64,000 nt of DNA, from NCBI GenBank assembly GCA_016929335.1, contig JAFGIY010000025.1, forward strand, positions 1 to 64,000, in the 5' to 3' direction. Position 1 is the stretch's first letter, and every line of letters starts with the position of its first letter. Source of the stretch: Acidobacteriota bacterium. Its GTDB lineage: Bacteria > Acidobacteriota > UBA6911. The position numbers and the translations under genes are program-made. The notes beneath the pieces were generated by a model. That model saw only the letters and a list, made by a program, of their open reading frames with translations. It did not search any database and was not told where the DNA came from. This document shows, piece after piece, positions 1 to 64,000 of the stretch.

Positions 1-1152
1 AAAGTTCCAATAATGCTTTCGAACGAAATTATTATGGATGAGAGCCGTCAACAAAATGTAAAGTTATTGTTGCGCGGGCCCTTAGTATCGAGTCTTGGCC
101 CGGATCTCGAAATAAACCTGACGCATGAACCTACCTTCCTGGAATTCCTGCGAAATCCTTCGGAACTGGAGCAAAGACTGGCGGCCTGCGGAAAACGCGG
201 CTCCGTTTTTATCGACGAAGTCCAGCGACTTCCGAATCTGCTCAACACCGTGCAGTTTCTCCTGGATCAGCCCGGGAACTCATTCAAGTTTTATCTGACG
301 GGTTCCAGCGCCCGAAAGCTCAGGCGCGGGCAGGCGAATTTGCTTCCCGGACGGATTCACAGTTACAGCCTCGGGCCGCTCAGTTGCGGGGAGCTTGGCT
401 ATGCACTGGACCTGCGCAAGGCCCTCTCGTTCGGAACCCTCCCAGGAATCTGGGTTGAGGAGGACGACGCCACGCGGCAGAAAACACTGAGGTCCTATGC
501 GGCAACCTATCTGAAAGAAGAAGTCCAGGCGGAGAACCTTACCCGAAACCTCGAAGGATTTGCTCGCTTTCTGAGCATCGCAGCGGCCTGGGCCGGGCAA
601 TATCTCGATCTGGCCAAGATTGCGGCAGCCGCATATATAGCCCGCCAGACCGCCGTGCGCTATTTCGAAGTCCTTGAAGACTGCCTTCTGGTCAGGCGTG
701 TGGATGCCTTCGCCAAAAGTCTTACGCGACGCCTCGTTCAGCACCCGAAGTATTTCTTCTTCGATGTCGGCGTTCTGAACGGACTGCTGGGTAACTTCGA
801 AGTCTCCGCGGACCGTATAGGAAGGCTCTTTGAGCATTTTGTCTGCAACCTGATCCTTAATGAAGCGAGCGCCAGGGATATTGATCTGCGCATCAGCACC
901 TATCGGACCGAGCACGGAGCGGAAGTCGATCTGATTGTTGAAATCGGCTCGCAGCTCTTTGCCCTTGAAGTGAAATCATCGCGCTCTGCGGCACAAGCAG
1001 ACTGTCGGGGGCTGCAAAGCTTCCGGGAGTATTATGGCAGGAAGCAGTGCGGCTGGATTTTCTACCAGGGAACCTCCAGAAAGCAACTGGGCGATGTCGA
1101 AGTCTTGCCCTGGCAGGAGGGCATTCGGGAGATATTTTTGCGCACCAGGTAA
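1..1152 (+). CDS. DUF4143-type AAA ATPase (degenerate P-loop, partial or start uncertain)
   Basis: The reading frame is open to the left edge, so the true start may lie outside; the first ATG in view is at 13. The protein resembles the AAA_14/DUF4143 ATPases: a Walker B-like FIDEVQRLP around residue 66, the sensor segment FYLTGSSARKLRRG, and a C-terminal PD-(D/E)XK-like part with AEVDLIVE and FALEVKSS. Where relatives carry GPRxTGKST just before LLRGPL, this protein reads ESRQQNVK, so the nucleotide-binding lysine is not visible. The first ~75 bases are AT-richer than the rest of the gene. Such proteins are usually orphan accessory genes of unclear role. The family call is good; activity is doubtful. 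Confidence 0.8.
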   Translation, partial: KVPIMLSNEIIMDESRQQNVKLLLRGPLVSSLGPDLEINLTHEPTFLEFLRNPSELEQRLAACGKRGSVFIDEVQRLPNLLNTVQFLLDQPGNSFKFYLTGSSARKLRRGQANLLPGRIHSYSLGPLSCGELGYALDLRKALSFGTLPGIWVEEDDATRQKTLRSYAATYLKEEVQAENLTRNLEGFARFLSIAAAWAGQYLDLAKIAAAAYIARQTAVRYFEVLEDCLLVRRVDAFAKSLTRRLVQHPKYFFFDVGVLNGLLGNFEVSADRIGRLFEHFVCNLILNEASARDIDLRISTYRTEHGAEVDLIVEIGSQLFALEVKSSRSAAQADCRGLQSFREYYGRKQCGWIFYQGTSRKQLGDVEVLPWQEGIREIFLRTR

Positions 1153-1539
1153 AACGCTTGCCAAAATGATATCCCTGCGCTTGGCCCAACCTTAAGGTCC
1201 CAAGGAAAAGCCGCCACGGATTGCACGGATTTATGCTGTATGCGCAAGCCTTTTGCCGGGCGTTCTCCAACCTGTAAAATTCGTGTAATTCGTGGCGTCT
1301 TTTCCTTGATTTGGATAATAATCAGATACCGCTCTATAGTGGCAGGCTGCTTTTTCGATATCGCTGGAAAAATGACACGGATTCTGCCTAACTAGAGTTA
1401 CTATGGAGCGGCAGGCAAGGTCGTGTATGGCTGCTCCGGCGCGGCCTTATCTTAATTGAGATGTCTGTTCCGCATTCCGGAGCGTGGATAGGCCGGTGCA
1501 GCCGGCTTTTCCTGCATTATATTTGAGAGGAGAAACAGA
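1153..1539. other. Intergenic stretch with paired repeat arms
   Basis: No gene was found in these 387 bases. It holds a pair of inverted copies of the dispersed repeat (1213-1232 and 1276-1296) followed by TCTTTT, which can fold behind the upstream ATPase gene. A GGAG ribosome site lies just before the next gene. The open frames here are shadows. Confidence 0.6.
1213..1305 (+). terminator. Repeat-derived inverted arms, possible terminator
   Basis: GCCACGGATTGCACGGATT at 1213-1231 faces AATTCGTGTAATTCGTGGC at 1277-1295 across about 45 bases, followed by GTCTTTT. The arms pair with a few mismatches and belong to the dispersed repeat family described elsewhere. Termination is an inference from position and the T-rich end. 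Confidence 0.4.
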
Positions 1540-2259
1540 ATGAGTTCCAAAAGAAAAAGTGAGGAAAGCTCGACTCGAAGAGCGTTCTTTCAAGACGTGA
1601 CGGCCGGCGCTGCCGGCGTTGCGTTTGCCGGTGCTTTGGCCCAGTTGGGCGTTCCAGTCGTGTCGGCCGCCCAGAATAAACAAGGAATCGGAGCGGGTGT
1701 CGGCGGCTCAGCAGTCCAAAAGGGAGCGGGCGGTCAGACCAAGTCAGCCGATTCGCCATTTTTCAAGGATCCGCCGCCATGGCCGACGGGCACCATCGGC
1801 AACAAGTATGACCATCTGTTCAGCACAAAGCTCAGGGAAAATTCAATGGTGCCGGCTATCGTTCCCGGTCCCCAGGCTTATTTCCGTGGCGAGAGCGATC
1901 TTCCCGGCGCAAAAATCAACATGGGCTGGCAGATATTCATAAAGCCGTACAGATTGGAACTGGAATCCCATCACCACGATACCGACGAATATCTGTTCTT
2001 CCTGGGTTCAACGTTTCCGGACCTCGTTGGCTCCTTTGATGCGGAAATTGAGTACTTTATCGGCAAAGAGTATGAAAAGAAAACCATCACCCAGGCCACG
2101 GTACTCTATATTCCGGCAGGCCTCGAACATAATCCCTGCGACATCAAGAGAGTCGGCAAACCGCTGTTTTTCAGCGCGCTTCAGCTGGCGCCCTGGTTCA
2201 ATGGAATTTATCAGACAGAGGGCTACAGAGCATTCCGGTCTGCACCCAAAATCAAGTAA
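1540..2259 (+). CDS. Tat-exported cupin-like protein
   Basis: 239 aa. The N-terminus carries a twin-arginine signal (STRRAFFQD, residues 11-19) followed by an Ala/Gly-rich hydrophobic stretch ending near VVSAAQ. The mature part has a cupin-like pattern: SHHHDTDEY at residues 143-151 (candidate metal ligands H144-H146 and E150), then a later strand with IPAGLEHNP (H197). A folded, metal-bearing periplasmic protein would fit Tat export. AGGAGA precedes the ATG. The next gene is also a predicted Tat substrate and lies about 90 bases downstream, so the two may work together. Substrate unknown. Confidence 0.75.
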   Translation: MSSKRKSEESSTRRAFFQDVTAGAAGVAFAGALAQLGVPVVSAAQNKQGIGAGVGGSAVQKGAGGQTKSADSPFFKDPPPWPTGTIGNKYDHLFSTKLRENSMVPAIVPGPQAYFRGESDLPGAKINMGWQIFIKPYRLELESHHHDTDEYLFFLGSTFPDLVGSFDAEIEYFIGKEYEKKTITQATVLYIPAGLEHNPCDIKRVGKPLFFSALQLAPWFNGIYQTEGYRAFRSAPKIK

Positions 2260-2292
2260 GGTCGTCAACCTGAGAACAGGCGTTTCAACGGG

Positions 2293-2325
2293 TCTTTGAG
2301 TCTTCGGGAGCCGGAGACTCAAAGA
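2293..2325 (+). repeat. 11-bp stem hairpin between the two Tat-substrate genes
   Basis: TCTTTGAGTCT (2293-2303) pairs perfectly with AGACTCAAAGA (2315-2325) around an 11-base loop. There is no T-run, so it is not a classical terminator. It could serve as an attenuator or mRNA-stability element. The 15-mer CTTTGAGTCTTCGGG at 2294-2308 recurs exactly at 27531-27545, also in a hairpin. Confidence 0.7.
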
Positions 2326-2352
2326 TCCGATACTCATTCAACAGGAGGGCTT

Positions 2353-3486
2353 GTGGGCTTTGATTCGTCTCGAAGAAACTTCCTCCAGGCGGGTCTGGCA
2401 CTGCCTGCGGCAGGCTTTATCAACGCTTATCATCGAGAGGCTGCCGTCCGGGCGCCTGCAGGCGCCGCCTATCGGGCGCTTGGCAAAACAGGATTGAAAG
2501 TATCCGGCGTCGGCTCCGGAGTCGGCATCACACCCGATCCCAATGTCATTGCACGGGCTATCGATCTCGGCGTCAATTACTTCGACACTGCCCGCGGCTA
2601 TGGCGCAGGCAAGAGTGAAGAGATTACGGGCGCTGCGCTTAAGGGCAAAAGAAGCAAGGTTGTGCTGGCCAGCAAAACCGATGCAAGAACCAGGGCGGAT
2701 GTTTTCAAAGACATGGACGCGAGTCTCAAAGCTCTGGGCACGGACTATGTCGACATCTGGCATCTGCATTCCAGAGACACACCGGATACCATTACAGATG
2801 AAGCCGTGGAAGCCTGCGAGATGCTGAAGAAGCAGGGAAAAACCCGGTTCATGGGCGTCAGCGCGCATGACATTAATGCCGTGGTGGATACGATACTCAA
2901 GATCGGCAAGTTCAATGTCGTGCAGACGACTTACAGCTACGCCATCGGTGCGCCTTTCCGCAGTGCGGCCATATCCAGGCTGCATAATGCCGGAATCGGC
3001 GTGGTGGCGATGAAGGTCATCATTGCGGTTGCAGGATTCGTCCCAAGGGAAGTCAAATTGCCGAACGAAGGTCCGCTGGCGGCGATCAAGTGGGTTCTTT
3101 TAAATCCCGCGATATCAACCACGGTGCCCTATACAAAAAATATTGCTGAACTCGAAATGAACGTCCGGGCAATGACGGAGCCCTATACGGCGCAGGATGA
3201 AAAAATGCTGTTCGTGAGAAATCAGGAGATCCGCCCGCTATATTGCCGCATGTGCTATGAGTGCAAAGGACAATGCCCGAAAGGCGTGCCGGTCACCGAC
3301 GAACTGCGTTTCCTGGCCTATAACGATTTCGGAGGCAACCTCCTCCAGGCTCAGGAAAATTTCCGCCTTCTGCCGAAGGAAATACGCGATGTGCGGTGCA
3401 GCGACTGCTCTTCCTGCGCTATTCATTGCCCCAACGGAGTGGATGTTCGCAGCCGCCTGATACGCGCTCAGACTCTATTGGGATAG
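2353..3486 (+). CDS. Tat-exported aldo/keto reductase with C-terminal dicluster ferredoxin domain
   Basis: A GTG start at 2353 is preferred because AGGAGGG ends three bases before it; an in-frame TTG at 2296 lies inside the hairpin. That gives 377 aa. A Tat motif SSRRNFLQAG opens the protein. An aldo/keto reductase barrel follows: the tetrad is visible as FDTARGYG (D, Y), VLASKTD (K) and DIWHLHS (H). The C-terminal ~90 residues hold two 4Fe-4S motifs, CRMCYECKGQCPKGV and CSDCSSCAIHCPNGV. The fusion suggests a reductase fed by electron transfer rather than by NADPH alone. Natural substrate unknown. Confidence 0.9.
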   Translation: MGFDSSRRNFLQAGLALPAAGFINAYHREAAVRAPAGAAYRALGKTGLKVSGVGSGVGITPDPNVIARAIDLGVNYFDTARGYGAGKSEEITGAALKGKRSKVVLASKTDARTRADVFKDMDASLKALGTDYVDIWHLHSRDTPDTITDEAVEACEMLKKQGKTRFMGVSAHDINAVVDTILKIGKFNVVQTTYSYAIGAPFRSAAISRLHNAGIGVVAMKVIIAVAGFVPREVKLPNEGPLAAIKWVLLNPAISTTVPYTKNIAELEMNVRAMTEPYTAQDEKMLFVRNQEIRPLYCRMCYECKGQCPKGVPVTDELRFLAYNDFGGNLLQAQENFRLLPKEIRDVRCSDCSSCAIHCPNGVDVRSRLIRAQTLLG

Positions 3487-3502
3487 GTTAGTTTATCTGG
3501 CG

Positions 3503-3521
3503 GCCACGAATTTCACGAATG
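3503..3521 (+). repeat. Dispersed repeat copy
   Basis: GCCACGAATTTCACGAATG between convergent AKR and aspS genes. Unpaired copy of the GCCACGAATTnCACGAATT family. Confidence 0.75.
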
Positions 3522-3522
3522 A

Positions 3523-5283
3523 TTACTCCGTGATCCTGATGTGAAGCTCGCGAAGATGCCTGGGCTCCAGTTCCGCCGGGGCATCGAACATCAGATCACT
3601 GCCGCTCGCGGTTTTGGGGAATGCAATGACTTCACGGATGTTCGGTTCATCCGCCAGCAGCATTACCAGCCGGTCGATGCCGGGCGCCATTCCTCCGTGG
3701 GGCGGCGCTCCAAATTCAAAGGCGTCGAGCATATGCCCGAATCGTTTCTGAATTTCCTCATCGCTGTACCCGAGGCATCGGAATATCCGCGCCTGAACAT
3801 CCCGCCGGTGAATACGAATGCTGCCGCTTGACAGCTCATATCCGTTGCACACCAGATCATAGGCGTCGCTCATCACGGAACCCGGATCACTCTCGAGCTT
3901 GTCCAGATGTTCTTCCCGCGGGCTTGTGAACGGATGGTGTACAAAACTCCAGCGTTTCTCCTCATCATCCCATTCGAACATCGGAAAATCGACCACCCAT
4001 CCGAAGGCCAATAAGTCCGCAGGAGCCAGTTTCAGCCGGTCGCGAAACTCCAGGCGCAGCGCTCCCAGGGCCTTGCAGGCGTTAATGGCTTTATCTGCAA
4101 CGATGCAGGCAAGATCGCCTTCCCCGGCCTGAGTAATTCGAGCAATCTCCGCCGCTTCTTCAGGTTTAAGCGATTTCGCAACGCTCCCCTTGAGCCCGCT
4201 GCCCGTCCATGCGAGAGACGCCAGATTCCTTCCGCCTGCAGACCGGACAAACTCGGTAAGCACATCCAGGTCTTTTCGGGAATACGAAGCGCAACCCGGC
4301 GCCAGGATGCATTTAACAGAGCCGCCTGCCTGAAGCGTTTCCACAAACAGGCGGAGATCCGAATTCCGCACCGCATCGGTCAAGTCGATGATTTCCATGC
4401 CGAACCTGAGATCCGGCTTGTCGGATCCATACCGTGCCATCGCGTCCGAATAGCTCATCTTTGGAAACGGGCTGAAGATGCGCTTGTGCGGTACCACAGC
4501 CGGAATCAGTCCGGTCACCATGCCTTCCACCATCGCAAGAACATCGTCGCGTTCGACGAAGGACATCTCAAGATCCAGCTGAGTGAATTCCGGCTGGCGG
4601 TCGCCCCTCAGATCTTCATCGCGCATGCAGCGGGCGATTTGAAAATATCTCTCATAGCCGGCAACCATTAACAGCTGCTTGAGCTGCTGAGGGCTCTGCG
4701 GCAGCGCGTAGAATTTGCCCCGCTGCACGCGGCTGGGAACGACATAGTCCCGAGCGCCTTCCGGAGTCGACTTAATCATCATCGGCGTCTCGATTTCGAG
4801 GAAACCATGCCGGTCCAGATAATCGCGGATAAACTTGATGGTTTTATGGCGCAGAATAAGGTTCCGCTGAAGCCGTTCCCGCCGAAGATCCAGGTATCGG
4901 TACTTCAGACGCAGCGTTTCGTCGGTCTTATAGCCGTCATCATCGATGGGCATCGGCGTCGTCCTGGCAGGATTGAGTATGGTGATGGACTGTGCAAGGA
5001 CCTCGATTTCTCCGCTCGCCAGATTTGGATTCGCGGATCCGTCCGGCCGCGGCCGGACGTTCCCGATAATCTGAAGGACATATTCATTCCTGGCCTTATC
5101 CGCCACGCCGTACGCTTCGCCGACGCTCGGATCCGCCGTCACCTGTACAAGGCCCGATCGGTCGCGAATGTCCAAAAAGATCAATCCTCCGTGATCTCTT
5201 CTCCGCTGCAGCCAGCCTGCAAGATGTACTACTTCTCCGGCATTCGATAATCTCAATTCGCCACAATTGTGCGTCTTCAGCAT
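3523..5283 (-). CDS. aspS: Aspartyl-tRNA synthetase, probably non-discriminating
   Basis: 586 aa, the full length of bacterial AspRS with the GAD insertion. An N-terminal OB-fold anticodon domain ([11 protein letters not shown]) is followed by class II motifs: [12 protein letters not shown], the FLEIETPMM region, FRDEDLR-like [18 protein letters not shown], and the motif 3 region [13 protein letters not shown] near the C-terminus. It charges tRNA-Asp. Residues H31 and G82 match the pair linked to relaxed specificity in the Pseudomonas aeruginosa enzyme, which suggests that this one also charges tRNA-Asn and that a GatCAB amidotransferase completes Asn-tRNA. It lies downstream of ispG on the same strand with a 79-base gap. 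Confidence 0.97.
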
Positions 5284-5344
5284 ATTCGGGTATTCCGTTC
5301 CTAAAGATTGTCAGCAAGCAAAGAAATAAACATACAACAAAAGC

Positions 5345-5372
5345 TGCCGCGCATTGCACGAATTACGATGCG
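5345..5372. repeat. Degenerate repeat copy at the ispG 3' end
   Basis: CCGCGCATTGCACGAATTACG with a short flanking symmetry (CCGC / GCGG). It overlaps the ispG stop codon. Confidence 0.5.
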
Positions 5373-6580
5373 GAATAATGGGAGGCAACATATTTGTCGA
5401 GTATCGCAATGAATTCGGTGATGATGCTGTCTCCTCGCAGGATCGTTTCCAGCATCCCATCGACGTAGACCGGCGCTTTCGGATCTTCTCCGTTTCCCGG
5501 GAGTGAGATTCCAAGGTTTGCATGCCTGGATTCGCCGGGGCCATTGACAACACAACCCATTACAGCGACCGTGAGCTGCTCAATTCCGGGATACCGCTTC
5601 CTCCAGTCCCGCATCTTCTCCCTGATATGTGCCTGCACTCGATCCGCCATAACCTGGAAAAAGGATGAAGAGGTGCGTCCGCAGCCGGGACAGGCGGATA
5701 CCTGAGGAGAAAAGCTCCGGATCTCGAGAGATTGAAGGGTTTGCTGTGCCACCAGAACTTCCTCAGTCCGGTCTCCGCCCGGTTGCGGAGTCAGCGAAAC
5801 GCGGATCGTATCGCCGATCCCCTCCTGCAGCAGTACCGCCAGAGCCGACACTGATGCGACAATTCCTTTGGCTCCCATCCCCGCTTCCGTCAACCCGAGA
5901 TGCAGTGCATAATCGCACTGGCGGGCAAGCAAACGATACGTATCGATCAGATCCTGAACGCCGGAGAGCTTCGCGCTCAGGATGAGGTGATTGCGCGGCA
6001 GACCGTACTCTTCGGCCATTTGCGCAGATTCGAGCGCACTCCGGATCATCGCTTCCATCATAACGGCCCGTGGATCTTTCGGCTCCGCACTCTTCAGATT
6101 CTCGTCCATCAGCCGGCTAAGCAGAGCCGGATCAAGCGAGCCCCAATTCACGCCGATCCGGACCGCCTTGTCGTTTTCGATTGCGATGTCGATGATCCGG
6201 CGGAAATTCTCGTCATGCTTTGCTCCGATTCCTACATTTCCGGGATTGATGCGGTATTTCGCAAGCGCCCGCGCGCAGTGCGGGAATCCGGCAAGCAACA
6301 GGTGCCCGTTGTAGTGAAAATCGCCTATTACGGGCACAGGCCCATGACGATCTACAACGGTTTTCACTATTTCGGGAACAGCCTTCGCGGCTTCCGGAGT
6401 GTTGACCGTGATGCGCACCAGCTCCGATCCGGCATCTGCCAGAGCAATGATCTGGCTTGCCGTAGCGTCGATATCCTCGGAGTTTGTATTGGTCATCGAT
6501 TGGACGACAACCGGCGCGCCGCCTCCCACCATGATGCCGCCGACGTTCACTGCTGTGGATTTCCGTCTCGCTTGAATCAT
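5363..6580 (-). CDS. ispG: 4-hydroxy-3-methylbut-2-enyl diphosphate synthase
   Basis: 405 aa, matching bacterial IspG/GcpE. This enzyme makes HMBPP in the MEP isoprenoid pathway using a 4Fe-4S cluster. The start [15 protein letters not shown] and [10 protein letters not shown] are typical. Cluster ligands are visible in [11 protein letters not shown] and in [11 protein letters not shown]. The plant-type insertion is absent. A candidate promoter lies about 30 bases upstream. The 3' end overlaps a degenerate copy of the dispersed repeat. aspS follows and may be cotranscribed. Confidence 0.97.
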
Positions 6581-6606
6581 CTCGCTCTATAGCCTCAGAA
6601 TTGCGG

Positions 6607-6635
6607 ATTATATCAGCAAATGGAGCCGTTGTTGA
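6607..6635 (-). promoter_or_regulatory. Candidate ispG promoter
   Basis: On the minus strand a perfect TATAAT (6612-6607) sits 17 bases after TCAACA (6635-6630). The transcript would start about 20 bases before the ispG ATG. The -35 box is weak (4 of 6). Confidence 0.4.
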
Positions 6636-6702
6636 CTCCCTGGAGTGCGGCATTGCGAAGCGCTATTATAGCAGCGCACCGTTTATATGCGAGGTAATCA
6701 CC

Positions 6703-7257
6703 ATGGACAACCGGGGGGAAAGCCGAGTAAGTGAGTCCATCGAAAGAATTCTTCTGGATAAAGAAACAATCCAAAACCGCATTCGGGAACTGGGAAGTCA
6801 GATAACTCAGGATTACGCCGGAAAGAGACTGCATCTGATTGCAATCCTGAAAGGAGCCAGTATTTTTCATGCCGACATCGTTCGCTCGATTGCTTTGGAG
6901 ATATCCTTCGACTTCATCGCCGTGGGCAGCTACGGCAAGCTGACTCAGAGCAGCGGAGAAGTGCGCATTCTGAAGGATTTGGATGAAAGCCCGGAAGGAA
7001 AGGATGTTCTCCTGGTTGAAGATATCGTCGACACCGGCCTGACGCTCCATTACCTTGTGCGGACACTGAAAGAGCGTCATCCAAAATCATTGAAAATCGC
7101 CTCACTGCTCAGCAAACCTGCCCGCCGCAAAATCGATGTTCCGGTGGATTATATTGGATTTGAAATCCCCGACGAATTCGTGGTCGGCTACGGCCTGGAT
7201 TACGATCAGCGCTACCGCAATCTGCCCGACATCCGCATCCTCCGCTTAAAAACATAA
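6703..7257 (+). CDS. hpt: Hypoxanthine phosphoribosyltransferase
   Basis: 184 aa from the ATG at 6703, chosen because GAGGT lies eight bases upstream and because upstream in-frame residues do not resemble the family. The enzyme salvages hypoxanthine (and usually guanine) to nucleotides with PRPP. The PRPP-binding signature VLLVEDIVDTGLTL is intact, with LKGASIF and the C-terminal VGYGLDYDQRYRNLPDI flanking it as usual. It faces deoB and punA across a shared terminator; the three form a nucleoside-salvage neighbourhood. Confidence 0.96.
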   Translation: MDNRGESRVSESIERILLDKETIQNRIRELGSQITQDYAGKRLHLIAILKGASIFHADIVRSIALEISFDFIAVGSYGKLTQSSGEVRILKDLDESPEGKDVLLVEDIVDTGLTLHYLVRTLKERHPKSLKIASLLSKPARRKIDVPVDYIGFEIPDEFVVGYGLDYDQRYRNLPDIRILRLKT

Positions 7258-7260
7258 AAA

Positions 7261-7322
7261 CGCCACGGATTGCACGGATTAAAACAAATTATTATATCCG
7301 TGCAATCCGTGGCGCTTTTTTT
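7261..7322. terminator. Bidirectional terminator built from the dispersed repeat
   Basis: CGCCACGGATTGCACGGAT (7261-7279) pairs over 19 bp with its exact complement at 7296-7314, followed by a T-run on the plus strand; A-rich sequence on the left serves the minus strand. It sits between convergent hpt and deoB. The arms are two copies of the GCCACGRATT repeat in opposite orientation. Confidence 0.85.
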
Positions 7323-8499
7323 AATGCAGTTCGCGTAGAAAGGAAACTCCGGATTTCAGCTCTAGGTGGAAGTTTTCCGCCATAGTCTGACCCATATCCG
7401 ACAACGTGGACCGGACGCCCAGATTTACTCCGCCCTCCAGCCTTTTTCCATAAACCAGAATCGGCACATACTCGCGGGTGTGGTCGCTGCCATGAAACGT
7501 CGGATCGCAACCGTGGTCGGCCGTAATTACAAGGCAATCTTCTCTTCCCAGCGCTTTTTTAATGCCCGGGATACATTGATCGAAGTATTCCAATCCTCGT
7601 GCATAACTTGCGCTGTCTCTGCGGTGGCCCCATAGCATATCAAAGTCGCCCAGATTTGCGAACACCAGGCCATCTCCGGGCTGTTCAACGGCCAGAATTA
7701 TCCGGTCGATCACCTCTGCGTTGTTGTGAGCCTCAAGCCGGTCCGTAAAACCGGCGAAGTCGAAAATGGATGGGACTTTTCCGATCCCGATAACAGATTT
7801 GCCGTCATCCTTGAGACGATCCAGCAGCGTTCTGCCGGGAGGTGAAACGGCAAAGTCCTTCCGGTTCCCGGTGCGCAGAAATCTTCCCGGCTCTCCCAAA
7901 AAGGGACGCGCAATTACACGGGCGACACGGTCTTCGCCATTCAGAAGTTTTCGCGCTGTTTCGCAGATTCGATACAGCTCATCCAACGGTATGACTTGTT
8001 CGTGTGCTGCCACCTGAAATACGGAATCGGCGGAGGTGTAGACAATGGGTTTCCCGGTTTTCATGTGTTCCGCCCCCAGCTCTTTGATTATTTCCGTACC
8101 CGAGGCGGTTTTATTGCCGAGCAATTCGCGGCCGATGGCTTTTTTGAAAGGTTCCAGGATCCTTTCAGGGAATCCCTCGGGATAGGTCGGGAACGGCTGC
8201 GCCGTAACAATTCCCATCATCTCCCAATGTCCCACCGTTGTGTCTTTGCCGTTTGAAGAAATGGCCGCCTTTCCGAACGAGCCTTCAGGTCTGGCTGCCG
8301 ACGGGAGATTGGCGATTGGACGAATATTGCCTAATCCCAGTTTCTGCAGCTGCGGCAATCGCGGATTCTCTACGGCGGCAATATGGCCAAGCGTATCGGC
8401 TCCCGAATCTCCCCAGTCTGCGGCATCCGGCATCTCGCCGATGCCCACGCTGTCCAGTACCAGCAGCACGAATCGCTTAAATCGAACCCTTTTAGTCAT
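7321..8499 (-). CDS. deoB: Phosphopentomutase
   Basis: 392 aa. It interconverts ribose-1-phosphate and ribose-5-phosphate (or the deoxy forms) in nucleoside breakdown. The alkaline-phosphatase-fold metal site is visible: VLDSVGIGEMPDA near the start, GADTLGHIA, then VITADHGCDPTF and GSDHTREYVP near the C-terminus. The start overlaps the end of punA by 8 bases, so the two are translationally coupled and share substrate flow: PunA releases the pentose phosphate that DeoB uses. Confidence 0.97.
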   Translation of the reverse strand: MTKRVRFKRFVLLVLDSVGIGEMPDAADWGDSGADTLGHIAAVENPRLPQLQKLGLGNIRPIANLPSAARPEGSFGKAAISSNGKDTTVGHWEMMGIVTAQPFPTYPEGFPERILEPFKKAIGRELLGNKTASGTEIIKELGAEHMKTGKPIVYTSADSVFQVAAHEQVIPLDELYRICETARKLLNGEDRVARVIARPFLGEPGRFLRTGNRKDFAVSPPGRTLLDRLKDDGKSVIGIGKVPSIFDFAGFTDRLEAHNNAEVIDRIILAVEQPGDGLVFANLGDFDMLWGHRRDSASYARGLEYFDQCIPGIKKALGREDCLVITADHGCDPTFHGSDHTREYVPILVYGKRLEGGVNLGVRSTLSDMGQTMAENFHLELKSGVSFLRELH

Positions 8500-9316
8500 T
8501 GGTTGCCAGGCGTGGAATGATTGCCCTCAATAGTGCATCGAACTGCTTACGGGCTATTGCGGTAGTGTCTATAACTTCCTGATGAGTCAATTTCTGCGGC
8601 TGAATACCTGCCGCCATGTTTGTGATGCAGGATATGCCGAGAACAGGTATTTCCATGTGGTTGGCTGCGATTACTTCAGGAACCGTAGACATGCCGACGG
8701 CATCGGCGCCGAGGGTGCGTAACATGCGGATTTCAGCCGGAGTCTCATAGCTGGGCCCGCAAACTCCTGCATAAACTCCCTCGCGAAGCGTAATCCCCAG
8801 GCCGCCGGCAACAGCCCGCGCCATTTCACGCATTGCGCCATCGTAGGCATCGCTCATATCCGGGAAGCGTGGCCCAAGTTCAGCCAAGTTCGGCCCAATC
8901 AGCGGATTGGTTCCCATCAGGTTGATATGATCGCTGATCAACATGAGTTCGCCGGGTTTGAAAGCCGTATTGACGGCCCCGGCTGCATTTGTGACGATAA
9001 GCCGACGAATTCCCAGAGCTCCAAGGATCCTTGATGGAAATGCAACTTCCGAAATGGAATAGCCTTCATAGAGATGAACGCGTCCTTGCAGGGCAACGAC
9101 AGGCACGCCTTCGGCATTTCCCAGAACCAGGTTGCCGGAGTGTCCGGGAATTGTAGAAGAGGGGAAATGTGGGAGATCGGCAAAGGGAATTGCAGTCCGG
9201 TTCCGGAATGTATCCGCATAGGCGCCGAGGCCGGAGCCTAGAACGAGGCCCAGAACCGGCTGCAGCCGGCATTGTGATGTAATGAAATCAAGAGTGTCTT
9301 TGATTTCTGAATACAC
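8492..9316 (-). CDS. punA: Purine nucleoside phosphorylase, trimeric class
   Basis: 274 aa. It splits purine nucleosides with phosphate to base plus ribose-1-phosphate. Family motifs are visible: LGSGLGAYAD (phosphate loop), the GHSGNLVLG segment, YEGYS, TNAAGAVN, MGTNPLIGPN, GPSYETPAEIRMLRTLGADAVGMS and SCITNMAAGI. The glutamate and asparagine of the trimeric 6-oxopurine class are present in the last two. It is the first gene of the pair with deoB. Confidence 0.96.
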   Translation of the reverse strand: MYSEIKDTLDFITSQCRLQPVLGLVLGSGLGAYADTFRNRTAIPFADLPHFPSSTIPGHSGNLVLGNAEGVPVVALQGRVHLYEGYSISEVAFPSRILGALGIRRLIVTNAAGAVNTAFKPGELMLISDHINLMGTNPLIGPNLAELGPRFPDMSDAYDGAMREMARAVAGGLGITLREGVYAGVCGPSYETPAEIRMLRTLGADAVGMSTVPEVIAANHMEIPVLGISCITNMAAGIQPQKLTHQEVIDTTAIARKQFDALLRAIIPRLATND

Positions 9317-9387
9317 AGGCAGCTACACAATAGGGTGATGGATTCCTCTTACCTTCACCAAGCTTGCCTCAGTATCCCGGATCGCTG

Positions 9388-9585
9388 CTAGGAACGTACG
9401 CTGCGCATTTTTTTACGCAGGCGTTTGCGTGCCAGAGCCTGTTTGATCCGCTTTTTTTCACCGGGCTTAAGGTAGAAAGAGTGTTTCTTTACGTCCTTGA
9501 TAATATCTTCTTGCTGAACTTTGCGCTTGAAGCGCCGGAGAGCGCTTTCAAGGGATTCGCCCTCATTCAAAATGACTTCCGCCAA
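9388..9585 (-). CDS. rpsU: 30S ribosomal protein S21
   Basis: 65 aa from a TTG at 9585; AAGGAGGTG (9600-9592) ends six bases before it. A GTG at 9603 would add six residues encoded by the ribosome site itself, so it is rejected. The product LAEVILNEGESLESALRRF followed by a basic tail (KKRIKQALARKRLRKKM) is typical S21. It is a small-subunit protein near the anti-Shine-Dalgarno region of 16S rRNA. Confidence 0.95.
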   Translation of the reverse strand: MAEVILNEGESLESALRRFKRKVQQEDIIKDVKKHSFYLKPGEKKRIKQALARKRLRKKMRSVRS

Positions 9586-9653
9586 TCGACACACCTCCTT
9601 CACGACGAGCGCATAAGTTACTCTGCGGGCGGGCGATAGTCAAGTCTCAATAA

Positions 9654-9807
9654 GCAGTCGGCAGTCGGCAGTCGGCGGTCGGCAGTTGACGGTCAGCAGT
9701 TGGCGGTCAGCAGTTGGCGGTCGGCAGTTGACGGTCGGCAGTTGACGGTCGGCAGTTGACGGTCGGCAGTTGACGGTCGGCAGTTGACGGTCGGCGGTCG
9801 GCAGTTA
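9654..9807 (+). repeat. Heptamer tandem array, left arm (about 22 units)
   Basis: Starts with GCAGTCG repeated three times and continues as degenerate 7-base units such as GCGGTCG, GCAGTTG, ACGGTCA and ACGGTCG, alternating GCAGTTG/ACGGTCG over much of its length. Consensus roughly RCRGTYR. No spacers, so not CRISPR. Confidence 0.9.
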
Positions 9808-9902
9808 TCGGTATATGGATTGGAGTCGCTCATATGCAATGGATGCTTGACTGTCAGCCCCATGGATTATCTGTATATAATTGATTAATTTAATCTTATT
9901 TT

Positions 9903-9972
9903 ACCGCCGACCGCCGACCGCCGACCGCCGACCGCCGACTGCTGACTGCCGACTGCCGACTGCCGACTGCCG
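9903..9972 (-). repeat. Heptamer tandem array, right arm (10 units)
   Basis: Five ACCGCCG units, one ACTGCTG, then four ACTGCCG. These are reverse complements of the left-arm family (CGGCGGT, CGGCAGT), so the two arrays could pair over tens of bases. Confidence 0.9.
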
Positions 9973-9973
9973 A

Positions 9974-12415
9974 CTACCTATCGCCGTTGGTTTCTTCGCC
10001 GGCGACAACGGTTACGCTTGCGACATAGTCGCCCTCTTCGAGGTCGATGCATTTGACGCCGACAGCGGCCCTGGTCTGTGTATTGCGGATATCTTCGGTA
10101 TTGAGTTGAATCAGCTTTCCCTGTGCCGTAATCAGCATGACGGATGTGTCTTCCTGAACATGGCAGGTGTTGACGACATTGCCGTTTTTCTGGCCGACTT
10201 TGATGTTGATCACGCCTGAACCGCCGCGGCCTTGACAGGGATATTCCTCTATATCCGTTCTTTTGCCGTAGCCGTTTTCGGTCACGGTGAGGAACTGCCC
10301 GGGTCCTTTGAAGGCGGACATGGCGACCACTCTGTCTTCTGCTGCCATGCGAATTCCGATAACGCCGCGGGCTGTCCGGCCCATTTCACGGACGGCTTTC
10401 TCTGAGAATCGGATTGCTTTCCCCATCCGTGTGGCAAGGAGAATATCGTAGGTTCCGTCGGTGAGCTGGCAACCGATGAGTTCATCGTCATCCGGAACGG
10501 AAATCGCGATAATGCCCGAGCTGCGCGGATTGGAGAATTCCGCCAGCGCCGTCTTCTTGACAATTCCGTTGTGTGTGGCCATGACGACATACTCATTGGT
10601 GTCGAAGCTCTTGACCGCAATGATATCGGCGATCTTCTCCTCTTTTCCCAGATTCACAAGGTTGACGATTGCCTTGCCTTTTCCTGCAGTGCCGACATCC
10701 GGAATCTCATAGACCTTAAGCCAATAGACCTGGCCCCGGTTTGTGAACACAAGAAGATAGCTATGCGTGGAAGCAACAAAGACATGATCGATGAAGTCTT
10801 CGTCGCGCGTCGTCATTCCGATTCGACCTTTGCCGCCCCGGCCCTGGGAATGATAGAGGGAAGTCGCCGTCCGCTTGATATAGCCGGAATGGGTTGCGGT
10901 AATGACCACATCCTCGTCCGCTATGAGGTCTTCGAGCGTGATTTCAACTTCCTCATCCAGAATCTGCGTCCGCCTCTCATCGCCGTAAGTCTTCTGTACT
11001 TCGCGCAGCTCTTCGACTACGACGCTTTCCAGAACCCTTTCGCTTGCCAGTATTTCCTTGAGCCGGGCGATGAGCTTCAGTATTTCCTCGTACTCGGCCA
11101 CAATCTTCTCGCGTTCGAGTCCCGTAAGTCTCTGCAGGCGCATATCCAGAATTGCCTGGGCCTGTTCGGCGCTGAACTGGAATTGCGTCATCAGACCCTC
11201 TTTGGCAACAGCAGGTTCTTTGGAAGCGCGGATCAATGCAATGATTGCATCCAGCATTTCGAGGGCCCGCTTGAGACCTTCCAGAATGTGGGCTCGCGCG
11301 GTCGCTTTCCCGAGCTCAAAAACGGTTCTGCGGCGGACGACGTCTTTCCGGTGCTCTATAAAGCAAGAAAGCGCTTCACGCAGGTTCAGAATCTTGGGCT
11401 GATTATTCACGATGGCCAACAGAATGATTCCGAAGCTGCTCTGCATGGACGTCATCTTGTACAGGTTATTCAGCACTACCTGCGCCGGCTCGTCTTTTTT
11501 GAGCTCGATAACGACTCGCATTCCTTCCCTATCGGACTCGTCCCGCAGATCGGAAATGCCATCGATCTTTTTGTCGCGGACCAGCTCCGCGATGCGCTCG
11601 ATCAGTTTCGCCTTGTTGACCTGATAGGGAATTTCCGTTACCACAATCGCTTCTTTGTCGCGGGAGAGCTTCTCGATTGCCGCTCTTGCGCGCAGAACGA
11701 TAATGCCGCGGCCGCTCTCATAGGCGGTCCGGATTCCGCTCCGCCCATAGATGAATCCCGCCGTCGGGAAATCCGGGCCCGGCAACAGCGCCATCAGTTC
11801 TTCCAGCGACGCTCCCGGATTTTCTATCATGAGGATCGTCGCATTGATGATTTCCGTAAGATTATGCGGCGGTATATTGGTTGCCATTCCAACCGCAATG
11901 CCGGAGGATCCGTTCACCAGAAGATTCGGGAATCGCGCAGGAAGGACTAATGGTTCCGTCAACGACTCATCATAATTCGGCCCGAAATCGACGGTTTCCT
12001 TATCAATATCGTTTAAAAGCTCGTCCGAAAGCCGAGCCATCCGGATTTCGGTGTATCGCATGGCTGCTGCGCTGTCGCCGTCCACAGAGCCGAAGTTTCC
12101 CTGTCCGTCGATCAACGGATACCGAACGGAAAAATCCTGAACCAATCGCACAATTGTGTCGTAGACGGCACTGTCTCCATGAGGATGATACTTGCCGATT
12201 ACATCGCCGACGATGCGGGCCGATTTCTTATAGGCCTTGCTGTGCGTATTGCCCAAATCGTACATGGCATACAGCACGCGCCTGTGGACGGGCTTGAGCC
12301 CGTCCCGTGCGTCCGGCAAAGCCCTGCCGATGATGACGCTCATGGCGTAGTCCAGATAGGACTTGCGCATCTCATCAATTATGTTAACCGGGATCTGTTC
12401 GCGAGCTTCATTCAT
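9974..12415 (-). CDS. gyrA: DNA gyrase subunit A
   Basis: 813 aa. This is the DNA cleavage-rejoining subunit of gyrase. N-terminal topoisomerase IIA features include [24 protein letters not shown] and the quinolone region [16 protein letters not shown], with Ser and Asp at the two hot spots. Catalytic Tyr lies in [10 protein letters not shown]. The C-terminal wrapping domain carries a GyrA box, [11 protein letters not shown]. It lies 11 bases after gyrB, so the two are probably cotranscribed. Confidence 0.98.
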
Positions 12416-12426
12416 GTCATTTAGAA

Positions 12427-14910
<2,484 letters not shown>

Positions 14911-14998
14911 TCAATTTTGATGAGAGACCAAGGTCAATTAAAAAAACGCTGCAAACTATTTATTTCCAACAAATTATTTGCTCATAAACAACGTTGAA

Positions 14999-15007
14999 AT
15001 TATAGCA
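14999..15007 (-). promoter_or_regulatory. Candidate extended -10 promoter for gyrB
   Basis: The minus strand reads TGCTATAAT, an extended -10 with a perfect TATAAT. No convincing -35 was seen. It would give a ~95-base AT-rich leader before gyrB. Confidence 0.45.
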
Positions 15008-15121
15008 CATGCGCGCCTTAAAACGGAGAATAATTATTGAATCGTGACCAATATTAAATTATTGATTTATATACACTTGCGGCCGCATAAAGACCGCCGG
15101 AATCCGGCTGAAGGTGTGGTT

Positions 15122-16234
15122 TTATAGGGAGCTTCCTGAACCGTCAGATACCATTCCGTTTTGCACACTGAAATGCCGCGTGTTTTCCGGCATCGGAGAG
15201 AGAAGAAATTCTTTTGCGGAAGTCAAAAAAGTCTGAGTTCTTTGAGATAGGAATTTTAAAAACGTGTCGATCCTCTGAATATCCAGTTCCGCCTCGGCGT
15301 CGTCCACGAGAAATACCGGATAAAATCCATGATGTTTTCGATGTATCTCCATTTGAGAAAAATACAGCGAAAGCAGGGCGGATCTCTGTTGTCCGGCCGA
15401 ACCGAAATCAACAAGAGATCGCCCGTTCACATACAGCTTAAGATCATCTCTATGCGGTCCAACGGATGTGTATCCGTTTTGCCGGTCTCTCGGGCGGGCC
15501 TGGCGGAGCTGCTGTCTGAATGAATTCTCTATGAGAAGGACATCGGCGTCTTCCGCAGTGACAGTCGAGTAATAGTGCATCTTCATTGCGTCGGATCCAA
15601 AAAGTCCCTGCGGCAGTTCCTGCTTCATATGCTCCACATACCGCATGCGATGCGAGAGGATCCGCGCTCCGGGCTTGATGATAGCCTCATCCCAGCTGTC
15701 GAACAGGCTTTCATCAACGCTGCTTCTTCCTTCCCGTGCTGAGGCGAGCATCCTGTTTCTTTGCCTCAGAGAGCGTCCATATACTGCGAGGTAGGTGATA
15801 TGCCCCGGATAAAGGGTAACCATTGCTCTATCGAGAAACGCGCGTCTATCGGCCGGCGATCCTCTTACAACGTTCAAGTGTTCATGCGTAAATGCCAGCA
15901 GGTGCAGGTTGCCTACAAACTCATCGAGAGCCGCCGGCTTGCCCAGCAGCAAAAGTTTTTTCTCCTGCTGACTGATAGAAACGCAAAGATCGCGCGAAAG
16001 AGTGCCGTGTTGAACGGTTCCCTCTACACGACATTCCGTTTGACCATGCTGGATGCAGTCTTTCGGCGCCGCTGTGCGAAAACTCTTTCCGTATCCAAGC
16101 AGGTAGATGGATTCGAGAAGGTTTGTTTTGCCCTGACCGTTCAGGCCGGAGAACAGATTGGTTCCCGCGGAGGGAAAAATCTCCAGTTCGTCGATATTCC
16201 GGTAATGAAAGAGACGCAGTCTTGTAAGATTCAC
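15122..16234 (-). CDS. recF: DNA replication and repair protein RecF
   Basis: 370 aa. This SMC-like ATPase loads RecA at gaps through RecFOR. Walker A is GLNGQGKTNLLES at the N-terminus. The signature region SVGPHRDDL and the Walker B-like VFLVDDAEAELD follow, as is usual. It starts two bases after the dnaN stop, so the two are tightly coupled. Confidence 0.97.
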   Translation of the reverse strand: MNLTRLRLFHYRNIDELEIFPSAGTNLFSGLNGQGKTNLLESIYLLGYGKSFRTAAPKDCIQHGQTECRVEGTVQHGTLSRDLCVSISQQEKKLLLLGKPAALDEFVGNLHLLAFTHEHLNVVRGSPADRRAFLDRAMVTLYPGHITYLAVYGRSLRQRNRMLASAREGRSSVDESLFDSWDEAIIKPGARILSHRMRYVEHMKQELPQGLFGSDAMKMHYYSTVTAEDADVLLIENSFRQQLRQARPRDRQNGYTSVGPHRDDLKLYVNGRSLVDFGSAGQQRSALLSLYFSQMEIHRKHHGFYPVFLVDDAEAELDIQRIDTFLKFLSQRTQTFLTSAKEFLLSPMPENTRHFSVQNGMVSDGSGSSL

Positions 16235-16236
16235 TC

Positions 16237-17346
16237 CTAAAACTTCATTGGCATGACGACATATCGATAATCCAAATCGGATCCACCGATAGGCCGAATC
16301 AATCCCTGTGTTTCACCATCTTTCAGGGCAATTGAAATGGAATCCGATCCGCAGATACCGACAAAGTCCAAAAGATACAGCGGATTAAATCCTATATCCA
16401 GGTTCGATCCTTCAAATTCAACGGGAACAATTTCTCTTGCTTCTCCGGCTTCAGCGCAGCTTGCCGTTAGCTCAAGGGTTCCGGATTTAAAGGAAAGGCG
16501 GATCGCCCTGAGTTTTTCATCAGACATGATGGCGGTCCTGCGAATCGCATCTCCGAAATCTTTGGTGGAAGCAACGATGAACTTGTCGTTCTCGCGCGGG
16601 ATGACCAGTTCATAATTTGGAAATTGACCCGCGAGCACTCTGGAAACCAGCCTCCGGTTTCCCAAAGTGAAAAAGAGATGGTTCTCATCCCGGCCGAATT
16701 CCACCGTCGCGTCCTGATCTCCGATAAGCTTCTGAATTTCCACAAGCGTTTTTCGAGGAATGAGGGATCGAACCTCCACATCCAGACCCGGGATCTCCAT
16801 ACTTTTGGCAACCAATGCCAGCCGATGTCCATCGGTCGCCACCATGCGAATCTCGCCCGGCAGCAAAGCCAGAAGCGCGCCGTTCAGGGAATAACGCGAT
16901 TCTTCCTGGGTAATGGCAAACATAGTGCGCTGGATCATATTCCGCAGAAGATTTCCCGGAATACTTGCGGTAGCAGGAGCAGCTTCCGGAACCGAGGGAA
17001 AGTTCTCTTTAGGCAATGCCACGATTTTGTATTCCGAATTTCCGGAATGCAATTCAACCCAGTCATTTTCCAGAAGCGAAAGCTCAACATCCGCTCCGTC
17101 CGGCAGAAGGCGGACAATATCAAACAAGCGCCGTGCAGAAAGTGTCGTTGTACCCTCCTCCGCAACCGACGCAGAACACCCGCAGCGGATTGTTACATCG
17201 AGATCCGTCGCAGTTATTTCGAGGTGATCGCCTGAAGCTTCCAGAAGAATGTTGGAGAGAATGGGAATGGTGCTTTTCTTCTCAATGACGCCCTGAACCA
17301 AATTGAGCTCATTCAACAACGAGTTCCTTGTAACGGTAAATTTCAT
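16237..17346 (-). CDS. dnaN: DNA polymerase III beta sliding clamp
   Basis: 369 aa, standard clamp length. Three repeated clamp domains are expected. Recognisable pieces are MKFTVTRNSLLNELNLVQGVIEKKSTIPILSNILLE (split here only for mention), DGHRLALV, IPRKTLVEIQKL and the C-terminal YRYVVMPMKF. AAGGAG precedes the ATG by eight bases. It follows the predicted origin downstream of dnaA, the classical order. Confidence 0.98.
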   Translation of the reverse strand: MKFTVTRNSLLNELNLVQGVIEKKSTIPILSNILLEASGDHLEITATDLDVTIRCGCSASVAEEGTTTLSARRLFDIVRLLPDGADVELSLLENDWVELHSGNSEYKIVALPKENFPSVPEAAPATASIPGNLLRNMIQRTMFAITQEESRYSLNGALLALLPGEIRMVATDGHRLALVAKSMEIPGLDVEVRSLIPRKTLVEIQKLIGDQDATVEFGRDENHLFFTLGNRRLVSRVLAGQFPNYELVIPRENDKFIVASTKDFGDAIRRTAIMSDEKLRAIRLSFKSGTLELTASCAEAGEAREIVPVEFEGSNLDIGFNPLYLLDFVGICGSDSISIALKDGETQGLIRPIGGSDLDYRYVVMPMKF

Positions 17347-17859
17347 GAAGGACGCTCCTTGGAATAAAAAAGAGAACCTGCAATACCCGGATTGCGATTA
17401 TACCGCGTCCCTGTAATTCGATTTCACGAAAAAACAGGATACACATGGATTGTTACTGCTGATTTTATATTTTTACAATGAATTTATTACCTATTAGAAA
17501 TAGTAGGTCCTGTGAATATGTGGAAATGTGGTTCAAGGTCAACAATACGATGAAGATATCTTGTGGGAGTATCGGAACCTGACCTGTGAATGAACCCGAT
17601 TTTCTGTGGATGAATCTTGAAGCTTACCGACGCACAGGTTATTCCACGAAAGAGCCTGTTGATAAGCAGGGCAACCGCTTTGAATCCGCCGTCTTTCGCT
17701 GTGAATAATTCCGTTAATAGTCTGTTCATTTTATCCTCCGGGCAGCTTCGAACCGGCAATAATTTAGGCTTATGAATCATTCTTGTTCTGGAGCCGCCTG
17801 TTACTGAGAAGGGACGCGGCAAATGAACACCAATCGATTGTCAGACGGGCAAAAGGAGA
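17347..17859. other. oriC: Probable oriC region between dnaA and dnaN
   Basis: No convincing gene. An AT-rich stretch (about 17458-17494) leads into triplets TAT-TAG-AAA-TAG-TAG (17492-17506), a short GTCC, then boxes TGTGAATAT (17511) and TGTGGAAAT (17519). More degenerate boxes in the same orientation lie at 17585 (TGTGAATGA), 17605 (TGTGGATGA) and 17700 (TGTGAATAA). Read on the minus strand this is the order DnaA box - GC spacer - DnaA trios - AT-rich unwinding element known from bacterial origins. The boxes have one to three mismatches to TTATCCACA. Confidence 0.7.
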
Positions 17860-19179
17860 TCAGCGCAATGTCTTGACTATGGAGTTTACCGCTGAGGAAA
17901 TTTCAGAGTCCTTTTTTCTCAGAGTATCTATTTTTCTGATGGAATGCAGGACCGTCGTATGATGTTTGCCACCGAATTCTTTTCCGATCTGCGGCAGGGA
18001 CTGTTTGGTAAGCTCCTTGCAGATATACATGGCGATCTGCCTTGGAACGGCGATGGGGCGCGAATTGTTTTTGGCTTTGAGCTGAGCAGGCTTGAGAGAA
18101 TAATAGGAAGCGACGGCGCGAAGCACCATTTGGGGAGAAATGGCCGAATTTTCCTCTGTAGTAAATCCCTTCAAGACTTCTTTGGCGTAAGCAACATCTA
18201 TGTCGGCTACATCCAGTCCGTCCAGTGACGCGCGTGCACTGAGCCGGTTCAGGGCGCCCTCGAGTTCCCGTATATTGGAACGTATGCCGCCCGCGATATA
18301 CATCGCAACCTCATCTTTGAGATTGAGAAGTTCGGATTCCGCCTTCTTCCTCAGGATGGCCAGCTTCGTTTCAAGGTCCGGAGGCTGAATATCCGCTATG
18401 AGGCCCCATTCAAACCTGGAATGCAAACGCTCTTCCAGTGTAGGTATCTGTTTGGGAGGGCAATCGCTGGTGATGACAATCTGCTTCTGAGCGTCATAAA
18501 GGGCGTTGAACGTGTGGAAAAATTCTTCCTGCGTGCGTTCTTTGCCGGCGATGAACTGAATGTCATCCATCAACAATACGTCAATGTTGCGGTATTTCTG
18601 GCGAAACTGAATGGTGCGGTCGAAACGGATGGCGTTGACAAGCTCATTCATGAATTTTTCCGAAGACATGTATGTCAGCCGTATGCTCTTGCTCCGTTTC
18701 TGGATGAGATTGCCGATTGCATGCATCAAATGGGTTTTTCCCAGTCCGACACCGCCGTATAGGTATAAGGGATTGTAGGCTTTAGACGGCCGCTCGGCCA
18801 CCGCAAGTGCGGCCGCTCTGGCCAACTGGTTGCTGGTTCCCACGACAAATGTGTCAAAGGTATATCTGGAATTCAGCAAGGGCGGCGAATCCATTGATGA
18901 ATATGCAGGCTGTTTCGCGGAGGAGACGGGCTCCTGAACGGAAACAGAAGCGGAAGAAATATCAATGTCTTGGACGGATTTCGAAATTTCCCTGGCAGCG
19001 CCTTGAAGCAGAGCGGAGTAGTTGTCGAGCAGGCATTTTTTGAAACTCTCTGTGGGAACCGTCAGATGCAGGATTCCGTTTTCAAATGCCTGAAAAACAA
19101 CGGGCCTGAACCAGGTGTCGAAGCACTGGCGGCTAACGGCTTTTTCAATAATAGAGAGCACTTGATGCCAGAAATCCAT
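17860..19179 (-). CDS. dnaA: Chromosomal replication initiator protein DnaA
   Basis: 439 aa with all four domains. The N-terminal helicase-loading domain opens with DFWHQVLSIIEKAVSRQCFDTWF. After a short linker the AAA+ core shows YTFDTFVVG, GGVGLGKTHLMHAIGN (Walker A), LLMDDIQFIAGK (Walker B) and SRFEWGLIADIQPPD. The C-terminal DNA-binding domain carries GKHHTTVLHSIRKI, the DnaA-box recognition signature. DnaA boxes lie both upstream and downstream, consistent with autoregulation and origin firing. Confidence 0.98.
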   Translation of the reverse strand: MDFWHQVLSIIEKAVSRQCFDTWFRPVVFQAFENGILHLTVPTESFKKCLLDNYSALLQGAAREISKSVQDIDISSASVSVQEPVSSAKQPAYSSMDSPPLLNSRYTFDTFVVGTSNQLARAAALAVAERPSKAYNPLYLYGGVGLGKTHLMHAIGNLIQKRSKSIRLTYMSSEKFMNELVNAIRFDRTIQFRQKYRNIDVLLMDDIQFIAGKERTQEEFFHTFNALYDAQKQIVITSDCPPKQIPTLEERLHSRFEWGLIADIQPPDLETKLAILRKKAESELLNLKDEVAMYIAGGIRSNIRELEGALNRLSARASLDGLDVADIDVAYAKEVLKGFTTEENSAISPQMVLRAVASYYSLKPAQLKAKNNSRPIAVPRQIAMYICKELTKQSLPQIGKEFGGKHHTTVLHSIRKIDTLRKKDSEISSAVNSIVKTLR

Positions 19180-19728
19180 AATTCACAACCCGGCGGCAGG
19201 TAGAAAAATGCAGCGTATAAAAACGACTTTTCCACAGGTGTTTCCACAGCTGTGGAAAACAGAAAAATACACCCCTCAGCAAAGAGTAACGCCAGCCTTG
19301 CTGTTACCTGATAAAATGAATGTCAGGATTTCGCGTGATTCCGCGTCTTGTCCAATTCAACAACGCGCGGAAAGTTAGCATACGGAGATTGGCACATTCA
19401 ACAAAAAAAACATCTTCTGAAAAAATTTATTGAACATAAAAAATTCCCCGTAATTACGGGCATTTCAGGGCCATTCTATCCGCAAAACGCCGAAAACAAA
19501 GGGTAAAAAAAGATACGAGAAATATTAAACATCCTATAGACAAAATTGTAGGAAAATTGATCATAAATGCTCTTGACAATGCCGGAGTTGCGAAATAGCC
19601 GTACCCTGTCGGCTCCCCAGAAGGCCGGCGCCCCGGGACAGGGGGCCTAAGCTGTTAGTATGGATAATCGGGATCGGCTTGATTGCGGCTTAAGCTCTGT
19701 AAGTACGCGGTGAAAAGGATCAAGGTTT
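19180..19728. other. dnaA upstream region
   Basis: 549 bases without a gene. Near dnaA there is a cluster of DnaA boxes (19228-19259). The middle (about 19390-19560) is AT-rich. The far end holds a GC-rich inverted repeat, CCCTGTC (19604-19610) with GACAGGG (19637-19643), of unknown role, perhaps the end of the HIT-protein transcript. A lone TTGACA at 19573 has no good -10. Confidence 0.6.
19228..19259. promoter_or_regulatory. DnaA-box cluster upstream of dnaA
   Basis: Three boxes in 32 bases: TTTTCCACA (19228-19236), GTTTCCACA (19240-19248) and TGTGGAAAA (19251-19259, opposite orientation). The last two form a palindrome around CCACAGCTGTGG. It lies about 50 bases before the dnaA start. Likely for autoregulation, or as the second half of a bipartite origin. 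Confidence 0.7.
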
Positions 19729-20205
19729 TTAAAAATATGGCAGCAATCTTTGGAAGGTAGTCGGAAGCTCTTCAGGCAGGACGCGGGTTTCACCCACAAC
19801 CGAAACAAAATTCGAATCTCCGGTCCATCGAGGAAGCACGTGCATGTGAAGATGATGCTCCACACCGGCGCCGGCTGCCCGGCCGAGATTGAATCCCATA
19901 TTAAAGCCATCTGGATGGTATTCCTGCCGGAGTGCCCTCTCACAGGTGCGGCTCAACTCAATAATTTCGTGCAGTTCTTCGGAGCTTGCATCGTTCAGAG
20001 AGGCGATGTGGCGGTTTGCCACTACAAGGAGGTGGCCGGAGGTATAGGGAAACAGATTCAGAATCACAAATGCTCTCCGGCCGCGGAAGAGCAGCAGATT
20101 TGCAGCGTCGCGTGTCTCACTGAGCATCAGGCAGAAGACACACGTCGTTGCCTGATCAGCGTTGCGGAGATACTCGAAACGCCATGGAGTCCAGAGTCGA
20201 TCCAT
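19729..20205 (-). CDS. HIT-family nucleotide hydrolase/transferase
   Basis: 158 aa. The histidine triad HLHMHVLPRW is near residue 118, preceded by the usual NLFPYTSGHLLVVANRH and by FNLGRAAGAG. The N-terminal CVFC pair may bind zinc together with a later His. The Fhit/HINT-like branch acts on dinucleoside polyphosphates or AMP conjugates; the actual substrate is not shown. Its ATG overlaps the HU-gene stop by one base, so it ends the rpsA-sppA-HU operon. Confidence 0.9.
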   Translation of the reverse strand: MDRLWTPWRFEYLRNADQATTCVFCLMLSETRDAANLLLFRGRRAFVILNLFPYTSGHLLVVANRHIASLNDASSEELHEIIELSRTCERALRQEYHPDGFNMGFNLGRAAGAGVEHHLHMHVLPRWTGDSNFVSVVGETRVLPEELPTTFQRLLPYF

Positions 20206-20480
20206 TACAGATTAACGAGGTCCTTAATTTCCTTACCGGGCTTAAAATAAGGGACTTTTTTCGCCGGGACGCTGACGCCGGTACCCGTTTTGGGATTGCG
20301 GCCCTGGCGGGATGAGCGGTTGCGAATACGAAAGGACCCAAAGCCGCGCAGCTCTATCTTCTCACCGCGCTGTAGAGATTCGGTAATGCTGTCCAGAACG
20401 GTCTGGACGATCACTTCGGCGTCCTTCTTTGTCAGTTCCGATTGATTGGCAACTTCTTCAACAAGCTCTGCTTTTGTCAT
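20205..20480 (-). CDS. HU/IHF-family DNA-bending protein
   Basis: 91 aa. The sequence MTKAELVEEVA...LTKKDAEVIV and the DNA-binding arm GFGSFRIRNRSSRQGRNPKTG are typical; the R-N-P-K-T-G tip is shared by HU and IHF. A position soon after rpsA recalls the rpsA-ihfB order of proteobacteria, so it may be IHF-beta-like, but one copy here cannot decide HU versus IHF. It sits six bases after sppA. Confidence 0.93.
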   Translation of the reverse strand: MTKAELVEEVANQSELTKKDAEVIVQTVLDSITESLQRGEKIELRGFGSFRIRNRSSRQGRNPKTGTGVSVPAKKVPYFKPGKEIKDLVNL

Positions 20481-20486
20481 TACTGT

Positions 20487-21392
20487 CTATCTCCAGAGGT
20501 ATTGAAATCGGATATGGGATTCCGAACGGTCCGGATTCATGGATAAAACGGATCGGGAATCCCCGAGTAGGAGGTCTAGAATGGTAAAGCGCTTGCGCAT
20601 CGGGCTCAGAACCTTGGGCTCTCCCTGTATCCCGGCCATTTTGGCCGCTGCATTAATGGCGTCCTGCAAGGTTCCAAGTTCATCCACAAGCCCGTCTGCT
20701 TTTGCTTCTTCGCCCGTGTAGACGCGGCCGTCGGCCAGCTTGCGCACAACTTCATCCTGCATGTTGCGGCTGCTTGCGACGGCTGAAACGAACTGATTGT
20801 ACATGCTGCTGATAAGAGATTGAAAATAAACCTTTTCTTCTTCCGTCAGCGGACGTGTTGCCGATCCCGAGTCCTTAAATGTGCCGCTCTTGATGACCAC
20901 ATTCTCCATTTTAGCCCATCGGAGAAGATCGCCATAATTATACCATTCCGCGATCACGCCAATGCTGCCGGTAATGGTGCCCGGATTGGCGAAAATTCTA
21001 TCGGCGCCGCAGGCTACATAGTATCCGCCCGAAGCAGCCACGGATCCCATGCTCACGACGACTTTCTTATTCGTATCGGAGCGGAACTTTTTGATGGCTT
21101 CAAATATTTCCTGGGAGGCGGCCACTCCTCCTCCCGGACTATTTATGCGGACAACAATCGATCGTACCGTCGAGCGATTGCCGTAGTCCTTAAGCTCGTC
21201 CACAAATTCCCTGGAATCGGAGATAATGCCTTCCAGGTCAATCACGGCGACCTGGCTGGACGAAAGCGAGAGACCGGAGGAACCTTCACCCGTAAAGTAA
21301 ACTACGGCTGCAACAAAACAGAGGATGAGAAATAAGAAGGCTCCCCCTCCAACGATAATCCAGAGCAGCAGGTTTGATTTATTCTGCGGCAT
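20487..21392 (-). CDS. sppA: Signal peptide peptidase SppA, short form
   Basis: 301 aa, the single-domain form rather than the duplicated 600-aa E. coli type. An N-terminal membrane anchor (LLWIIVGGGAFLFLILCFVAAVVYF) is followed by INSPGGGVAAS, the nucleophile-bearing SMGSVAASGGYYVACGADRI, and the candidate general-base lysine in SGTFKDSGS. It degrades leftover signal peptides in the membrane. It lies 27 bases after rpsA. Confidence 0.95.
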   Translation of the reverse strand: MPQNKSNLLLWIIVGGGAFLFLILCFVAAVVYFTGEGSSGLSLSSSQVAVIDLEGIISDSREFVDELKDYGNRSTVRSIVVRINSPGGGVAASQEIFEAIKKFRSDTNKKVVVSMGSVAASGGYYVACGADRIFANPGTITGSIGVIAEWYNYGDLLRWAKMENVVIKSGTFKDSGSATRPLTEEEKVYFQSLISSMYNQFVSAVASSRNMQDEVVRKLADGRVYTGEEAKADGLVDELGTLQDAINAAAKMAGIQGEPKVLSPMRKRFTILDLLLGDSRSVLSMNPDRSESHIRFQYLWR

Positions 21393-21419
21393 CTTTAGAT
21401 TTCAAGCGGTTGCGGCGAA

Positions 21420-23216
21420 TTATTCGCTTTCCGTCTTCTTGAAACGCTGAAGCTGTTCGCCCAAACGCTCTCCCATTGAGGCGTTCCCCGAATCGGCGGA
21501 AGCCAGATAAGAAGTGAATTCGAGCCTGGGCTCGTCTTCTTTCATTGCCTTCAGGCTCAATCCTATCTTTTTCTCCTGAAGATTCAACTTGATAACCTTC
21601 ATTTCGATTTCCTGGCCGATATTGAGAAACTCCGTCGGTTTTTCCACGTGCTTCTCATCGAGCTCGGAAACATGGCACAAACCCTCGATGCCTTCCTCCA
21701 ATTCCACAAAAGCACCGAAATTGGTCATTCGAACGACTTTGCCTTTTACGATTTCACCCAGATTGTGGCGGCTGAACCAGTCTTCCCAGCGATCCGGTTC
21801 GAGCTGTTTGATGCCGAGGGAAAGCTTCTGGTTGGCCGCATCAATGCTTAGAATAACGGCCTGCACCTCGTCACCCTTCTTCAACACTTCCGAGGGGTGC
21901 TTCATCCGTTTGGTCCAGGAAATATCGGAGACATGAACCAATCCGTCGATCCCGTCCTCAACTTCTATAAAGGCGCCGAAGTCGGTAATGTTGCGGACTT
22001 TTCCAGAAATGACGGTGCCGGGGGCATAGCGGGCTTCAATAACATCCCAGGGATTGGGTTCGGTCTGTTTCAGTCCAAGCGAAATACGCCGGGATTCGAC
22101 ATCCATATCGAGAACAACCGCTTCTACCGTATCTCCTACGCTGAGAATCTTCGAAGGATGCTTTACTCTCTTGTTCCAGGTCATTTCGGAGATGTGTATC
22201 AGCCCTTCCACCCCGGGTTCCAGTTCCACGAAGGCACCGTAATCGGTCAAGCTCACTACCTTGCCTTGAACTTTCATGTTCTTGGGATAGCGCTCATCCG
22301 CATGAAGCCACGGATCTTCGGTCATCTGTTTGTACCCCAAAGAGACCCGTCCGTCTTCCTTGGTGAACTTGATGACTTTTACCGTTAGTTTATCGCCGAC
22401 AGAGAACAGCTCGGAAGGATGATTGACTCTTCCCCAGGACATATCGGTAATGTGGAGGAGGCCGTCAACGCCGCCAAGATCGATGAATGCTCCGTAGTCG
22501 GTAATGTTTTTGACAACACCTTCCATTACCTTGCCGCTCTCCAGGACCTCCATTGTTTTGGCTTTCTCTTCCTTCATGGACTCCTCGAGAACAGCCTTGC
22601 GGGAAAGAACAATGTTGCCCCGTTTCTTGTTGACCTTGATGACACGCATCTCGAATTCTTCGCCACGGAGGCTGTCCAGGTTGCGAACGGGCCGGACATC
22701 AATCTGTGATCCCGGGAGAAACGCGCGAACACCGATATCGACCGCCAGTCCTCCCTTGATCCGCTCAATAACGCGTCCCTTCACGACGCTGCCTTCGCGA
22801 TAGGCGCGCTCGATCTCGTCCCAAATCTTCATCCGTTCGGCTTTTTCCCTCGAAAGGACAACATAGCCGTTGGAATCTTCAGTCTGTTCCAGAAAAACAT
22901 CGATGGAGTCCCCCGGCTTGATGGTGATCTGACCGCGATCATTCATGAACTGCTCGACGGGAATAATCCCCTCGGATTTGAAGCCAACATCGACAATGAC
23001 TCCGCTACCCGAGATTGCAATAACCCTTCCCCGGATTACTTCGCCTTCGGAAAAACTCTGGGTTCTCCCTTCATACGCCTCCAGGAGCTTCTCGAAACTG
23101 TTTTCATCCTCTCGGGTTTCGGTTCCTGTAAGGGCTATATCCTCCTGGCTTTGAGACGCCTCCTGCCCCGAAGAATTTGCCGCTGCAGGCTGCGTTTTGT
23201 TGACATCGAATGACAT
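21420..23216 (-). CDS. rpsA: 30S ribosomal protein S1
   Basis: 598 aa with six S1 RNA-binding domains. Recognisable repeats are GVIVDVGFKSEGIIP, GGLAVDIGVRAFLPGSQ, GAFIDLGGVDGLLHITDMSWGR, then GAFVELEPGVEGLIHISEMTW, GAFIEVEDGIDGLVHVSDISW and GAFVELEEGIEGLCHVSELD. It helps mRNA bind the 30S subunit. AGGAGGAG precedes the ATG, and a candidate sigma-70 promoter lies about 180 bases upstream, leaving a leader long enough for autoregulation as known in E. coli. Confidence 0.98.
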   Translation of the reverse strand: MSFDVNKTQPAAANSSGQEASQSQEDIALTGTETREDENSFEKLLEAYEGRTQSFSEGEVIRGRVIAISGSGVIVDVGFKSEGIIPVEQFMNDRGQITIKPGDSIDVFLEQTEDSNGYVVLSREKAERMKIWDEIERAYREGSVVKGRVIERIKGGLAVDIGVRAFLPGSQIDVRPVRNLDSLRGEEFEMRVIKVNKKRGNIVLSRKAVLEESMKEEKAKTMEVLESGKVMEGVVKNITDYGAFIDLGGVDGLLHITDMSWGRVNHPSELFSVGDKLTVKVIKFTKEDGRVSLGYKQMTEDPWLHADERYPKNMKVQGKVVSLTDYGAFVELEPGVEGLIHISEMTWNKRVKHPSKILSVGDTVEAVVLDMDVESRRISLGLKQTEPNPWDVIEARYAPGTVISGKVRNITDFGAFIEVEDGIDGLVHVSDISWTKRMKHPSEVLKKGDEVQAVILSIDAANQKLSLGIKQLEPDRWEDWFSRHNLGEIVKGKVVRMTNFGAFVELEEGIEGLCHVSELDEKHVEKPTEFLNIGQEIEMKVIKLNLQEKKIGLSLKAMKEDEPRLEFTSYLASADSGNASMGERLGEQLQRFKKTESE

Positions 23217-23538
23217 TCACTCCTCCTGAATTAGATCCAATCCCATAACAACGGGGAAAGGATCCGAATTTACAAAACTATTAGTGCTTTTTGATATAAA
23301 ACAGGGATCGACTTATTCGGGCTTTTTTGAAATATCAGGTGAGGCAAATCCAAAGGTCCACATCCCTATTATCACGAGAGATATAAGCGTCTATCTATAA
23401 CTCTTTCAACGATTGTTGTCAAGGGTGCGCTGGTGTGCGAAGCGGATTGGAAAGGGCGTTGGAATGAAATTTAACGGCCGGCCGGTCCAGGCGCATTGGG
23501 CATATTGACCGGAGGCGATCAGGTGATGCAGGATAGGC
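23217..23538. other. Divergent spacer between rpsA and the EEP gene
   Basis: 322 bases without a gene. It holds the candidate rpsA promoter (23394-23422) and about 170 bases of rpsA leader. Nothing else was recognised, and no clear promoter for the plus-strand gene. Confidence 0.5.
23394..23422 (-). promoter_or_regulatory. Candidate rpsA promoter
   Basis: On the minus strand a perfect TTGACA (23422-23417), a 17-base spacer and TATAGA (23399-23394). Start of transcription would be near 23387. Confidence 0.55.
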
Positions 23539-24507
23539 ATGCCTGGACATGGTGTCCGGCTTTGGCAGAGCGCCAAACGTTCCGGCCCAATGCTCCTGGA
23601 CGAGCAATGGCAAAATTATAATTTGATGCTTAATTTACTGAAATCCAGCCTGTTGCTTCCGATCGCCATGATAATCCAGGGCTCCATGCTGCCTGACCGT
23701 CTTTGGCAGGGGGGCCCGCCGCCTGCCGCAAAACTCGCCTGCGAACTGAAAATTGTGAGCTGGAATATTGAACGCGGAGAGAAATTGTCGGATGTGGCGG
23801 CAGCCCTGAAACAGATGAACCCATCGATTGCGCTCCTCCAGGAGTGTGATATGAATGCCCGGCGGACAGACAATAAAAACATCGCGGAGGAGCTGGCGCT
23901 GCAGCTGGGCTTGCATTATCTCTTTGCGGCGGAATTCGAGGAACTCGGGCAGGGCGTCCGCGGCAGGCCTGCGTATCATGGACAGGCACTCCTGACGGCT
24001 TTGCCGTTTTCATCCGTCCGCATTATCCGGTTTCAAGAGCAAACAAAACACTGGCAGCCCCGCTGGTATCTCCCGAATTGGGCAGTTTTTCAGAGAAGGT
24101 TTGGCGGGCGTCTGGCTCTCGTCATGGAGCTGGGGACAGGTCCTCATCGCCTTGTAGCTTACAACGTTCACCTGGAGAGCAGGGGAGGCGAGGAGCGTCG
24201 CCTGCGCCAGATAGAGGAAGTGATTGCCGATGCGCGGCGATACGCAAGCGATACGCCCATCCTGATAGCCGGGGACTTGAATACGCGACAGGCGAATCCG
24301 TCCGCGGTCAACGCTCTGCTCAAAGCGGGATTCCGCAAGGCGGCAGGCCAGGAGATTACGACAACCCATGGAACCGCTCTGGATTGGATCTTTGTACGCG
24401 GTCCTTTGAGTTACCAAAATGCTGAAGTCCATCGGCAAGTGCGGGCGTCTGATCATTTTCCGTTGTCCGTTCAGCTCAGATTTCAGACGCCGGACTGTCG
24501 GCAATGA
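23539..24507 (+). CDS. Endonuclease/exonuclease/phosphatase-family protein, exported or membrane-anchored
   Basis: 322 aa. AGGA lies five bases before the ATG at 23539; internal ATGs at 23590 and 23626 lack ribosome sites. A hydrophobic segment LLKSSLLLPIAMIIQGSML near residue 34 suggests a membrane anchor or signal. The EEP metal site is complete: IVSWNIERG, ALLQECD, YNVHLES, LIAGDLNTR, TALDWIFVR and RASDHFPL. It hydrolyses a phosphodiester or phosphomonoester of unknown kind. The gene opens a plus-strand group with the barrel and kinase-like genes, 75 bases before the barrel gene. Confidence 0.88.
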   Translation: MPGHGVRLWQSAKRSGPMLLDEQWQNYNLMLNLLKSSLLLPIAMIIQGSMLPDRLWQGGPPPAAKLACELKIVSWNIERGEKLSDVAAALKQMNPSIALLQECDMNARRTDNKNIAEELALQLGLHYLFAAEFEELGQGVRGRPAYHGQALLTALPFSSVRIIRFQEQTKHWQPRWYLPNWAVFQRRFGGRLALVMELGTGPHRLVAYNVHLESRGGEERRLRQIEEVIADARRYASDTPILIAGDLNTRQANPSAVNALLKAGFRKAAGQEITTTHGTALDWIFVRGPLSYQNAEVHRQVRASDHFPLSVQLRFQTPDCRQ

Positions 24508-24582
24508 ATAATGAAGCTGTAAATTGTTGCTTTGCAGAGAAATAGTCTGGCCGGGCCGCGACCCGGCTTAAGAAAGGTTCCG

Positions 24583-25839
24583 ATGCGCATGAAAATTTTC
24601 CTGGTTGCAGCCCTGGCTTTGATGGCGGCAACTTCCCGCGCCGCCGCCCAGACGCGAACCGATGAGATCGATGCCGGGCGCGATAAAAAAGCCCAAACCC
24701 TGCAAGAGGAGAATGTCAGCCGCCTGGAATTTCTTATGCTCCAGTTCAAGCAGCGCAAGGTGATGGAGCGCATCACTGCCGGATACAACGGATTGCGGAT
24801 ACAGATGGGCAGCCTGGCAACAGGAAGCGGCTTTGCGGGCGGACCGGATTTTCTCCGCGAAGATATTCTGGACGGCCAATTGCACGTCAATGCTTCGGCA
24901 GTCGTTTCGACGCGTCTGTGGCAGAAGTACCAGGCCGGCATAACGGCGCCCCACCTTGCCGGGAATCATCTCCTTTTGAAAATGGAGGCGGCCAGGAGAG
25001 ATTATCGATCCCTGGAATTTTATGGCACGGGCATGGATTGCCGGCGCTCATGCCGCACGAATTATCGCCTGGAAGATACCAGCCTCGATGGCAGCGCAGC
25101 TTTCCGGATGGCCCGGTTTATCCGGTTTGGAGGTACTTTGGGGGGATTGTGGACCAATGTACGACGGGGAGAGCGTGAAGATCTGTCGAGCACAGACGAG
25201 CTTTTCACGGATGCATCCGCCCCGGGCTTGCTGCATCAGGCGAATTTTCTGCGTGCAGGTCTTTTCGGCCAGATCGATTACCGGGATGATCCGACCGGAC
25301 CGAAATCCGGCGGGAATTACGTCTCCGAATATACCTGGTACCACGACCGGTCGCTCGGTCAATTCAGTTTCGACCGCTTGGACGTGGACATGCAGCAGTA
25401 TATTCCCTTCTTCAACAAAAGCCGGCGATTCGCTCTCCGCGTACGGATGACGATGACCGACGCGGATGCCGGGCAACGCATGCCGTTTTACCTGCAACCC
25501 TATGTCGGGGGAGCGGACGACTTGCGGGGCTTCAAACCCTACCGGTTTACCGCCCCCAATGCCGTAGTCTACAACGCGGAATACCGGTGGGAAATATTCT
25601 CCGGACTGGATGGCGCATTGTTTTTCGATGCCGGGAAAGTGATGTCCCGCTGGAGTCACATGGGCATGTCCGGCCTGGAGACCTCTCCGGGATTTGGATT
25701 GCGGTTTAATGCCCGGAATCGTACGTTCATTCGACTGGATGTCGGTTTCAGCAGGGAGGGCGCCTGCATATGGCTGAAATTCAACGATCCCTTTACACCG
25801 CTTTTGTTCGGCGCCGGAACCCGGCAGCCTTTATACTGA
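24583..25839 (+). CDS. BamA/surface-antigen (D15)-like outer-membrane beta-barrel without POTRA domains
   Basis: 418 aa from the ATG at 24583, with AGAAAGG five bases upstream. A signal peptide MKIFLVAALALMAATSRAAAQ opens the protein. After a short helical segment the rest is alternating amphipathic strand. The BamA/FhaC-type lid-loop motif is visible as VGGADDLRGFKPYRF near residue 330, followed by YNAEYRWEIF and a C-terminal barrel. POTRA repeats are absent at this length. Ten bases separate it from the kinase-like gene, so the two are very likely cotranscribed. A translocation role is possible but unproven. Confidence 0.83.
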   Translation: MRMKIFLVAALALMAATSRAAAQTRTDEIDAGRDKKAQTLQEENVSRLEFLMLQFKQRKVMERITAGYNGLRIQMGSLATGSGFAGGPDFLREDILDGQLHVNASAVVSTRLWQKYQAGITAPHLAGNHLLLKMEAARRDYRSLEFYGTGMDCRRSCRTNYRLEDTSLDGSAAFRMARFIRFGGTLGGLWTNVRRGEREDLSSTDELFTDASAPGLLHQANFLRAGLFGQIDYRDDPTGPKSGGNYVSEYTWYHDRSLGQFSFDRLDVDMQQYIPFFNKSRRFALRVRMTMTDADAGQRMPFYLQPYVGGADDLRGFKPYRFTAPNAVVYNAEYRWEIFSGLDGALFFDAGKVMSRWSHMGMSGLETSPGFGLRFNARNRTFIRLDVGFSREGACIWLKFNDPFTPLLFGAGTRQPLY

Positions 25840-25849
25840 GGATGGATTT

Positions 25850-27451
25850 ATGAAACGTCTCGCCGGAATCATGGTCTTGATTGCGGTCTGCGCGGGAGAT
25901 GGGCTGTGCCGCAAATTCTACGACGACGATCCATTATTTCGCGAGCCTCAGCCGCGCGCGGTTTCGAATCCTGCCGTGCGAAAACTGAGCGATTACTTCG
26001 ATATCCTGAAGCATACATTGAACACGCCGGGAGAAAAGCAGCGCAAAGGACACCTCATCGCCGCTCAGGGCATAAACACGCTGGGCGATCCGATGGAAGG
26101 TGCATGGTGGGAAAAGCGGCACTATTGGCGGCGTATGACACCCGCTGAGCTCCAGCGCGGGCCCGGCGGGGATCATGAACCGGCGATGGACGGCCGATGG
26201 AAGGTGATTGCGGCAAAAACGGAGGGGATCACACCCGGCTTTGTGATACTGGATCGAAACGACAGGCGGTATTTCGTGAAATTTGATCCGCCCTCCAATC
26301 CGGAAATGGCAACCGGCGCCGACCAGATCGCGTCCAAAATATTCTATGCGCTTGGCTATCATGTTCCCGAAAACTATGTCGTGTTTTTTCACCCCGATAT
26401 GCTCGACCTTGGCGAAGATGTAACGGTCGAGGACAAGCTCGGGCACAAACGCAAAATGACCGGGCGGGATCTCACGGAGATACTGCTTCGCGTGCATAAA
26501 GGGAGCGATGGCCGCTATCGTGCTACGGCAAGCCTGGCCTTGCCCGGCAAGACCATCGGGCCCTATCGCTACTACGACACGCGAAAGGACGATCCCAATG
26601 ATATAGTGCCGCATGAGCACCGCCGCGATCTCCGCGGCATGCATTTGGCCTGCGCCCTCGTGAATCATGATGATTCGCGCTCCATTAACACCGTCGATGT
26701 ACTGGAGGACGGTCCGTCGGGCAAGTTCGTGAAGCATTACCAGCTGGATTTTGGATCAACCCTTGGCAGCGGCAGCGACAAAGTCAACAGCCCGCGGTCA
26801 GGCGGCGAATATCTGTTCGGCTGGAAACAGGCTGCTGTTCAGCTTGTTACTCTCGGGCTGGCGGTTCCTGGGTGGGCACGAGCTTCCTACCCGAACCTGA
26901 AGGCTGTGGGCCGCTTCGAAAGCGCGATGTTTGATCCCGAAAAATGGGTCCCGGAATATCCGAATCCCGCATTCCTGAACCGCCTTCCCGACGATGAATT
27001 CTGGATGGCAAAGCAGATTGTCAGCCTGAGGGACGAGGATTTGCGAAGCATCGTGAAGGTCGCACAATACAGTGATCAGCGTGCCGAGGACTGGATCAGC
27101 CGCTGCCTGATTGAGCGGCGCGATAAGATAGGCCGCGCGGCTTTTGCCAAAGTTCTGCCGCTGGACCGCTTCAAGCTGCAGGACGGACGCCTGGAATGGG
27201 TGGATGTTGCCGCCGCGTACGGCCTCGGCAAAGCTCCCGAAATACATGTTCGCTGGGCGAAATTTGATAACGAGCACGAGACTGCCGCGATGCTGCCGGA
27301 CGAAAACTCTGCGCGATTGCCGCAAATGCACGAAGACGGTTATTGGATGGCAACGCTCGCTTCGCCGGTGCGTCCCGGACAGACTGTTAAAGTGTATGTT
27401 CGCAGGCGCAGCGCGCAGGAGCAAATTGTCGGCATCGATTATACCTTTTAG
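25850..27451 (+). CDS. Secreted protein with protein-kinase-like motifs, no named family recognised
   Basis: 533 aa. The start MKRLAGIMVLIAVCAGDGLC looks like a signal peptide. Residues 120-310 show the order of a kinase fold: RRYFVKFDPPSN with K144, a helix GADQIASKIFYALGY, then NHDDSRSIN (H273, D275, N280 spaced as HxDxxxxN) and QLDFG (D300-F301-G302). HipA, Fam20 and CotH kinases share this logic, but no known family matches clearly. A C-terminal ~100 residues look like a separate beta domain. The partner upstream is an outer-membrane barrel. Kinase activity is an inference from motif order. Confidence 0.7.
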   Translation: MKRLAGIMVLIAVCAGDGLCRKFYDDDPLFREPQPRAVSNPAVRKLSDYFDILKHTLNTPGEKQRKGHLIAAQGINTLGDPMEGAWWEKRHYWRRMTPAELQRGPGGDHEPAMDGRWKVIAAKTEGITPGFVILDRNDRRYFVKFDPPSNPEMATGADQIASKIFYALGYHVPENYVVFFHPDMLDLGEDVTVEDKLGHKRKMTGRDLTEILLRVHKGSDGRYRATASLALPGKTIGPYRYYDTRKDDPNDIVPHEHRRDLRGMHLACALVNHDDSRSINTVDVLEDGPSGKFVKHYQLDFGSTLGSGSDKVNSPRSGGEYLFGWKQAAVQLVTLGLAVPGWARASYPNLKAVGRFESAMFDPEKWVPEYPNPAFLNRLPDDEFWMAKQIVSLRDEDLRSIVKVAQYSDQRAEDWISRCLIERRDKIGRAAFAKVLPLDRFKLQDGRLEWVDVAAAYGLGKAPEIHVRWAKFDNEHETAAMLPDENSARLPQMHEDGYWMATLASPVRPGQTVKVYVRRRSAQEQIVGIDYTF

Positions 27452-27530
27452 AGATCCGGCTCTACACGGCAGGCAGCAAAAGCCCGGCAATTCCAGGTGA
27501 AAATCTTGAATATTCTTGGAGGCTTGGCGG

Positions 27531-27561
27531 CTTTGAGTCTTCGGGTTGATTCAACTCAAAG
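27531..27561. repeat. Hairpin sharing a 15-mer with the one at 2293
   Basis: CTTTGAGT (27531-27538) pairs with ACTCAAAG (27554-27561). The first 15 bases, CTTTGAGTCTTCGGG, are identical to 2294-2308. It sits between the convergent kinase-like gene and Npt-like gene, where a terminator is expected. Confidence 0.65.
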
Positions 27562-27595
27562 ACCCAAAGGCTCTAAGAAAAGATCCCAATCTGAA

Positions 27596-29752
27596 TTATG
27601 TCGCAGGCTTCTTGTCGATCAGCAGCATAAGAGATTCGTGGGAGCGAAGCAGCTTATCCAGGGCTTCCTGGCCCGAATCGCCTGTCTGCCTCTTCTGTGC
27701 CAGTCCGGGTTCCACCATAATCCACAGGCGTTCACGGATATTTGGCGGAAGGATGCTGTCCAGATACTCCGCGACGAGACCGCGCAGAGTCTTATTATCC
27801 GTATGCAATACGCGGAAGGCGATCTTGATCGGTTCGCGCGGCAGAACCGTAGCGAAAAGCGAAAAGACATGTTCAAGGCTTTGATCGGCGCGTTCGCGCA
27901 GAACTTCGTCCAGAAAGGCATGCTGATCCGAATCCGGGCGCTTATCAAGCAGGCGACGGGAGTTCCAGATCGGATGAGCAACCTGAAGCTCGCGCTCCAC
28001 CGCTGCAAAGACAACGCTCTTTGGAACCTCGAGGTCGGGTCGGCGCAAGAGAAGAGTATCCAGCGCGCGTGAACACTGAAATCGAACCTCAAACCGTTTG
28101 TCTTCCAGGCCGGCCAGCAGGGCGTGAACCGCCAGCTGGGAATCACAATAAGCCAGGATTCTGGGTATCCGGCGGCGAATGCCAAATGGGATATCCGGAT
28201 TGGTGAGATGATCTGCAAGCATCCCGGTGATCGGATTCGGATGCCGCTGCAGTATTTCGCGGATTGCGTCGCTGACCTCGTCCCAGGCAAGCAGGCGCAG
28301 CATCTGAGCCGCAACCGGCGGTGAAGGCCGGCTGATATTTTTTAAAGCGGCCAGTATCCGGTGGCTGTCTCCGGAGCGGAGCTCGCGGATGGTGTCGAGG
28401 ATCTCATCGGTCGTCCGGACGGCCGCCGTGGAAATCTTTGGCGGTTCAGTTTTCGGAGCTGAGGATGGAACCGCGACTCGTACAAACACGCTGCGAGTCG
28501 TGGAATCCTTGATGTCGCTCAGATCGATTTCAACAGCGCGGTCGACCAGTCTTTGCTGAACCAGTTTGGAATAGGCCGAATCGAGTCTCAATGAGATCCA
28601 GGCCCCCAGCGCTGCAAGTATCAGCGCTACTCCCAGAAGCTCTGAAGCAGCAAAAGGAGTGGAAGCCCACAGGAGCAATTGCACGATTCCGCCGCCCAGT
28701 GCATCGCCCGCCCGGTCGCAGGCGACGTCGATCAGAGTCTTTGCCGAGCGCTTCTCGGCCGGGGGCACAGGGGTATAGAGCAGTTCATAGGCGGACCGGT
28801 ACAAGGAGCCGCGCAATATGAACTCCAGAGAGCGGATCAAAGTGAACGCCGGGAAGACCGGGAACAGCAAAGCGACCAGAGAGCCTGCCCCCACACCGGC
28901 GGGTAATGAAGAAATCGTCTTCCCGATCCCCAGGCGCTGGAGGGCCGGGCGTGCCAGAAATGTCTGGGCGAGGAAAGTGAGCCCCTGGGTCGCAATATAG
29001 AAAATTGCAAAAAACCGGAGCAGTGCGGCTCCCTTGCCGAACATCCCGCTTGCGCCGGCTTTGAAAAGGTAGTCCAGGATGACGGCTGATGAAGTTCCGG
29101 CCAGCACCACCAGGGCGATCATTCCAAGATAGGGGGCACGCTTTATCAGCTTTATGGGCGATATCCCATTGATTTTAGGTTCAACGGAAGGCGCTTGTTC
29201 AGCCCGGCGCGCAGACATCAGGACAACGGAGCACGCCAGATGAAACGCTGCCAGGAGAAGCAGCACGCCGGTTGCGTAAGAAAGGGCAGCCATGCGTTCG
29301 GCAAGCACGCCTCCTGCAATGCCGCCCAGTGTGCCGAATCCCGCGATCCGGCCGAAAGCTTCCTTCGCCGCACGGGGATCAAACGCTTCCGCCATGACCG
29401 ACCAGAAGCCTGAAAGCAGAATTGCGCCGAAAGCCACTATGTGAAAGTAGATGACGAGCGACCATTCAGCCGGGTGGCTTTGCGCATGAAGATACTCCAC
29501 GATATGCAGGATTGAGCTCAGCAGAAATCCCAGCGGAACGACCCGCAACGGGCCAAAGCGTCCAATCAGGCGCGCGAAAATCGGAACCAGAGCTATGGAT
29601 ATTGCGGCCGCCGCCATGATTGCCTTTGGCAGGTCCGAGGCCGGGTAGTTGGAAAGAAAGAATGAGTCGCGTACCGCTTTCCCCGCGACCTGATGAGCCA
29701 GCATCAAGGCGGCTCCCATCATGGCTATGAATGCAGTCCTTTTACCCGACAA
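27596..29752 (-). CDS. Npt1/Npt2-like nucleotide-carrier-type membrane protein with HEAT repeats
   Basis: 718 aa. Residues 1-420 are a multi-helix carrier (about 11-12 TM segments) with the opening KAVRDSFFLSNYPASDLP typical of the bacterial Npt/ATP-ADP-carrier-like group. Residues ~440-690 form alpha-helical HEAT-like repeats (for example GIRRRIPRILAYCDSQLAVHAL and FEVRFQCSRALDTLL), predicted cytoplasmic. Relatives in free-living bacteria have no proven substrate, so ATP transport should not be assumed. It starts 15 bases after the membrane kinase gene, suggesting kinase control of the carrier. Confidence 0.8.
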   Translation of the reverse strand: MSGKRTAFIAMMGAALMLAHQVAGKAVRDSFFLSNYPASDLPKAIMAAAAISIALVPIFARLIGRFGPLRVVPLGFLLSSILHIVEYLHAQSHPAEWSLVIYFHIVAFGAILLSGFWSVMAEAFDPRAAKEAFGRIAGFGTLGGIAGGVLAERMAALSYATGVLLLLAAFHLACSVVLMSARRAEQAPSVEPKINGISPIKLIKRAPYLGMIALVVLAGTSSAVILDYLFKAGASGMFGKGAALLRFFAIFYIATQGLTFLAQTFLARPALQRLGIGKTISSLPAGVGAGSLVALLFPVFPAFTLIRSLEFILRGSLYRSAYELLYTPVPPAEKRSAKTLIDVACDRAGDALGGGIVQLLLWASTPFAASELLGVALILAALGAWISLRLDSAYSKLVQQRLVDRAVEIDLSDIKDSTTRSVFVRVAVPSSAPKTEPPKISTAAVRTTDEILDTIRELRSGDSHRILAALKNISRPSPPVAAQMLRLLAWDEVSDAIREILQRHPNPITGMLADHLTNPDIPFGIRRRIPRILAYCDSQLAVHALLAGLEDKRFEVRFQCSRALDTLLLRRPDLEVPKSVVFAAVERELQVAHPIWNSRRLLDKRPDSDQHAFLDEVLRERADQSLEHVFSLFATVLPREPIKIAFRVLHTDNKTLRGLVAEYLDSILPPNIRERLWIMVEPGLAQKRQTGDSGQEALDKLLRSHESLMLLIDKKPAT

Positions 29753-29767
29753 CGGCTTGGCTCCGCT

Positions 29768-31378
29768 TTATTCCTCATTCAATGAGAGAGGTTCCACGCT
29801 CCTCAATCTGCGCGCCATCCTGTATGAAGACGACTCCGGCAGATACGTCTGCCACCATTCGGCGGCGTCCTCCTGCGTCCATTTCTCCGCGCCGCAGTCC
29901 GCGAACAGGCTTTCCAGCTCCAGCGCCGTCTGCGGCCGGTCCTCCGCCTTCTTGGCGAGGCAGCGCAAAATGATCTGTTCGAGCCGGGAGGGAATCTGCA
30001 TTTCGCTTCGCTGCGAGGGCGGCACAGGCTCCTTTTGCACGTGCGCCAGAGCTGTGGCGGTGGCTGTTTTTTCGGTGAATACCGGAGAGCCCGTCAGCAG
30101 AAAATAGGCTACACATCCGAGCGCATAAATATCAACCCGTCCATCGATCCCATCTTCTCCCATAGCGAGTTCAGGCGCCATATAAGCGGGAGTACCCGCC
30201 GATGCGCCCTCGAGCGTGAGCTGGAGGGAATCCTTCGGCGAAAGATTTTTAACCAGGCCGAAGTCGAGAACCTTCATGAAATCGTGTTCGATGCCGATTT
30301 TGCAGGCGAAAATGTTGCTGGGTTTAATGTCGCGGTGCACCAGGCCCCGCCTGTGTGCTTCTTCGAGGGAATGGCAAACCTGCCGCAGGATATGAACGAG
30401 ACGGGATGCGGGTTGAGGCCCATATTTGTCCACAAGCATCTGCAGGCTGATGCCGTCCAGAAGCTCCATAACATAATAGAACGTTCCGTCACGGGATACG
30501 CCGAAGTCGAAGAGATAGACGGTATGAGGAGATTGAAGCGAGGCGATCGCCTGGGCTTCGCGCTTAAAACGCTTGCGGGCGACATCCGACTGGTATCCGG
30601 GCTTTCCCATCAACAGATCGCTGCGGATAAGCTTGATGGCAGCATCGCGCGCCAGCATCCGGTGCTGTGCCCTCCATACTTCCCCCATTCCTCCGGAACC
30701 GATGAGGGATACCAGATTATAAGAACCCAGATCACGCGCTTTCTGGGCGGCGGCTTCCATGACATAGATCCGCTTCGCCAGCGCGTAGGTCACAAATGCC
30801 ATTAGATAAGGCACATGGATCCAGACCAGTAGGCGTTTAAGCTCTACGGCCGCATATCCATGCAGATTAAGATTCAGCGCATAAGCCAGCGGCCACATTG
30901 ATGCCGAAATAAATGCAACGGCCAGCTTCGTCTTCGGCCTGTTCGGGATCAGCAATCCAACAACGGCAATCCATAGAGCTACCTTTGGAATTCCCAGTAC
31001 AGGCCCATGCTCACACAGAGGAACTGCAGTCTCCGCCAGACTGATGGCAAAAGCGACCAGAACCTCGAAAACCAGGCCGAGGTTTAATATGGTCATGGGC
31101 GGCAGCAGCCTTAAATGGCGGATGATGCCTATGGCCAGAGTAAAAAGGAGCACGAAAGACCACGTTAAATATACAGGGGCATTCATCATCCTTTCGATAA
31201 TTTCAGGTTGCAGAATACTCTGAAAAATCGCAGAGAATGCGGCCAGAACAACGCATAGAAGACAAATCCAATAAAGACGCACTACCGCATCTTCCGCCAT
31301 CTTGGGTGCAAGCGTCTGTTTTGCGGATGAATCTGTCTGTATGTCCAGCGGCTCATTGGTATGTACAAGCTGCGGCAT
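29768..31378 (-). CDS. Membrane Ser/Thr protein kinase with N-terminal multi-TM sensor
   Basis: 536 aa. Residues 30-205 hold about six hydrophobic segments, an unusual N-terminal placement: most bacterial PknB-type kinases carry one TM after the kinase. The kinase domain follows with IGSGGMGEVW (226-235), catalytic K249, HRDIKPSN (348-355) and DFG (372-374); all key residues are present. The C-terminus ends soon after the kinase lobe. It phosphorylates Ser/Thr of unknown targets; the cotranscribed Npt-like carrier is an obvious candidate. Confidence 0.92.
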   Translation of the reverse strand: MPQLVHTNEPLDIQTDSSAKQTLAPKMAEDAVVRLYWICLLCVVLAAFSAIFQSILQPEIIERMMNAPVYLTWSFVLLFTLAIGIIRHLRLLPPMTILNLGLVFEVLVAFAISLAETAVPLCEHGPVLGIPKVALWIAVVGLLIPNRPKTKLAVAFISASMWPLAYALNLNLHGYAAVELKRLLVWIHVPYLMAFVTYALAKRIYVMEAAAQKARDLGSYNLVSLIGSGGMGEVWRAQHRMLARDAAIKLIRSDLLMGKPGYQSDVARKRFKREAQAIASLQSPHTVYLFDFGVSRDGTFYYVMELLDGISLQMLVDKYGPQPASRLVHILRQVCHSLEEAHRRGLVHRDIKPSNIFACKIGIEHDFMKVLDFGLVKNLSPKDSLQLTLEGASAGTPAYMAPELAMGEDGIDGRVDIYALGCVAYFLLTGSPVFTEKTATATALAHVQKEPVPPSQRSEMQIPSRLEQIILRCLAKKAEDRPQTALELESLFADCGAEKWTQEDAAEWWQTYLPESSSYRMARRLRSVEPLSLNEE

Positions 31379-31461
31379 GCAATCTCCTTCTGAACCGAGG
31401 CAGGCTGCTGCCTTCCGGCGCTGTCATTATCCTACAATTTCGGAGAGGAGGGTGACAATTG

Positions 31462-31511
31462 ACGATTGACGATTGAAAAAAGCATGACTTGATTTTTAAA
31501 TCGTCAATCGT
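31462..31511. repeat. 12-bp stem hairpin with heptamer units
   Basis: ACGATTGACGAT (31462-31473) pairs perfectly with ATCGTCAATCGT (31500-31511). The left arm is itself two ATTGACG heptamers. It lies just beyond the stop of the Fe-S gene and may end the corrinoid-Mo/W operon. Confidence 0.65.
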
Positions 31512-31517
31512 AAATCG

Positions 31518-31859
31518 TTAGGGGACCCATAGTACCATTCGAGACTTCCTGCGGAGTTCTTTTGAAAGCTCCTTGACCGATCCGTACTTCATGCAGTTGG
31601 CCATGCAGTGCTTCACGCAGGCCGGCTCGAGACCTTCCTTCGTGAGGTGTGGGCACAGGATACAGGCCTCGGTTGGGAAAGGGAAGTAGGTGAGATACAT
31701 GCTGCCGTCGGGCAGCTTCTGCTCGACTTCAAATACTTTGATGCCCCGAATCCCCACCTTGTGCTTGTACTCCTGGGCGCAGGAGACCTCGCAGCTGTGG
31801 CATCCGGTGCAATATTCATAATCTATCAATAGACCGAACTCCGGCTTTTTCTTTTTCAT
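31518..31859 (-). CDS. Ferredoxin-like electron-transfer subunit (two 4Fe-4S)
   Basis: 113 aa from the ATG at 31859, two bases after the stop of the Mo/W gene; an overlapping ATG at 31868 is the alternative. A DmsB/NrfC-like pattern: CTGCHSCEVSC near residue 15, then CILCP...CVKHCMANC further on, enough for two cubanes. Short compared with DmsB, which carries four clusters. It probably passes electrons to or from the Mo/W subunit. No Tat signal, so the complex is cytoplasmic. Confidence 0.88.
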   Translation of the reverse strand: MKKKKPEFGLLIDYEYCTGCHSCEVSCAQEYKHKVGIRGIKVFEVEQKLPDGSMYLTYFPFPTEACILCPHLTKEGLEPACVKHCMANCMKYGSVKELSKELRRKSRMVLWVP

Positions 31860-31860
31860 G

Positions 31861-34317
31861 CTATTCATCCCGGACTTTATATACTTTGCACAAAAGGTTT
31901 TTGATTGGAGCGCCCAACCCGTCTTTCCCCTGGCTTCCCATGGGGATCAGCTGGTTGATGTTTGATTTCCAGGCGCCGAAAAGCGATGGCTCCGCTCCGT
32001 CCTCCTCGGGGAACCACCACCCATGGGCGGCCATCACCATCTGCGGAAGGATGGCAATAGTCAGCTTTGCCTTGAACTGCTGTCTTCCGAGCCAGTTTTC
32101 AACCCACACCCATTCCCCATCGCCGATGCCGAGGCTTTTCGCGGTATCCGGATGAATTTCCAGCGTGGGATCCGGATCGATTTCGCGCAGCCATGGAATC
32201 ATCCGGTGCTCCGCGTTGAAAAATGCGAAGGAGCGCCTGCCGGTGGAAAGAATTAACGGATATTCTTTTGCGAGATCGGGCCTGCTTACCGGCGTGAACG
32301 GCGGCTCTTCGTAATGAGGAAGGGGCTCCAGCCCCCACTCTTCGCGGAGAATGGAGTAAAGCTCCACCTTGCCCGACGCGGTTTCGAAGCCGGGCTTTCC
32401 GTCCTTGCGCAACAGCCCTTTTTCATGCCGGCGATAAGGAGCGCTCGGGTTTCCTTCCGGAGGGATGACCCAGGTTTTTTTCTGCAATTCTTTGAAGCGC
32501 ATGCCCGAATTCTGAAGGATGGAGTCGAACAATTGCTCGACTGACTTCCACCGCAGATTCGGATCGAATCTGCGCGCCAGCTCGAAGTTTATTTCCACAT
32601 CCGGCTTGCAGCCTTCAACCGAAAGAGCTTTGTTGATTGTCTGCAGAGGAACCCACCAGCTCCTGACGCTGTCCTTTTCAAGGAAAGTGGCTGCCGGGAG
32701 AATGACATCCGCATACTGGGTAGTGGGCGTCATGAACAGGTCAACGGCTGCGATAAAATCAATCTTCTTGAAAGCATCGCGCCACTTCTTCGGCTCAAAG
32801 CCGATGCCGGCGATCAGGTTTCCGGTTTGCATCCAGAGGGCTTTTACCGGATACGGTTTTTCCGAAAAAATCTGATCGAGGACTGTGTCTGTCTGGGTTC
32901 GCCAGATAAATTTTCTGAAGGGTCCGTATTTGTCGATGCCGATCCTCGGCTTGTCCGCTTCCTTCGAGGACAGGCGGATGACGCCTTCAGCGCCGGGCAG
33001 GGCATAGGAAACGCATTCGAATGCATTCCGCGCGATCACGTTCCCGCCGGGAACTTCGAGATTGCCGGTAATGCACCATAGCGCCGTAATCGCCTGGGCT
33101 GTCGGCGTGATGCCGGGAGTCGAATCGATCGGCAATCCCCAGTGTATGGAGGCAGGCTTGCTCTGCGCGAAGAACCGCGCCGCTGCCTGAATATCCTTCT
33201 TGGGAACCTGTGTGATTTCCGATACGCGCTCCAGCGGATATTCGTTTACCTGCTCGCAGAAGGCATCCCATACGGTCCGGCATTCGACTTTAGCGCCATC
33301 CGTAAGGCTGACGGAGTGCCTGCCGCTCAACGACGGTTTGGGATTGCCGGAGCGATACTCCGCTTTTGCCGATTCCCAAACCACGGCTTGCTTTTTCTTG
33401 CTGTCCCAGACAATGAAGTTGTCAGGACTCGCATCCTTGATCAGGTCGGATTCCCGCAACAGCTTGCCCGTGTCTTTCCTGACGAGGAAAGGTGCATTCG
33501 TCCATTTTTCGACAAACTTGTGGTCGTAGAGATCCTCATTAATGATGACGTTGAGAAAGCCCATCGCAAGGGCGCCATCCGTACCGGGCCGGAGCCTGAG
33601 CCAATGCTTGGCTCTGGAAGAAAGCCACGTCAGCCTGGGATCAATGGAGACAATTTCTACGCCCCGCTTCATCAGGTCGACGAGCCAATGACCGAATATA
33701 TTGTCGGGGCATGTATTCGGGAGGCTGTAGCCCCAGATGACGATGCATTTCGGGAGCTTATACTTCGGATCGTCGTAGCGCTTCTCCAGCCACTGCGCCG
33801 CGTCGAAAACGCAGTAATCGCCCAAGACTGTTTCGACGGCTGCTATTCTCGGGCTGTAGCAGGCGTTTCCGCTGAGGGCGAACATGACGTTCGGGCTGCC
33901 ATAGGCATAGGCAAGCATGCAGAGCCAGGGACTGATGTCTCGGCCGGTCCCCATGCTGAATACCGCGCTTTGAGGGCCGAATTCCTTGCGGATCCTGACC
34001 ATCCTTTCTTCGATAAGGTTGTATGCCTCTTCCCAGGAGATCTCCTGCCATTTCCCTTCTCCACGCTCTCCTGCCCGCTTCAGCGGGCGGGTCAGGCGGT
34101 CGGGATGATAGATGTACTGAGTCATAGCGAGGCAGCGTGCGCACAGCCGGCCCTGGTTCCACGGATGTTTCGGGTCGCCTTCTATTTTGACGAGCTTGCC
34201 CTTCCTGATATGCGCCAGAACGCCGCAGGTTCCATGACAGCCCGGGCCGGCGGACCAGACCGTCGTCCGGACAATGTCTGTGTCTGCAGATCTGGGTTTT
34301 GCTTTAAATCCGGCCAA
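31861..34317 (-). CDS. Mo/W-bis-MGD oxidoreductase, acetylene-hydratase-like branch
   Basis: 818 aa of the DMSO-reductase superfamily. The Fe-S site is atypical: GPGCHGTCG (C27, C31) and GRLCARC (C59, C62), with valine at position 20 where related proteins have cysteine. SGNACYSPR places C153 as the likely metal ligand. The tail ASGKVELYS...KEYPLIL...DGEWVWVEN resembles acetylene hydratase and its relatives, but the aligned C141 of that enzyme is leucine here, so acetylene hydration is not implied. The Fe-S gene follows with overlap, and a corrinoid gene precedes it by 47 bases. The reaction is unknown. Confidence 0.88.
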   Translation of the reverse strand: MAGFKAKPRSADTDIVRTTVWSAGPGCHGTCGVLAHIRKGKLVKIEGDPKHPWNQGRLCARCLAMTQYIYHPDRLTRPLKRAGERGEGKWQEISWEEAYNLIEERMVRIRKEFGPQSAVFSMGTGRDISPWLCMLAYAYGSPNVMFALSGNACYSPRIAAVETVLGDYCVFDAAQWLEKRYDDPKYKLPKCIVIWGYSLPNTCPDNIFGHWLVDLMKRGVEIVSIDPRLTWLSSRAKHWLRLRPGTDGALAMGFLNVIINEDLYDHKFVEKWTNAPFLVRKDTGKLLRESDLIKDASPDNFIVWDSKKKQAVVWESAKAEYRSGNPKPSLSGRHSVSLTDGAKVECRTVWDAFCEQVNEYPLERVSEITQVPKKDIQAAARFFAQSKPASIHWGLPIDSTPGITPTAQAITALWCITGNLEVPGGNVIARNAFECVSYALPGAEGVIRLSSKEADKPRIGIDKYGPFRKFIWRTQTDTVLDQIFSEKPYPVKALWMQTGNLIAGIGFEPKKWRDAFKKIDFIAAVDLFMTPTTQYADVILPAATFLEKDSVRSWWVPLQTINKALSVEGCKPDVEINFELARRFDPNLRWKSVEQLFDSILQNSGMRFKELQKKTWVIPPEGNPSAPYRRHEKGLLRKDGKPGFETASGKVELYSILREEWGLEPLPHYEEPPFTPVSRPDLAKEYPLILSTGRRSFAFFNAEHRMIPWLREIDPDPTLEIHPDTAKSLGIGDGEWVWVENWLGRQQFKAKLTIAILPQMVMAAHGWWFPEEDGAEPSLFGAWKSNINQLIPMGSQGKDGLGAPIKNLLCKVYKVRDE

Positions 34318-34364
34318 GGTTCCTCCCTTTTCTCAGTAAGTATCAATAGTTCATGTTATGCAGG

Positions 34365-35003
34365 TTAGGATTGCTTCAGGAGAGAACGAGCTGCCGTGAC
34401 GGCCGAACTCGCATTCGCTCCATAGCCATCCGCTCCGATCTGATCTGCAAAGGCTTGAGTAACGGGGGCGCCTCCGACGAGAACCTTTACCTGATCGCGG
34501 ATGCCTGCCTGGTTGAGCGCCTCGATCACCTTTTTCATTTCGGGCATCGTCACCGTCAGGAGAGCGGAAAGCGCAAGGATATCCGGTTTGTCGCTCCCGG
34601 CGGCTTCCACAAATTTCTCGGGCGAAACGTCGATGCCTATGTCGATGACTTCAAACCCGGCTCCCTCAAGCATGGATCCGACGAGGTTTTTGCCAATGTC
34701 GTGCAGGTCGCCCTTGACGGTTCCAAGAACGATCCGGCCGGCGGGTTTCGCCCCGCGGGCGGCAAGCAGCGGACGGATCGGTTCGAGTGCGGCTTTCATC
34801 GCGCGACCGGCCATCAGCATCTCGGGAATGTAAAATTCCTGGGCTTCAAAAAGCCTGCCTACCTCATCCATGGCAGGAATCATGCCTTGATTGATCAGCT
34901 CCGCCGGATCCGCGGATTCCTTCAACGCTTCGTTGGTAAGCTGAAGCGCCAGCTTTTCGTCGCCGTTTAAAATCGCATCGTACAGTTTGGACAAATCCGC
35001 CAT
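34365..35003 (-). CDS. Corrinoid (B12)-binding protein of methyltransferase systems
   Basis: 212 aa, MtbC/MttC-type. A helical cap domain (residues 1-85) precedes the cobalamin domain with GTVKGDLHDIGKN; H101 of the DxHxxG motif is the lower cobalt ligand. Later VGGAPVTQAFADQIGADGYG is the other cobalamin contact. Such proteins carry a methyl group between a substrate-specific methyltransferase and an acceptor. No MttB/MtaB-type methyltransferase is present in this window. First gene of the operon with the Mo/W and Fe-S subunits. Confidence 0.93.
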   Translation of the reverse strand: MADLSKLYDAILNGDEKLALQLTNEALKESADPAELINQGMIPAMDEVGRLFEAQEFYIPEMLMAGRAMKAALEPIRPLLAARGAKPAGRIVLGTVKGDLHDIGKNLVGSMLEGAGFEVIDIGIDVSPEKFVEAAGSDKPDILALSALLTVTMPEMKKVIEALNQAGIRDQVKVLVGGAPVTQAFADQIGADGYGANASSAVTAARSLLKQS

Positions 35004-35106
35004 ATCTATTGCCTTTCCGTGATCGCACCGTCTGCAGATTAAAGAAAAGAAAGTTTAGCATGTCTTGGAATGTAAATGAAAATGGCGCTGCTGCAATCTT
35101 TCGGCG

Positions 35107-35171
35107 TCGGGGTCGCTTTTTTGTTCCTTTTCGACTCCGACCCCGATACCGACCCCGACCCCGATTTTTTT
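35107..35171 (+). promoter_or_regulatory. Hairpin with three alternative right arms and T-run
   Basis: TCGGGGTCG (35107-35115) can pair with CGACCCCGA at 35138, 35150 or 35156; the last copy ends next to a seven-T run (35165-35171). It is oriented as a plus-strand terminator, about 70 bases before the thymidylate-synthase-family gene, so it may act as an attenuator in its leader. Confidence 0.5.
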
Positions 35172-35241
35172 GGGTTAGTATTCGTTATCGGGGCGGCATA
35201 CCTGTGCTATAAACACATATTCTCTTTTGCGGGAGCAACGA

Positions 35242-36081
35242 ATGAACGGCATACCGGTACTGCATGTGGAAGCCGACTGCATCGCGCGCGGCTGGGAGGA
35301 ATCCCTGATCGAGTTGAATCGGAGCGGCTGCAACATCCGCACGCAATACGATAAAGAAGATGATCCACCGAGCAAGGATTGCACGATGGTGCTCACAATT
35401 CGCGATCCTCTCAGCGAGCCGATGATTCACAAGGATTTTCCCGGCGGCCCCCTGGAGCTGCAGGAATATGTGATGGAGATGTGCGAGGGCATCAAGGATC
35501 ATCTGATCCGGAATCCGGAAGATCCTACGGATACGCGATGGGAATACACCTACCACCGCCGCCTCTTCAACTATGACGCGCCGGGTTTCGAGCCCTTTGA
35601 CCAGATCGATATTATGTGCCGGAAGCTGGCAGAGGTGCCGTTTACGCGCCGCGCACAGGCAATCACGTGGAAGGTCTGGGAAGATAATGACTGCTACGAT
35701 CCTGCCTGTCTTCAGAGTCTCTGGGGCCGGTTGATCGAAGAAGACGGGGAGTGGTTCCTCAGTCTGAATGCGCGTTTCCGTTCCAACGACGCCTATAAAG
35801 CAGCCTTCATGAACATATTTGCACTGGTACGGCTTCAGAAGATCATGGCCGGGAGGATTTCGCAGCTCTCAGGCAAGCAAGTCCGTCTTGGACGATACTG
35901 CCACATGGCCGACAGCTATCACATATACGGTTCCTCTTTCCGCGAATTCGAAGGCCGCTTTCTCGGAGCTCTCAAAAAGCGCACATTCGAGCAGCGCACC
36001 ATGCGCTACGAATCCGTCCGCGAAATGATGGAACAGGCCCGCGCCTCCATCCTCGAAAAAGCAAGGAGCATGGGCCGGTAG
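35242..36081 (+). CDS. Thymidylate-synthase-family protein (archaeal-like type)
   Basis: 279 aa from the ATG at 35242, with GGGAG six bases upstream. The core of ThyA is present: TRRAQAITWK (Arg pair), DPACLQS (nucleophile C156), RSND (180-183), MNIFAL with the base-recognising Asn near 190, and DSYHIYG (224-230). Asn at that place favours dUMP over dCMP. The N-terminal ~130 residues do not match E. coli ThyA and recall the archaeal MJ0757-type group. It may be the organism's thymidylate synthase or a pyrimidine-modifying relative. Confidence 0.82.
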   Translation: MNGIPVLHVEADCIARGWEESLIELNRSGCNIRTQYDKEDDPPSKDCTMVLTIRDPLSEPMIHKDFPGGPLELQEYVMEMCEGIKDHLIRNPEDPTDTRWEYTYHRRLFNYDAPGFEPFDQIDIMCRKLAEVPFTRRAQAITWKVWEDNDCYDPACLQSLWGRLIEEDGEWFLSLNARFRSNDAYKAAFMNIFALVRLQKIMAGRISQLSGKQVRLGRYCHMADSYHIYGSSFREFEGRFLGALKKRTFEQRTMRYESVREMMEQARASILEKARSMGR

Positions 36082-36177
36082 ATGCCGCTCCATTCATATT
36101 GAGATTCTATTCTTCCCCTCAGGTGAGACAAGCTGCATGCAAGTCATGCAAGTCTTAGCCTGGGAGCGCCGCCGGCT

Positions 36178-36219
36178 AAAATCAGGGTTGATATTGTTGG
36201 GCTGAATATCGCTGATTTT
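36178..36219. repeat. Two-part stem-loop in the 36.1-36.4 kb spacer
   Basis: AAAATCAG (36178-36185) pairs with CTGATTTT (36212-36219), and inside it GATATT (36190-36195) pairs with AATATC (36205-36210) around a 9-base loop. Purpose unknown. A direct repeat ATGCAAGTC x2 lies just upstream, near 36137-36155. Confidence 0.5.
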
Positions 36220-36365
36220 GGCGACAATGGCGTTTGCCCGGACAATATTGCCGCGAGGACGCCTGTGCTCCCGGGTGCAAAGGAAATCTGATAGAATGTG
36301 GCTTTAAAAGCATCTATTCTGGAATCAAATTGCTCGCAAATTTTTGATAGACGAGGGAAGGATCT

Positions 36366-38369
36366 ATGACTATGCGTAGAAGACTCCGCATTTGTTCATG
36401 CTTGTGTGCGGCCATAATCGTTTTTGCTTTCTGTTCATCCGCTTCCGCTCAGGAATCACGCGCTACGGGATGGATCGCGATTCCTGCTGCCGAGTATCAG
36501 GCGCTTCGGGCAAAAGCCTATCCGGTAGAGCCGGAGCCGGAGGCGCCTCCGGTTCAGGCAACCTTGACCCGAATCGATTATGACCTTCGTATCAATGGCG
36601 AATTGGCAACCGGACAGGCACGCCTCACCGTTGATGTGATAAAGGACGGCTGGGTGCGCGTGCCGATTCCGTCATCGCTGCTGGTGCGCGAGGCCAAGCT
36701 CGACGGCAAACTCGTTTCGCTGGTTGCCGGCGCAAAAGCAACCGATGGGAAGTCGGCCGTTTTCTCGCATCAAGGCAGAGCCGTACTCGTGCTCGATATA
36801 GTCATCCCGGTCATTGCAGCCGCAGCCAATGAAAGCATTGTTCTGCCTCCCGCGCTTGCCGGCATTACCCGGGCTTCCGTTCAACTTCCCCGCCAGGGGG
36901 TCGACATCAAGCTGACCGGAGGTTTTCTCGCGGAAAAGTCAGCGACTGAATCCGACAGCAAGTGGCTGGCTTATGGCCGCGGCAACGAAGCTCTGGTGTT
37001 TTCCTGGTGGAGAAAAGCCGACGATCATCGCAGCAGCCAGCCACTGCGTCTGCGGGGTTCGCTGACCGAACTCGTCGGTCTGGGTGAAGACACAACTTCG
37101 GTTCAGGCGGAAGTCAACGCGGAGGTGGTGCAGGGCGCCGCGACGGAAATAAAGATACGGCTCCCTGAAAAAGTCACAGTGAACCAGGTTGCGGGGGCAA
37201 TGGTGGCAGATTGGGAAATGAAGCCCGGCGAACTGGGCGTGACCTTTCTGGAACCCGTCGAGAAAACCGCCAGATTTGTCATCGTCGGCGAGATCCGCCT
37301 GCCGCGTGAAGGACAGGTCGAAATTCCTATGCTGCGTCTGCTCAATTCCGAGCGCGAAACCGGCGGAGTGGCGGTAGAAGTTCTCGGCGCGGGAGAAATA
37401 ACGGATCGCAAGTTTTCGGGGCTTGAGGGCGCAGATGCCACAGACCTGGGAGAGATTGTATCCGGCCGCCAATCTCCTTCACTCATCGCATTCCGATTTC
37501 GATCCGGTGATGCAAACGCGGAACGGGCGCTTGCCGTAAATGTGGCGCGATATACGCAGGAGTCGGTCCTGATGGCAAACATAGAAGAAGCCCGCTACCA
37601 GGTTCTCATGAGCGCTGAGGGAAAAACGCTGGTCCAGGCCCGGTATGCCATTCGCAATAACCGGAAGAACTTCCTTCAGATTACGCTTCCGAAGGATGCA
37701 ACGGTGTGGAGCGCTACGTTGTCAGGCAAACCGGTGCGCCCGGGGCAGGCGCCGGATGGCAGCCTATTGCTGCCGCTCGAGAAGGGACGAGCGGGAGAAG
37801 AAGCTCCTGCCTTCGCGGCGGAAGTCCTCTATTTCAACAGGGGAGAAAAGTGGAATGAGAATGGGAAGGCCAAACTGGCACTGCCTGTTCTGGATCTTCC
37901 CGTGTCGCGCACCGGGCTTCTTTACTACCATCCTCCCTTATACAAAGTAACTCCCGAACCCGGATCATTCCGATCGGATGATTATCAGGATCCTATTTCG
38001 GCTGTATTGACTCGCGGAGGATCAGGCGGAGGCAGAGGTTCTGGTATGGGGCCGGAGATCAGCGCGAGCGAACGAGTGGATACCCCTAATGAGCTGCCTC
38101 TGGTAAATAGCAATGTTCTGGATCTTATGAAGGTGCAGGGTGGAGTTGCTGCAGCCGGACAAGGAAAGTCCGAAAAGGATACCAGGGTTCTTGTTGACAA
38201 ATACCTGGCTCAATCCCAGGAAGGCAAGCGCGCGGGGATCTTGCCCATCAATCTTTCCTTCCCTGCGTTCGGCCCGTCCATCTTCCTCGTTTCCGAGCTG
38301 ACGGCGGAGAAGCAATCTCCAACGATTGATATCAGCTATGAGGCGGCAAAGAAAGGCGGTGCAAGATGA
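36366..38369 (+). CDS. Large secreted protein, function unknown
   Basis: 667 aa. A signal peptide ends at SASAQ near residue 28. GGAAGG lies before the ATG (a second ATG at 36372 is possible). The mature part is mostly beta-strand and repeats themes such as LTRIDYDLRINGELATGQARLTV and YTQESVLMANIEEARYQVLMSAEGKTLVQARY, and a Gly-rich linker GGSGGGRGSGMG lies near residue 560. The product resembles its downstream neighbour in overall layout. Its stop overlaps that gene's start by four bases. A cell-surface or periplasmic role is inferred. Confidence 0.75.
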   Translation: MTMRRRLRICSCLCAAIIVFAFCSSASAQESRATGWIAIPAAEYQALRAKAYPVEPEPEAPPVQATLTRIDYDLRINGELATGQARLTVDVIKDGWVRVPIPSSLLVREAKLDGKLVSLVAGAKATDGKSAVFSHQGRAVLVLDIVIPVIAAAANESIVLPPALAGITRASVQLPRQGVDIKLTGGFLAEKSATESDSKWLAYGRGNEALVFSWWRKADDHRSSQPLRLRGSLTELVGLGEDTTSVQAEVNAEVVQGAATEIKIRLPEKVTVNQVAGAMVADWEMKPGELGVTFLEPVEKTARFVIVGEIRLPREGQVEIPMLRLLNSERETGGVAVEVLGAGEITDRKFSGLEGADATDLGEIVSGRQSPSLIAFRFRSGDANAERALAVNVARYTQESVLMANIEEARYQVLMSAEGKTLVQARYAIRNNRKNFLQITLPKDATVWSATLSGKPVRPGQAPDGSLLLPLEKGRAGEEAPAFAAEVLYFNRGEKWNENGKAKLALPVLDLPVSRTGLLYYHPPLYKVTPEPGSFRSDDYQDPISAVLTRGGSGGGRGSGMGPEISASERVDTPNELPLVNSNVLDLMKVQGGVAAAGQGKSEKDTRVLVDKYLAQSQEGKRAGILPINLSFPAFGPSIFLVSELTAEKQSPTIDISYEAAKKGGAR

Positions 38370-40573
38370 GAGCAGTCCTGGTTGTTTTGATGCTGAGCTT
38401 GCCGATTGCCTTATTCGCCCAGGTAAAAACTGATCTACCGCTGCCGGTTTCGGGAAATGTCACTCTGCCGCTCGACGAATTTAACCGGCTGGTTGAACTG
38501 GCGAGCAAGCCCACGGTCAAGCCTGATGTTTCGCCGATTCCCTACGCGATCAAGCGGGCTGATCTGAAACTCCGCGTGGGGAACGATTCCGTACTGGGAA
38601 CGGTGCAATGCGACGGAGAGATATTCGTGAAGGGCGTCGCGAGAATTCCCCTACTGAATGCGCCGACTATTCTTGACGCTCGTCAGGCCGGCAAGGCGTT
38701 GCCGCTCGAGCAGCAGGGCGGAATGCAGACAGCCATACTGGCGGGTCCTGCTGAATTTTCTATCACGCTGGATACCGGCATACCGTTGATTATCGACGCT
38801 GGCCGCGCGTCGTTCAATCTGCCGGTTCCTGGGGCCGGGAGTTCGCAACTGTCGCTGGAGATACCCGGCGAGCACACCAACGTAAAAATCAATCCGGGCA
38901 TCATCACCGGCAGAAGCTCCAATAGCGGCCGGACAATCGTGGAAGCCACTCTGGTGCCCGGGCAGGCCGCCAATATCTGGTGGACTACGAGGGAAGTTGT
39001 CGTGCCGGCCGCACCCCGCGAAGCGCGATTTCTAACGAGCATGAAAACAATGGTGTCGGTGAACGAAACGGACCTGAGACTGGCAATCCTTGCAGATGTC
39101 ACTGTTGTTCAGGGCGAACCGGCTCAGTTCGAAATGGAGATTCCATCAGGATTCGAGATGACCGGCGTGACAGGCGCCACATTGGAATCGGAAGAAATGC
39201 AGTCCGGCAGCCTGATCTTGAAGGTCAACCAAACCGCGCTGCGAAATCACCAATTCCTGATTTCGATGGAGAAGCCGGTAAGCGTCGCTAAGACAACGAT
39301 CCCCTTCCTGAGCCTGAAAGGAGCACAGCGGGAAACAGGCGAAGTGCTTGTCGAGGGAGAGGGGACGATGGAGCTCAGCGCAACCGAAGGCGGAACGCTG
39401 AAACGGATGGATGTAAAGGAAACCAACGTCTATCTTCGGTCATTGGCCCGGCACCCACTGCACGCTGCATTCCGATATCATCGGCAGGCCGGTGATCCGC
39501 CAAGTCTGGCGCTGGCATGGACGCGCTTCCCAGACAATAAAGTCCTCGCCGCGGCTTCGGAGCGAGCCGTTATCACCACATTGGTAACATCCGAAGGCCG
39601 ATCTCTCACCGAAGTCAGTTTAACGGTGAAGAATCAAGCTCAGCCTTTTTTGAAAGTGGGGTTACCTTCAGGAGCCAGCATATTGACCGCGGAAGTTGCG
39701 GGAGAAAAGGTTAAACCGGTCCAGGGCGCCGACGGGAGCCGGGTGCCTCTTCTGCGGCCCGGGCTTCGCACCACCGGTTCCTATCAGGTGACGTATGTAT
39801 TCATGCATGCTGGAGCGCCGTTTGCAAAGAAAGGGGATTCCGAACTGAGCCTGCCGCGTATGGACATTCCCATAAGCCTCCTGCAGTGGGAGGTGTTCCT
39901 GCCGGAACTCTATAAGGTGAAGGACTTCGGCGGTGACGCGATATCAACGGACCTGCTGCCGCCCTCCGGCCGGATAGATATTGCCAGAGACGAACAATAC
40001 CCTTACGCAGAGCGGGTTGGGGCATGGCCCATAGGCGGAAACGTGAATATAGATCAACTGCTTCCAGGACAATTGGGCGGATTAGTAGTAGATCCGGCAA
40101 ACAGCGTGCTGCCCGGTGCGGAGGTGAAGGTTGTTAATGTGAGAACCGGAGCTTCGGTTACAACCTATACTGATGCAGCCGGTCGATGGGTAGCCTCCAA
40201 TATGTCCTCCGGCAACATCAAAGTAAGCGCCCGTATGCCCGGCTTCCAAAGCTCGACGCTCACGGATATAAACTATAACGCAGGCCGGCCACTCCGTTTA
40301 AACCTTGCCCTGCGACTGGCGTCAATCTCGACAATGGTAGAAGTTTCTGCAGCCGATTCCATAAGCGAATCGCAGCGAATCGATCGAGAGGTGAAGAAAA
40401 AGGCGACGGTGGAAAACCAGATTTCTTCCAATGTCGTAAATTTCCAGCGGCGCGCCGCAGGCGACTTGCCGATACGCGTGGATGTGCCGCGGACCGGCAA
40501 CTCCTATAGTTTTGTGAGGCCGCTCGTGCTCGATGAAGAGACCAGGGTGACCTTCAAATACAAAAGCAAGTAA
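38366..40573 (+). CDS. Large secreted protein with carboxypeptidase-regulatory-like domain
   Basis: 735 aa, coupled to the previous gene by ATGA. A short signal peptide (MRAVLVVLMLSLPIALFAQ) opens it. Residues ~570-655 form a CarboxypepD_reg-like Ig-type domain: GGLVVDPANSVLPGAEVKV, TYTDAAGRWVASNMSSGNIKV and LALRLASISTMVEVSA. That domain is abundant in Acidobacteriota TonB-dependent receptors, but no receptor barrel follows here. The N-terminal 550 residues parallel the partner protein (LARYxIRN-like strands). Probably a surface or periplasmic complex with its neighbour. Confidence 0.78.
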   Translation: MRAVLVVLMLSLPIALFAQVKTDLPLPVSGNVTLPLDEFNRLVELASKPTVKPDVSPIPYAIKRADLKLRVGNDSVLGTVQCDGEIFVKGVARIPLLNAPTILDARQAGKALPLEQQGGMQTAILAGPAEFSITLDTGIPLIIDAGRASFNLPVPGAGSSQLSLEIPGEHTNVKINPGIITGRSSNSGRTIVEATLVPGQAANIWWTTREVVVPAAPREARFLTSMKTMVSVNETDLRLAILADVTVVQGEPAQFEMEIPSGFEMTGVTGATLESEEMQSGSLILKVNQTALRNHQFLISMEKPVSVAKTTIPFLSLKGAQRETGEVLVEGEGTMELSATEGGTLKRMDVKETNVYLRSLARHPLHAAFRYHRQAGDPPSLALAWTRFPDNKVLAAASERAVITTLVTSEGRSLTEVSLTVKNQAQPFLKVGLPSGASILTAEVAGEKVKPVQGADGSRVPLLRPGLRTTGSYQVTYVFMHAGAPFAKKGDSELSLPRMDIPISLLQWEVFLPELYKVKDFGGDAISTDLLPPSGRIDIARDEQYPYAERVGAWPIGGNVNIDQLLPGQLGGLVVDPANSVLPGAEVKVVNVRTGASVTTYTDAAGRWVASNMSSGNIKVSARMPGFQSSTLTDINYNAGRPLRLNLALRLASISTMVEVSAADSISESQRIDREVKKKATVENQISSNVVNFQRRAAGDLPIRVDVPRTGNSYSFVRPLVLDEETRVTFKYKSK

Positions 40574-40588
40574 ACCTTTGGACAAAGT

Positions 40589-40620
40589 AGACGCGGCGTC
40601 TCGCCGCGTCTGCCATTTTT
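40589..40620. terminator. Strong terminator between convergent genes
   Basis: AGACGCGGCG (40589-40598), loop TCT, CGCCGCGTCT (40602-40611), then TGCCATTTTT. A 10-bp GC-rich stem with a plus-strand T-run ends the secreted-protein pair; the minus-strand ABC permease stops at 40619, inside the T-run. Confidence 0.85.
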
Positions 40621-42256
40621 AGGGTTCTTCCCGATTGCCTGTCCGGGCGCGTTCTTGCAAGCGTTCCAACGTGTAATCTGCCATGCGGAAATTTTTGATT
40701 TCGAACTTTTTGGAAAACTGACCGACATAATTTCGCTTTACGACTGCGAGACGGGCGTCTTTTAGCCAGGCATCATCGGGCATGAAGCTTTGCCTGCCGC
40801 CTGAATCCGGGGGAACCAGATAAAAGATCCATGATCTGCGGGTCAGATTGACTCCGGGAAGTATCAACGAGGTATTGAAGTCGCCCATTCCAGCGGTGGA
40901 ATCAAGTTGGAACGCTTGCCGTTGCGGACGATTCAATAAACAGAAAGATAACTCATTTCCGCTAGGCTGGCCGGCTGTCAGGCTTGAACGCTCCAGAATA
41001 ACTGCCAGGGGGCTTCCTGCTTCACGGTAGAGCTCGAAGTTAACGATTGTAATTGGGCCAGAGCCGGAATCAGCCTGTGCACCTTTGATCAGCGGAACTT
41101 CAGATATGATCGCATTTCGATATACTTCAAACTGCGCCTCGCCCGTGTAGGTTCCAGCCTGGTTGCCAAGATCCTTGTATTCGCGTTGAGAAACCCATAG
41201 AAACTGAATGAAGCTTCTCTGTTGATTCAAGACTGTCCATTCAAACTCCGGAAGCAAAGCGCGCAGGGCATCTGCACTGCCATACGTAGCCCAGGCACGA
41301 TTATCATATAAAAGCTCTCTTCCGTCTTGAAAATGGATATGACTGGTGAGGTTCCTTAACACGATTACCTGGTCAACAGGGATGTTCAATAAATCAAGCG
41401 CACCCACAATTGAACGATTTTGCTGAAAAAACGGAGCGTTGAACGGTGGAACGATAGTGTTCGTTTCCATCCTGGTAACAATCTTGATTGAATGAGCGGC
41501 ACTCTCGCCTTCCTTAGAATTGAAAGAAGAAGGGAGCAGAGTATCCCATAGGGAGTAATGACAACTCAACCAGGCCAGCGGGATGCCTGCGATCAGCAGC
41601 GTCCATGAACGGACTGTTTTCCGCGTGAGATACTGATGCACGACAGCGCCGATCGAGAGAACAAGATAGAGCAGTGCGCATATCCTGTAAGTCGTCATCC
41701 ATCCGTATTGCTGATTTACAATCGGCAAATAGTTGTTCAGCGCAGCCTGACAGACCACTGCTACTACTGCGGCTGCGAAAAAAGCTGTCAGGTTCGGCGT
41801 CAATACCGCCAGGGACGCGCAAACACAGATGATGGCCAGATGTATCGCAAGGGTTGCGAAAAGGAAGGGAAGAATTTGAGACGAGTTCATGCCGAAATGG
41901 AATAAGAGGATGAAATCGGCCGCAACTGGAACGATAACCAGAAATAGCAATGAGAACAGGCTCTTTGCGAGCAGCAGCGACTTCCGCGAAATCGGGCGGG
42001 TCAGCCAGAATCCGGATGTGCCTACCGGCGGATCCTCATGAATCAGCCGGACGATGATTGCCGTGATGATCAGGTACAGCACCAATAGCCCAAAGTCCGA
42101 GTAACGGAACGAAAAAGAATCTCTCCAACTATCAAAATCTATCGATTTCGCGCCCCACAGTTGAACCGTTTGAAGAACAAGAAAGGCAAGACCGACGCAC
42201 AACAGGATCCACAAAGCGCGCATATCTCTTTTCAAAATATGCAATATAACGGACAT
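40619..42256 (-). CDS. ABC transporter permease-like membrane protein
   Basis: 545 aa. Six or so TM helices fill residues 1-240 (for example ALWILLCVGLAFLVLQTVQLW and FGLLVLYLIITAIIVRLI), followed by a ~300-residue extracytoplasmic domain with no recognised fold. It starts one base after the ATPase gene. The set GntR-ATPase-permease is the layout of YtrA-type envelope-stress exporters, so export or self-protection is likely; the substrate is unknown. Confidence 0.82.
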   Translation of the reverse strand: MSVILHILKRDMRALWILLCVGLAFLVLQTVQLWGAKSIDFDSWRDSFSFRYSDFGLLVLYLIITAIIVRLIHEDPPVGTSGFWLTRPISRKSLLLAKSLFSLLFLVIVPVAADFILLFHFGMNSSQILPFLFATLAIHLAIICVCASLAVLTPNLTAFFAAAVVAVVCQAALNNYLPIVNQQYGWMTTYRICALLYLVLSIGAVVHQYLTRKTVRSWTLLIAGIPLAWLSCHYSLWDTLLPSSFNSKEGESAAHSIKIVTRMETNTIVPPFNAPFFQQNRSIVGALDLLNIPVDQVIVLRNLTSHIHFQDGRELLYDNRAWATYGSADALRALLPEFEWTVLNQQRSFIQFLWVSQREYKDLGNQAGTYTGEAQFEVYRNAIISEVPLIKGAQADSGSGPITIVNFELYREAGSPLAVILERSSLTAGQPSGNELSFCLLNRPQRQAFQLDSTAGMGDFNTSLILPGVNLTRRSWIFYLVPPDSGGRQSFMPDDAWLKDARLAVVKRNYVGQFSKKFEIKNFRMADYTLERLQERARTGNREEP

Positions 42257-42257
42257 A

Positions 42258-43181
42258 TTATTCTCCTTCTCCCGCAGCAGCCCTCTGCCGGCGCGTGAGA
42301 CTTATGAATATCGAGCGCAAGGACATGGGCGACATCGACAGGTTGGTGGCTTGTGGGAACATGTGCCGGGCGTACGCTTCGCTCTCACCTTCGCGATACC
42401 GGCTGTCGATGTAGCGGATGACGTTTCCGGCAGCTTGCGGTGAAAGCCAGTCTCCGGGCCACGGCACCGGGATCTGCTGCGGGCCGGGCACGGTGACTTC
42501 TACCTCCCGGAATCTCGCCTGAAGCTGTTCCAGATCTTCGGAAAACAAAAGCCTTCCGTTGTCGATGAATCCTATGTGATCGACGAGATTCTCGATGTCT
42601 TCCAGATCGTGAGACGAAATAAACAGCGTCCACCCTTCCTGTTCCGACAGCTCCAGCATGCCTTCGACCAGCTCTTCCCGCACTGCAACATCGAGTCCGC
42701 CGAAGGGTTCGTCCAGCACGAGCAGAGAAGGACGGTAGGCCAGCGCCGCGATCATGGCTGTCTTGAGCCGCATCCCCCGGGATAAGGATTTGATCTGCCG
42801 ATTCAGCGGCAGATCAAATGTCCGGATCAATTTGTTGCACAGGCCGTCATCCCATGTGGGATAAAGAGGTTTGCAGAACGCAAGCAGGCGCTCGACGGTC
42901 ATCCATCCCGGGAGCTTCTGGTTTTCGGATACATATCCAATTCTGGCCAGTTGCTCCGGACCGAGGCGTCTGGAATCAACTCCCAGGATTTCAGCCCTGC
43001 CGGAAGTCGGTTCCAGTATGTTCATGAGTGTGTGGATTGTCGTTGTCTTGCCGGCTCCGTTCGGACCCAGGAGCGCAAACAAGCTTCCTCTTGGAACCTC
43101 CACTGTCAGATCGCGGACCGCTTCGACCTTCCTGTAAAAATGTGACAGATGGTCTGTCGATATTGCCGAGTTCATTTTCAC
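42258..43181 (-). CDS. ABC transporter ATP-binding protein
   Basis: 307 aa. Walker A is GPNGAGKTTTIHTLMN; the signature is LSRGMRLKTAMIAALA (S-R-G rather than S-G-G); Walker B LLVLDEPFGGLD; the H-loop ISSHDLEDIE. The C-terminal ~70 residues extend past the NBD. Start overlaps the GntR stop by four bases. It energises the neighbouring permease. Confidence 0.95.
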   Translation of the reverse strand: MKMNSAISTDHLSHFYRKVEAVRDLTVEVPRGSLFALLGPNGAGKTTTIHTLMNILEPTSGRAEILGVDSRRLGPEQLARIGYVSENQKLPGWMTVERLLAFCKPLYPTWDDGLCNKLIRTFDLPLNRQIKSLSRGMRLKTAMIAALAYRPSLLVLDEPFGGLDVAVREELVEGMLELSEQEGWTLFISSHDLEDIENLVDHIGFIDNGRLLFSEDLEQLQARFREVEVTVPGPQQIPVPWPGDWLSPQAAGNVIRYIDSRYREGESEAYARHMFPQATNLSMSPMSLRSIFISLTRRQRAAAGEGE

Positions 43182-43603
43182 TCCTTGTCCCTGTCATCCT
43201 TTTTTGCCGGCGACGCGGACGCGTCCGCGGATAGCCGCACCCAATGTTCCTCGACGGCACTGAGCAGGGCGTCGAGATCCAGCGAAAGCCGCTTGGCCTC
43301 GACGACCAGGCGTTCCAGCTCGTTTTTAAGCAGAGCGCCTCGTTCCCGGGCCAGGGCGCGCGGCGCAGCGCAGACCACGGTTCCTATCCCCGGGCGAACC
43401 TCAAGCAGTCCCCGGCGGGTCAGCTCTGCAATGGCTTTGTGCGCCGTATTCGGATTGATCTTGAGCGCCTGACTCAGGGCTCGAACCGACGGGAACGGGT
43501 CTCCCGGGAGAAGCTGGCCGCAAACCATGCTCTTCTCCACCGCATAAATAATCTGCCTGTATGGCGAAATGCCCGGTTTCAACTGGACTTTAAACGGAAT
43601 CAT
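43178..43603 (-). CDS. GntR-family repressor, YtrA-like
   Basis: 141 aa. A winged helix-turn-helix occupies the N-terminal half: YRQIIYAVEKSMVCGQLLPGDPFPSVRALSQALKINPNTAHKAIAEL. The short C-terminal helix lacks an effector domain, as in the YtrA group. The gene is first in the operon and probably represses it; a near-palindrome sits on the promoter. Confidence 0.92.
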   Translation of the reverse strand: MIPFKVQLKPGISPYRQIIYAVEKSMVCGQLLPGDPFPSVRALSQALKINPNTAHKAIAELTRRGLLEVRPGIGTVVCAAPRALARERGALLKNELERLVVEAKRLSLDLDALLSAVEEHWVRLSADASASPAKKDDRDKE

Positions 43604-43639
43604 GGTGTACTAGTATAACTAATACACCTAGGACGTCAA
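43604..43639 (-). promoter_or_regulatory. GntR operon promoter with overlapping operator; likely leaderless start
   Basis: On the minus strand TTGACG (43639-43634), a 16-base spacer and TATACT (43617-43612). The near-palindrome GGTGTA-C-TAG / CTA-A-TACACC spans 43604-43628 over the -10. Transcription would begin about one or two bases before the ATG at 43603, so the mRNA is probably leaderless. Operator identity is inferred from symmetry. Confidence 0.7.
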
Positions 43640-43693
43640 GAAGATTTTTTATCCGACCGTGTCAGCGGGGCAGAATCGCCGGACAATTCAGCA

Positions 43694-43720
43694 GCCACGA
43701 ATTGCACGAATTTTCATGAA
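43694..43720 (+). repeat. Dispersed repeat copy
   Basis: GCCACGAATTGCACGAATTT then TCATGAA, in the spacer between the GntR operon and the spermidine-synthase-like gene. It carries the longer consensus with a third unit start. Confidence 0.75.
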
Positions 43721-43760
43721 GAAGCTGGAACCGGCGTTTCATGCGGAACAGATGGGTGTT

Positions 43761-44501
43761 TCATCTGAGGCTTTTAAGACGCATTGCGAGTTGTCTGAGC
43801 GAATTCTCAAATGGAATTTCGGGCTGAACTGCTGCAGCGGCCGAGATTATTTTGTGGCGCGTCGTTTTATTGGCAGGCGCGAAGTATAGGATATTGCGTG
43901 ATTTCAGGCAGGGCAGCCGCCAAAGCGGACCGACGATCGACTCGATTTTCTTCAGCAGGTCATCGCGTTTTTGCGTATCTTCGTTCAACCAGTTCATCGC
44001 CAATACGCCATCGTCAAGCAGGCATCGCCTGGCATTTCCGATGAATTCCTGCGTTGCGCACTGATCCGGGAACTGATCTCCGAGATATGTGTCGACTATG
44101 ACAATCCCGTATCGGGAAGTGCAGCGCTTCAGAAATCCGGCCGCATCTTCCAGATGAATCACGAGGCGGGGCAGCGCACGAATATCAAAATATGTGGCGG
44201 CCAGTTCCACGACGGCCGGATCAATTTCAACTGCATCCACCTCGATCTGCGGAAATGCCCGGAGCAACATGCGCGGGATGGAACCGCCGCCGAGCCCCAG
44301 GACAAGACAGGACTGTGCTTGAGGGCAGAATGCCAGTGCAGCCAGCATATTTCGCGCATATTCAAGCCCGGGCTGATGAGGGGCTCCGCTGTCAAAAACA
44401 CTGAGGCGGATCCCCGACTCGGACCAGAGCGTGATCGTCGCTCTGTCCCTCGTGACGATCAAGTCGTTTGCGAGGCCTCTGGTTCGGCAAAGGGTCTTCA
44501 T
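43761..44501 (-). CDS. Spermidine-synthase-like methyltransferase-fold protein
   Basis: 246 aa from the ATG at 44501; a GTG at 44549 lies inside a dispersed-repeat copy and would add residues unlike the family. The Rossmann site reads CLVLGLGGGSIPRML and VDAVEIDPAVVELA, then YGIVIVDTYLGDQFP. Key aspartates for a polyamine are not clearly placed, so aminopropyl transfer is uncertain. It follows the acyl-CoA dehydrogenase on the same strand. Confidence 0.78.
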   Translation of the reverse strand: MKTLCRTRGLANDLIVTRDRATITLWSESGIRLSVFDSGAPHQPGLEYARNMLAALAFCPQAQSCLVLGLGGGSIPRMLLRAFPQIEVDAVEIDPAVVELAATYFDIRALPRLVIHLEDAAGFLKRCTSRYGIVIVDTYLGDQFPDQCATQEFIGNARRCLLDDGVLAMNWLNEDTQKRDDLLKKIESIVGPLWRLPCLKSRNILYFAPANKTTRHKIISAAAAVQPEIPFENSLRQLAMRLKSLR

Positions 44502-44525
44502 ATTTGAAGAGAAAATCCGGCGGCA

Positions 44526-44550
44526 GCCACGAATTACACGAATTTTCACA
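44526..44550 (+). repeat. Dispersed repeat copy
   Basis: GCCACGAATTACACGAATTT then TCACA, between the acyl-CoA dehydrogenase stop and the spermidine-synthase-like start. It supplies the false upstream GTG of the latter. Confidence 0.75.
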
Positions 44551-44554
44551 AAAG

Positions 44555-45838
44555 CTAAATCGTCTCCGTCCCGAAGTAATATCTCGCAATCTCAATGAGA
44601 CGAAGAATCGGTCCGCCCACAACAATCTGACCGATTTTCAGATCCCTGAGCAGCTTTTCCATCCTTCCTTCTCTTGAATATCCATAAGAGCCCATGAGTT
44701 CGAGAGAACGGCTCACGGTATCCCATCCGAGTTCACCGACGACGTTCTGGACGGCGCTGGCTAATGCGACGCTCTTCGCTTCCCATGGGAAACCGTATGC
44801 ATCGGGGCGATCCATCCGTGCAGCCGCAAAGTAGAAAAACGCTTCCGCGGCGATGATGTTCTGGGCAACCCGCCCCAATTCATGGGCGATAGCGCCGTGC
44901 TCCTTCATCGGTTTTCCGGCGATCTCGCGGATATCCACATAATCCCTGAGAATTTCAAATGCCCTTTTCATGATGCCGAGCGGGAAAGCGGCGGATGTAA
45001 GCCGGCCTATGGTGATGTTTGCAAGAACCGATTTCAGATCGTCTTCAGGGTCCTGTTGTGCACGGTTTTCTTTCGGCGCCCTCACGTTTTCAAACCATAT
45101 ATCGCCATTTGTATCGATTGAGGCGCCCATCTTCCTGTACGGCTTGCTCGTTGATATTCCCGGCGAATCGGCAGGGACCAATATCTGTGCGATATTTTTT
45201 GGAAACTCTTCGCCTTCCACCGAGCAGAGAACCCTGAACCACTTTGCTTCCCTGAAACCGGACGGCCACAACTTATGCCCGTTGATGACCCACTCGTTTC
45301 CTTCCAGCCGGGCGCGCGTCCGGATCTGAGCGCCTTTCAGCTTCATGTCCTCAACCGATCCTCCCGCATGTGGTTCGGTGATGGCACTCGTGATAATAAA
45401 GACTTCGTCTCCGAGCAGGAAAGGGGCAAGCTTTTTTAACAGGACTTCATTCGGCTTGGGAATGGTTATTGCCGCAATAGACCATGGGCTGATGAAACCC
45501 GTACTGGCAAGGCCGTAGTCCCCGCGGGCGACTTCCTGGATTGTTGCCGCTATTTCGACGGTTGATCCTCCGCCCGATCCGCCGAACTCCGGCGGCAGAA
45601 AAGATTTTTGGAGGCCCAGGTCGATCAGCAGTTTCTTCCACAGATCATGAACGAAGGTTTGTTCCTTCCTTTCCGTCCAGTCCCAGTAGTCATCAATCTC
45701 CTCGGCGCGGGGAAGGACTTCATTGTCCACAAATTTTCTCAAGGTCCGACAAAACATCCTGATTTCATCCGATATCAGATGATCAGGCCTTAAAAAATCA
45801 TCGATTCCTCTGATCTGCGATGTTGATGTCTTTGCCAT
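44555..45838 (-). CDS. Acyl-CoA dehydrogenase
   Basis: 427 aa. Flavin-dependent alpha-beta oxidation of an acyl-CoA. Middle-domain ITSAITEPHAGGSVEDMK, the segment VINGHKLWPSGFREAKWFRVLC, and the C-terminal helical SVALASAVQNVVGELGWDTVSRSLELMGSYGYSREGRMEKLLRDLKIGQIVVG are typical; GY-S-E-x-R-M near the end is usual. GAGG lies six bases before the ATG. Chain-length class cannot be told. Confidence 0.93.
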   Translation of the reverse strand: MAKTSTSQIRGIDDFLRPDHLISDEIRMFCRTLRKFVDNEVLPRAEEIDDYWDWTERKEQTFVHDLWKKLLIDLGLQKSFLPPEFGGSGGGSTVEIAATIQEVARGDYGLASTGFISPWSIAAITIPKPNEVLLKKLAPFLLGDEVFIITSAITEPHAGGSVEDMKLKGAQIRTRARLEGNEWVINGHKLWPSGFREAKWFRVLCSVEGEEFPKNIAQILVPADSPGISTSKPYRKMGASIDTNGDIWFENVRAPKENRAQQDPEDDLKSVLANITIGRLTSAAFPLGIMKRAFEILRDYVDIREIAGKPMKEHGAIAHELGRVAQNIIAAEAFFYFAAARMDRPDAYGFPWEAKSVALASAVQNVVGELGWDTVSRSLELMGSYGYSREGRMEKLLRDLKIGQIVVGGPILRLIEIARYYFGTETI

Positions 45839-45932
45839 TTTGAGCCTCTTTTATGTGTAAAGGGGGTTGCGGCACAAAAGAACAGGCTGCCCTCCGGTTT
45901 GTGGAATAAATCTCAATGTCCGATAACGGGTA

Positions 45933-46910
45933 TTATCCTGGATCCTCAATTTTCTTGATGGCGCCGGCAACGCAGTTCGCAACCTTTTCTACGGGATCCT
46001 GAACGCAGGCGCGCAGATTCGGCAAAGCGGATTGTGCGTTCGCGCCATAGCTTGACAGCGCAACGGCTGCGGCATAGCGGACGTCGGCGGCCGGATCGTT
46101 CAAGCGCAATGTGATATCCGGCACTACCTGCGTGTATGGCGCCCGTATGCGGGCCAGCGTCAATACGGCTGCCGTTCGAACGGTCTCATCAGGATCGGCG
46201 AGGCATCGAAGAAGATCCGGAATTGCGGGATGGGCCCCTTCTCCAAGGGCGGCCATCTTCTCCGCCGCCGTTTTTCGGACCGACGGATCCGGATTTCTCA
46301 ATGCATTTAACAAAATTGGAAGACCACGCTGTGGATCTCCGGTTAGACAGGAGATGGCAGCGGCACAGGCTAATTGAAGCTGCAGAGAAGATTTGGCGGC
46401 CAGCGCTTCTGCTTCCGGAACGCCAGCCTCAGCAGGACGGCCGATCATCGCGAGTGATTCCACGGCTGCGGCGGCCGTATCCGGGTTCGGGAACCTGAGC
46501 ATGATCCGAAGATCCGGGACCGCAGATGTGCCGATTTTGGCAAGCGCAACGGCTGCGGCGTTGCGCAGGTTTTCATCCGGCGAAGTCAGACAACGGCACA
46601 AGCCGCGCACGGAGGATGCCGCCGGAGGTCCGATGCCTGCAATCAAAACCGCAGCCACTGCGCGCACACTGTCGGGCTGCTGCGGATCGAGAGCCGCAGG
46701 AAAATATTCCGCCGCCGGAGCACCGATGCGGGCAAGCAGAATAAGCGCAGGAATGCGCAGCGCCTCCGATGGATCGTTCAGGCAGGCGGCAACGGCACGC
46801 ATATGAGGCGACGTATCCGATTCCGATTGGATAAGCTCGGCTAATGCGGCTGCGCGCACATCGCTTTGATCGCCGGCAAGTCGTTTGCCGATGTCTGCTT
46901 TTTGTTCCAT
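45933..46910 (-). CDS. HEAT-repeat protein coupled to vgrG
   Basis: 325 aa from the ATG at 46910, which overlaps the vgrG stop as TGATG. Almost the whole chain is tandem ~31-residue HEAT/PBS-lyase-like repeats (for example DPSVRKTAAEKMAALGEGAHPAIPDLLRCL and DETVRTAAVLTLARI). No catalytic motif. Its place directly after vgrG suggests an adaptor or chaperone for a spike-borne cargo, or an immunity-type partner. Confidence 0.82.
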   Translation of the reverse strand: MEQKADIGKRLAGDQSDVRAAALAELIQSESDTSPHMRAVAACLNDPSEALRIPALILLARIGAPAAEYFPAALDPQQPDSVRAVAAVLIAGIGPPAASSVRGLCRCLTSPDENLRNAAAVALAKIGTSAVPDLRIMLRFPNPDTAAAAVESLAMIGRPAEAGVPEAEALAAKSSLQLQLACAAAISCLTGDPQRGLPILLNALRNPDPSVRKTAAEKMAALGEGAHPAIPDLLRCLADPDETVRTAAVLTLARIRAPYTQVVPDITLRLNDPAADVRYAAAVALSSYGANAQSALPNLRACVQDPVEKVANCVAGAIKKIEDPG

Positions 46911-48898
46911 CACATCATATTTCCTACGCCCGGAGAGTATGACGGCGAAACAACACTCGCCGATGCTATCATGGTCGCGCACTGAACCACGCCGGTTATC
47001 TGAACCATAGCGGCGTTAAGAGTAATCGTGGGAGCCGTGATCGTCAGTCCGCTCGCCGTAACGCTGATCGTTCCTCCGGCCATCAGCGTGTCCGACATTG
47101 TAATTTTGGTGTTGCGGCTCTGAGTGATGGTGCGCGATTCGGATCCCATGATGTTCACGGTCGAATCTCTGTAAACCGTTTCGGAATCGTTGCCCATTAT
47201 CGTTGCGCTGCGGTCCTTCTGAACGGTCAAGGTCATGTTGCCGTTGACCGTTGTCTTGTCATCCACTTCTATTGTTGTGGTTCGGTTGTTTTCGACCTCG
47301 ATGGTCTCATCGTGATGAACCTTGAGCGTTTTATCATTCTCCACTTCCGTGTTCATATCTTTTTGCGCATGGACATGGATTTCTTCATTGCCATCCAGAT
47401 CTTCAAACCGGATTTCATTGTAGCCTCCGCTGCGCGGAGAGCTGTCCGACTTGATGCCGCTCTGCGTTTTGTTGTCCGGCAATGCATAAGGAGGCATCTG
47501 ATCGGCATTGTAAACACTGCCCACGATGATGGGGCGGTCCGGGTCCCCTTCAAGGAAATCCACAATCACTTCCTGGCCGACGCGGGGGAGATGGATCGCT
47601 CCCCATTGCTGTCCCGCCCAATGGGTTGCCACCCGAATCCAGCACGAACTTGATTCGTTATTGCGGCCATCGCGATCCCAGTGGAACTGCACCTTCACGC
47701 GCCCGTATTTATCCGTATAAATTTCTTCCCCCATTGCTCCCACCACGACCGCTGTCTGGCAGCCCCATACACGGGACTTGGCGGCCTGCTGAGGAGGACG
47801 GAAAAGCAGGCTGAGCGGGATGCAGCGAAAGCTGTTGGCATAATGATTATGGCCGGCTTCATCGGCGGAATGAAAACCTCCCTCAGAGGCCGAGTGAGTG
47901 ACGGTCGTCAGAATATAGGAACCTTCTGCACCTGGGTGGTTCTTCAGTTTGAACCGGTAGCCCGGAGTGAGATGGTACACGTTGCTCTCGCCCTGGATGA
48001 CGAATTGAGACATCTCCAATTGTTCCATGGCATGCTTGGTGATTTCCTTACCCGATCCCTTATTGTCATAGTTGCCGGGATAATCATAGACTTCAAACTG
48101 ATCGTTGCCGGCGACCTTGAGCTTATGGTTGATTTTGCCGACCATTGCGTTCGGCAGAATATCCTGGCTGGAGAAAAGATTCGTCTGCGGAGTCTCGAAG
48201 AAGTAGTCCTGCAGGCTGAACTTGCCGGAACCCAATTCCTGGGTTTTGATCCAGCCGGAGATGCGGCCTTCTTCCCGAGCTCCGCCTATAACCTCTTCAT
48301 AAATCAGTGAAGACTGAGCCGGCATATCGTGGTGGGAAGCCTTATTGTCGGAAATGACCAGCTTGTGGGAGTCTTTCGTGAACCGGAAAAAATAGAAGAT
48401 GCCTTCCTCTTCCATGAGGCGGGATGCGAAATTATGGTCCGTTTCGCGGTACTGAACGCAGTATTCACGGGGCTGATAGGAGCCCTGCAGCTCCCATGTG
48501 ACGTCCAATCCTTCGAGCACGCTTTTGAGGATATCGGGGACCGAGAGGTTCTGGAAAATGCGGCAGTTCTGCTTTCGGGTCAGAATCCAGAACTTGGGCG
48601 AAACGACGGCGCGATATCTGGACAGACGGCTGGCGTCGGGCAGCTGGGCAAAGGCGGTCACGATGCCGTGAATGAATCGCCGTTCCCCGTCTTCCGTTCC
48701 CACCACTCCGAAGGAAATCTCCTTCCCCAGAATGTCTTCAAACTTGATCCGCTTATTTTCGGAAAGAAGCTCAAGCTGGAAGCAGAAAAGCTGCGAAATC
48801 CCCTCGCTGCCTGTGAAGGATTCCAGCAGCAGTTCATTCGGTCCCAGTTTGCTTTCGATATACAGATAGCGATTCTCTTCTAGATACTTGTCCGCCAT
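46910..48898 (-). CDS. vgrG: T6SS spike protein VgrG
   Basis: 662 aa. gp27-like N-terminal part (SRLMEEEGIFYFFRF, MEQLEMSQFVIQG), then the gp5 OB-fold (KYGRVKVQFHWDRDGRNNESSSCWIRVATHWAGQQWG, HLPRVGQEVIVDFLEGDPDRPIIVGSVYN) and a beta-helix of DKTTVNGN-type repeats. The C-terminus ends at SPGVGNMM without an added effector domain, so effectors must load separately. GGGAGG lies before the ATG. Confidence 0.97.
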   Translation of the reverse strand: MADKYLEENRYLYIESKLGPNELLLESFTGSEGISQLFCFQLELLSENKRIKFEDILGKEISFGVVGTEDGERRFIHGIVTAFAQLPDASRLSRYRAVVSPKFWILTRKQNCRIFQNLSVPDILKSVLEGLDVTWELQGSYQPREYCVQYRETDHNFASRLMEEEGIFYFFRFTKDSHKLVISDNKASHHDMPAQSSLIYEEVIGGAREEGRISGWIKTQELGSGKFSLQDYFFETPQTNLFSSQDILPNAMVGKINHKLKVAGNDQFEVYDYPGNYDNKGSGKEITKHAMEQLEMSQFVIQGESNVYHLTPGYRFKLKNHPGAEGSYILTTVTHSASEGGFHSADEAGHNHYANSFRCIPLSLLFRPPQQAAKSRVWGCQTAVVVGAMGEEIYTDKYGRVKVQFHWDRDGRNNESSSCWIRVATHWAGQQWGAIHLPRVGQEVIVDFLEGDPDRPIIVGSVYNADQMPPYALPDNKTQSGIKSDSSPRSGGYNEIRFEDLDGNEEIHVHAQKDMNTEVENDKTLKVHHDETIEVENNRTTTIEVDDKTTVNGNMTLTVQKDRSATIMGNDSETVYRDSTVNIMGSESRTITQSRNTKITMSDTLMAGGTISVTASGLTITAPTITLNAAMVQITGVVQCATMIASASVVSPSYSPGVGNMM

Positions 48899-48910
48899 AT
48901 GCAGCCTCCC

Positions 48911-48932
48911 TCATTTTCGTGCAATTCGTAGC
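48911..48932 (-). repeat. Dispersed repeat copy
   Basis: On the minus strand CTACGAATTGCACGAAAATG, between clpV and vgrG. Confidence 0.65.
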
Positions 48933-51551
48933 CTAGCAATATGAAAAATTGCCGTCCGGGCCGACATTCACCTGGATGGATTCGAGCTTCTGTCCCTCCG
49001 CGATGCGGGTCAGCAGCTGGCGCGATATTTCCGGCAACAGCGTGTTGGTCAGAATGTTGTCGACATTGCGAGCGCCGCTTTCCACTTCCGTGCATCGGCG
49101 CCCGATTTCCTCGATCAGCGCGTCGCTGCAAATCAGATCGATTTTATGGTTTTCACGGATGCGCTTCTGGATTTTGCCGAGCTTGAGCACGATGATTTTC
49201 TTCAGCGCTTCATCCCGGATCGGGTAATACGGAATGATAACCAGGCGTCCCAGGAACGCGGGCTTGAATATCTTATTCAGCTCGGGTTTGATCGCCTTGA
49301 CGATGCCCTCGGGGGCGGGGGTGGTTTCCGGGTCGGCGCAGAGTTTCATCATCGCGTCCGTGGCGGCATTGGAAGTCAGCAGGATGATCGTGTTTTTGAA
49401 ATCTATTTCGCGGCCTTCCCCGTCTTCCATTCTGCCTTTGTCGAAAACCTGGAAGAAAAGCTCGAGCACATCGGGGTGCGCTTTTTCCACTTCATCTAAG
49501 AGCACCACCGAATACGGTCTGCGGCGCACGGCTTCGGTAAGGACTCCGCCTTCGCCGTAGCCTACGTATCCCGGAGGTGAACCCTTCAATGTGGAGACCG
49601 TGTGGGCTTCCTGGAACTCCGACATATTGATCGTGATCACATTGCGCTCGCCTCCATAAAGCAGGTCTGCGAGGGCAAGGGCTGTTTCCGTTTTTCCAAC
49701 ACCGCTGGGGCCGATGAGCAGGAAAACGCCGATCGGTTTCTGCGGGTCCTCCATGCCGGCACGAGAGGTCCGGATGCGCTGGGCGAGAGCTTCCATTGCG
49801 TGATTCTGCCCGATGACGCGCGCGCCCAGATGCTTTTCAAGTGTGAGGACGGTCTCGATTTCATCCTTCACCATTTTGCCTGTTGGGATGCCGGTCCACC
49901 CGGAAATCACTTCACCTACAATGCGGCCGTCCACGCACACCTGCATTAAAGGATTGTCTCCCTGCAGCGCGTTCAATTCGGCATTGAGTTTATCCAATTC
50001 GGCGCGCATGGATGCCTGGTCTCCCGTGCCTTCCTCCAGGCCGCTGCGGAGTTCACGTATCTTCGCGACCAGGGCGGATTCGATGGCAAATCGCTTTTCC
50101 AGCTCGGCGAGCGCGGCCGAGACTTCGGCACGTTTCATCTTGATTTGTTCCAACCGCTCGGCGTGATCGCCGCCCGCCGCCGCTTCCCGTGTAAGCACGC
50201 GTTCCTGAAGGTTAAAATCATCAATCTGGCGCTTTGCATCTTCGATCGCAGACGGAGTGGAATTCTGGCCCAGCGCCAGGCGCGCGCATGCGGTATCGAG
50301 GACGCTGACGGCTTTATCCGGCAACTGCCGGCCGGCAAGAAAACGATGGGACAGGCGAGCCGCGGCCGCTACGCCTTCATCAAGAATTCTGACTTTGTGG
50401 TGATTCTCGAGCGAAGCCACAATGCCGCGCAACATCACCGTGCATGCCTGTTCCGTGGGTTCTTCCACTTTCACAACCTGGAATCGGCGCGCCAGAGCCG
50501 GATCCTTTTCGAAGTATTTCTTATATTCGGACCATGTGGTGGCGGCGATCGTGCGCAGTTCGCCGCGAGCCAGGGCAGGTTTCAACAGATTGGCCGCATC
50601 GTTCTGTCCTGCCGCGCCGCCTGCGCCGATCATGGTGTGCGCCTCATCGATGAACAGAATGATCGGTGTGGGCGAGGCCTTCACCTCCTCGATGAGGCCC
50701 TTCAGCCTGTTTTCAAACTCCCCCTTGATGCCGGCGCCGGCCTGCAGCAGGGCCAGATCCAGCGTGCGCACGGTGACGTTTTTCAGCGCGGGAGGAACGT
50801 CCCCCTGCGCAATCCGCAGCGCCAATCCTTCCACAACGGAGGTTTTCCCGACCCCGGCCTCACCGGTGAGAATGGGGTTGTTTTGACGGCGGCGCATCAG
50901 TATATCGACGATCTGCCTGATTTCGAGGTCCCGGCCGAGCACCGGATCGAGTTTGCCGCTTTTTGCCTTTTCCGACAAATTAACGGTGTACTGATCGAGA
51001 TTCTGAGTTTTGCCGCCGCCTGCCGGTCGCGGCTCACCTTCCGGCGAATACTCGTCGGCGGCAGCCGTGAGTTCGTCTTCAACAGAACCGCGCACAATTG
51101 CAATGAAGTCTTTCTTGAGAGCTTCCGCATCGAGCTTCAGCAATTCCTTGCTGACCTCGCGCATGATCCGCGCCAGCTCATCATCCGTCACCAGCGCAAG
51201 AATGGTGAATCCGCTGCGCACCTGGCCTGCGCCGTAATCGATGGAACCCAGAGTCCAAGCTTCAGTCAGCATCTTCAGGATACTCGGGCTGATGGCGGGA
51301 GTACGCGCATTCCCGGATTTGAGCTTATCCAGGCTTCGGGTCAAATCCGCAGTCAGGCGCGACTGGTTGATGCCGAAGCGGTAAAAGATGCGCGCAGCAT
51401 CCGTATCCGTCGCTTCCATCAGCTTCATCAGATAATGCTCGATCTCCACATTGTAGTGAGTACGCGACAGACATAAGCCGGCGGCGGCCTCAAGAGCGCT
51501 GCGCGTCGGAGAGTTCAGTTTGTTAATGAGTGATTTTAGGTTTACGCTCAT
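48933..51551 (-). CDS. clpV: T6SS sheath-disassembly ATPase ClpV
   Basis: 872 aa with two AAA+ modules. First: GEAGVGKTSVVEG and ILFIDEAHTMIGAGG. Second: GPSGVGKTETALALA and VVLLDEVEKAH. An N-terminal ClpN domain starts LKSLINKLNSPTRSALEAAAGLCLSRTHYNVEIEHYLMKL, typical of ClpV rather than ClpB. It recycles contracted TssB-TssC sheaths. A 15-bp hairpin lies in the 207-base gap after tssG. Confidence 0.97.
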   Translation of the reverse strand: MSVNLKSLINKLNSPTRSALEAAAGLCLSRTHYNVEIEHYLMKLMEATDTDAARIFYRFGINQSRLTADLTRSLDKLKSGNARTPAISPSILKMLTEAWTLGSIDYGAGQVRSGFTILALVTDDELARIMREVSKELLKLDAEALKKDFIAIVRGSVEDELTAAADEYSPEGEPRPAGGGKTQNLDQYTVNLSEKAKSGKLDPVLGRDLEIRQIVDILMRRRQNNPILTGEAGVGKTSVVEGLALRIAQGDVPPALKNVTVRTLDLALLQAGAGIKGEFENRLKGLIEEVKASPTPIILFIDEAHTMIGAGGAAGQNDAANLLKPALARGELRTIAATTWSEYKKYFEKDPALARRFQVVKVEEPTEQACTVMLRGIVASLENHHKVRILDEGVAAAARLSHRFLAGRQLPDKAVSVLDTACARLALGQNSTPSAIEDAKRQIDDFNLQERVLTREAAAGGDHAERLEQIKMKRAEVSAALAELEKRFAIESALVAKIRELRSGLEEGTGDQASMRAELDKLNAELNALQGDNPLMQVCVDGRIVGEVISGWTGIPTGKMVKDEIETVLTLEKHLGARVIGQNHAMEALAQRIRTSRAGMEDPQKPIGVFLLIGPSGVGKTETALALADLLYGGERNVITINMSEFQEAHTVSTLKGSPPGYVGYGEGGVLTEAVRRRPYSVVLLDEVEKAHPDVLELFFQVFDKGRMEDGEGREIDFKNTIILLTSNAATDAMMKLCADPETTPAPEGIVKAIKPELNKIFKPAFLGRLVIIPYYPIRDEALKKIIVLKLGKIQKRIRENHKIDLICSDALIEEIGRRCTEVESGARNVDNILTNTLLPEISRQLLTRIAEGQKLESIQVNVGPDGNFSYC

Positions 51552-51643
51552 ATGCGGCCTCCCTGGTGAATATGCTTTTGCCCTTTATCGGTAATGCATC
51601 GAAAGCTTTGATACATTGGGATTCAGAATGCAGGATTCATGAA

Positions 51644-51677
51644 CATGTGGGTCCGGCCTTCAGGCCGGACGCACATG
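51644..51677. repeat. 15-bp hairpin between tssG and clpV
   Basis: GTCCGGCC (51651-51658) loops over TTCA to GGCCGGAC (51663-51670), and outside a single mismatch CATGTG pairs with CACATG. No T-run on either side. It may separate the expression of the sheath/baseplate genes from clpV-vgrG. Confidence 0.65.
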
Positions 51678-51758
51678 AGAAATGGGGCTCATCCAAAGAT
51701 ACAACATCAAATTCTGAATTCTGACATCCTTTTTTTCTCCATCCATCCTTTCCCACAG

Positions 51759-52802
51759 TCAGATACTGAGAATGCTGTCGTCCGGATCATGCGGCATAGG
51801 CGCAGTCCGGGCCCATGTCAGCCATCCGAGGCGCGGAGCTGTCGCGCTGTCCGCACCTAATTCGCAGATCGGCGCCTCCTCTTTTTTCAGTACGAGCTGC
51901 ACCTCGCAATCGAGTTCATTCCCTACAAAAAAGCGGACCAGGGCGCGAAGCGGCTGGTGCGCAGAGCCGTCGGGAAGAAACTCCAGATACTGTTTCAGCG
52001 TCAAAGGTCCCAGTCGAATACGCACGCCGGATTGCTGATCCCAGATCTCATCTCCTACAACCGTTCCGAAGCCCAGCTTTTCGGAGTCGGAACCGCTTTC
52101 GGTGAAACAACATTGTGTGTCGCGGTCGATGGGATGCCATCTCCCGATGAACTGCTCGATCTCGACCGGCACATCGAAATAATCCATCAACAATGCGCGC
52201 AGGCCGGAAGCGGAGCGCGCGTGTGCGGCAACCAGTCCACAGCGGAAGATCAGAGCTTCATCCGAGACGGCCTGACGGCCCGCCAATCCGGGTGTCCCCA
52301 TTCCGATCAGGTCCATAAGATGCGGAGAGAGGGCATCTTCCTCGCCGCGTTCATAGCCGACCGTGAAGTGGTGCTTCTCCCATGCCCGGAAGAAAAGCGA
52401 GATGGCGCGGTGATTGAAAATATCGAGGAATGCCCGCATGGCGCTGTCGCGGGCGCGCAGCCGTTCGCGGATCAGAAGCGTATAGTTAAGAGGAAGCAGG
52501 CCCTGGGGACCGGTGAGGCCCATGAAATTCACATCCATCTGCGGCTGGGAATCTTCAGCCCAATCCAGTCTGGCGATCTGGCTGGGAGGGAAACCGAGAT
52601 TGGGCGCGGCGCCGAAACGGACGGCTTCGGTGCCGGGATCCGAGAAGCGGCCTACGGGATGGAGTTTTCTCAGAAGACGCGTCAGGAGGCGGACTGCCTG
52701 GAAAAAGTCGAAGTCGGGCGCTTCTTCCCGAAGAATATTCTCCATTCTGGATGCATCCGGCTTTTCTACAGCAGGATCTTCGTTCCGGCTCGTGGAGGCC
52801 AC
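51759..52802 (-). CDS. tssG: T6SS baseplate protein TssG
   Basis: 347 aa. A GTG start at 52802 is chosen: AAGGAGGTA ends eight bases before it, although it overlaps tssF by 37 bases. Family features: EEAPDFDFFQAVRLLTRLL near the start, PLNYTLLIRERLRARDSAMRAFLDIFNHRAISLFFRAWEKH, and LSPHLMDLIGMGTPGLAGR. It pairs with TssF in the baseplate wedge. Confidence 0.95.
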   Translation of the reverse strand: MASTSRNEDPAVEKPDASRMENILREEAPDFDFFQAVRLLTRLLRKLHPVGRFSDPGTEAVRFGAAPNLGFPPSQIARLDWAEDSQPQMDVNFMGLTGPQGLLPLNYTLLIRERLRARDSAMRAFLDIFNHRAISLFFRAWEKHHFTVGYERGEEDALSPHLMDLIGMGTPGLAGRQAVSDEALIFRCGLVAAHARSASGLRALLMDYFDVPVEIEQFIGRWHPIDRDTQCCFTESGSDSEKLGFGTVVGDEIWDQQSGVRIRLGPLTLKQYLEFLPDGSAHQPLRALVRFFVGNELDCEVQLVLKKEEAPICELGADSATAPRLGWLTWARTAPMPHDPDDSILSI

Positions 52803-54604
52803 AGGCGCAATACCTCCTTCCTCTGGCGCGTGGCGACGCTCAACTGGCTGAAGCTGTTGAGCGTGACATACAGGCCCAGAAAGTGCTCCAGGATGCTGGC
52901 AAACAGGTAAGCCCCGCCGCCGACAAAATTTTCCTCATCCAACAGCAGTTCGACGCGGGTGCCGCGCGCGAACGTAATGCCGTTTTCCGACACGATGCGC
53001 GCGAAGTGCGGGCTGCTCTTCAGCTGCAGGATGCCCTCGATCTGCTTCATCGAATAGGGAGAATTGGTAAAGTCGTAAAGCTTGAGAATTTCCTGGAGGG
53101 CTTCTTTCCCTTCCGATACCAGCGACAGATAGTTCAAAGAAAGGTGCGAAATAAGCCGCCAGAGAGAGGATCTGCCGGTCGGCGGGCGGACGGCCTGCGT
53201 AGGCTTTCTCAGCGCCACAATGGATTGAACGGGAGCGGCGCCCTCGATTTCAAAATCGCCCGATTCCATGCCGAAGGGGAGGCGCGCGGGGAGATCGCGG
53301 TTGGTACAGGTGAGACGGATTGTGAGACTGTCAAGATCGGGAGAAACCGGCCGCTGTTCGAGATCTACCAGAGATAAATACATCTCCGTGCCTTCATCAT
53401 CACGTCGGCCGGAAGCACGGCGCGACGCCAACCAGAAAGTCTGCCCTCGCTTGGAAGCGGATCCGTGGTGATAGGAATAGAAGGGTTCAATTTGCACCGG
53501 TTCCTGTGTGTCCGGCCGGACGCTGACCACGTCATCCACGGAGAAAATCTCGGTGGCGTTGGGCCGGCGGACATCCGGAATGATAGGATATTCGAAGCGG
53601 CGCTGTGTAATGAGAATGGGCTCGGCCGTTTGTTCAAAAAGGTTCACCGCGGGGGTGCATGCCGGTTGAAATGTCTTGGCGGAGATGCCGACTTCGAGCG
53701 CCTGCCGCCGTTCCGCCAGCTCAAAGGGGGCAATGAGAAAAATCAGTTCGGCTCTGTTTTTGAATCCCTGCAGCGCGGATTCCAAGCCTGTCAAATCCAA
53801 AAAGAAGAATTTCTCAGGAAAATTGAAGAATTCATGCAACAGCCGGTACCCTTCGAATGAGCGGCGCGGATTGGGCAGCATGCTTTCATTTTCGCCGAAT
53901 CCGACGGGACGAAGCGAACCCGCAGGGAGCGTTATGGGGGGGATGCGCGATCCCGGCGAAGGATCCCGCACGAGAATCTGCGTCACGCGGCTGCACAGGA
54001 GCTCGTAGAGCGCGTGAATAGTGCCGCCTTCGCCGTTCAGGAAAATACGCAGAGGGTCGGGCGGCGCTTTTTCAAAAGTCAGGTCGCGCCAGCACGCGAG
54101 TTCCACCCGCAGAGCGGCAACCGCCTCCGCGGACTTGATGGCGGGCTGCAGGCGGTCGGGCGTTTTCCATTCCGCCGCGGCCACGCTCATCGGCCAGAGA
54201 TAGGTGTCGTAGCATGTTCGGAATCTGCACGGCATTCCGGCGACAGGCCGTGAGGAGAGAACCGCGCCGCGTTCCAGTTTTAGTCCCGTGCCGATCTGCG
54301 CCTGCGAAGGATTCATGCGAAAGTCCACGATCGTCATGGACGGGACCGGGCGGATGAAATGGGGATAAATGATGCTGAGGAGAGCTTCCGTAATTTCCGG
54401 GAACTCATCGTCGATCTTGAGATGGACGCGGGCGGCCAGAAACGCAAACGCTTCCAAGAGCCGCTCCACGTGCGGATCTTCGCATTTGTCGGGCTCGATG
54501 CTCAGGCGCGAGGCGATTTTGGGATATTGTTCGGCAAACTGCGCTCCCATGCGCCGCAGGAAGCTGAGTTCGCGTTCGTAATACAACAGCAGATCGTCAC
54601 GCAC
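52766..54604 (-). CDS. tssF: T6SS baseplate protein TssF
   Basis: 612 aa. The start LLLYYERELSFLRRMGAQFAEQYPKIASRL and DPHVERLLEAFAFLAARVHLKIDDEFPEITEALLSIIYPHF are hallmarks. It is the large wedge subunit, in contact with TssG, TssK and TssE. Two bases separate it from tssE. Confidence 0.97.
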   Translation of the reverse strand: MRDDLLLYYERELSFLRRMGAQFAEQYPKIASRLSIEPDKCEDPHVERLLEAFAFLAARVHLKIDDEFPEITEALLSIIYPHFIRPVPSMTIVDFRMNPSQAQIGTGLKLERGAVLSSRPVAGMPCRFRTCYDTYLWPMSVAAAEWKTPDRLQPAIKSAEAVAALRVELACWRDLTFEKAPPDPLRIFLNGEGGTIHALYELLCSRVTQILVRDPSPGSRIPPITLPAGSLRPVGFGENESMLPNPRRSFEGYRLLHEFFNFPEKFFFLDLTGLESALQGFKNRAELIFLIAPFELAERRQALEVGISAKTFQPACTPAVNLFEQTAEPILITQRRFEYPIIPDVRRPNATEIFSVDDVVSVRPDTQEPVQIEPFYSYHHGSASKRGQTFWLASRRASGRRDDEGTEMYLSLVDLEQRPVSPDLDSLTIRLTCTNRDLPARLPFGMESGDFEIEGAAPVQSIVALRKPTQAVRPPTGRSSLWRLISHLSLNYLSLVSEGKEALQEILKLYDFTNSPYSMKQIEGILQLKSSPHFARIVSENGITFARGTRVELLLDEENFVGGGAYLFASILEHFLGLYVTLNSFSQLSVATRQRKEVLRLWPPRAGTKILL

Positions 54605-54605
54605 G

Positions 54606-55094
54606 TTAATCGCCCTTTATCTGATATTCGCCGCTATTGAGCTGAAGCACCGTGTCGAACAGGATCTGTTCGGGCGCCGGATCCATTTTAAGCAGAGCCT
54701 CGATTTGAAACCGCAGTATACGCGGTCCCGAGCCGCCGCTGTCCAGGGCGCGCACGCGCGTGCCCGCAAGGCGTGGTTCAAAAATTTCTATAGTCTGTTC
54801 GATGAGGCGCAACAGCCTCTGGCGGTCACGTGGAGAATTCAATGCCATCGAGGTCACATCGGGCAATCCGTAATTGTATAGCGACCGGAACAGTTCTTCA
54901 TAGGTCTCCGGCACCTCTTCCGGGTTCCTTCGCGTATTCAACAGCCATTCCAGATCGCGGCGCAGCGACGCTTTCAACCGGCGAACCGACTGCGAGCGGT
55001 TTGCGGGCGGATCGGCGCTTTCTTTGGGATTCAGGTCAATCAGACGATCCAGGATCGAAGTCGTAACGGCGAGATCGGGATCCGGTCTCGGCAT
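54606..55094 (-). CDS. tssE: T6SS baseplate protein TssE (gp25-like)
   Basis: 162 aa. The gp25/lysozyme-like motif region LRRDLEWLLNTRR, then EELFRSLYNYGLPDVTSMALNSPRDRQRLLRLIEQTIEIFEPRL and VRALDSGGSGPRILRFQIEALL. It links sheath to baseplate. It follows tssA by three bases. Confidence 0.94.
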   Translation of the reverse strand: MPRPDPDLAVTTSILDRLIDLNPKESADPPANRSQSVRRLKASLRRDLEWLLNTRRNPEEVPETYEELFRSLYNYGLPDVTSMALNSPRDRQRLLRLIEQTIEIFEPRLAGTRVRALDSGGSGPRILRFQIEALLKMDPAPEQILFDTVLQLNSGEYQIKGD

Positions 55095-55097
55095 GGC

Positions 55098-56942
55098 CTA
55101 TCTCCTACAGGCCAGGGCCTGCAATGGATCCAGCCGGCAGATGCGGTCATAGATCTTTTGTTTCAGCTCGGGGGCTGCTTTGGATTTTGCGAGGCATTGA
55201 TAAAGGAGGCTGAACGGCTGTGCCACGAAAGCCGCCGCCTCCCAGCCCTCCAGTCCCCGGGAATCAATTTCGGCGGTGATCTGTTCGAGTATGGGATGGG
55301 CGATCTGTTCATATCCCATCGAAATGCAGAGGTGCGCCAGTTGCAGCCGGCGCTGGAAGCGGCCCCGGCCGCTTTTCTCCGCCGCCGCCTCGCGCATCAT
55401 GATTTCGATCGCTTCCTGCTGCCGCCCGGACTGAGCGGCTTCCTGAGCAAGTTCGTAGGCATCGGGAGTTTGCAGCCCGTCCTCCTGCATTTGATAAGCT
55501 CTTTCTCCAACAACAGGAGGCGGAGCATATACAGGCTCCTCTTCGGCAGCCGCAGGCGCGGCGGCTGCTACAGGCGCGATCTCATCCAGCCACGATTGTG
55601 TTTCGGGATTTGCGGCAGGCGTATCATCCAGAAGGATAGCCTGTCGAAGTATGGGATAATCTGCCAGCAGAGCATTCACTTCCGCCCGGATGACGGCTTG
55701 AATCTGCGTGTAGCTCATTTCATATGCTGCGCGGTACACATAGCGCTGCAAATCAAGCCAGCCGCGGCCGCAAGGCATTCCCATGGCTGTTTCGGCGATT
55801 TCAATCACCTGCTGCCAGTCCCCGTCATTCGCCGCCTTTTTCAGCGACTGGCGGACCTCGGTCGGAGGAGCTTCCAGAAGGTTTGGGTCCAGCTCGGAAC
55901 CCGCGCTGCGCAGTTCGCCGAAGCGCAGGCCGCGCAACAGAAGGAAGGGCGTTGTGCTGTAGGGATCTTCCCGCCTTAAAAATGCAGCAACACTGATAAT
56001 GCGCCTGTATGCATCGTCTTTATCGACCGGCTCTGGCGCGAGGGGACCGCCCCTCGGACGGACTTTTGGCTGTGCGGCAGCGGTTGGAGCTTCCTCTGCC
56101 CAGGATGACGATTCCTCAGGCGCGGCGTCTTCCGGAGGAGCTTCCGCTCCCGCGGAAGAGTCATCCGGCTCCGATTCCCGCTTTTTCTGCAGCAGACCGT
56201 GCACGGAGTGGCGAAGCTCCTCAATAGTCGTTTTCAGCGGACTGAAGGATGGAGCATCGTTCCCGAACTTATCGCCGCATAATGCGGAGAGGGAATCGAT
56301 GGATTCCAGAATGCCGTCCAGCGTCGACTCCAGATTGACATAGAAACCCTTGGGCGTGGAGTTGAAAGCCTTGTCCCAGTCTTCGCCGGTTATTTTCCCT
56401 TCCGCAATGGCGGCCGCGCGTGCCTCCCGCTTTTCTTCTTCTGCGGACTCATCTTCGTAACCTACCAGGCGTGCCTCCCTGGATTGATACCAGCTATAGC
56501 CTGATTTTGTAATCGGCAGGCTTCGCAGAGTAGTGTCCATGCGTGAACCAAGCCAATCCAGTGGTGCGGCGCGCAGTTCAAGATCGCCGTCATCGATTTC
56601 CGGATAGAGGCAGTCCCAGAAATTGCCGATCAGTCCGCTGATCAAATCCAGGCCGGCGCGCAGGCCGGCAAAGGATTCCGTCTTAATCAGCGCTTCCGTC
56701 AGCCAGACGGCAATCTGCAGGTCTTTGCTTTTGGTTGCCAGCGCCTCACCGGCAAGTTTTAAAACCACGGGATAGTCGGCGGTCTTTCGTTCATACTGCC
56801 AGTCTCCCTGCGGCACATCGTCTTCCTCCCGCCGCGCTTCCTTGATTTTGTCGTAGACGGGATTGTAACGCAGATTTTCACCGCATGGATTTTCGCCGGG
56901 AATCGGATTCAGCAGATCGTCTCGGAGGGGCATCAGAATCAA
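55098..56942 (-). CDS. tssA: T6SS cap/assembly protein TssA
   Basis: 614 aa. The ImpA N-terminal domain (PIPGENPCGENLRYNPVYDKIKEARREEDD, DWQYERKTADYPVVLKLAGEALATKSKDLQIAVWLTEALIK) is clear. A Pro/Ala/Glu-rich linker around residues 260-300 joins a large C-terminal helical domain. It starts at TTG 56942 with AAGG upstream, or at ATG 56933. It guides sheath polymerisation. Confidence 0.93.
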   Translation of the reverse strand: MILMPLRDDLLNPIPGENPCGENLRYNPVYDKIKEARREEDDVPQGDWQYERKTADYPVVLKLAGEALATKSKDLQIAVWLTEALIKTESFAGLRAGLDLISGLIGNFWDCLYPEIDDGDLELRAAPLDWLGSRMDTTLRSLPITKSGYSWYQSREARLVGYEDESAEEEKREARAAAIAEGKITGEDWDKAFNSTPKGFYVNLESTLDGILESIDSLSALCGDKFGNDAPSFSPLKTTIEELRHSVHGLLQKKRESEPDDSSAGAEAPPEDAAPEESSSWAEEAPTAAAQPKVRPRGGPLAPEPVDKDDAYRRIISVAAFLRREDPYSTTPFLLLRGLRFGELRSAGSELDPNLLEAPPTEVRQSLKKAANDGDWQQVIEIAETAMGMPCGRGWLDLQRYVYRAAYEMSYTQIQAVIRAEVNALLADYPILRQAILLDDTPAANPETQSWLDEIAPVAAAAPAAAEEEPVYAPPPVVGERAYQMQEDGLQTPDAYELAQEAAQSGRQQEAIEIMMREAAAEKSGRGRFQRRLQLAHLCISMGYEQIAHPILEQITAEIDSRGLEGWEAAAFVAQPFSLLYQCLAKSKAAPELKQKIYDRICRLDPLQALACRR

Positions 56943-56950
56943 AAGAGCCT

Positions 56951-57667
56951 TTATTCGGCCGCCGCCTCTGAGGCGGCGGGGAATTCCAGCGTTCTTACCT
57001 CCAGAATTGGAAATTCCTCGCCATCAACCAGCAGCATTTTTTGACCAACCGGTGCTGCGATGCCATCCGCTTCTTCCCAGACCGTTTGCCGTCCGAGCCG
57101 CACCGAATTGTCGGCATTGCGGTAAGCGAAGGGAGTCAAAGCGGGAATCATGACTTCTCCCAGATCAAGGCCGCCGCAGTTGGGCCCGGTTTTCAAAATA
57201 GCGGGGATCCAGATAAGATCGCGCGCACGCTTGGGAGCTTCCATCCGGATAGAAGTGATATGAGCAAAGGGCAGCCAAAGATAGGAACCCGCGGCAAACA
57301 CTTCCAGGCGGGGCCCGATGCGCGGGTCGGCATCCTCGACCGTTTCAAACTCCGAGCCGTTGAGAAGGACCTTCGTAACCGGTTCAGCCGTCGTCTGCGG
57401 GAAGGTTTTCTTTTCGAACATATCGCGGCGCAGGCGTTCCGCCTGAAACGCCGAACGATAGATGAGCGTGCCCATTCCCGCTTCTTTGCTGAGATCGGAT
57501 AAAATGTCGAGCTGTTTTTCGGCGCGATCCAGTTCTCCCATGAAACAGAGCAGCTCAAATAGAAACGTGCGGCGGCGGACATCCGTCGGATCGCTGCGCA
57601 ATTCGGTCGCCAGCGCCTGGACTGCTTCTTCTATTTTGCCTTCCTGAAAGAGAACCTTGGCATCCAT
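56951..57667 (-). CDS. tagJ: T6SS accessory protein TagJ (ImpE)
   Basis: 238 aa from the ATG at 57667, chosen because GGGAG lies six bases before it; the upstream ATG at 57715 has no ribosome site. Tetratricopeptide-like start (LFQEGKIEEAVQALATELRSDPTDVRRRTFLFELLCFMGELDRAEKQL) and the ImpE domain (YLWLPFAHITSIRMEAPKRARDLIWIPAIL). TagJ is reported to bind the sheath protein TssB in some species. Found only in some T6SS clusters. Confidence 0.88.
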   Translation of the reverse strand: MDAKVLFQEGKIEEAVQALATELRSDPTDVRRRTFLFELLCFMGELDRAEKQLDILSDLSKEAGMGTLIYRSAFQAERLRRDMFEKKTFPQTTAEPVTKVLLNGSEFETVEDADPRIGPRLEVFAAGSYLWLPFAHITSIRMEAPKRARDLIWIPAILKTGPNCGGLDLGEVMIPALTPFAYRNADNSVRLGRQTVWEEADGIAAPVGQKMLLVDGEEFPILEVRTLEFPAASEAAAE

Positions 57668-57797
57668 TGGCACTCCCGCCTTTCGCCTTTTATCCTTCCG
57701 GCCTTCATTACTCATGAAGTTTCTGCCGCGGCAACTAATCGGCCATATCTGCGCGGCCTAAAGACGAATCTTCATGAATGACGATGGCCGGGGACCG

Positions 57798-57845
57798 GCT
57801 TGCCTGCAACGCACACGCCTGATCTCATGCGCGTGCGCTGCAAGC
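57798..57845 (-). repeat. Imperfect hairpin after hcp
   Basis: GCTTGC (57798-57803) pairs with GCAAGC (57840-57845), with further imperfect pairing inside (ACGCAC / GTGCG). It lies between the hcp stop and tagJ. No clear T-run, so it may cap hcp mRNA rather than end transcription. Confidence 0.35.
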
Positions 57846-57888
57846 GACCATGCATTCCTGATAAAAATAACTCCAAGCGGTACTTGCG

Positions 57889-58371
57889 TTATACCTGCTT
57901 GTTCGCCTTTAAATCGTAACCGGCTGTGATGGGGCCATCCAGCGTTCCATCGGCTTTCTGAGCCCTGTAATCGAACTTGATCTTTGCAAAGTTCAATGAG
58001 ATCTGTTCTGTCGGCACCTCCACTCCTTCGGAGCCGCCTGTCTGATAGGAGGAGACGAGGCAATCGGAGAATACTATTTTTACGTATTCCTGCTGTTGCT
58101 TGCCCGCTTTCCTGCAAGTCAAAACAGCCTCTCCGATATGGTCGCCGGTCGCGCACGCCAGGAGGAGTTTTGGGCTTGCTTTGTTTACTTTCATTACAAA
58201 ATGGAAATCCTGCATCTGCACCTTGCCGGCGCCTCCACCTCCGCCGGCTGCGTGCGTCCCTGTCTGAGTTTCACCCCAGGACCACGACAAGACATCGATT
58301 TCATTCTTATGTTTATCGTCTTGGCTTTCGCCTTCTATGCCTTTAATCTTCAGAAACATATCGACAGCCAT
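57889..58371 (-). CDS. hcp: T6SS tube protein Hcp
   Basis: 160 aa from the ATG at 58371, preceded by AAAAAGGAG. Start MAVDMFLKIKGIEGES and the later DFHFVMKVNKASPKLLLACATGDHIGEAVLTCRKAG are typical of Hcp. Hexameric rings stack to form the inner tube and carry small effectors. Separated by 173 and 68 bases from tagJ and tssC, so it may be tuned separately. Confidence 0.95.
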   Translation of the reverse strand: MAVDMFLKIKGIEGESQDDKHKNEIDVLSWSWGETQTGTHAAGGGGGAGKVQMQDFHFVMKVNKASPKLLLACATGDHIGEAVLTCRKAGKQQQEYVKIVFSDCLVSSYQTGGSEGVEVPTEQISLNFAKIKFDYRAQKADGTLDGPITAGYDLKANKQV

Positions 58372-58439
58372 ATGTAATTCTCCTTTTTGTGAAACCACGC
58401 GCGACCCCATATTTCAAAGGGCTGCGCGTGGAAAGAATT

Positions 58440-59927
58440 CTACTTGCGGGCGGAAGCAGGCAATTCCGCCACGAGACGAAGCGATACCGTCAATTCATCA
58501 AGCTGGAAGTGCGGCCGCAGGAAAGCCACCGCCCGATAGGCGCCGGCTTTACCGGGAATTTCCATCACTTCAATCCTGGCCTCTCGCAACGGGTATTGCG
58601 CTTTCGTCGCTGCGGAGGCGGTGTCATCCGGAGTTACATAATTGGTGATCCACTTGTTCAACCAGCGCTCGCATTCAACCCGGGACGTGAAGCTCCCGAT
58701 CTTATCGCGCATCATGGCTTTGAGGTAATGCGCAAAGCGCGAAACCGCCATGATGTAAGGCAACTGCGACGCAAGCCGCGCGTTGGCATTCGCGGCATCG
58801 CTGTCGTACAGCTTCGGCTTGTTGCAGGACTGCACACTGAAGAATGCCGCGTAATCCGTCCCCTTGCAGTGCACCAGCGGGGCAAAGCCCTGGTCCGCAA
58901 GCTCTTTTTCGCGCCGGTCCGTTATCGGGGATTCGGTTGGGCATTTCATGGCTACGTCGCCCGAGTCCGTATAGAAATTATGCACCGGCAATCCGTCGAC
59001 GAGCCCGCCGCCTTCCACTCCGCGGATGGCAGCGCACCAGCCGTAGAGCGCGAATGCCTTGGTCATGCGGGAAGCCAGCGCATAGGCGGCGTTGCCCCAG
59101 AGGTACTTGGAGTGGTCCGCACCGCTCACATGTTCTTCGAAGTTGAAACCCTCGATCGCTTTCGTTTCTTTGCCGTAAGGCAGGCGCATCAGGATTCGCG
59201 GGCAGGTGAGGGCGACATAACGCGAGTCTTCGGATGCGCGGAAGGATTTCCATTTTGCATATTCGGTTGTATCGAAAATTTTTCCCATATCACGCGGCGA
59301 GTCCAGTTGCGTGTAACTGTCGAGATTGAACATCTCCGGTGACGCGGCGGAGATAAAGGGAGCATGAGCGGCCGCAGCGACATTTGAAATCTTCTCCAGC
59401 AGCTCGATGTCTTCCGGTCCGCGGGCGAATTCGTAATCGCCGACAATGCCGGCAAAAGGCGAACCGCCGAATATGCCGAACTCTTCCTCGTAGATTTTCT
59501 TGAACAGCGCGCTCTGATCAAATTCGGGTGCCCGCTGCAGATCGCGCAGCAATTCCTTCTTGGAAACGTTCAGAATTTTAATCTTCAGATTGGAGCTGGT
59601 TTCGCTTTGATCCATCAGGTACTTCAACCCGCGCCAGGAGGATTCCAGTTTTTGGAATTGCTCGTGGTGGAGGATCTCGTTGAGCTGGATGGAAATGAGA
59701 TGATCAATCTGGGCAATGCGGGCGTTAATCATTGCTTCCGCATCTTTGGAGACCGTCATCGCTCCTTCAAGAATCTGATTCACAAACTCGGAAACCAGAT
59801 TCTTGCCGCGTTCGCGGCCGGCAACGTCTTTCGCAAACCTTCCCTCCTCGACGATTTGATCCAGCACGCTCTTCTCGATTACCTGTTCAGCAGGAGCGGC
59901 TTTGGACTTTTTCTGCTCAGCGCTCAT
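58440..59927 (-). CDS. tssC: T6SS contractile sheath protein TssC
   Basis: 495 aa. Large sheath subunit; recognisable pieces are IDHLISIQLNEILHHEQFQKLESSWRGLKYL, FGIFGGSPFAGIVGDYEF, HAPFISAASPEMFN, RFAHYLKAMMRDKIGSF and YPLREARIEVMEIPGKAGAYRAVAFLRPHFQLDEL. Start overlaps the tssB stop by four bases. Confidence 0.97.
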   Translation of the reverse strand: MSAEQKKSKAAPAEQVIEKSVLDQIVEEGRFAKDVAGRERGKNLVSEFVNQILEGAMTVSKDAEAMINARIAQIDHLISIQLNEILHHEQFQKLESSWRGLKYLMDQSETSSNLKIKILNVSKKELLRDLQRAPEFDQSALFKKIYEEEFGIFGGSPFAGIVGDYEFARGPEDIELLEKISNVAAAAHAPFISAASPEMFNLDSYTQLDSPRDMGKIFDTTEYAKWKSFRASEDSRYVALTCPRILMRLPYGKETKAIEGFNFEEHVSGADHSKYLWGNAAYALASRMTKAFALYGWCAAIRGVEGGGLVDGLPVHNFYTDSGDVAMKCPTESPITDRREKELADQGFAPLVHCKGTDYAAFFSVQSCNKPKLYDSDAANANARLASQLPYIMAVSRFAHYLKAMMRDKIGSFTSRVECERWLNKWITNYVTPDDTASAATKAQYPLREARIEVMEIPGKAGAYRAVAFLRPHFQLDELTVSLRLVAELPASARK

Positions 59928-60454
59928 TTTTCTCCTCCTTCACCTTCGCCTTTGTCTTTGCCCACCTCGGATTTCAGCTTATCCAGCTTTTCGCTGTTGC
60001 TGACTGCTTCAAGCAGAAGTTCCTCCAGTTTTTCGTTGCCCTGTAAAGAGCCGCGGAGGTCGGCAAGCTTGGTGCGCAAATCGAGCATATCCTTGAGCGG
60101 TTTAACCTGGCGAGCGACCTGTTCGGGTTCGAAGTCTTCCATGCTTTTAAAGCGCAGATCGACCTTCAACTGTCCCGCTTCCGGATCCTCGCTCAATTTG
60201 TTTTCAACTGAAAAGGCCACATGAGGCTTCATTCCCTCCAGGACGCTGTCAAAATTGTCCGGATTCACTTCCACAAACTTCCGCTCCTTGAGCTTTGGCA
60301 TCGACGTTTCCGGCTGGCCCGTGAAATCGCCGAGCACGCCCATGACGAACGGGAGTTCTTTCACCTCGATTGCATCGCCGGTTTCCACATCATAGGTGAC
60401 ATGGACACGAGGCGGACGCACTCGATCGAGTTTATGCTGTGTGCTTTTTGCCAT
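59924..60454 (-). CDS. tssB: T6SS contractile sheath protein TssB
   Basis: 176 aa from the ATG at 60454; AAAGGGG ends six bases upstream. Alternative ATG at 60460 is too close to that site. Start AKSTQHKLDRVRPPRVHVTYDVETGDA and LPFVMGVLGDFTGQPE are typical. It forms the sheath with TssC and heads the minus-strand operon. Confidence 0.96.
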   Translation of the reverse strand: MAKSTQHKLDRVRPPRVHVTYDVETGDAIEVKELPFVMGVLGDFTGQPETSMPKLKERKFVEVNPDNFDSVLEGMKPHVAFSVENKLSEDPEAGQLKVDLRFKSMEDFEPEQVARQVKPLKDMLDLRTKLADLRGSLQGNEKLEELLLEAVSNSEKLDKLKSEVGKDKGEGEGGEK

Positions 60455-60884
60455 TGCCATCCCCTTTCCCTTTTGAAACAAATTGGAACATGGCGACTCC
60501 GGCGCTGGCAACGCAAGAGTCCAAACGAGCTGAAAATAACTAAAATCGCAAAATATCAGTTCGGCAAATTTTTATGTAAGCAACAGGGATTAAATACCAC
60601 GCGGGAAAACGGCACATGTATATCAACTTAGAGCCTTTGCCTATCGCGTTCGTTTTGAAATCCGGGGCCGGCGGCACCCGTGATTCCCGGAATTCCTGAT
60701 TAGACCGAAATCATATGATTGAATAGAGATATGAGTATAAGTGTGAACCATAAAAGCAGTCAAGGCATATCCCGGCTTTCCCCTACACAAATTATTGAGA
60801 TTGCCGTCTCTGTATTCGTGCAATTGGTGGCTGATTTCTCAAAACCTTTGCCAAATTCAGGCAGTTCTGCTAGTTTGAGGATTG
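60455..60884. other. Divergent spacer between tssB and tssK
   Basis: 430 bases with no convincing gene. Promoters for both arms must lie here, but none is clear enough to assign. A degenerate dispersed-repeat copy lies at 60813-60832. GAGG precedes tssK. Confidence 0.5.
60813..60832 (-). repeat. Degenerate dispersed repeat copy
   Basis: Plus strand TATTCGTGCAATTGGTGGCT, one mismatch in the core from ATTCGTGCAATTCGTGGC, in the tssB-tssK spacer. Confidence 0.5.
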
Positions 60885-62240
60885 ATGAACCAACTCCAGC
60901 CGGTGATATGGACAAAGGGTACATTTCTCGGCCCTCAGCATCTGCAGACTCAGGACCGGTTTATAGAAAGCTCGCTCCGTTTCCGAATCCAGTCGCTGAT
61001 ATCGAATCCCTGGGGTTTTATAAAGCTGCAGATTAAACAGGAAGCGCTGGCTGCCGGCGAGTTTGCCCTTTCCGAAGCATCAGGGATTTTCCCCGATGGG
61101 CTCCTGTTTGATTTCCCGGCTTCGGAGCCGTCGCCCCCTTCCATTCCGCTGAAGGATGCATTCGGGCCGGATCAGAACTCAATCGACATATTTCTCGCTA
61201 TCCCCAATTACCGTCAATCCGGATTGAACGTTTCGATTGCCGAACAAAAGGCGGATACGCGCTATCTTTCAGACGTGGTTTCCGTACGGGATGAAAACTC
61301 CGGACGCGCGGAGAAACCGGTTCAGGTGGCGCGCAAGAATTATCGTTTCCTGACGGCAGTCGATTCTCGCCAGGAATGCTCGGCCATGTGTATCGCCCGG
61401 ATCAACAAAAGCGAAGCCGGAATTCTTCAGCTTGATCCGCAGTTTGTCCCTCCACTGCTGGATTTTTCGGCCAGCGAATATCTGAGCGTGATCGCGCGGA
61501 GGCTGGTGGAAATTCTCGCCGCCAAGAGCAGTATTCTCTCCGGAGTGCGGCGGCAGAAGAACCTGAGCCTGGCGGATTTCGGGACGGCGGACATTGCGCA
61601 GTTCTGGCTTCTCTATACGGTCAACAGCCACTTCCCCGAATTCAATCACCTTTTTGAAACACACCACGGGCACCCGGAGCGTCTGTATCAGGCGATGCTT
61701 TCACTGGCAGGCTGCCTGACAACGTTTTCGCCCAAAATCAATCCGCGCGATCTTCCCGTCTACCAGCACGATAATCTTTCAGAATGTTTCGGAACGCTGG
61801 ACGAAATCGTGCGGACTCTGCTGGAAACGGTCGTCCCCAGCAACTTTGTCTCGTTGCCGCTCAAACTTGTTCAGCCGTCGATATACGCGACCGCCCTGGC
61901 CGATGATAAATACCTTTCGGGCACACGGCTGTATCTTGCAGTATCCGCGGAAATGAATCAGGCGGAGCTGATTTCCAAAGCGCCCTATCTGTTGAAAGTC
62001 TGCTCGGCAAACCACATCGAGCATCTTGTGCGGCAGGCGTTGCCCGGAGCCGCCCTGACGCACGTTCAAAAGCCCCCAGGCTCCATTCCGGTGAAACTGA
62101 ATCATCAATATTTCAGCATCAACCAGTCCGGCGTGGCTTGGGAAGCCGTAGTGCGCGCTCGAAATCTTGCCGTCTACGTCCCCGGCGATTTCCCCTCCCC
62201 TCAGCTCGAGCTCATCATTCTTCTGCCTGAGGCGGTCTGA
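60885..62240 (+). CDS. tssK: T6SS baseplate adaptor TssK
   Basis: 451 aa from the ATG at 60885; a TTG at 60882 is closer than the ribosome site would allow. Start LQPVIWTKGTFLGPQHLQTQDRFIE is typical. The C-terminal domain binds the membrane complex. It is the only T6SS gene on the plus strand here, opposite to the other eleven genes of the cluster. No tssL or tssM follows in the window. Confidence 0.94.
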   Translation: MNQLQPVIWTKGTFLGPQHLQTQDRFIESSLRFRIQSLISNPWGFIKLQIKQEALAAGEFALSEASGIFPDGLLFDFPASEPSPPSIPLKDAFGPDQNSIDIFLAIPNYRQSGLNVSIAEQKADTRYLSDVVSVRDENSGRAEKPVQVARKNYRFLTAVDSRQECSAMCIARINKSEAGILQLDPQFVPPLLDFSASEYLSVIARRLVEILAAKSSILSGVRRQKNLSLADFGTADIAQFWLLYTVNSHFPEFNHLFETHHGHPERLYQAMLSLAGCLTTFSPKINPRDLPVYQHDNLSECFGTLDEIVRTLLETVVPSNFVSLPLKLVQPSIYATALADDKYLSGTRLYLAVSAEMNQAELISKAPYLLKVCSANHIEHLVRQALPGAALTHVQKPPGSIPVKLNHQYFSINQSGVAWEAVVRARNLAVYVPGDFPSPQLELIILLPEAV

Positions 62241-62427
62241 AACCTTCGACATCCGAGATATTCCATACTTATAGCCGGAGAAAAGCTTGCCTCAAAGAAT
62301 GCGATTGTGCGGGCGATAAGTATTGTGTTGCCGGAATCTGCGCCGGCGATTCGGATGACGGTGCGGAATTCAGGAGGGAGATGTGGCGGAACAGACTGCA
62401 GCGACGCGCATTGCCTGATACGGCAGG

Positions 62428-63225
62428 ATGGAGTTGCCCGAGAAGCACACTCTGCCTTCCGGATTTGAGTTCTGTCGAGAGCTGGACGCTCCCGGGACCG
62501 ACGGTGCTTTTGATTTTGTCGTGATGGATATGCAGGCGTTCCCTGACCTCGACCGGCTCCGGCAAAAATATGTTTCTCTCGGATTGCCCACACTTCTCAT
62601 CATTGATACGGTCGAGCAGGAGACATTCGCGCTGACGTGGCTGGCACCCGAAGACGAGGTCTGCCGACGGGATGTTCTCGTGCAACAACTCGCCTTGCGC
62701 CTTTCGCGCCGTCAACGGCGGGACGAGGCGCCGGCTCCTATGACGGACAAGTCGTTGGGAGTCGCAACCCGTCGGGAATTTGAGGCATATGCCAACGCGC
62801 AAATCGCCGGGAACGAGGCCGGGGATCCTCAATGCCTTGTATGGCTGGATATTGGCAGTTTCAAGATCATCAATCACGAGCTGGGCCACGCGGCGGGAGA
62901 TCAAATTCTCCAGGAAGTAGCGCAACTCCTGATCCGCTGCGCCGCAGGCACGGGATTTGTCGCCAGGTTCGGCGGCGATGAATTCGTGATTCTTATGCAA
63001 TGCAGCCTTGAGCAGGGCGCCGCATTCGCCGGATTTCTAAAGGAACAGATTTCGCTCAATGGGTTCAGGATCGGCTCCCGAACGGTTCACGTCACCGCAA
63101 GCTTCGGTGTTGCTTCCAGCCTTCAGCTGTCAGCGGTCAGCTTCTTTGCAAAAAGCAAAAAGGTCATGGATAAAAATTTCATCTCCGGAGGAATCCTCGC
63201 TCCGAAGAACGCGGAGGTACAGTAG
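62428..63225 (+). CDS. GGDEF-domain protein with degenerate receiver-like start
   Basis: 265 aa. An in-frame stop lies just before the ATG, which fixes the start. Residues ~25-100 recall a receiver domain (DFVVMDMQAFPDLDRLRQKY) without a clear acidic pair. The GGDEF domain follows (CLVWLDIGSFKIINHELGHAAGDQIL, then RFGGDEFVI at ~180). The RxxD inhibitory site is absent. The end is short; two heptamer-like units lie near 63125-63141. c-di-GMP synthesis is possible, not shown. Confidence 0.85.
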   Translation: MELPEKHTLPSGFEFCRELDAPGTDGAFDFVVMDMQAFPDLDRLRQKYVSLGLPTLLIIDTVEQETFALTWLAPEDEVCRRDVLVQQLALRLSRRQRRDEAPAPMTDKSLGVATRREFEAYANAQIAGNEAGDPQCLVWLDIGSFKIINHELGHAAGDQILQEVAQLLIRCAAGTGFVARFGGDEFVILMQCSLEQGAAFAGFLKEQISLNGFRIGSRTVHVTASFGVASSLQLSAVSFFAKSKKVMDKNFISGGILAPKNAEVQ

Positions 63226-63233
63226 ATTAAGTA

Positions 63234-63992
63234 TTATGCGGCCGGAGATTTAAATGAGCCCTGATTGAGAAATGCGACCAGTTTGTCGATTGCGGCATCG
63301 AAATATACGTGCGACATGGGAATGCCATTGTGCCGGGACAGGTCGGCCAGGTCGGCAGGCAGATTTCCGGCGGGCGGGAAAACAAACCCGTCCTTCAGCA
63401 GAGGAACAATATTGCGGCCGGTGGCGAGAGCATGTCCTATTTCCCGGCGGAGCCAATCATCGGGTTCGTGGCAGCGGTCCAGACTGCCGGGCGAAAGAAT
63501 CAGGAGGAAGTTGGGCGCCTGCTCAATGGCCGCAAAAAGCCGTTCATCAAAGTGGCTGGCACCCAGGCTTTCCACATCGAGAAATGCAGAGTATCCGCGC
63601 GCCTCGAGGGCGGCTCGGATGAGGCGAGCCGTATCTGCACCGCCTTCGCGCCGATAGCTGATGAAAGCCGCGGGCGTGGCCGCCCGACTGCCCTCCGGCG
63701 AGATTTTCCGCAGAGTTTGGCGACCCGAGGAGGCAGATGCCTCTCGCTCCCGATAGGCCGCTGCCCAGCCCAGCCCCCGAACTGCACCGGCGGCCGCAGC
63801 GAGCAATGGGGCTGTCACCGGCAACCGCAGAGATGCATGCTGCCACAGCAGCCAAGCCAGGAGATACCAGAGCCCAAGCACGGAAGCCGTGCTCACCAGG
63901 CCGATCTCGTTCCCCTTTCGATCAATCACCCATCCTGGAAGACATGCAATAACCATAAGAACGAGAAGCACGACAAGCGAGGGCAGATCCAT
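63234..63992 (-). CDS. Membrane-anchored TIR-domain protein
   Basis: 252 aa. Three hydrophobic segments (about residues 4-20, 33-50 and 57-72) are followed by a TIR domain: AFISYRREGGADTARLIRAALEARGYSAFLDVESLG, then FLLILSPGSLDRCHEPDDWLRREIGHALATG. The glutamate after Trp (E184) fits the catalytic position of TIR NADases. It faces the GGDEF gene (stops 8 bases apart). It could be a T6SS effector, a defence NADase or a signalling protein; no immunity partner is certain. The start is just inside the right edge. Confidence 0.83.
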   Translation of the reverse strand: MDLPSLVVLLVLMVIACLPGWVIDRKGNEIGLVSTASVLGLWYLLAWLLWQHASLRLPVTAPLLAAAAGAVRGLGWAAAYREREASASSGRQTLRKISPEGSRAATPAAFISYRREGGADTARLIRAALEARGYSAFLDVESLGASHFDERLFAAIEQAPNFLLILSPGSLDRCHEPDDWLRREIGHALATGRNIVPLLKDGFVFPPAGNLPADLADLSRHNGIPMSHVYFDAAIDKLVAFLNQGSFKSPAA

Positions 63993-64000
63993 CGCGTTCG

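What the first reader, a model, noticed from the sequence alone, without database searches (positions are those of the whole stretch)
24583..27451. Outer-membrane barrel paired with a secreted kinase-like protein
A POTRA-less BamA-like barrel is followed after ten bases by an exported 533-aa protein with K144, HxDxxxxN (273-280) and DFG (300-302) in the right order. A kinase acting outside the cytoplasm next to a barrel, with an EEP-family phosphodiesterase upstream, could be a surface-phosphorylation or secretion system. I recognise no named family for the kinase-like protein.
Basis: partly seen in the sequence, partly recalled or inferred. Interest (0 to 1): 0.75.

Follow-up and report, generated by a model that had tools for sequence, protein, structure and literature searches.

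The report
Exported kinase, outer-membrane barrel, ATP carriers
Bacteria of the phylum Acidobacteriota carry a gene pair encoding an exported kinase-fold protein and an outer-membrane barrel, often beside ATP/ADP-carrier-type genes, which suggests phosphorylation outside the cytoplasm with its own ATP supply.

Summary
Window 24583-25839 encodes a 16-stranded Omp85 barrel without POTRA domains. Ten bases later, 25850-27451 encodes an exported 533-aa protein (KLP) whose AlphaFold2 model (pLDDT 91.4) matches atypical kinases: CtkA and Fam20-type, more weakly HipA. Four putative catalytic residues are all intact in 106 of 117 homologues. It meets no Pfam or NCBIfam cut-off. The barrel is upstream of 119 of 122 KLP ORFs, and a distant relative is fused to a barrel in one reading frame.

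New here: the pair is linked to NTT (TLC) ATP/ADP-carrier-like genes. With flanks cut to 1.5 kb, 36 of 119 KLP loci have one against 1 of 90 control loci. In the window the next two genes encode an NTT-HEAT protein and a Ser/Thr kinase. PAP2 and metallophosphatase genes recur nearby.

Best reading: an envelope phosphorylation system in which the kinase works at the barrel and NTT carriers export ATP to it. Fold, export signal, pairing and linkage are computed; kinase activity, ATP export, docking and substrate are inferred. Periplasm or surface stays open.

The parts
24583..25839 (+). POTRA-less Omp85 outer-membrane barrel with an apparent signal peptide (alternative start TTG 24532)
   Evidence: PF01103 58.2 bits; 16-strand model, pLDDT 88.7; TamA/BamA barrels in the PDB
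24652..24729 (+). N-terminal helical segment of the barrel, consensus TRxxxIxxxRxxKAxxLxPxxxSxxE (residues 24-49 from ATG 24583)
   Evidence: conserved in A2; scored in 103 of 113 barrels beside a KLP (68 of 78 outside the training loci) and 0 of 15 other barrels
25850..27451 (+). KLP: exported kinase-fold protein of the HipA/CtkA/Fam20 kind, 533 aa, with a C-terminal beta-rich region (about residues 438-533)
   Evidence: AF2 pLDDT 91.4, pTM 0.91; Foldseek to CtkA and Golgi casein kinase/Fam20C; hhalign to HipA_2 proteins E 1.6e-7
25850..25912 (+). apparent signal peptide of KLP (about residues 1-21)
   Evidence: hydrophobic stretch before the FYxDDP-type motif in 113 of 115 homologues; helix 2-13 in the model
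26279..26281 (+). codon of K144, putative ATP-binding lysine
   Evidence: K in 109 of 118
26666..26689 (+). H273-x-D275-x4-N280, putative catalytic loop
   Evidence: D275 in 114 and N280 in 116 of 118; aligned with the HipA_2 loop
26747..26755 (+). D300-F-G302, putative metal-binding motif
   Evidence: D300 in 118 of 118
23539..24507 (+). EEP-family phosphodiesterase, upstream companion in few loci
   Evidence: PF03372 65.6 bits; EEP ORF within 6 kb in 5 of 119 KLP loci
27596..29752 (-). NTT-HEAT protein: TLC ATP/ADP-carrier domain with a HEAT-like C terminus, convergent with KLP
   Evidence: PF03219 29.8 bits, cut-off 21; HEAT_2 below its cut-off, E 0.02
29768..31378 (-). Ser/Thr protein kinase with an N-terminal hydrophobic region, next to NTT-HEAT
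   Evidence: PF00069 138.8 bits; relatives of its N-terminal region in 19 ORFs of the KLP loci, this one included

Best explanation
Barrel and KLP form one envelope unit. KLP is exported by a signal peptide, stays associated with the outer-membrane barrel (perhaps through the barrel's N-terminal helix) and phosphorylates an envelope substrate: the barrel itself, another protein, or a glycan or lipid. Because the periplasm is held to have no ATP of its own (recalled), NTT carriers in the inner membrane exchange cytoplasmic ATP for ADP and so feed the kinase; neighbouring PAP2, metallophosphatase or EEP enzymes reverse the mark or recycle the product. Computed: kinase fold, export signal, conserved catalytic residues, pairing, one kinase-barrel fusion in a relative, NTT linkage. 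Inferred: catalytic activity, physical contact, direction of ATP transport, substrate.
For: Fold: AF2 pLDDT 91.4; the 8 Foldseek matches at E<=0.001 are CtkA, 'Golgi casein kinase' (Fam20 family, recalled) and DrFam20C1; 7vkb (HipA-type) E 4e-3 and HipA 4pu5 E 8e-3 follow. Sequence: hhalign of A1 with 22 HipA_2 proteins 93.9%, E 1.6e-7, with K144, the D..N loop and DFG in register. Residues: 106 of 117 intact. Export: 113 of 115 against 1 of 42. Pairing: barrel upstream of 119 of 122 KLP ORFs; 49 of 50 KLP genomes have a barrel at E<=1e-30 against 27 of 247 others. Unit: L228 2515-4692 carries an apparent signal peptide, a group II kinase and an Omp85 barrel in one frame; group II is homologous to KLP at 99.1%, E 1.2e-18. 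ATP supply: NTT ORF in 36 of 119 KLP loci with flanks cut to 1.5 kb against 1 of 30 HipA_2, 0 of 30 HipA_C and 0 of 30 group II loci with like flanks, and 0 of 12 barrel loci without KLP; 31 of 119 directly downstream on the same strand; 46 of the 48 linked proteins scanned match PF03219 and their profile finds ADP/ATP carriers 9j3n (5.2e-39) and 9j3j (1.1e-34). Genomes: 45 of 50 KLP genomes have a TLC match against 50 of 247 others.
Against: No activity, localisation or transport was measured. No NTT within 6 kb in 56 of 119 loci (some flanks are short) and no Pfam TLC match in 5 of 50 KLP genomes. The genome counts are not corrected for phylogeny. Characterised NTTs import nucleotides. K144 is replaced in 9 of 118; L041, L045 and L152 have lost more and look like pseudokinases. 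Barrels related to this one occur without KLP, and only 2 of 30 group II loci have a barrel within about 1.5 kb, one of them the fusion. Foldseek E-values are modest (best 2.4e-4; TM 0.30 by query, 0.52-0.54 by target for CtkA).
Confidence: 0.55

Rival explanations
1. Secretion system: the barrel moves the kinase to the cell surface or medium, as a type Vd (PlpD-like) or TpsB barrel does for its passenger, and the kinase acts on other cells or extracellular matter, like CtkA.
For: Constant pair, Omp85 fold, N-terminal kinase with C-terminal barrel in the fusion L228, and CtkA, a 'proinflammatory kinase' by its PDB title, as best fold match. Type Vd and TPS architecture is recalled.
Against: The barrel has no POTRA, which known TPS and type Vd exporters have (recalled). 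NTT linkage fits an ATP need at the producing cell better than in a target's cytosol.
Confidence: 0.2
2. Nucleotide or organic-phosphate scavenging unit: phosphatases release phosphate, the barrel is an uptake channel, NTT imports nucleotides, and KLP is a nucleotide-binding sensor or salvage kinase.
For: Within 6 kb: NTT in 63, metallophosphatase in 24, PAP2 in 19 and EEP in 5 of 119 loci; NTTs of intracellular parasites import nucleotides (PMC5381601, abstract and passages).
Against: Catalytic residues intact in 106 of 117 argue against a pure sensor; the barrel is Omp85-type rather than a porin; PAP2 enzymes usually act on lipid phosphates (recalled).
Confidence: 0.15
3. KLP uses the kinase fold for another chemistry, such as AMPylation or phosphorylation of a glycan or lipid in envelope synthesis, with the barrel assembling or inserting the product.
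For: Kinase folds of this clan act on proteins, sugars and lipids (recalled); PAP2 genes recur; the 6 homologues that lost only K144 keep K123.
Against: No computed feature favours one substrate class; no SelO match in Pfam.
Confidence: 0.1

Closest known systems
CtkA of Helicobacter pylori (PDB 3akj/3akk)
   Same: best Foldseek match, HipA-like kinase fold; secreted (recalled)
   Different: 275-288 residues, 12-14% identity; no barrel partner known to me; KLP adds an N-terminal FYxDDP region and a C-terminal beta-rich region
Fam20-type Golgi casein kinase (PDB 4kqa/4kqb; 5yh0)
   Same: second-best fold match; a kinase of the secretory pathway that needs ATP carried across a membrane (recalled)
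   Different: eukaryotic, 8-12% identity; no Pfam Fam20C match
HipA_2 / HipA kinases (PF20613, PF07804)
   Same: profile similarity to HipA_2 with the catalytic motifs in register
   Different: curated cut-offs not met; HipA_C profile does not align (1.6%); no signal-like N terminus in 41 of 42 such proteins
'noNterm' Omp85 proteins (PMC4104836, one passage seen)
   Same: Omp85 barrel without N-terminal POTRA
   Different: KLP-linked barrels carry a conserved N-terminal helix; the passage names no kinase partner
NTT nucleotide transporters of free-living bacteria, incl. NTT-HEAT (PMC5381601, abstract and passages seen)
   Same: same family, same NTT-HEAT architecture
   Different: the passages call the functions of the fusions unknown and mention no kinase-barrel neighbourhood

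Membership tests
HipA_2 (PF20613) | Pfam gathering score 27 bits | tested here: not met
   window KLP not listed at E<=1; 12 of 39 homologues match at E<=0.1, best E 5.8e-4; own-genome paralogue 19.7 bits
HipA_2 (PF20613) | catalytic Lys, D..N loop and the later Asp in register | tested here: met
   hhalign of A1 with 22 HipA_2 proteins (of 30 loci), 93.9%, E 1.6e-7
HipA toxin (PF07804 HipA_C) | Pfam gathering score 30.5 bits | tested here: not met
   3 of 39 at E<=0.1, best 8.1e-5; 16.6 bits for L073; hhalign with 20 HipA_C proteins 1.6%
Fam20C, CotH and SelO families of Pfam | match to the Pfam models | tested here: not met
   not listed for KLP at E<=1 nor for 39 homologues at E<=0.1
Atypical kinase fold (CtkA/Fam20/HipA clan) | kinase fold | tested here: met
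   AF2 and Foldseek
Atypical kinase fold (CtkA/Fam20/HipA clan) | phosphotransfer from ATP | not testable with these tools
   needs biochemistry
Omp85 superfamily | Omp85 domain score and 16-strand barrel | tested here: met
   58.2 bits against 24; 16 strands; TamA/BamA matches
BamA / TamA / TpsB subfamilies | POTRA domains | tested here: not met
   only helices before residue 71; BamA and TamA NCBIfam cut-offs not met
NTT (TLC, PF03219) | Pfam gathering score 21 bits | tested here: met
   window NTT-HEAT 29.8 bits; 46 of 48 linked proteins scanned match at E<=0.001
NTT (TLC, PF03219) | adenine nucleotide exchange | not testable with these tools
   needs a transport assay

The most novel reading that the evidence does not exclude
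A bacterial counterpart of the Golgi's lumenal kinase system: a dedicated NTT carrier exports ATP into the periplasm to fuel a Fam20/CtkA-like kinase docked on an outer-membrane Omp85 barrel, giving ATP-dependent phosphorylation of the cell envelope, controlled by a membrane Ser/Thr kinase and reversed by exported phosphatases.
Probability: 0.4. Interest if true: 0.93.

Novelty: categorically new. Interest (0 to 1): 0.8.

Why it matters
The periplasm is taken to lack ATP (recalled), so ATP-dependent kinases are not expected there; and NTT carriers of free-living bacteria, NTT-HEAT above all, are largely without known function (PMC5381601, passages). A conserved barrel-kinase-NTT gene set makes both questions testable in one system. 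Named genomes to start from: Bryobacterales bacterium F-183, whose KLP is followed by an NTT gene after 3 bases (L108), and Edaphobacter aggregans DSM 19364, with two KLP copies but no NTT seen in the one locus fetched (L124). The novelty rating is for the system as a whole; each part belongs to a known superfamily.

Tried and rejected
EEP as a core part: rejected, EEP ORF within 6 kb in 5 of 119 loci. HipA-type toxin: cut-offs fail and the protein looks exported; I did not look for HipB. Sequence search of the PDB with the KLP profile: 3 chains at E<=10, best 0.72, pyruvate carboxylase. Plasmids: no match. Neighbour clustering of raw ORFs was swamped by antisense ORFs and replaced by strand-aware extraction and HMMs built here. 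A mixed alignment for modelling the kinase-barrel fusion (A4) placed barrels on the kinase and was not used; the second structure job went to the barrel. 'Barrel always with a kinase': rejected, of 14 other barrel loci with a separate barrel gene only L219 and L223 have a kinase of this kind beside it. First NTT control was uneven (KLP loci had longer flanks): 50 of 119 within 1.5 kb by ORF ends became 36 of 119 with flanks cut as in the controls; I use the lower figure; the odds stay. One control place is in two control sets (L173 and L212). Breadth beyond Acidobacteriota could not be tested: 485 relatives confirmed in GTDB contigs, but only the best 79 loci returned, 78 labelled Acidobacteriota and one a MAG called Arcobacter (L102). 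A FastTree tree gave at least 24 changes of NTT linkage over 99 labelled rows, 50 linked; not compared with shuffled labels.

Rows left out: A1 holds 39 of the 42 KLP ORFs (without L041, L045 and the short second KLP of L050); A2 35 of 39 barrels; A5 48 of the NTT proteins near 63 loci (length limits, one repeat, and L131 and L141 not given); the HipA_2 and HipA_C profiles 22 and 20 of 30 loci each.

Literature: in what searches listed (open-licence PMC only; some lists capped, such as 12 of 373) I saw no paper on this gene set.
Full report
Observation. The genome has a second copy of the pair at G000:C102 (KLP identity 44%, barrel 36%), followed by a PAP2 phosphatase gene that overlaps the end of the KLP gene.

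Family. The window KLP has no Pfam hit better than E 0.11 and no NCBIfam hit at E<=1. In 297 Acidobacteriota-phylum genomes 54 match at E<=0.001 and 50 at E below 1e-20; the other four (G009, G025, G092, G285) carry the related group II proteins. In GTDB contigs 485 relatives were confirmed and 79 loci returned. I worked on the window plus 117 loci (L034-L073, L076-L152; L074 and L075 repeat L035 and L036): 122 KLP ORFs, 119 after removal of 3 repeats.

Fold. AlphaFold2 on 39 homologues gave pLDDT 91.4 and pTM 0.91. Foldseek against the PDB (509 matches at E<=10, 50 shown) ranks CtkA (3akk, E 2.4e-4) and the Golgi casein kinase (4kqa, E 3.3e-4) first; the 8 matches at E<=0.001 are these two and DrFam20C1; 7vkb and HipA follow, then RIO2, IRE1 and VPS34 weakly. 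hhalign with 22 HipA_2 proteins gave 93.9%, E 1.6e-7, with K144, the D..N loop and D300 in register; HipA_C gave 1.6% and the barrel control 0.8%. The curated cut-offs of HipA_2 and HipA_C are not met, so KLP is not filed in those families.

Catalytic residues. K144 in 109, D275 in 114, N280 in 116 and D300 in 118 of 118; all four in 106 of 117. Of the 11 others, 6 lost only K144 (to E, Q or S; K123 kept) and 5 lost D275 or N280; three of these (L041, L045, L152) also have R for K144 and C-terminal extensions of several hundred residues and look like pseudokinases.

Export. A hydrophobic stretch precedes the FYxDDP-type motif in 113 of 115 (4 of 119 without a placeable motif) against 1 of 42 HipA_2/HipA_C proteins.

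Pairing. A barrel lies upstream on the same strand of 119 of 122 KLP ORFs: 114 within the distance rule, 3 behind very long KLP ORFs, 2 where the KLP is the second of a tandem (L096, L129). Two KLPs sit at contig edges and one (L151) has the barrel downstream. By genome, 49 of 50 KLP genomes (not G069) and 27 of 247 others have a barrel at E<=1e-30 (counted by hand). The barrel model has 16 strands, helices 25-39, 47-57 and 60-66 and no POTRA; PDB matches are TamA and BamA. The helix 25-39 motif scores in 103 of 113 KLP-linked barrels (68 of 78 outside the training loci; 4 of the 10 misses are cut by a contig end) and in 0 of 15 other barrels, among them two beside group II kinases and the fusion. 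The other barrels are also more distant, so this may only reflect descent.

Related kinases. A second exported group (mostly 310-365 aa) is in 33 of 297 genomes and homologous to KLP (99.1%, E 1.2e-18); its K, D, N and D are invariant in the 9 rows of A3. Two lie directly behind a barrel (L219, L223), and L228 encodes an apparent signal peptide, a group II kinase and an Omp85 barrel in one open frame (Pfam sees only the Omp85 part). But in 30 group II loci with about 1.5 kb flanks only 2 show a barrel, the L223 place and the fusion. The fusion is a single case; it is the best evidence that kinase and barrel can work as one unit.

NTT linkage. With an HMM built here, 63 of 119 KLP loci have a TLC/NTT ORF within 6 kb (62 at E<=1e-15), 50 within 1.5 kb and 36 within 300 bases; 31 lie directly downstream on the same strand, 14 of the listed ones overlapping KLP by 4 or 7 bases. 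Flanks cut to 1.5 kb as in the controls: 36 of 119, against HipA_2 1 of 30, HipA_C 0 of 30 and group II 0 of 30; barrel loci without KLP, about 4 kb flanks where the contig allowed, 0 of 12. Of 48 linked proteins scanned 46 match PF03219 at E<=0.001; the profile finds the ADP/ATP carriers 9j3n and 9j3j over most of their length. Linkage occurs in 13 of 23 family codes among L034-L073. By genome 45 of 50 KLP genomes have a TLC match against 50 of 247 others (counted by hand; Fisher p 4e-21; not corrected for phylogeny). At strict positions (NTT directly downstream; NTT-HEAT and Ser/Thr kinase convergent beyond): all three in 13 of 119, NTT-HEAT plus Ser/Thr kinase in 4 (the window among them), NTT alone in 11, NTT plus NTT-HEAT in 3, NTT-HEAT alone in 1, none in 87. 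Pfam confirms the window's NTT-HEAT and Ser/Thr kinase.

Phosphatases. Within 6 kb: PAP2 in 19, metallophosphatase in 24, EEP in 5 of 119; NTT or any of these in 75 of 119. With flanks cut to 1.5 kb: PAP2 11, metallophosphatase 13, EEP 1 of 119, against PAP2 0 of 90 and metallophosphatase 3 of 90 control loci, all 3 in group II.

Mechanism. Export puts a kinase-fold enzyme with a conserved active site outside the cytoplasm; barrel and fusion place it at the outer membrane; NTT linkage offers the ATP. Phosphotransfer, docking, transport direction and substrate are inference.

Literature. PMC5381601 (abstract and passages): NTTs occur in free-living bacteria, and the functions of the NTT fusions are called unknown. 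PMC4104836 (one passage): 'noNterm' Omp85 proteins might act in membrane protein biogenesis. PMC9758233 (passages): Legionella kinases with HipA and FAM20/CotH groups; no such gene set in what I saw.

Noticed in passing
L228 2515-4692 (+): natural fusion of apparent signal peptide, group II kinase and Omp85 barrel in one open frame; a metallophosphatase-like ORF lies near the locus start
   Followed up: partly
L041, L045, L152: KLPs with degraded active-site residues and C-terminal extensions of several hundred residues; the piece of L152 scanned has no significant Pfam match
   Followed up: partly
L128 7293-9302 (+): the NTT ORF behind KLP runs on in frame into a signal-like stretch and the start of an EEP-like protein, then ends; an NTT-EEP fusion or a broken EEP gene
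   Followed up: no
L139 3344-4444 (+): a further kinase-like protein with an apparent export signal, upstream of a KLP locus, with sub-threshold PI3_PI4_kinase, HipA_2 and FAM198 matches and SCO1664-family similarity
   Followed up: partly
L129, L096, L050: tandem KLP copies or tandem barrel-KLP pairs
   Followed up: no
L151 5983-8897 (+): the one locus of those scanned where the barrel follows the KLP
   Followed up: no
window 17860-23216 (-): the pair lies beside what look like core genes (DnaA, HIT, HU/IHF, SppA and S1-type proteins, named by eye, not searched); parts recur in a few KLP loci
   Followed up: no
window 31518-34317 (-): genes that look by eye like a molybdopterin oxidoreductase and its iron-sulfur subunit follow the Ser/Thr kinase gene
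   Followed up: no
L102: a MAG contig labelled Arcobacter carries the KLP-NTT-NTT-HEAT-kinase array (KLP 54% identical to the window's); the label is probably wrong
   Followed up: partly
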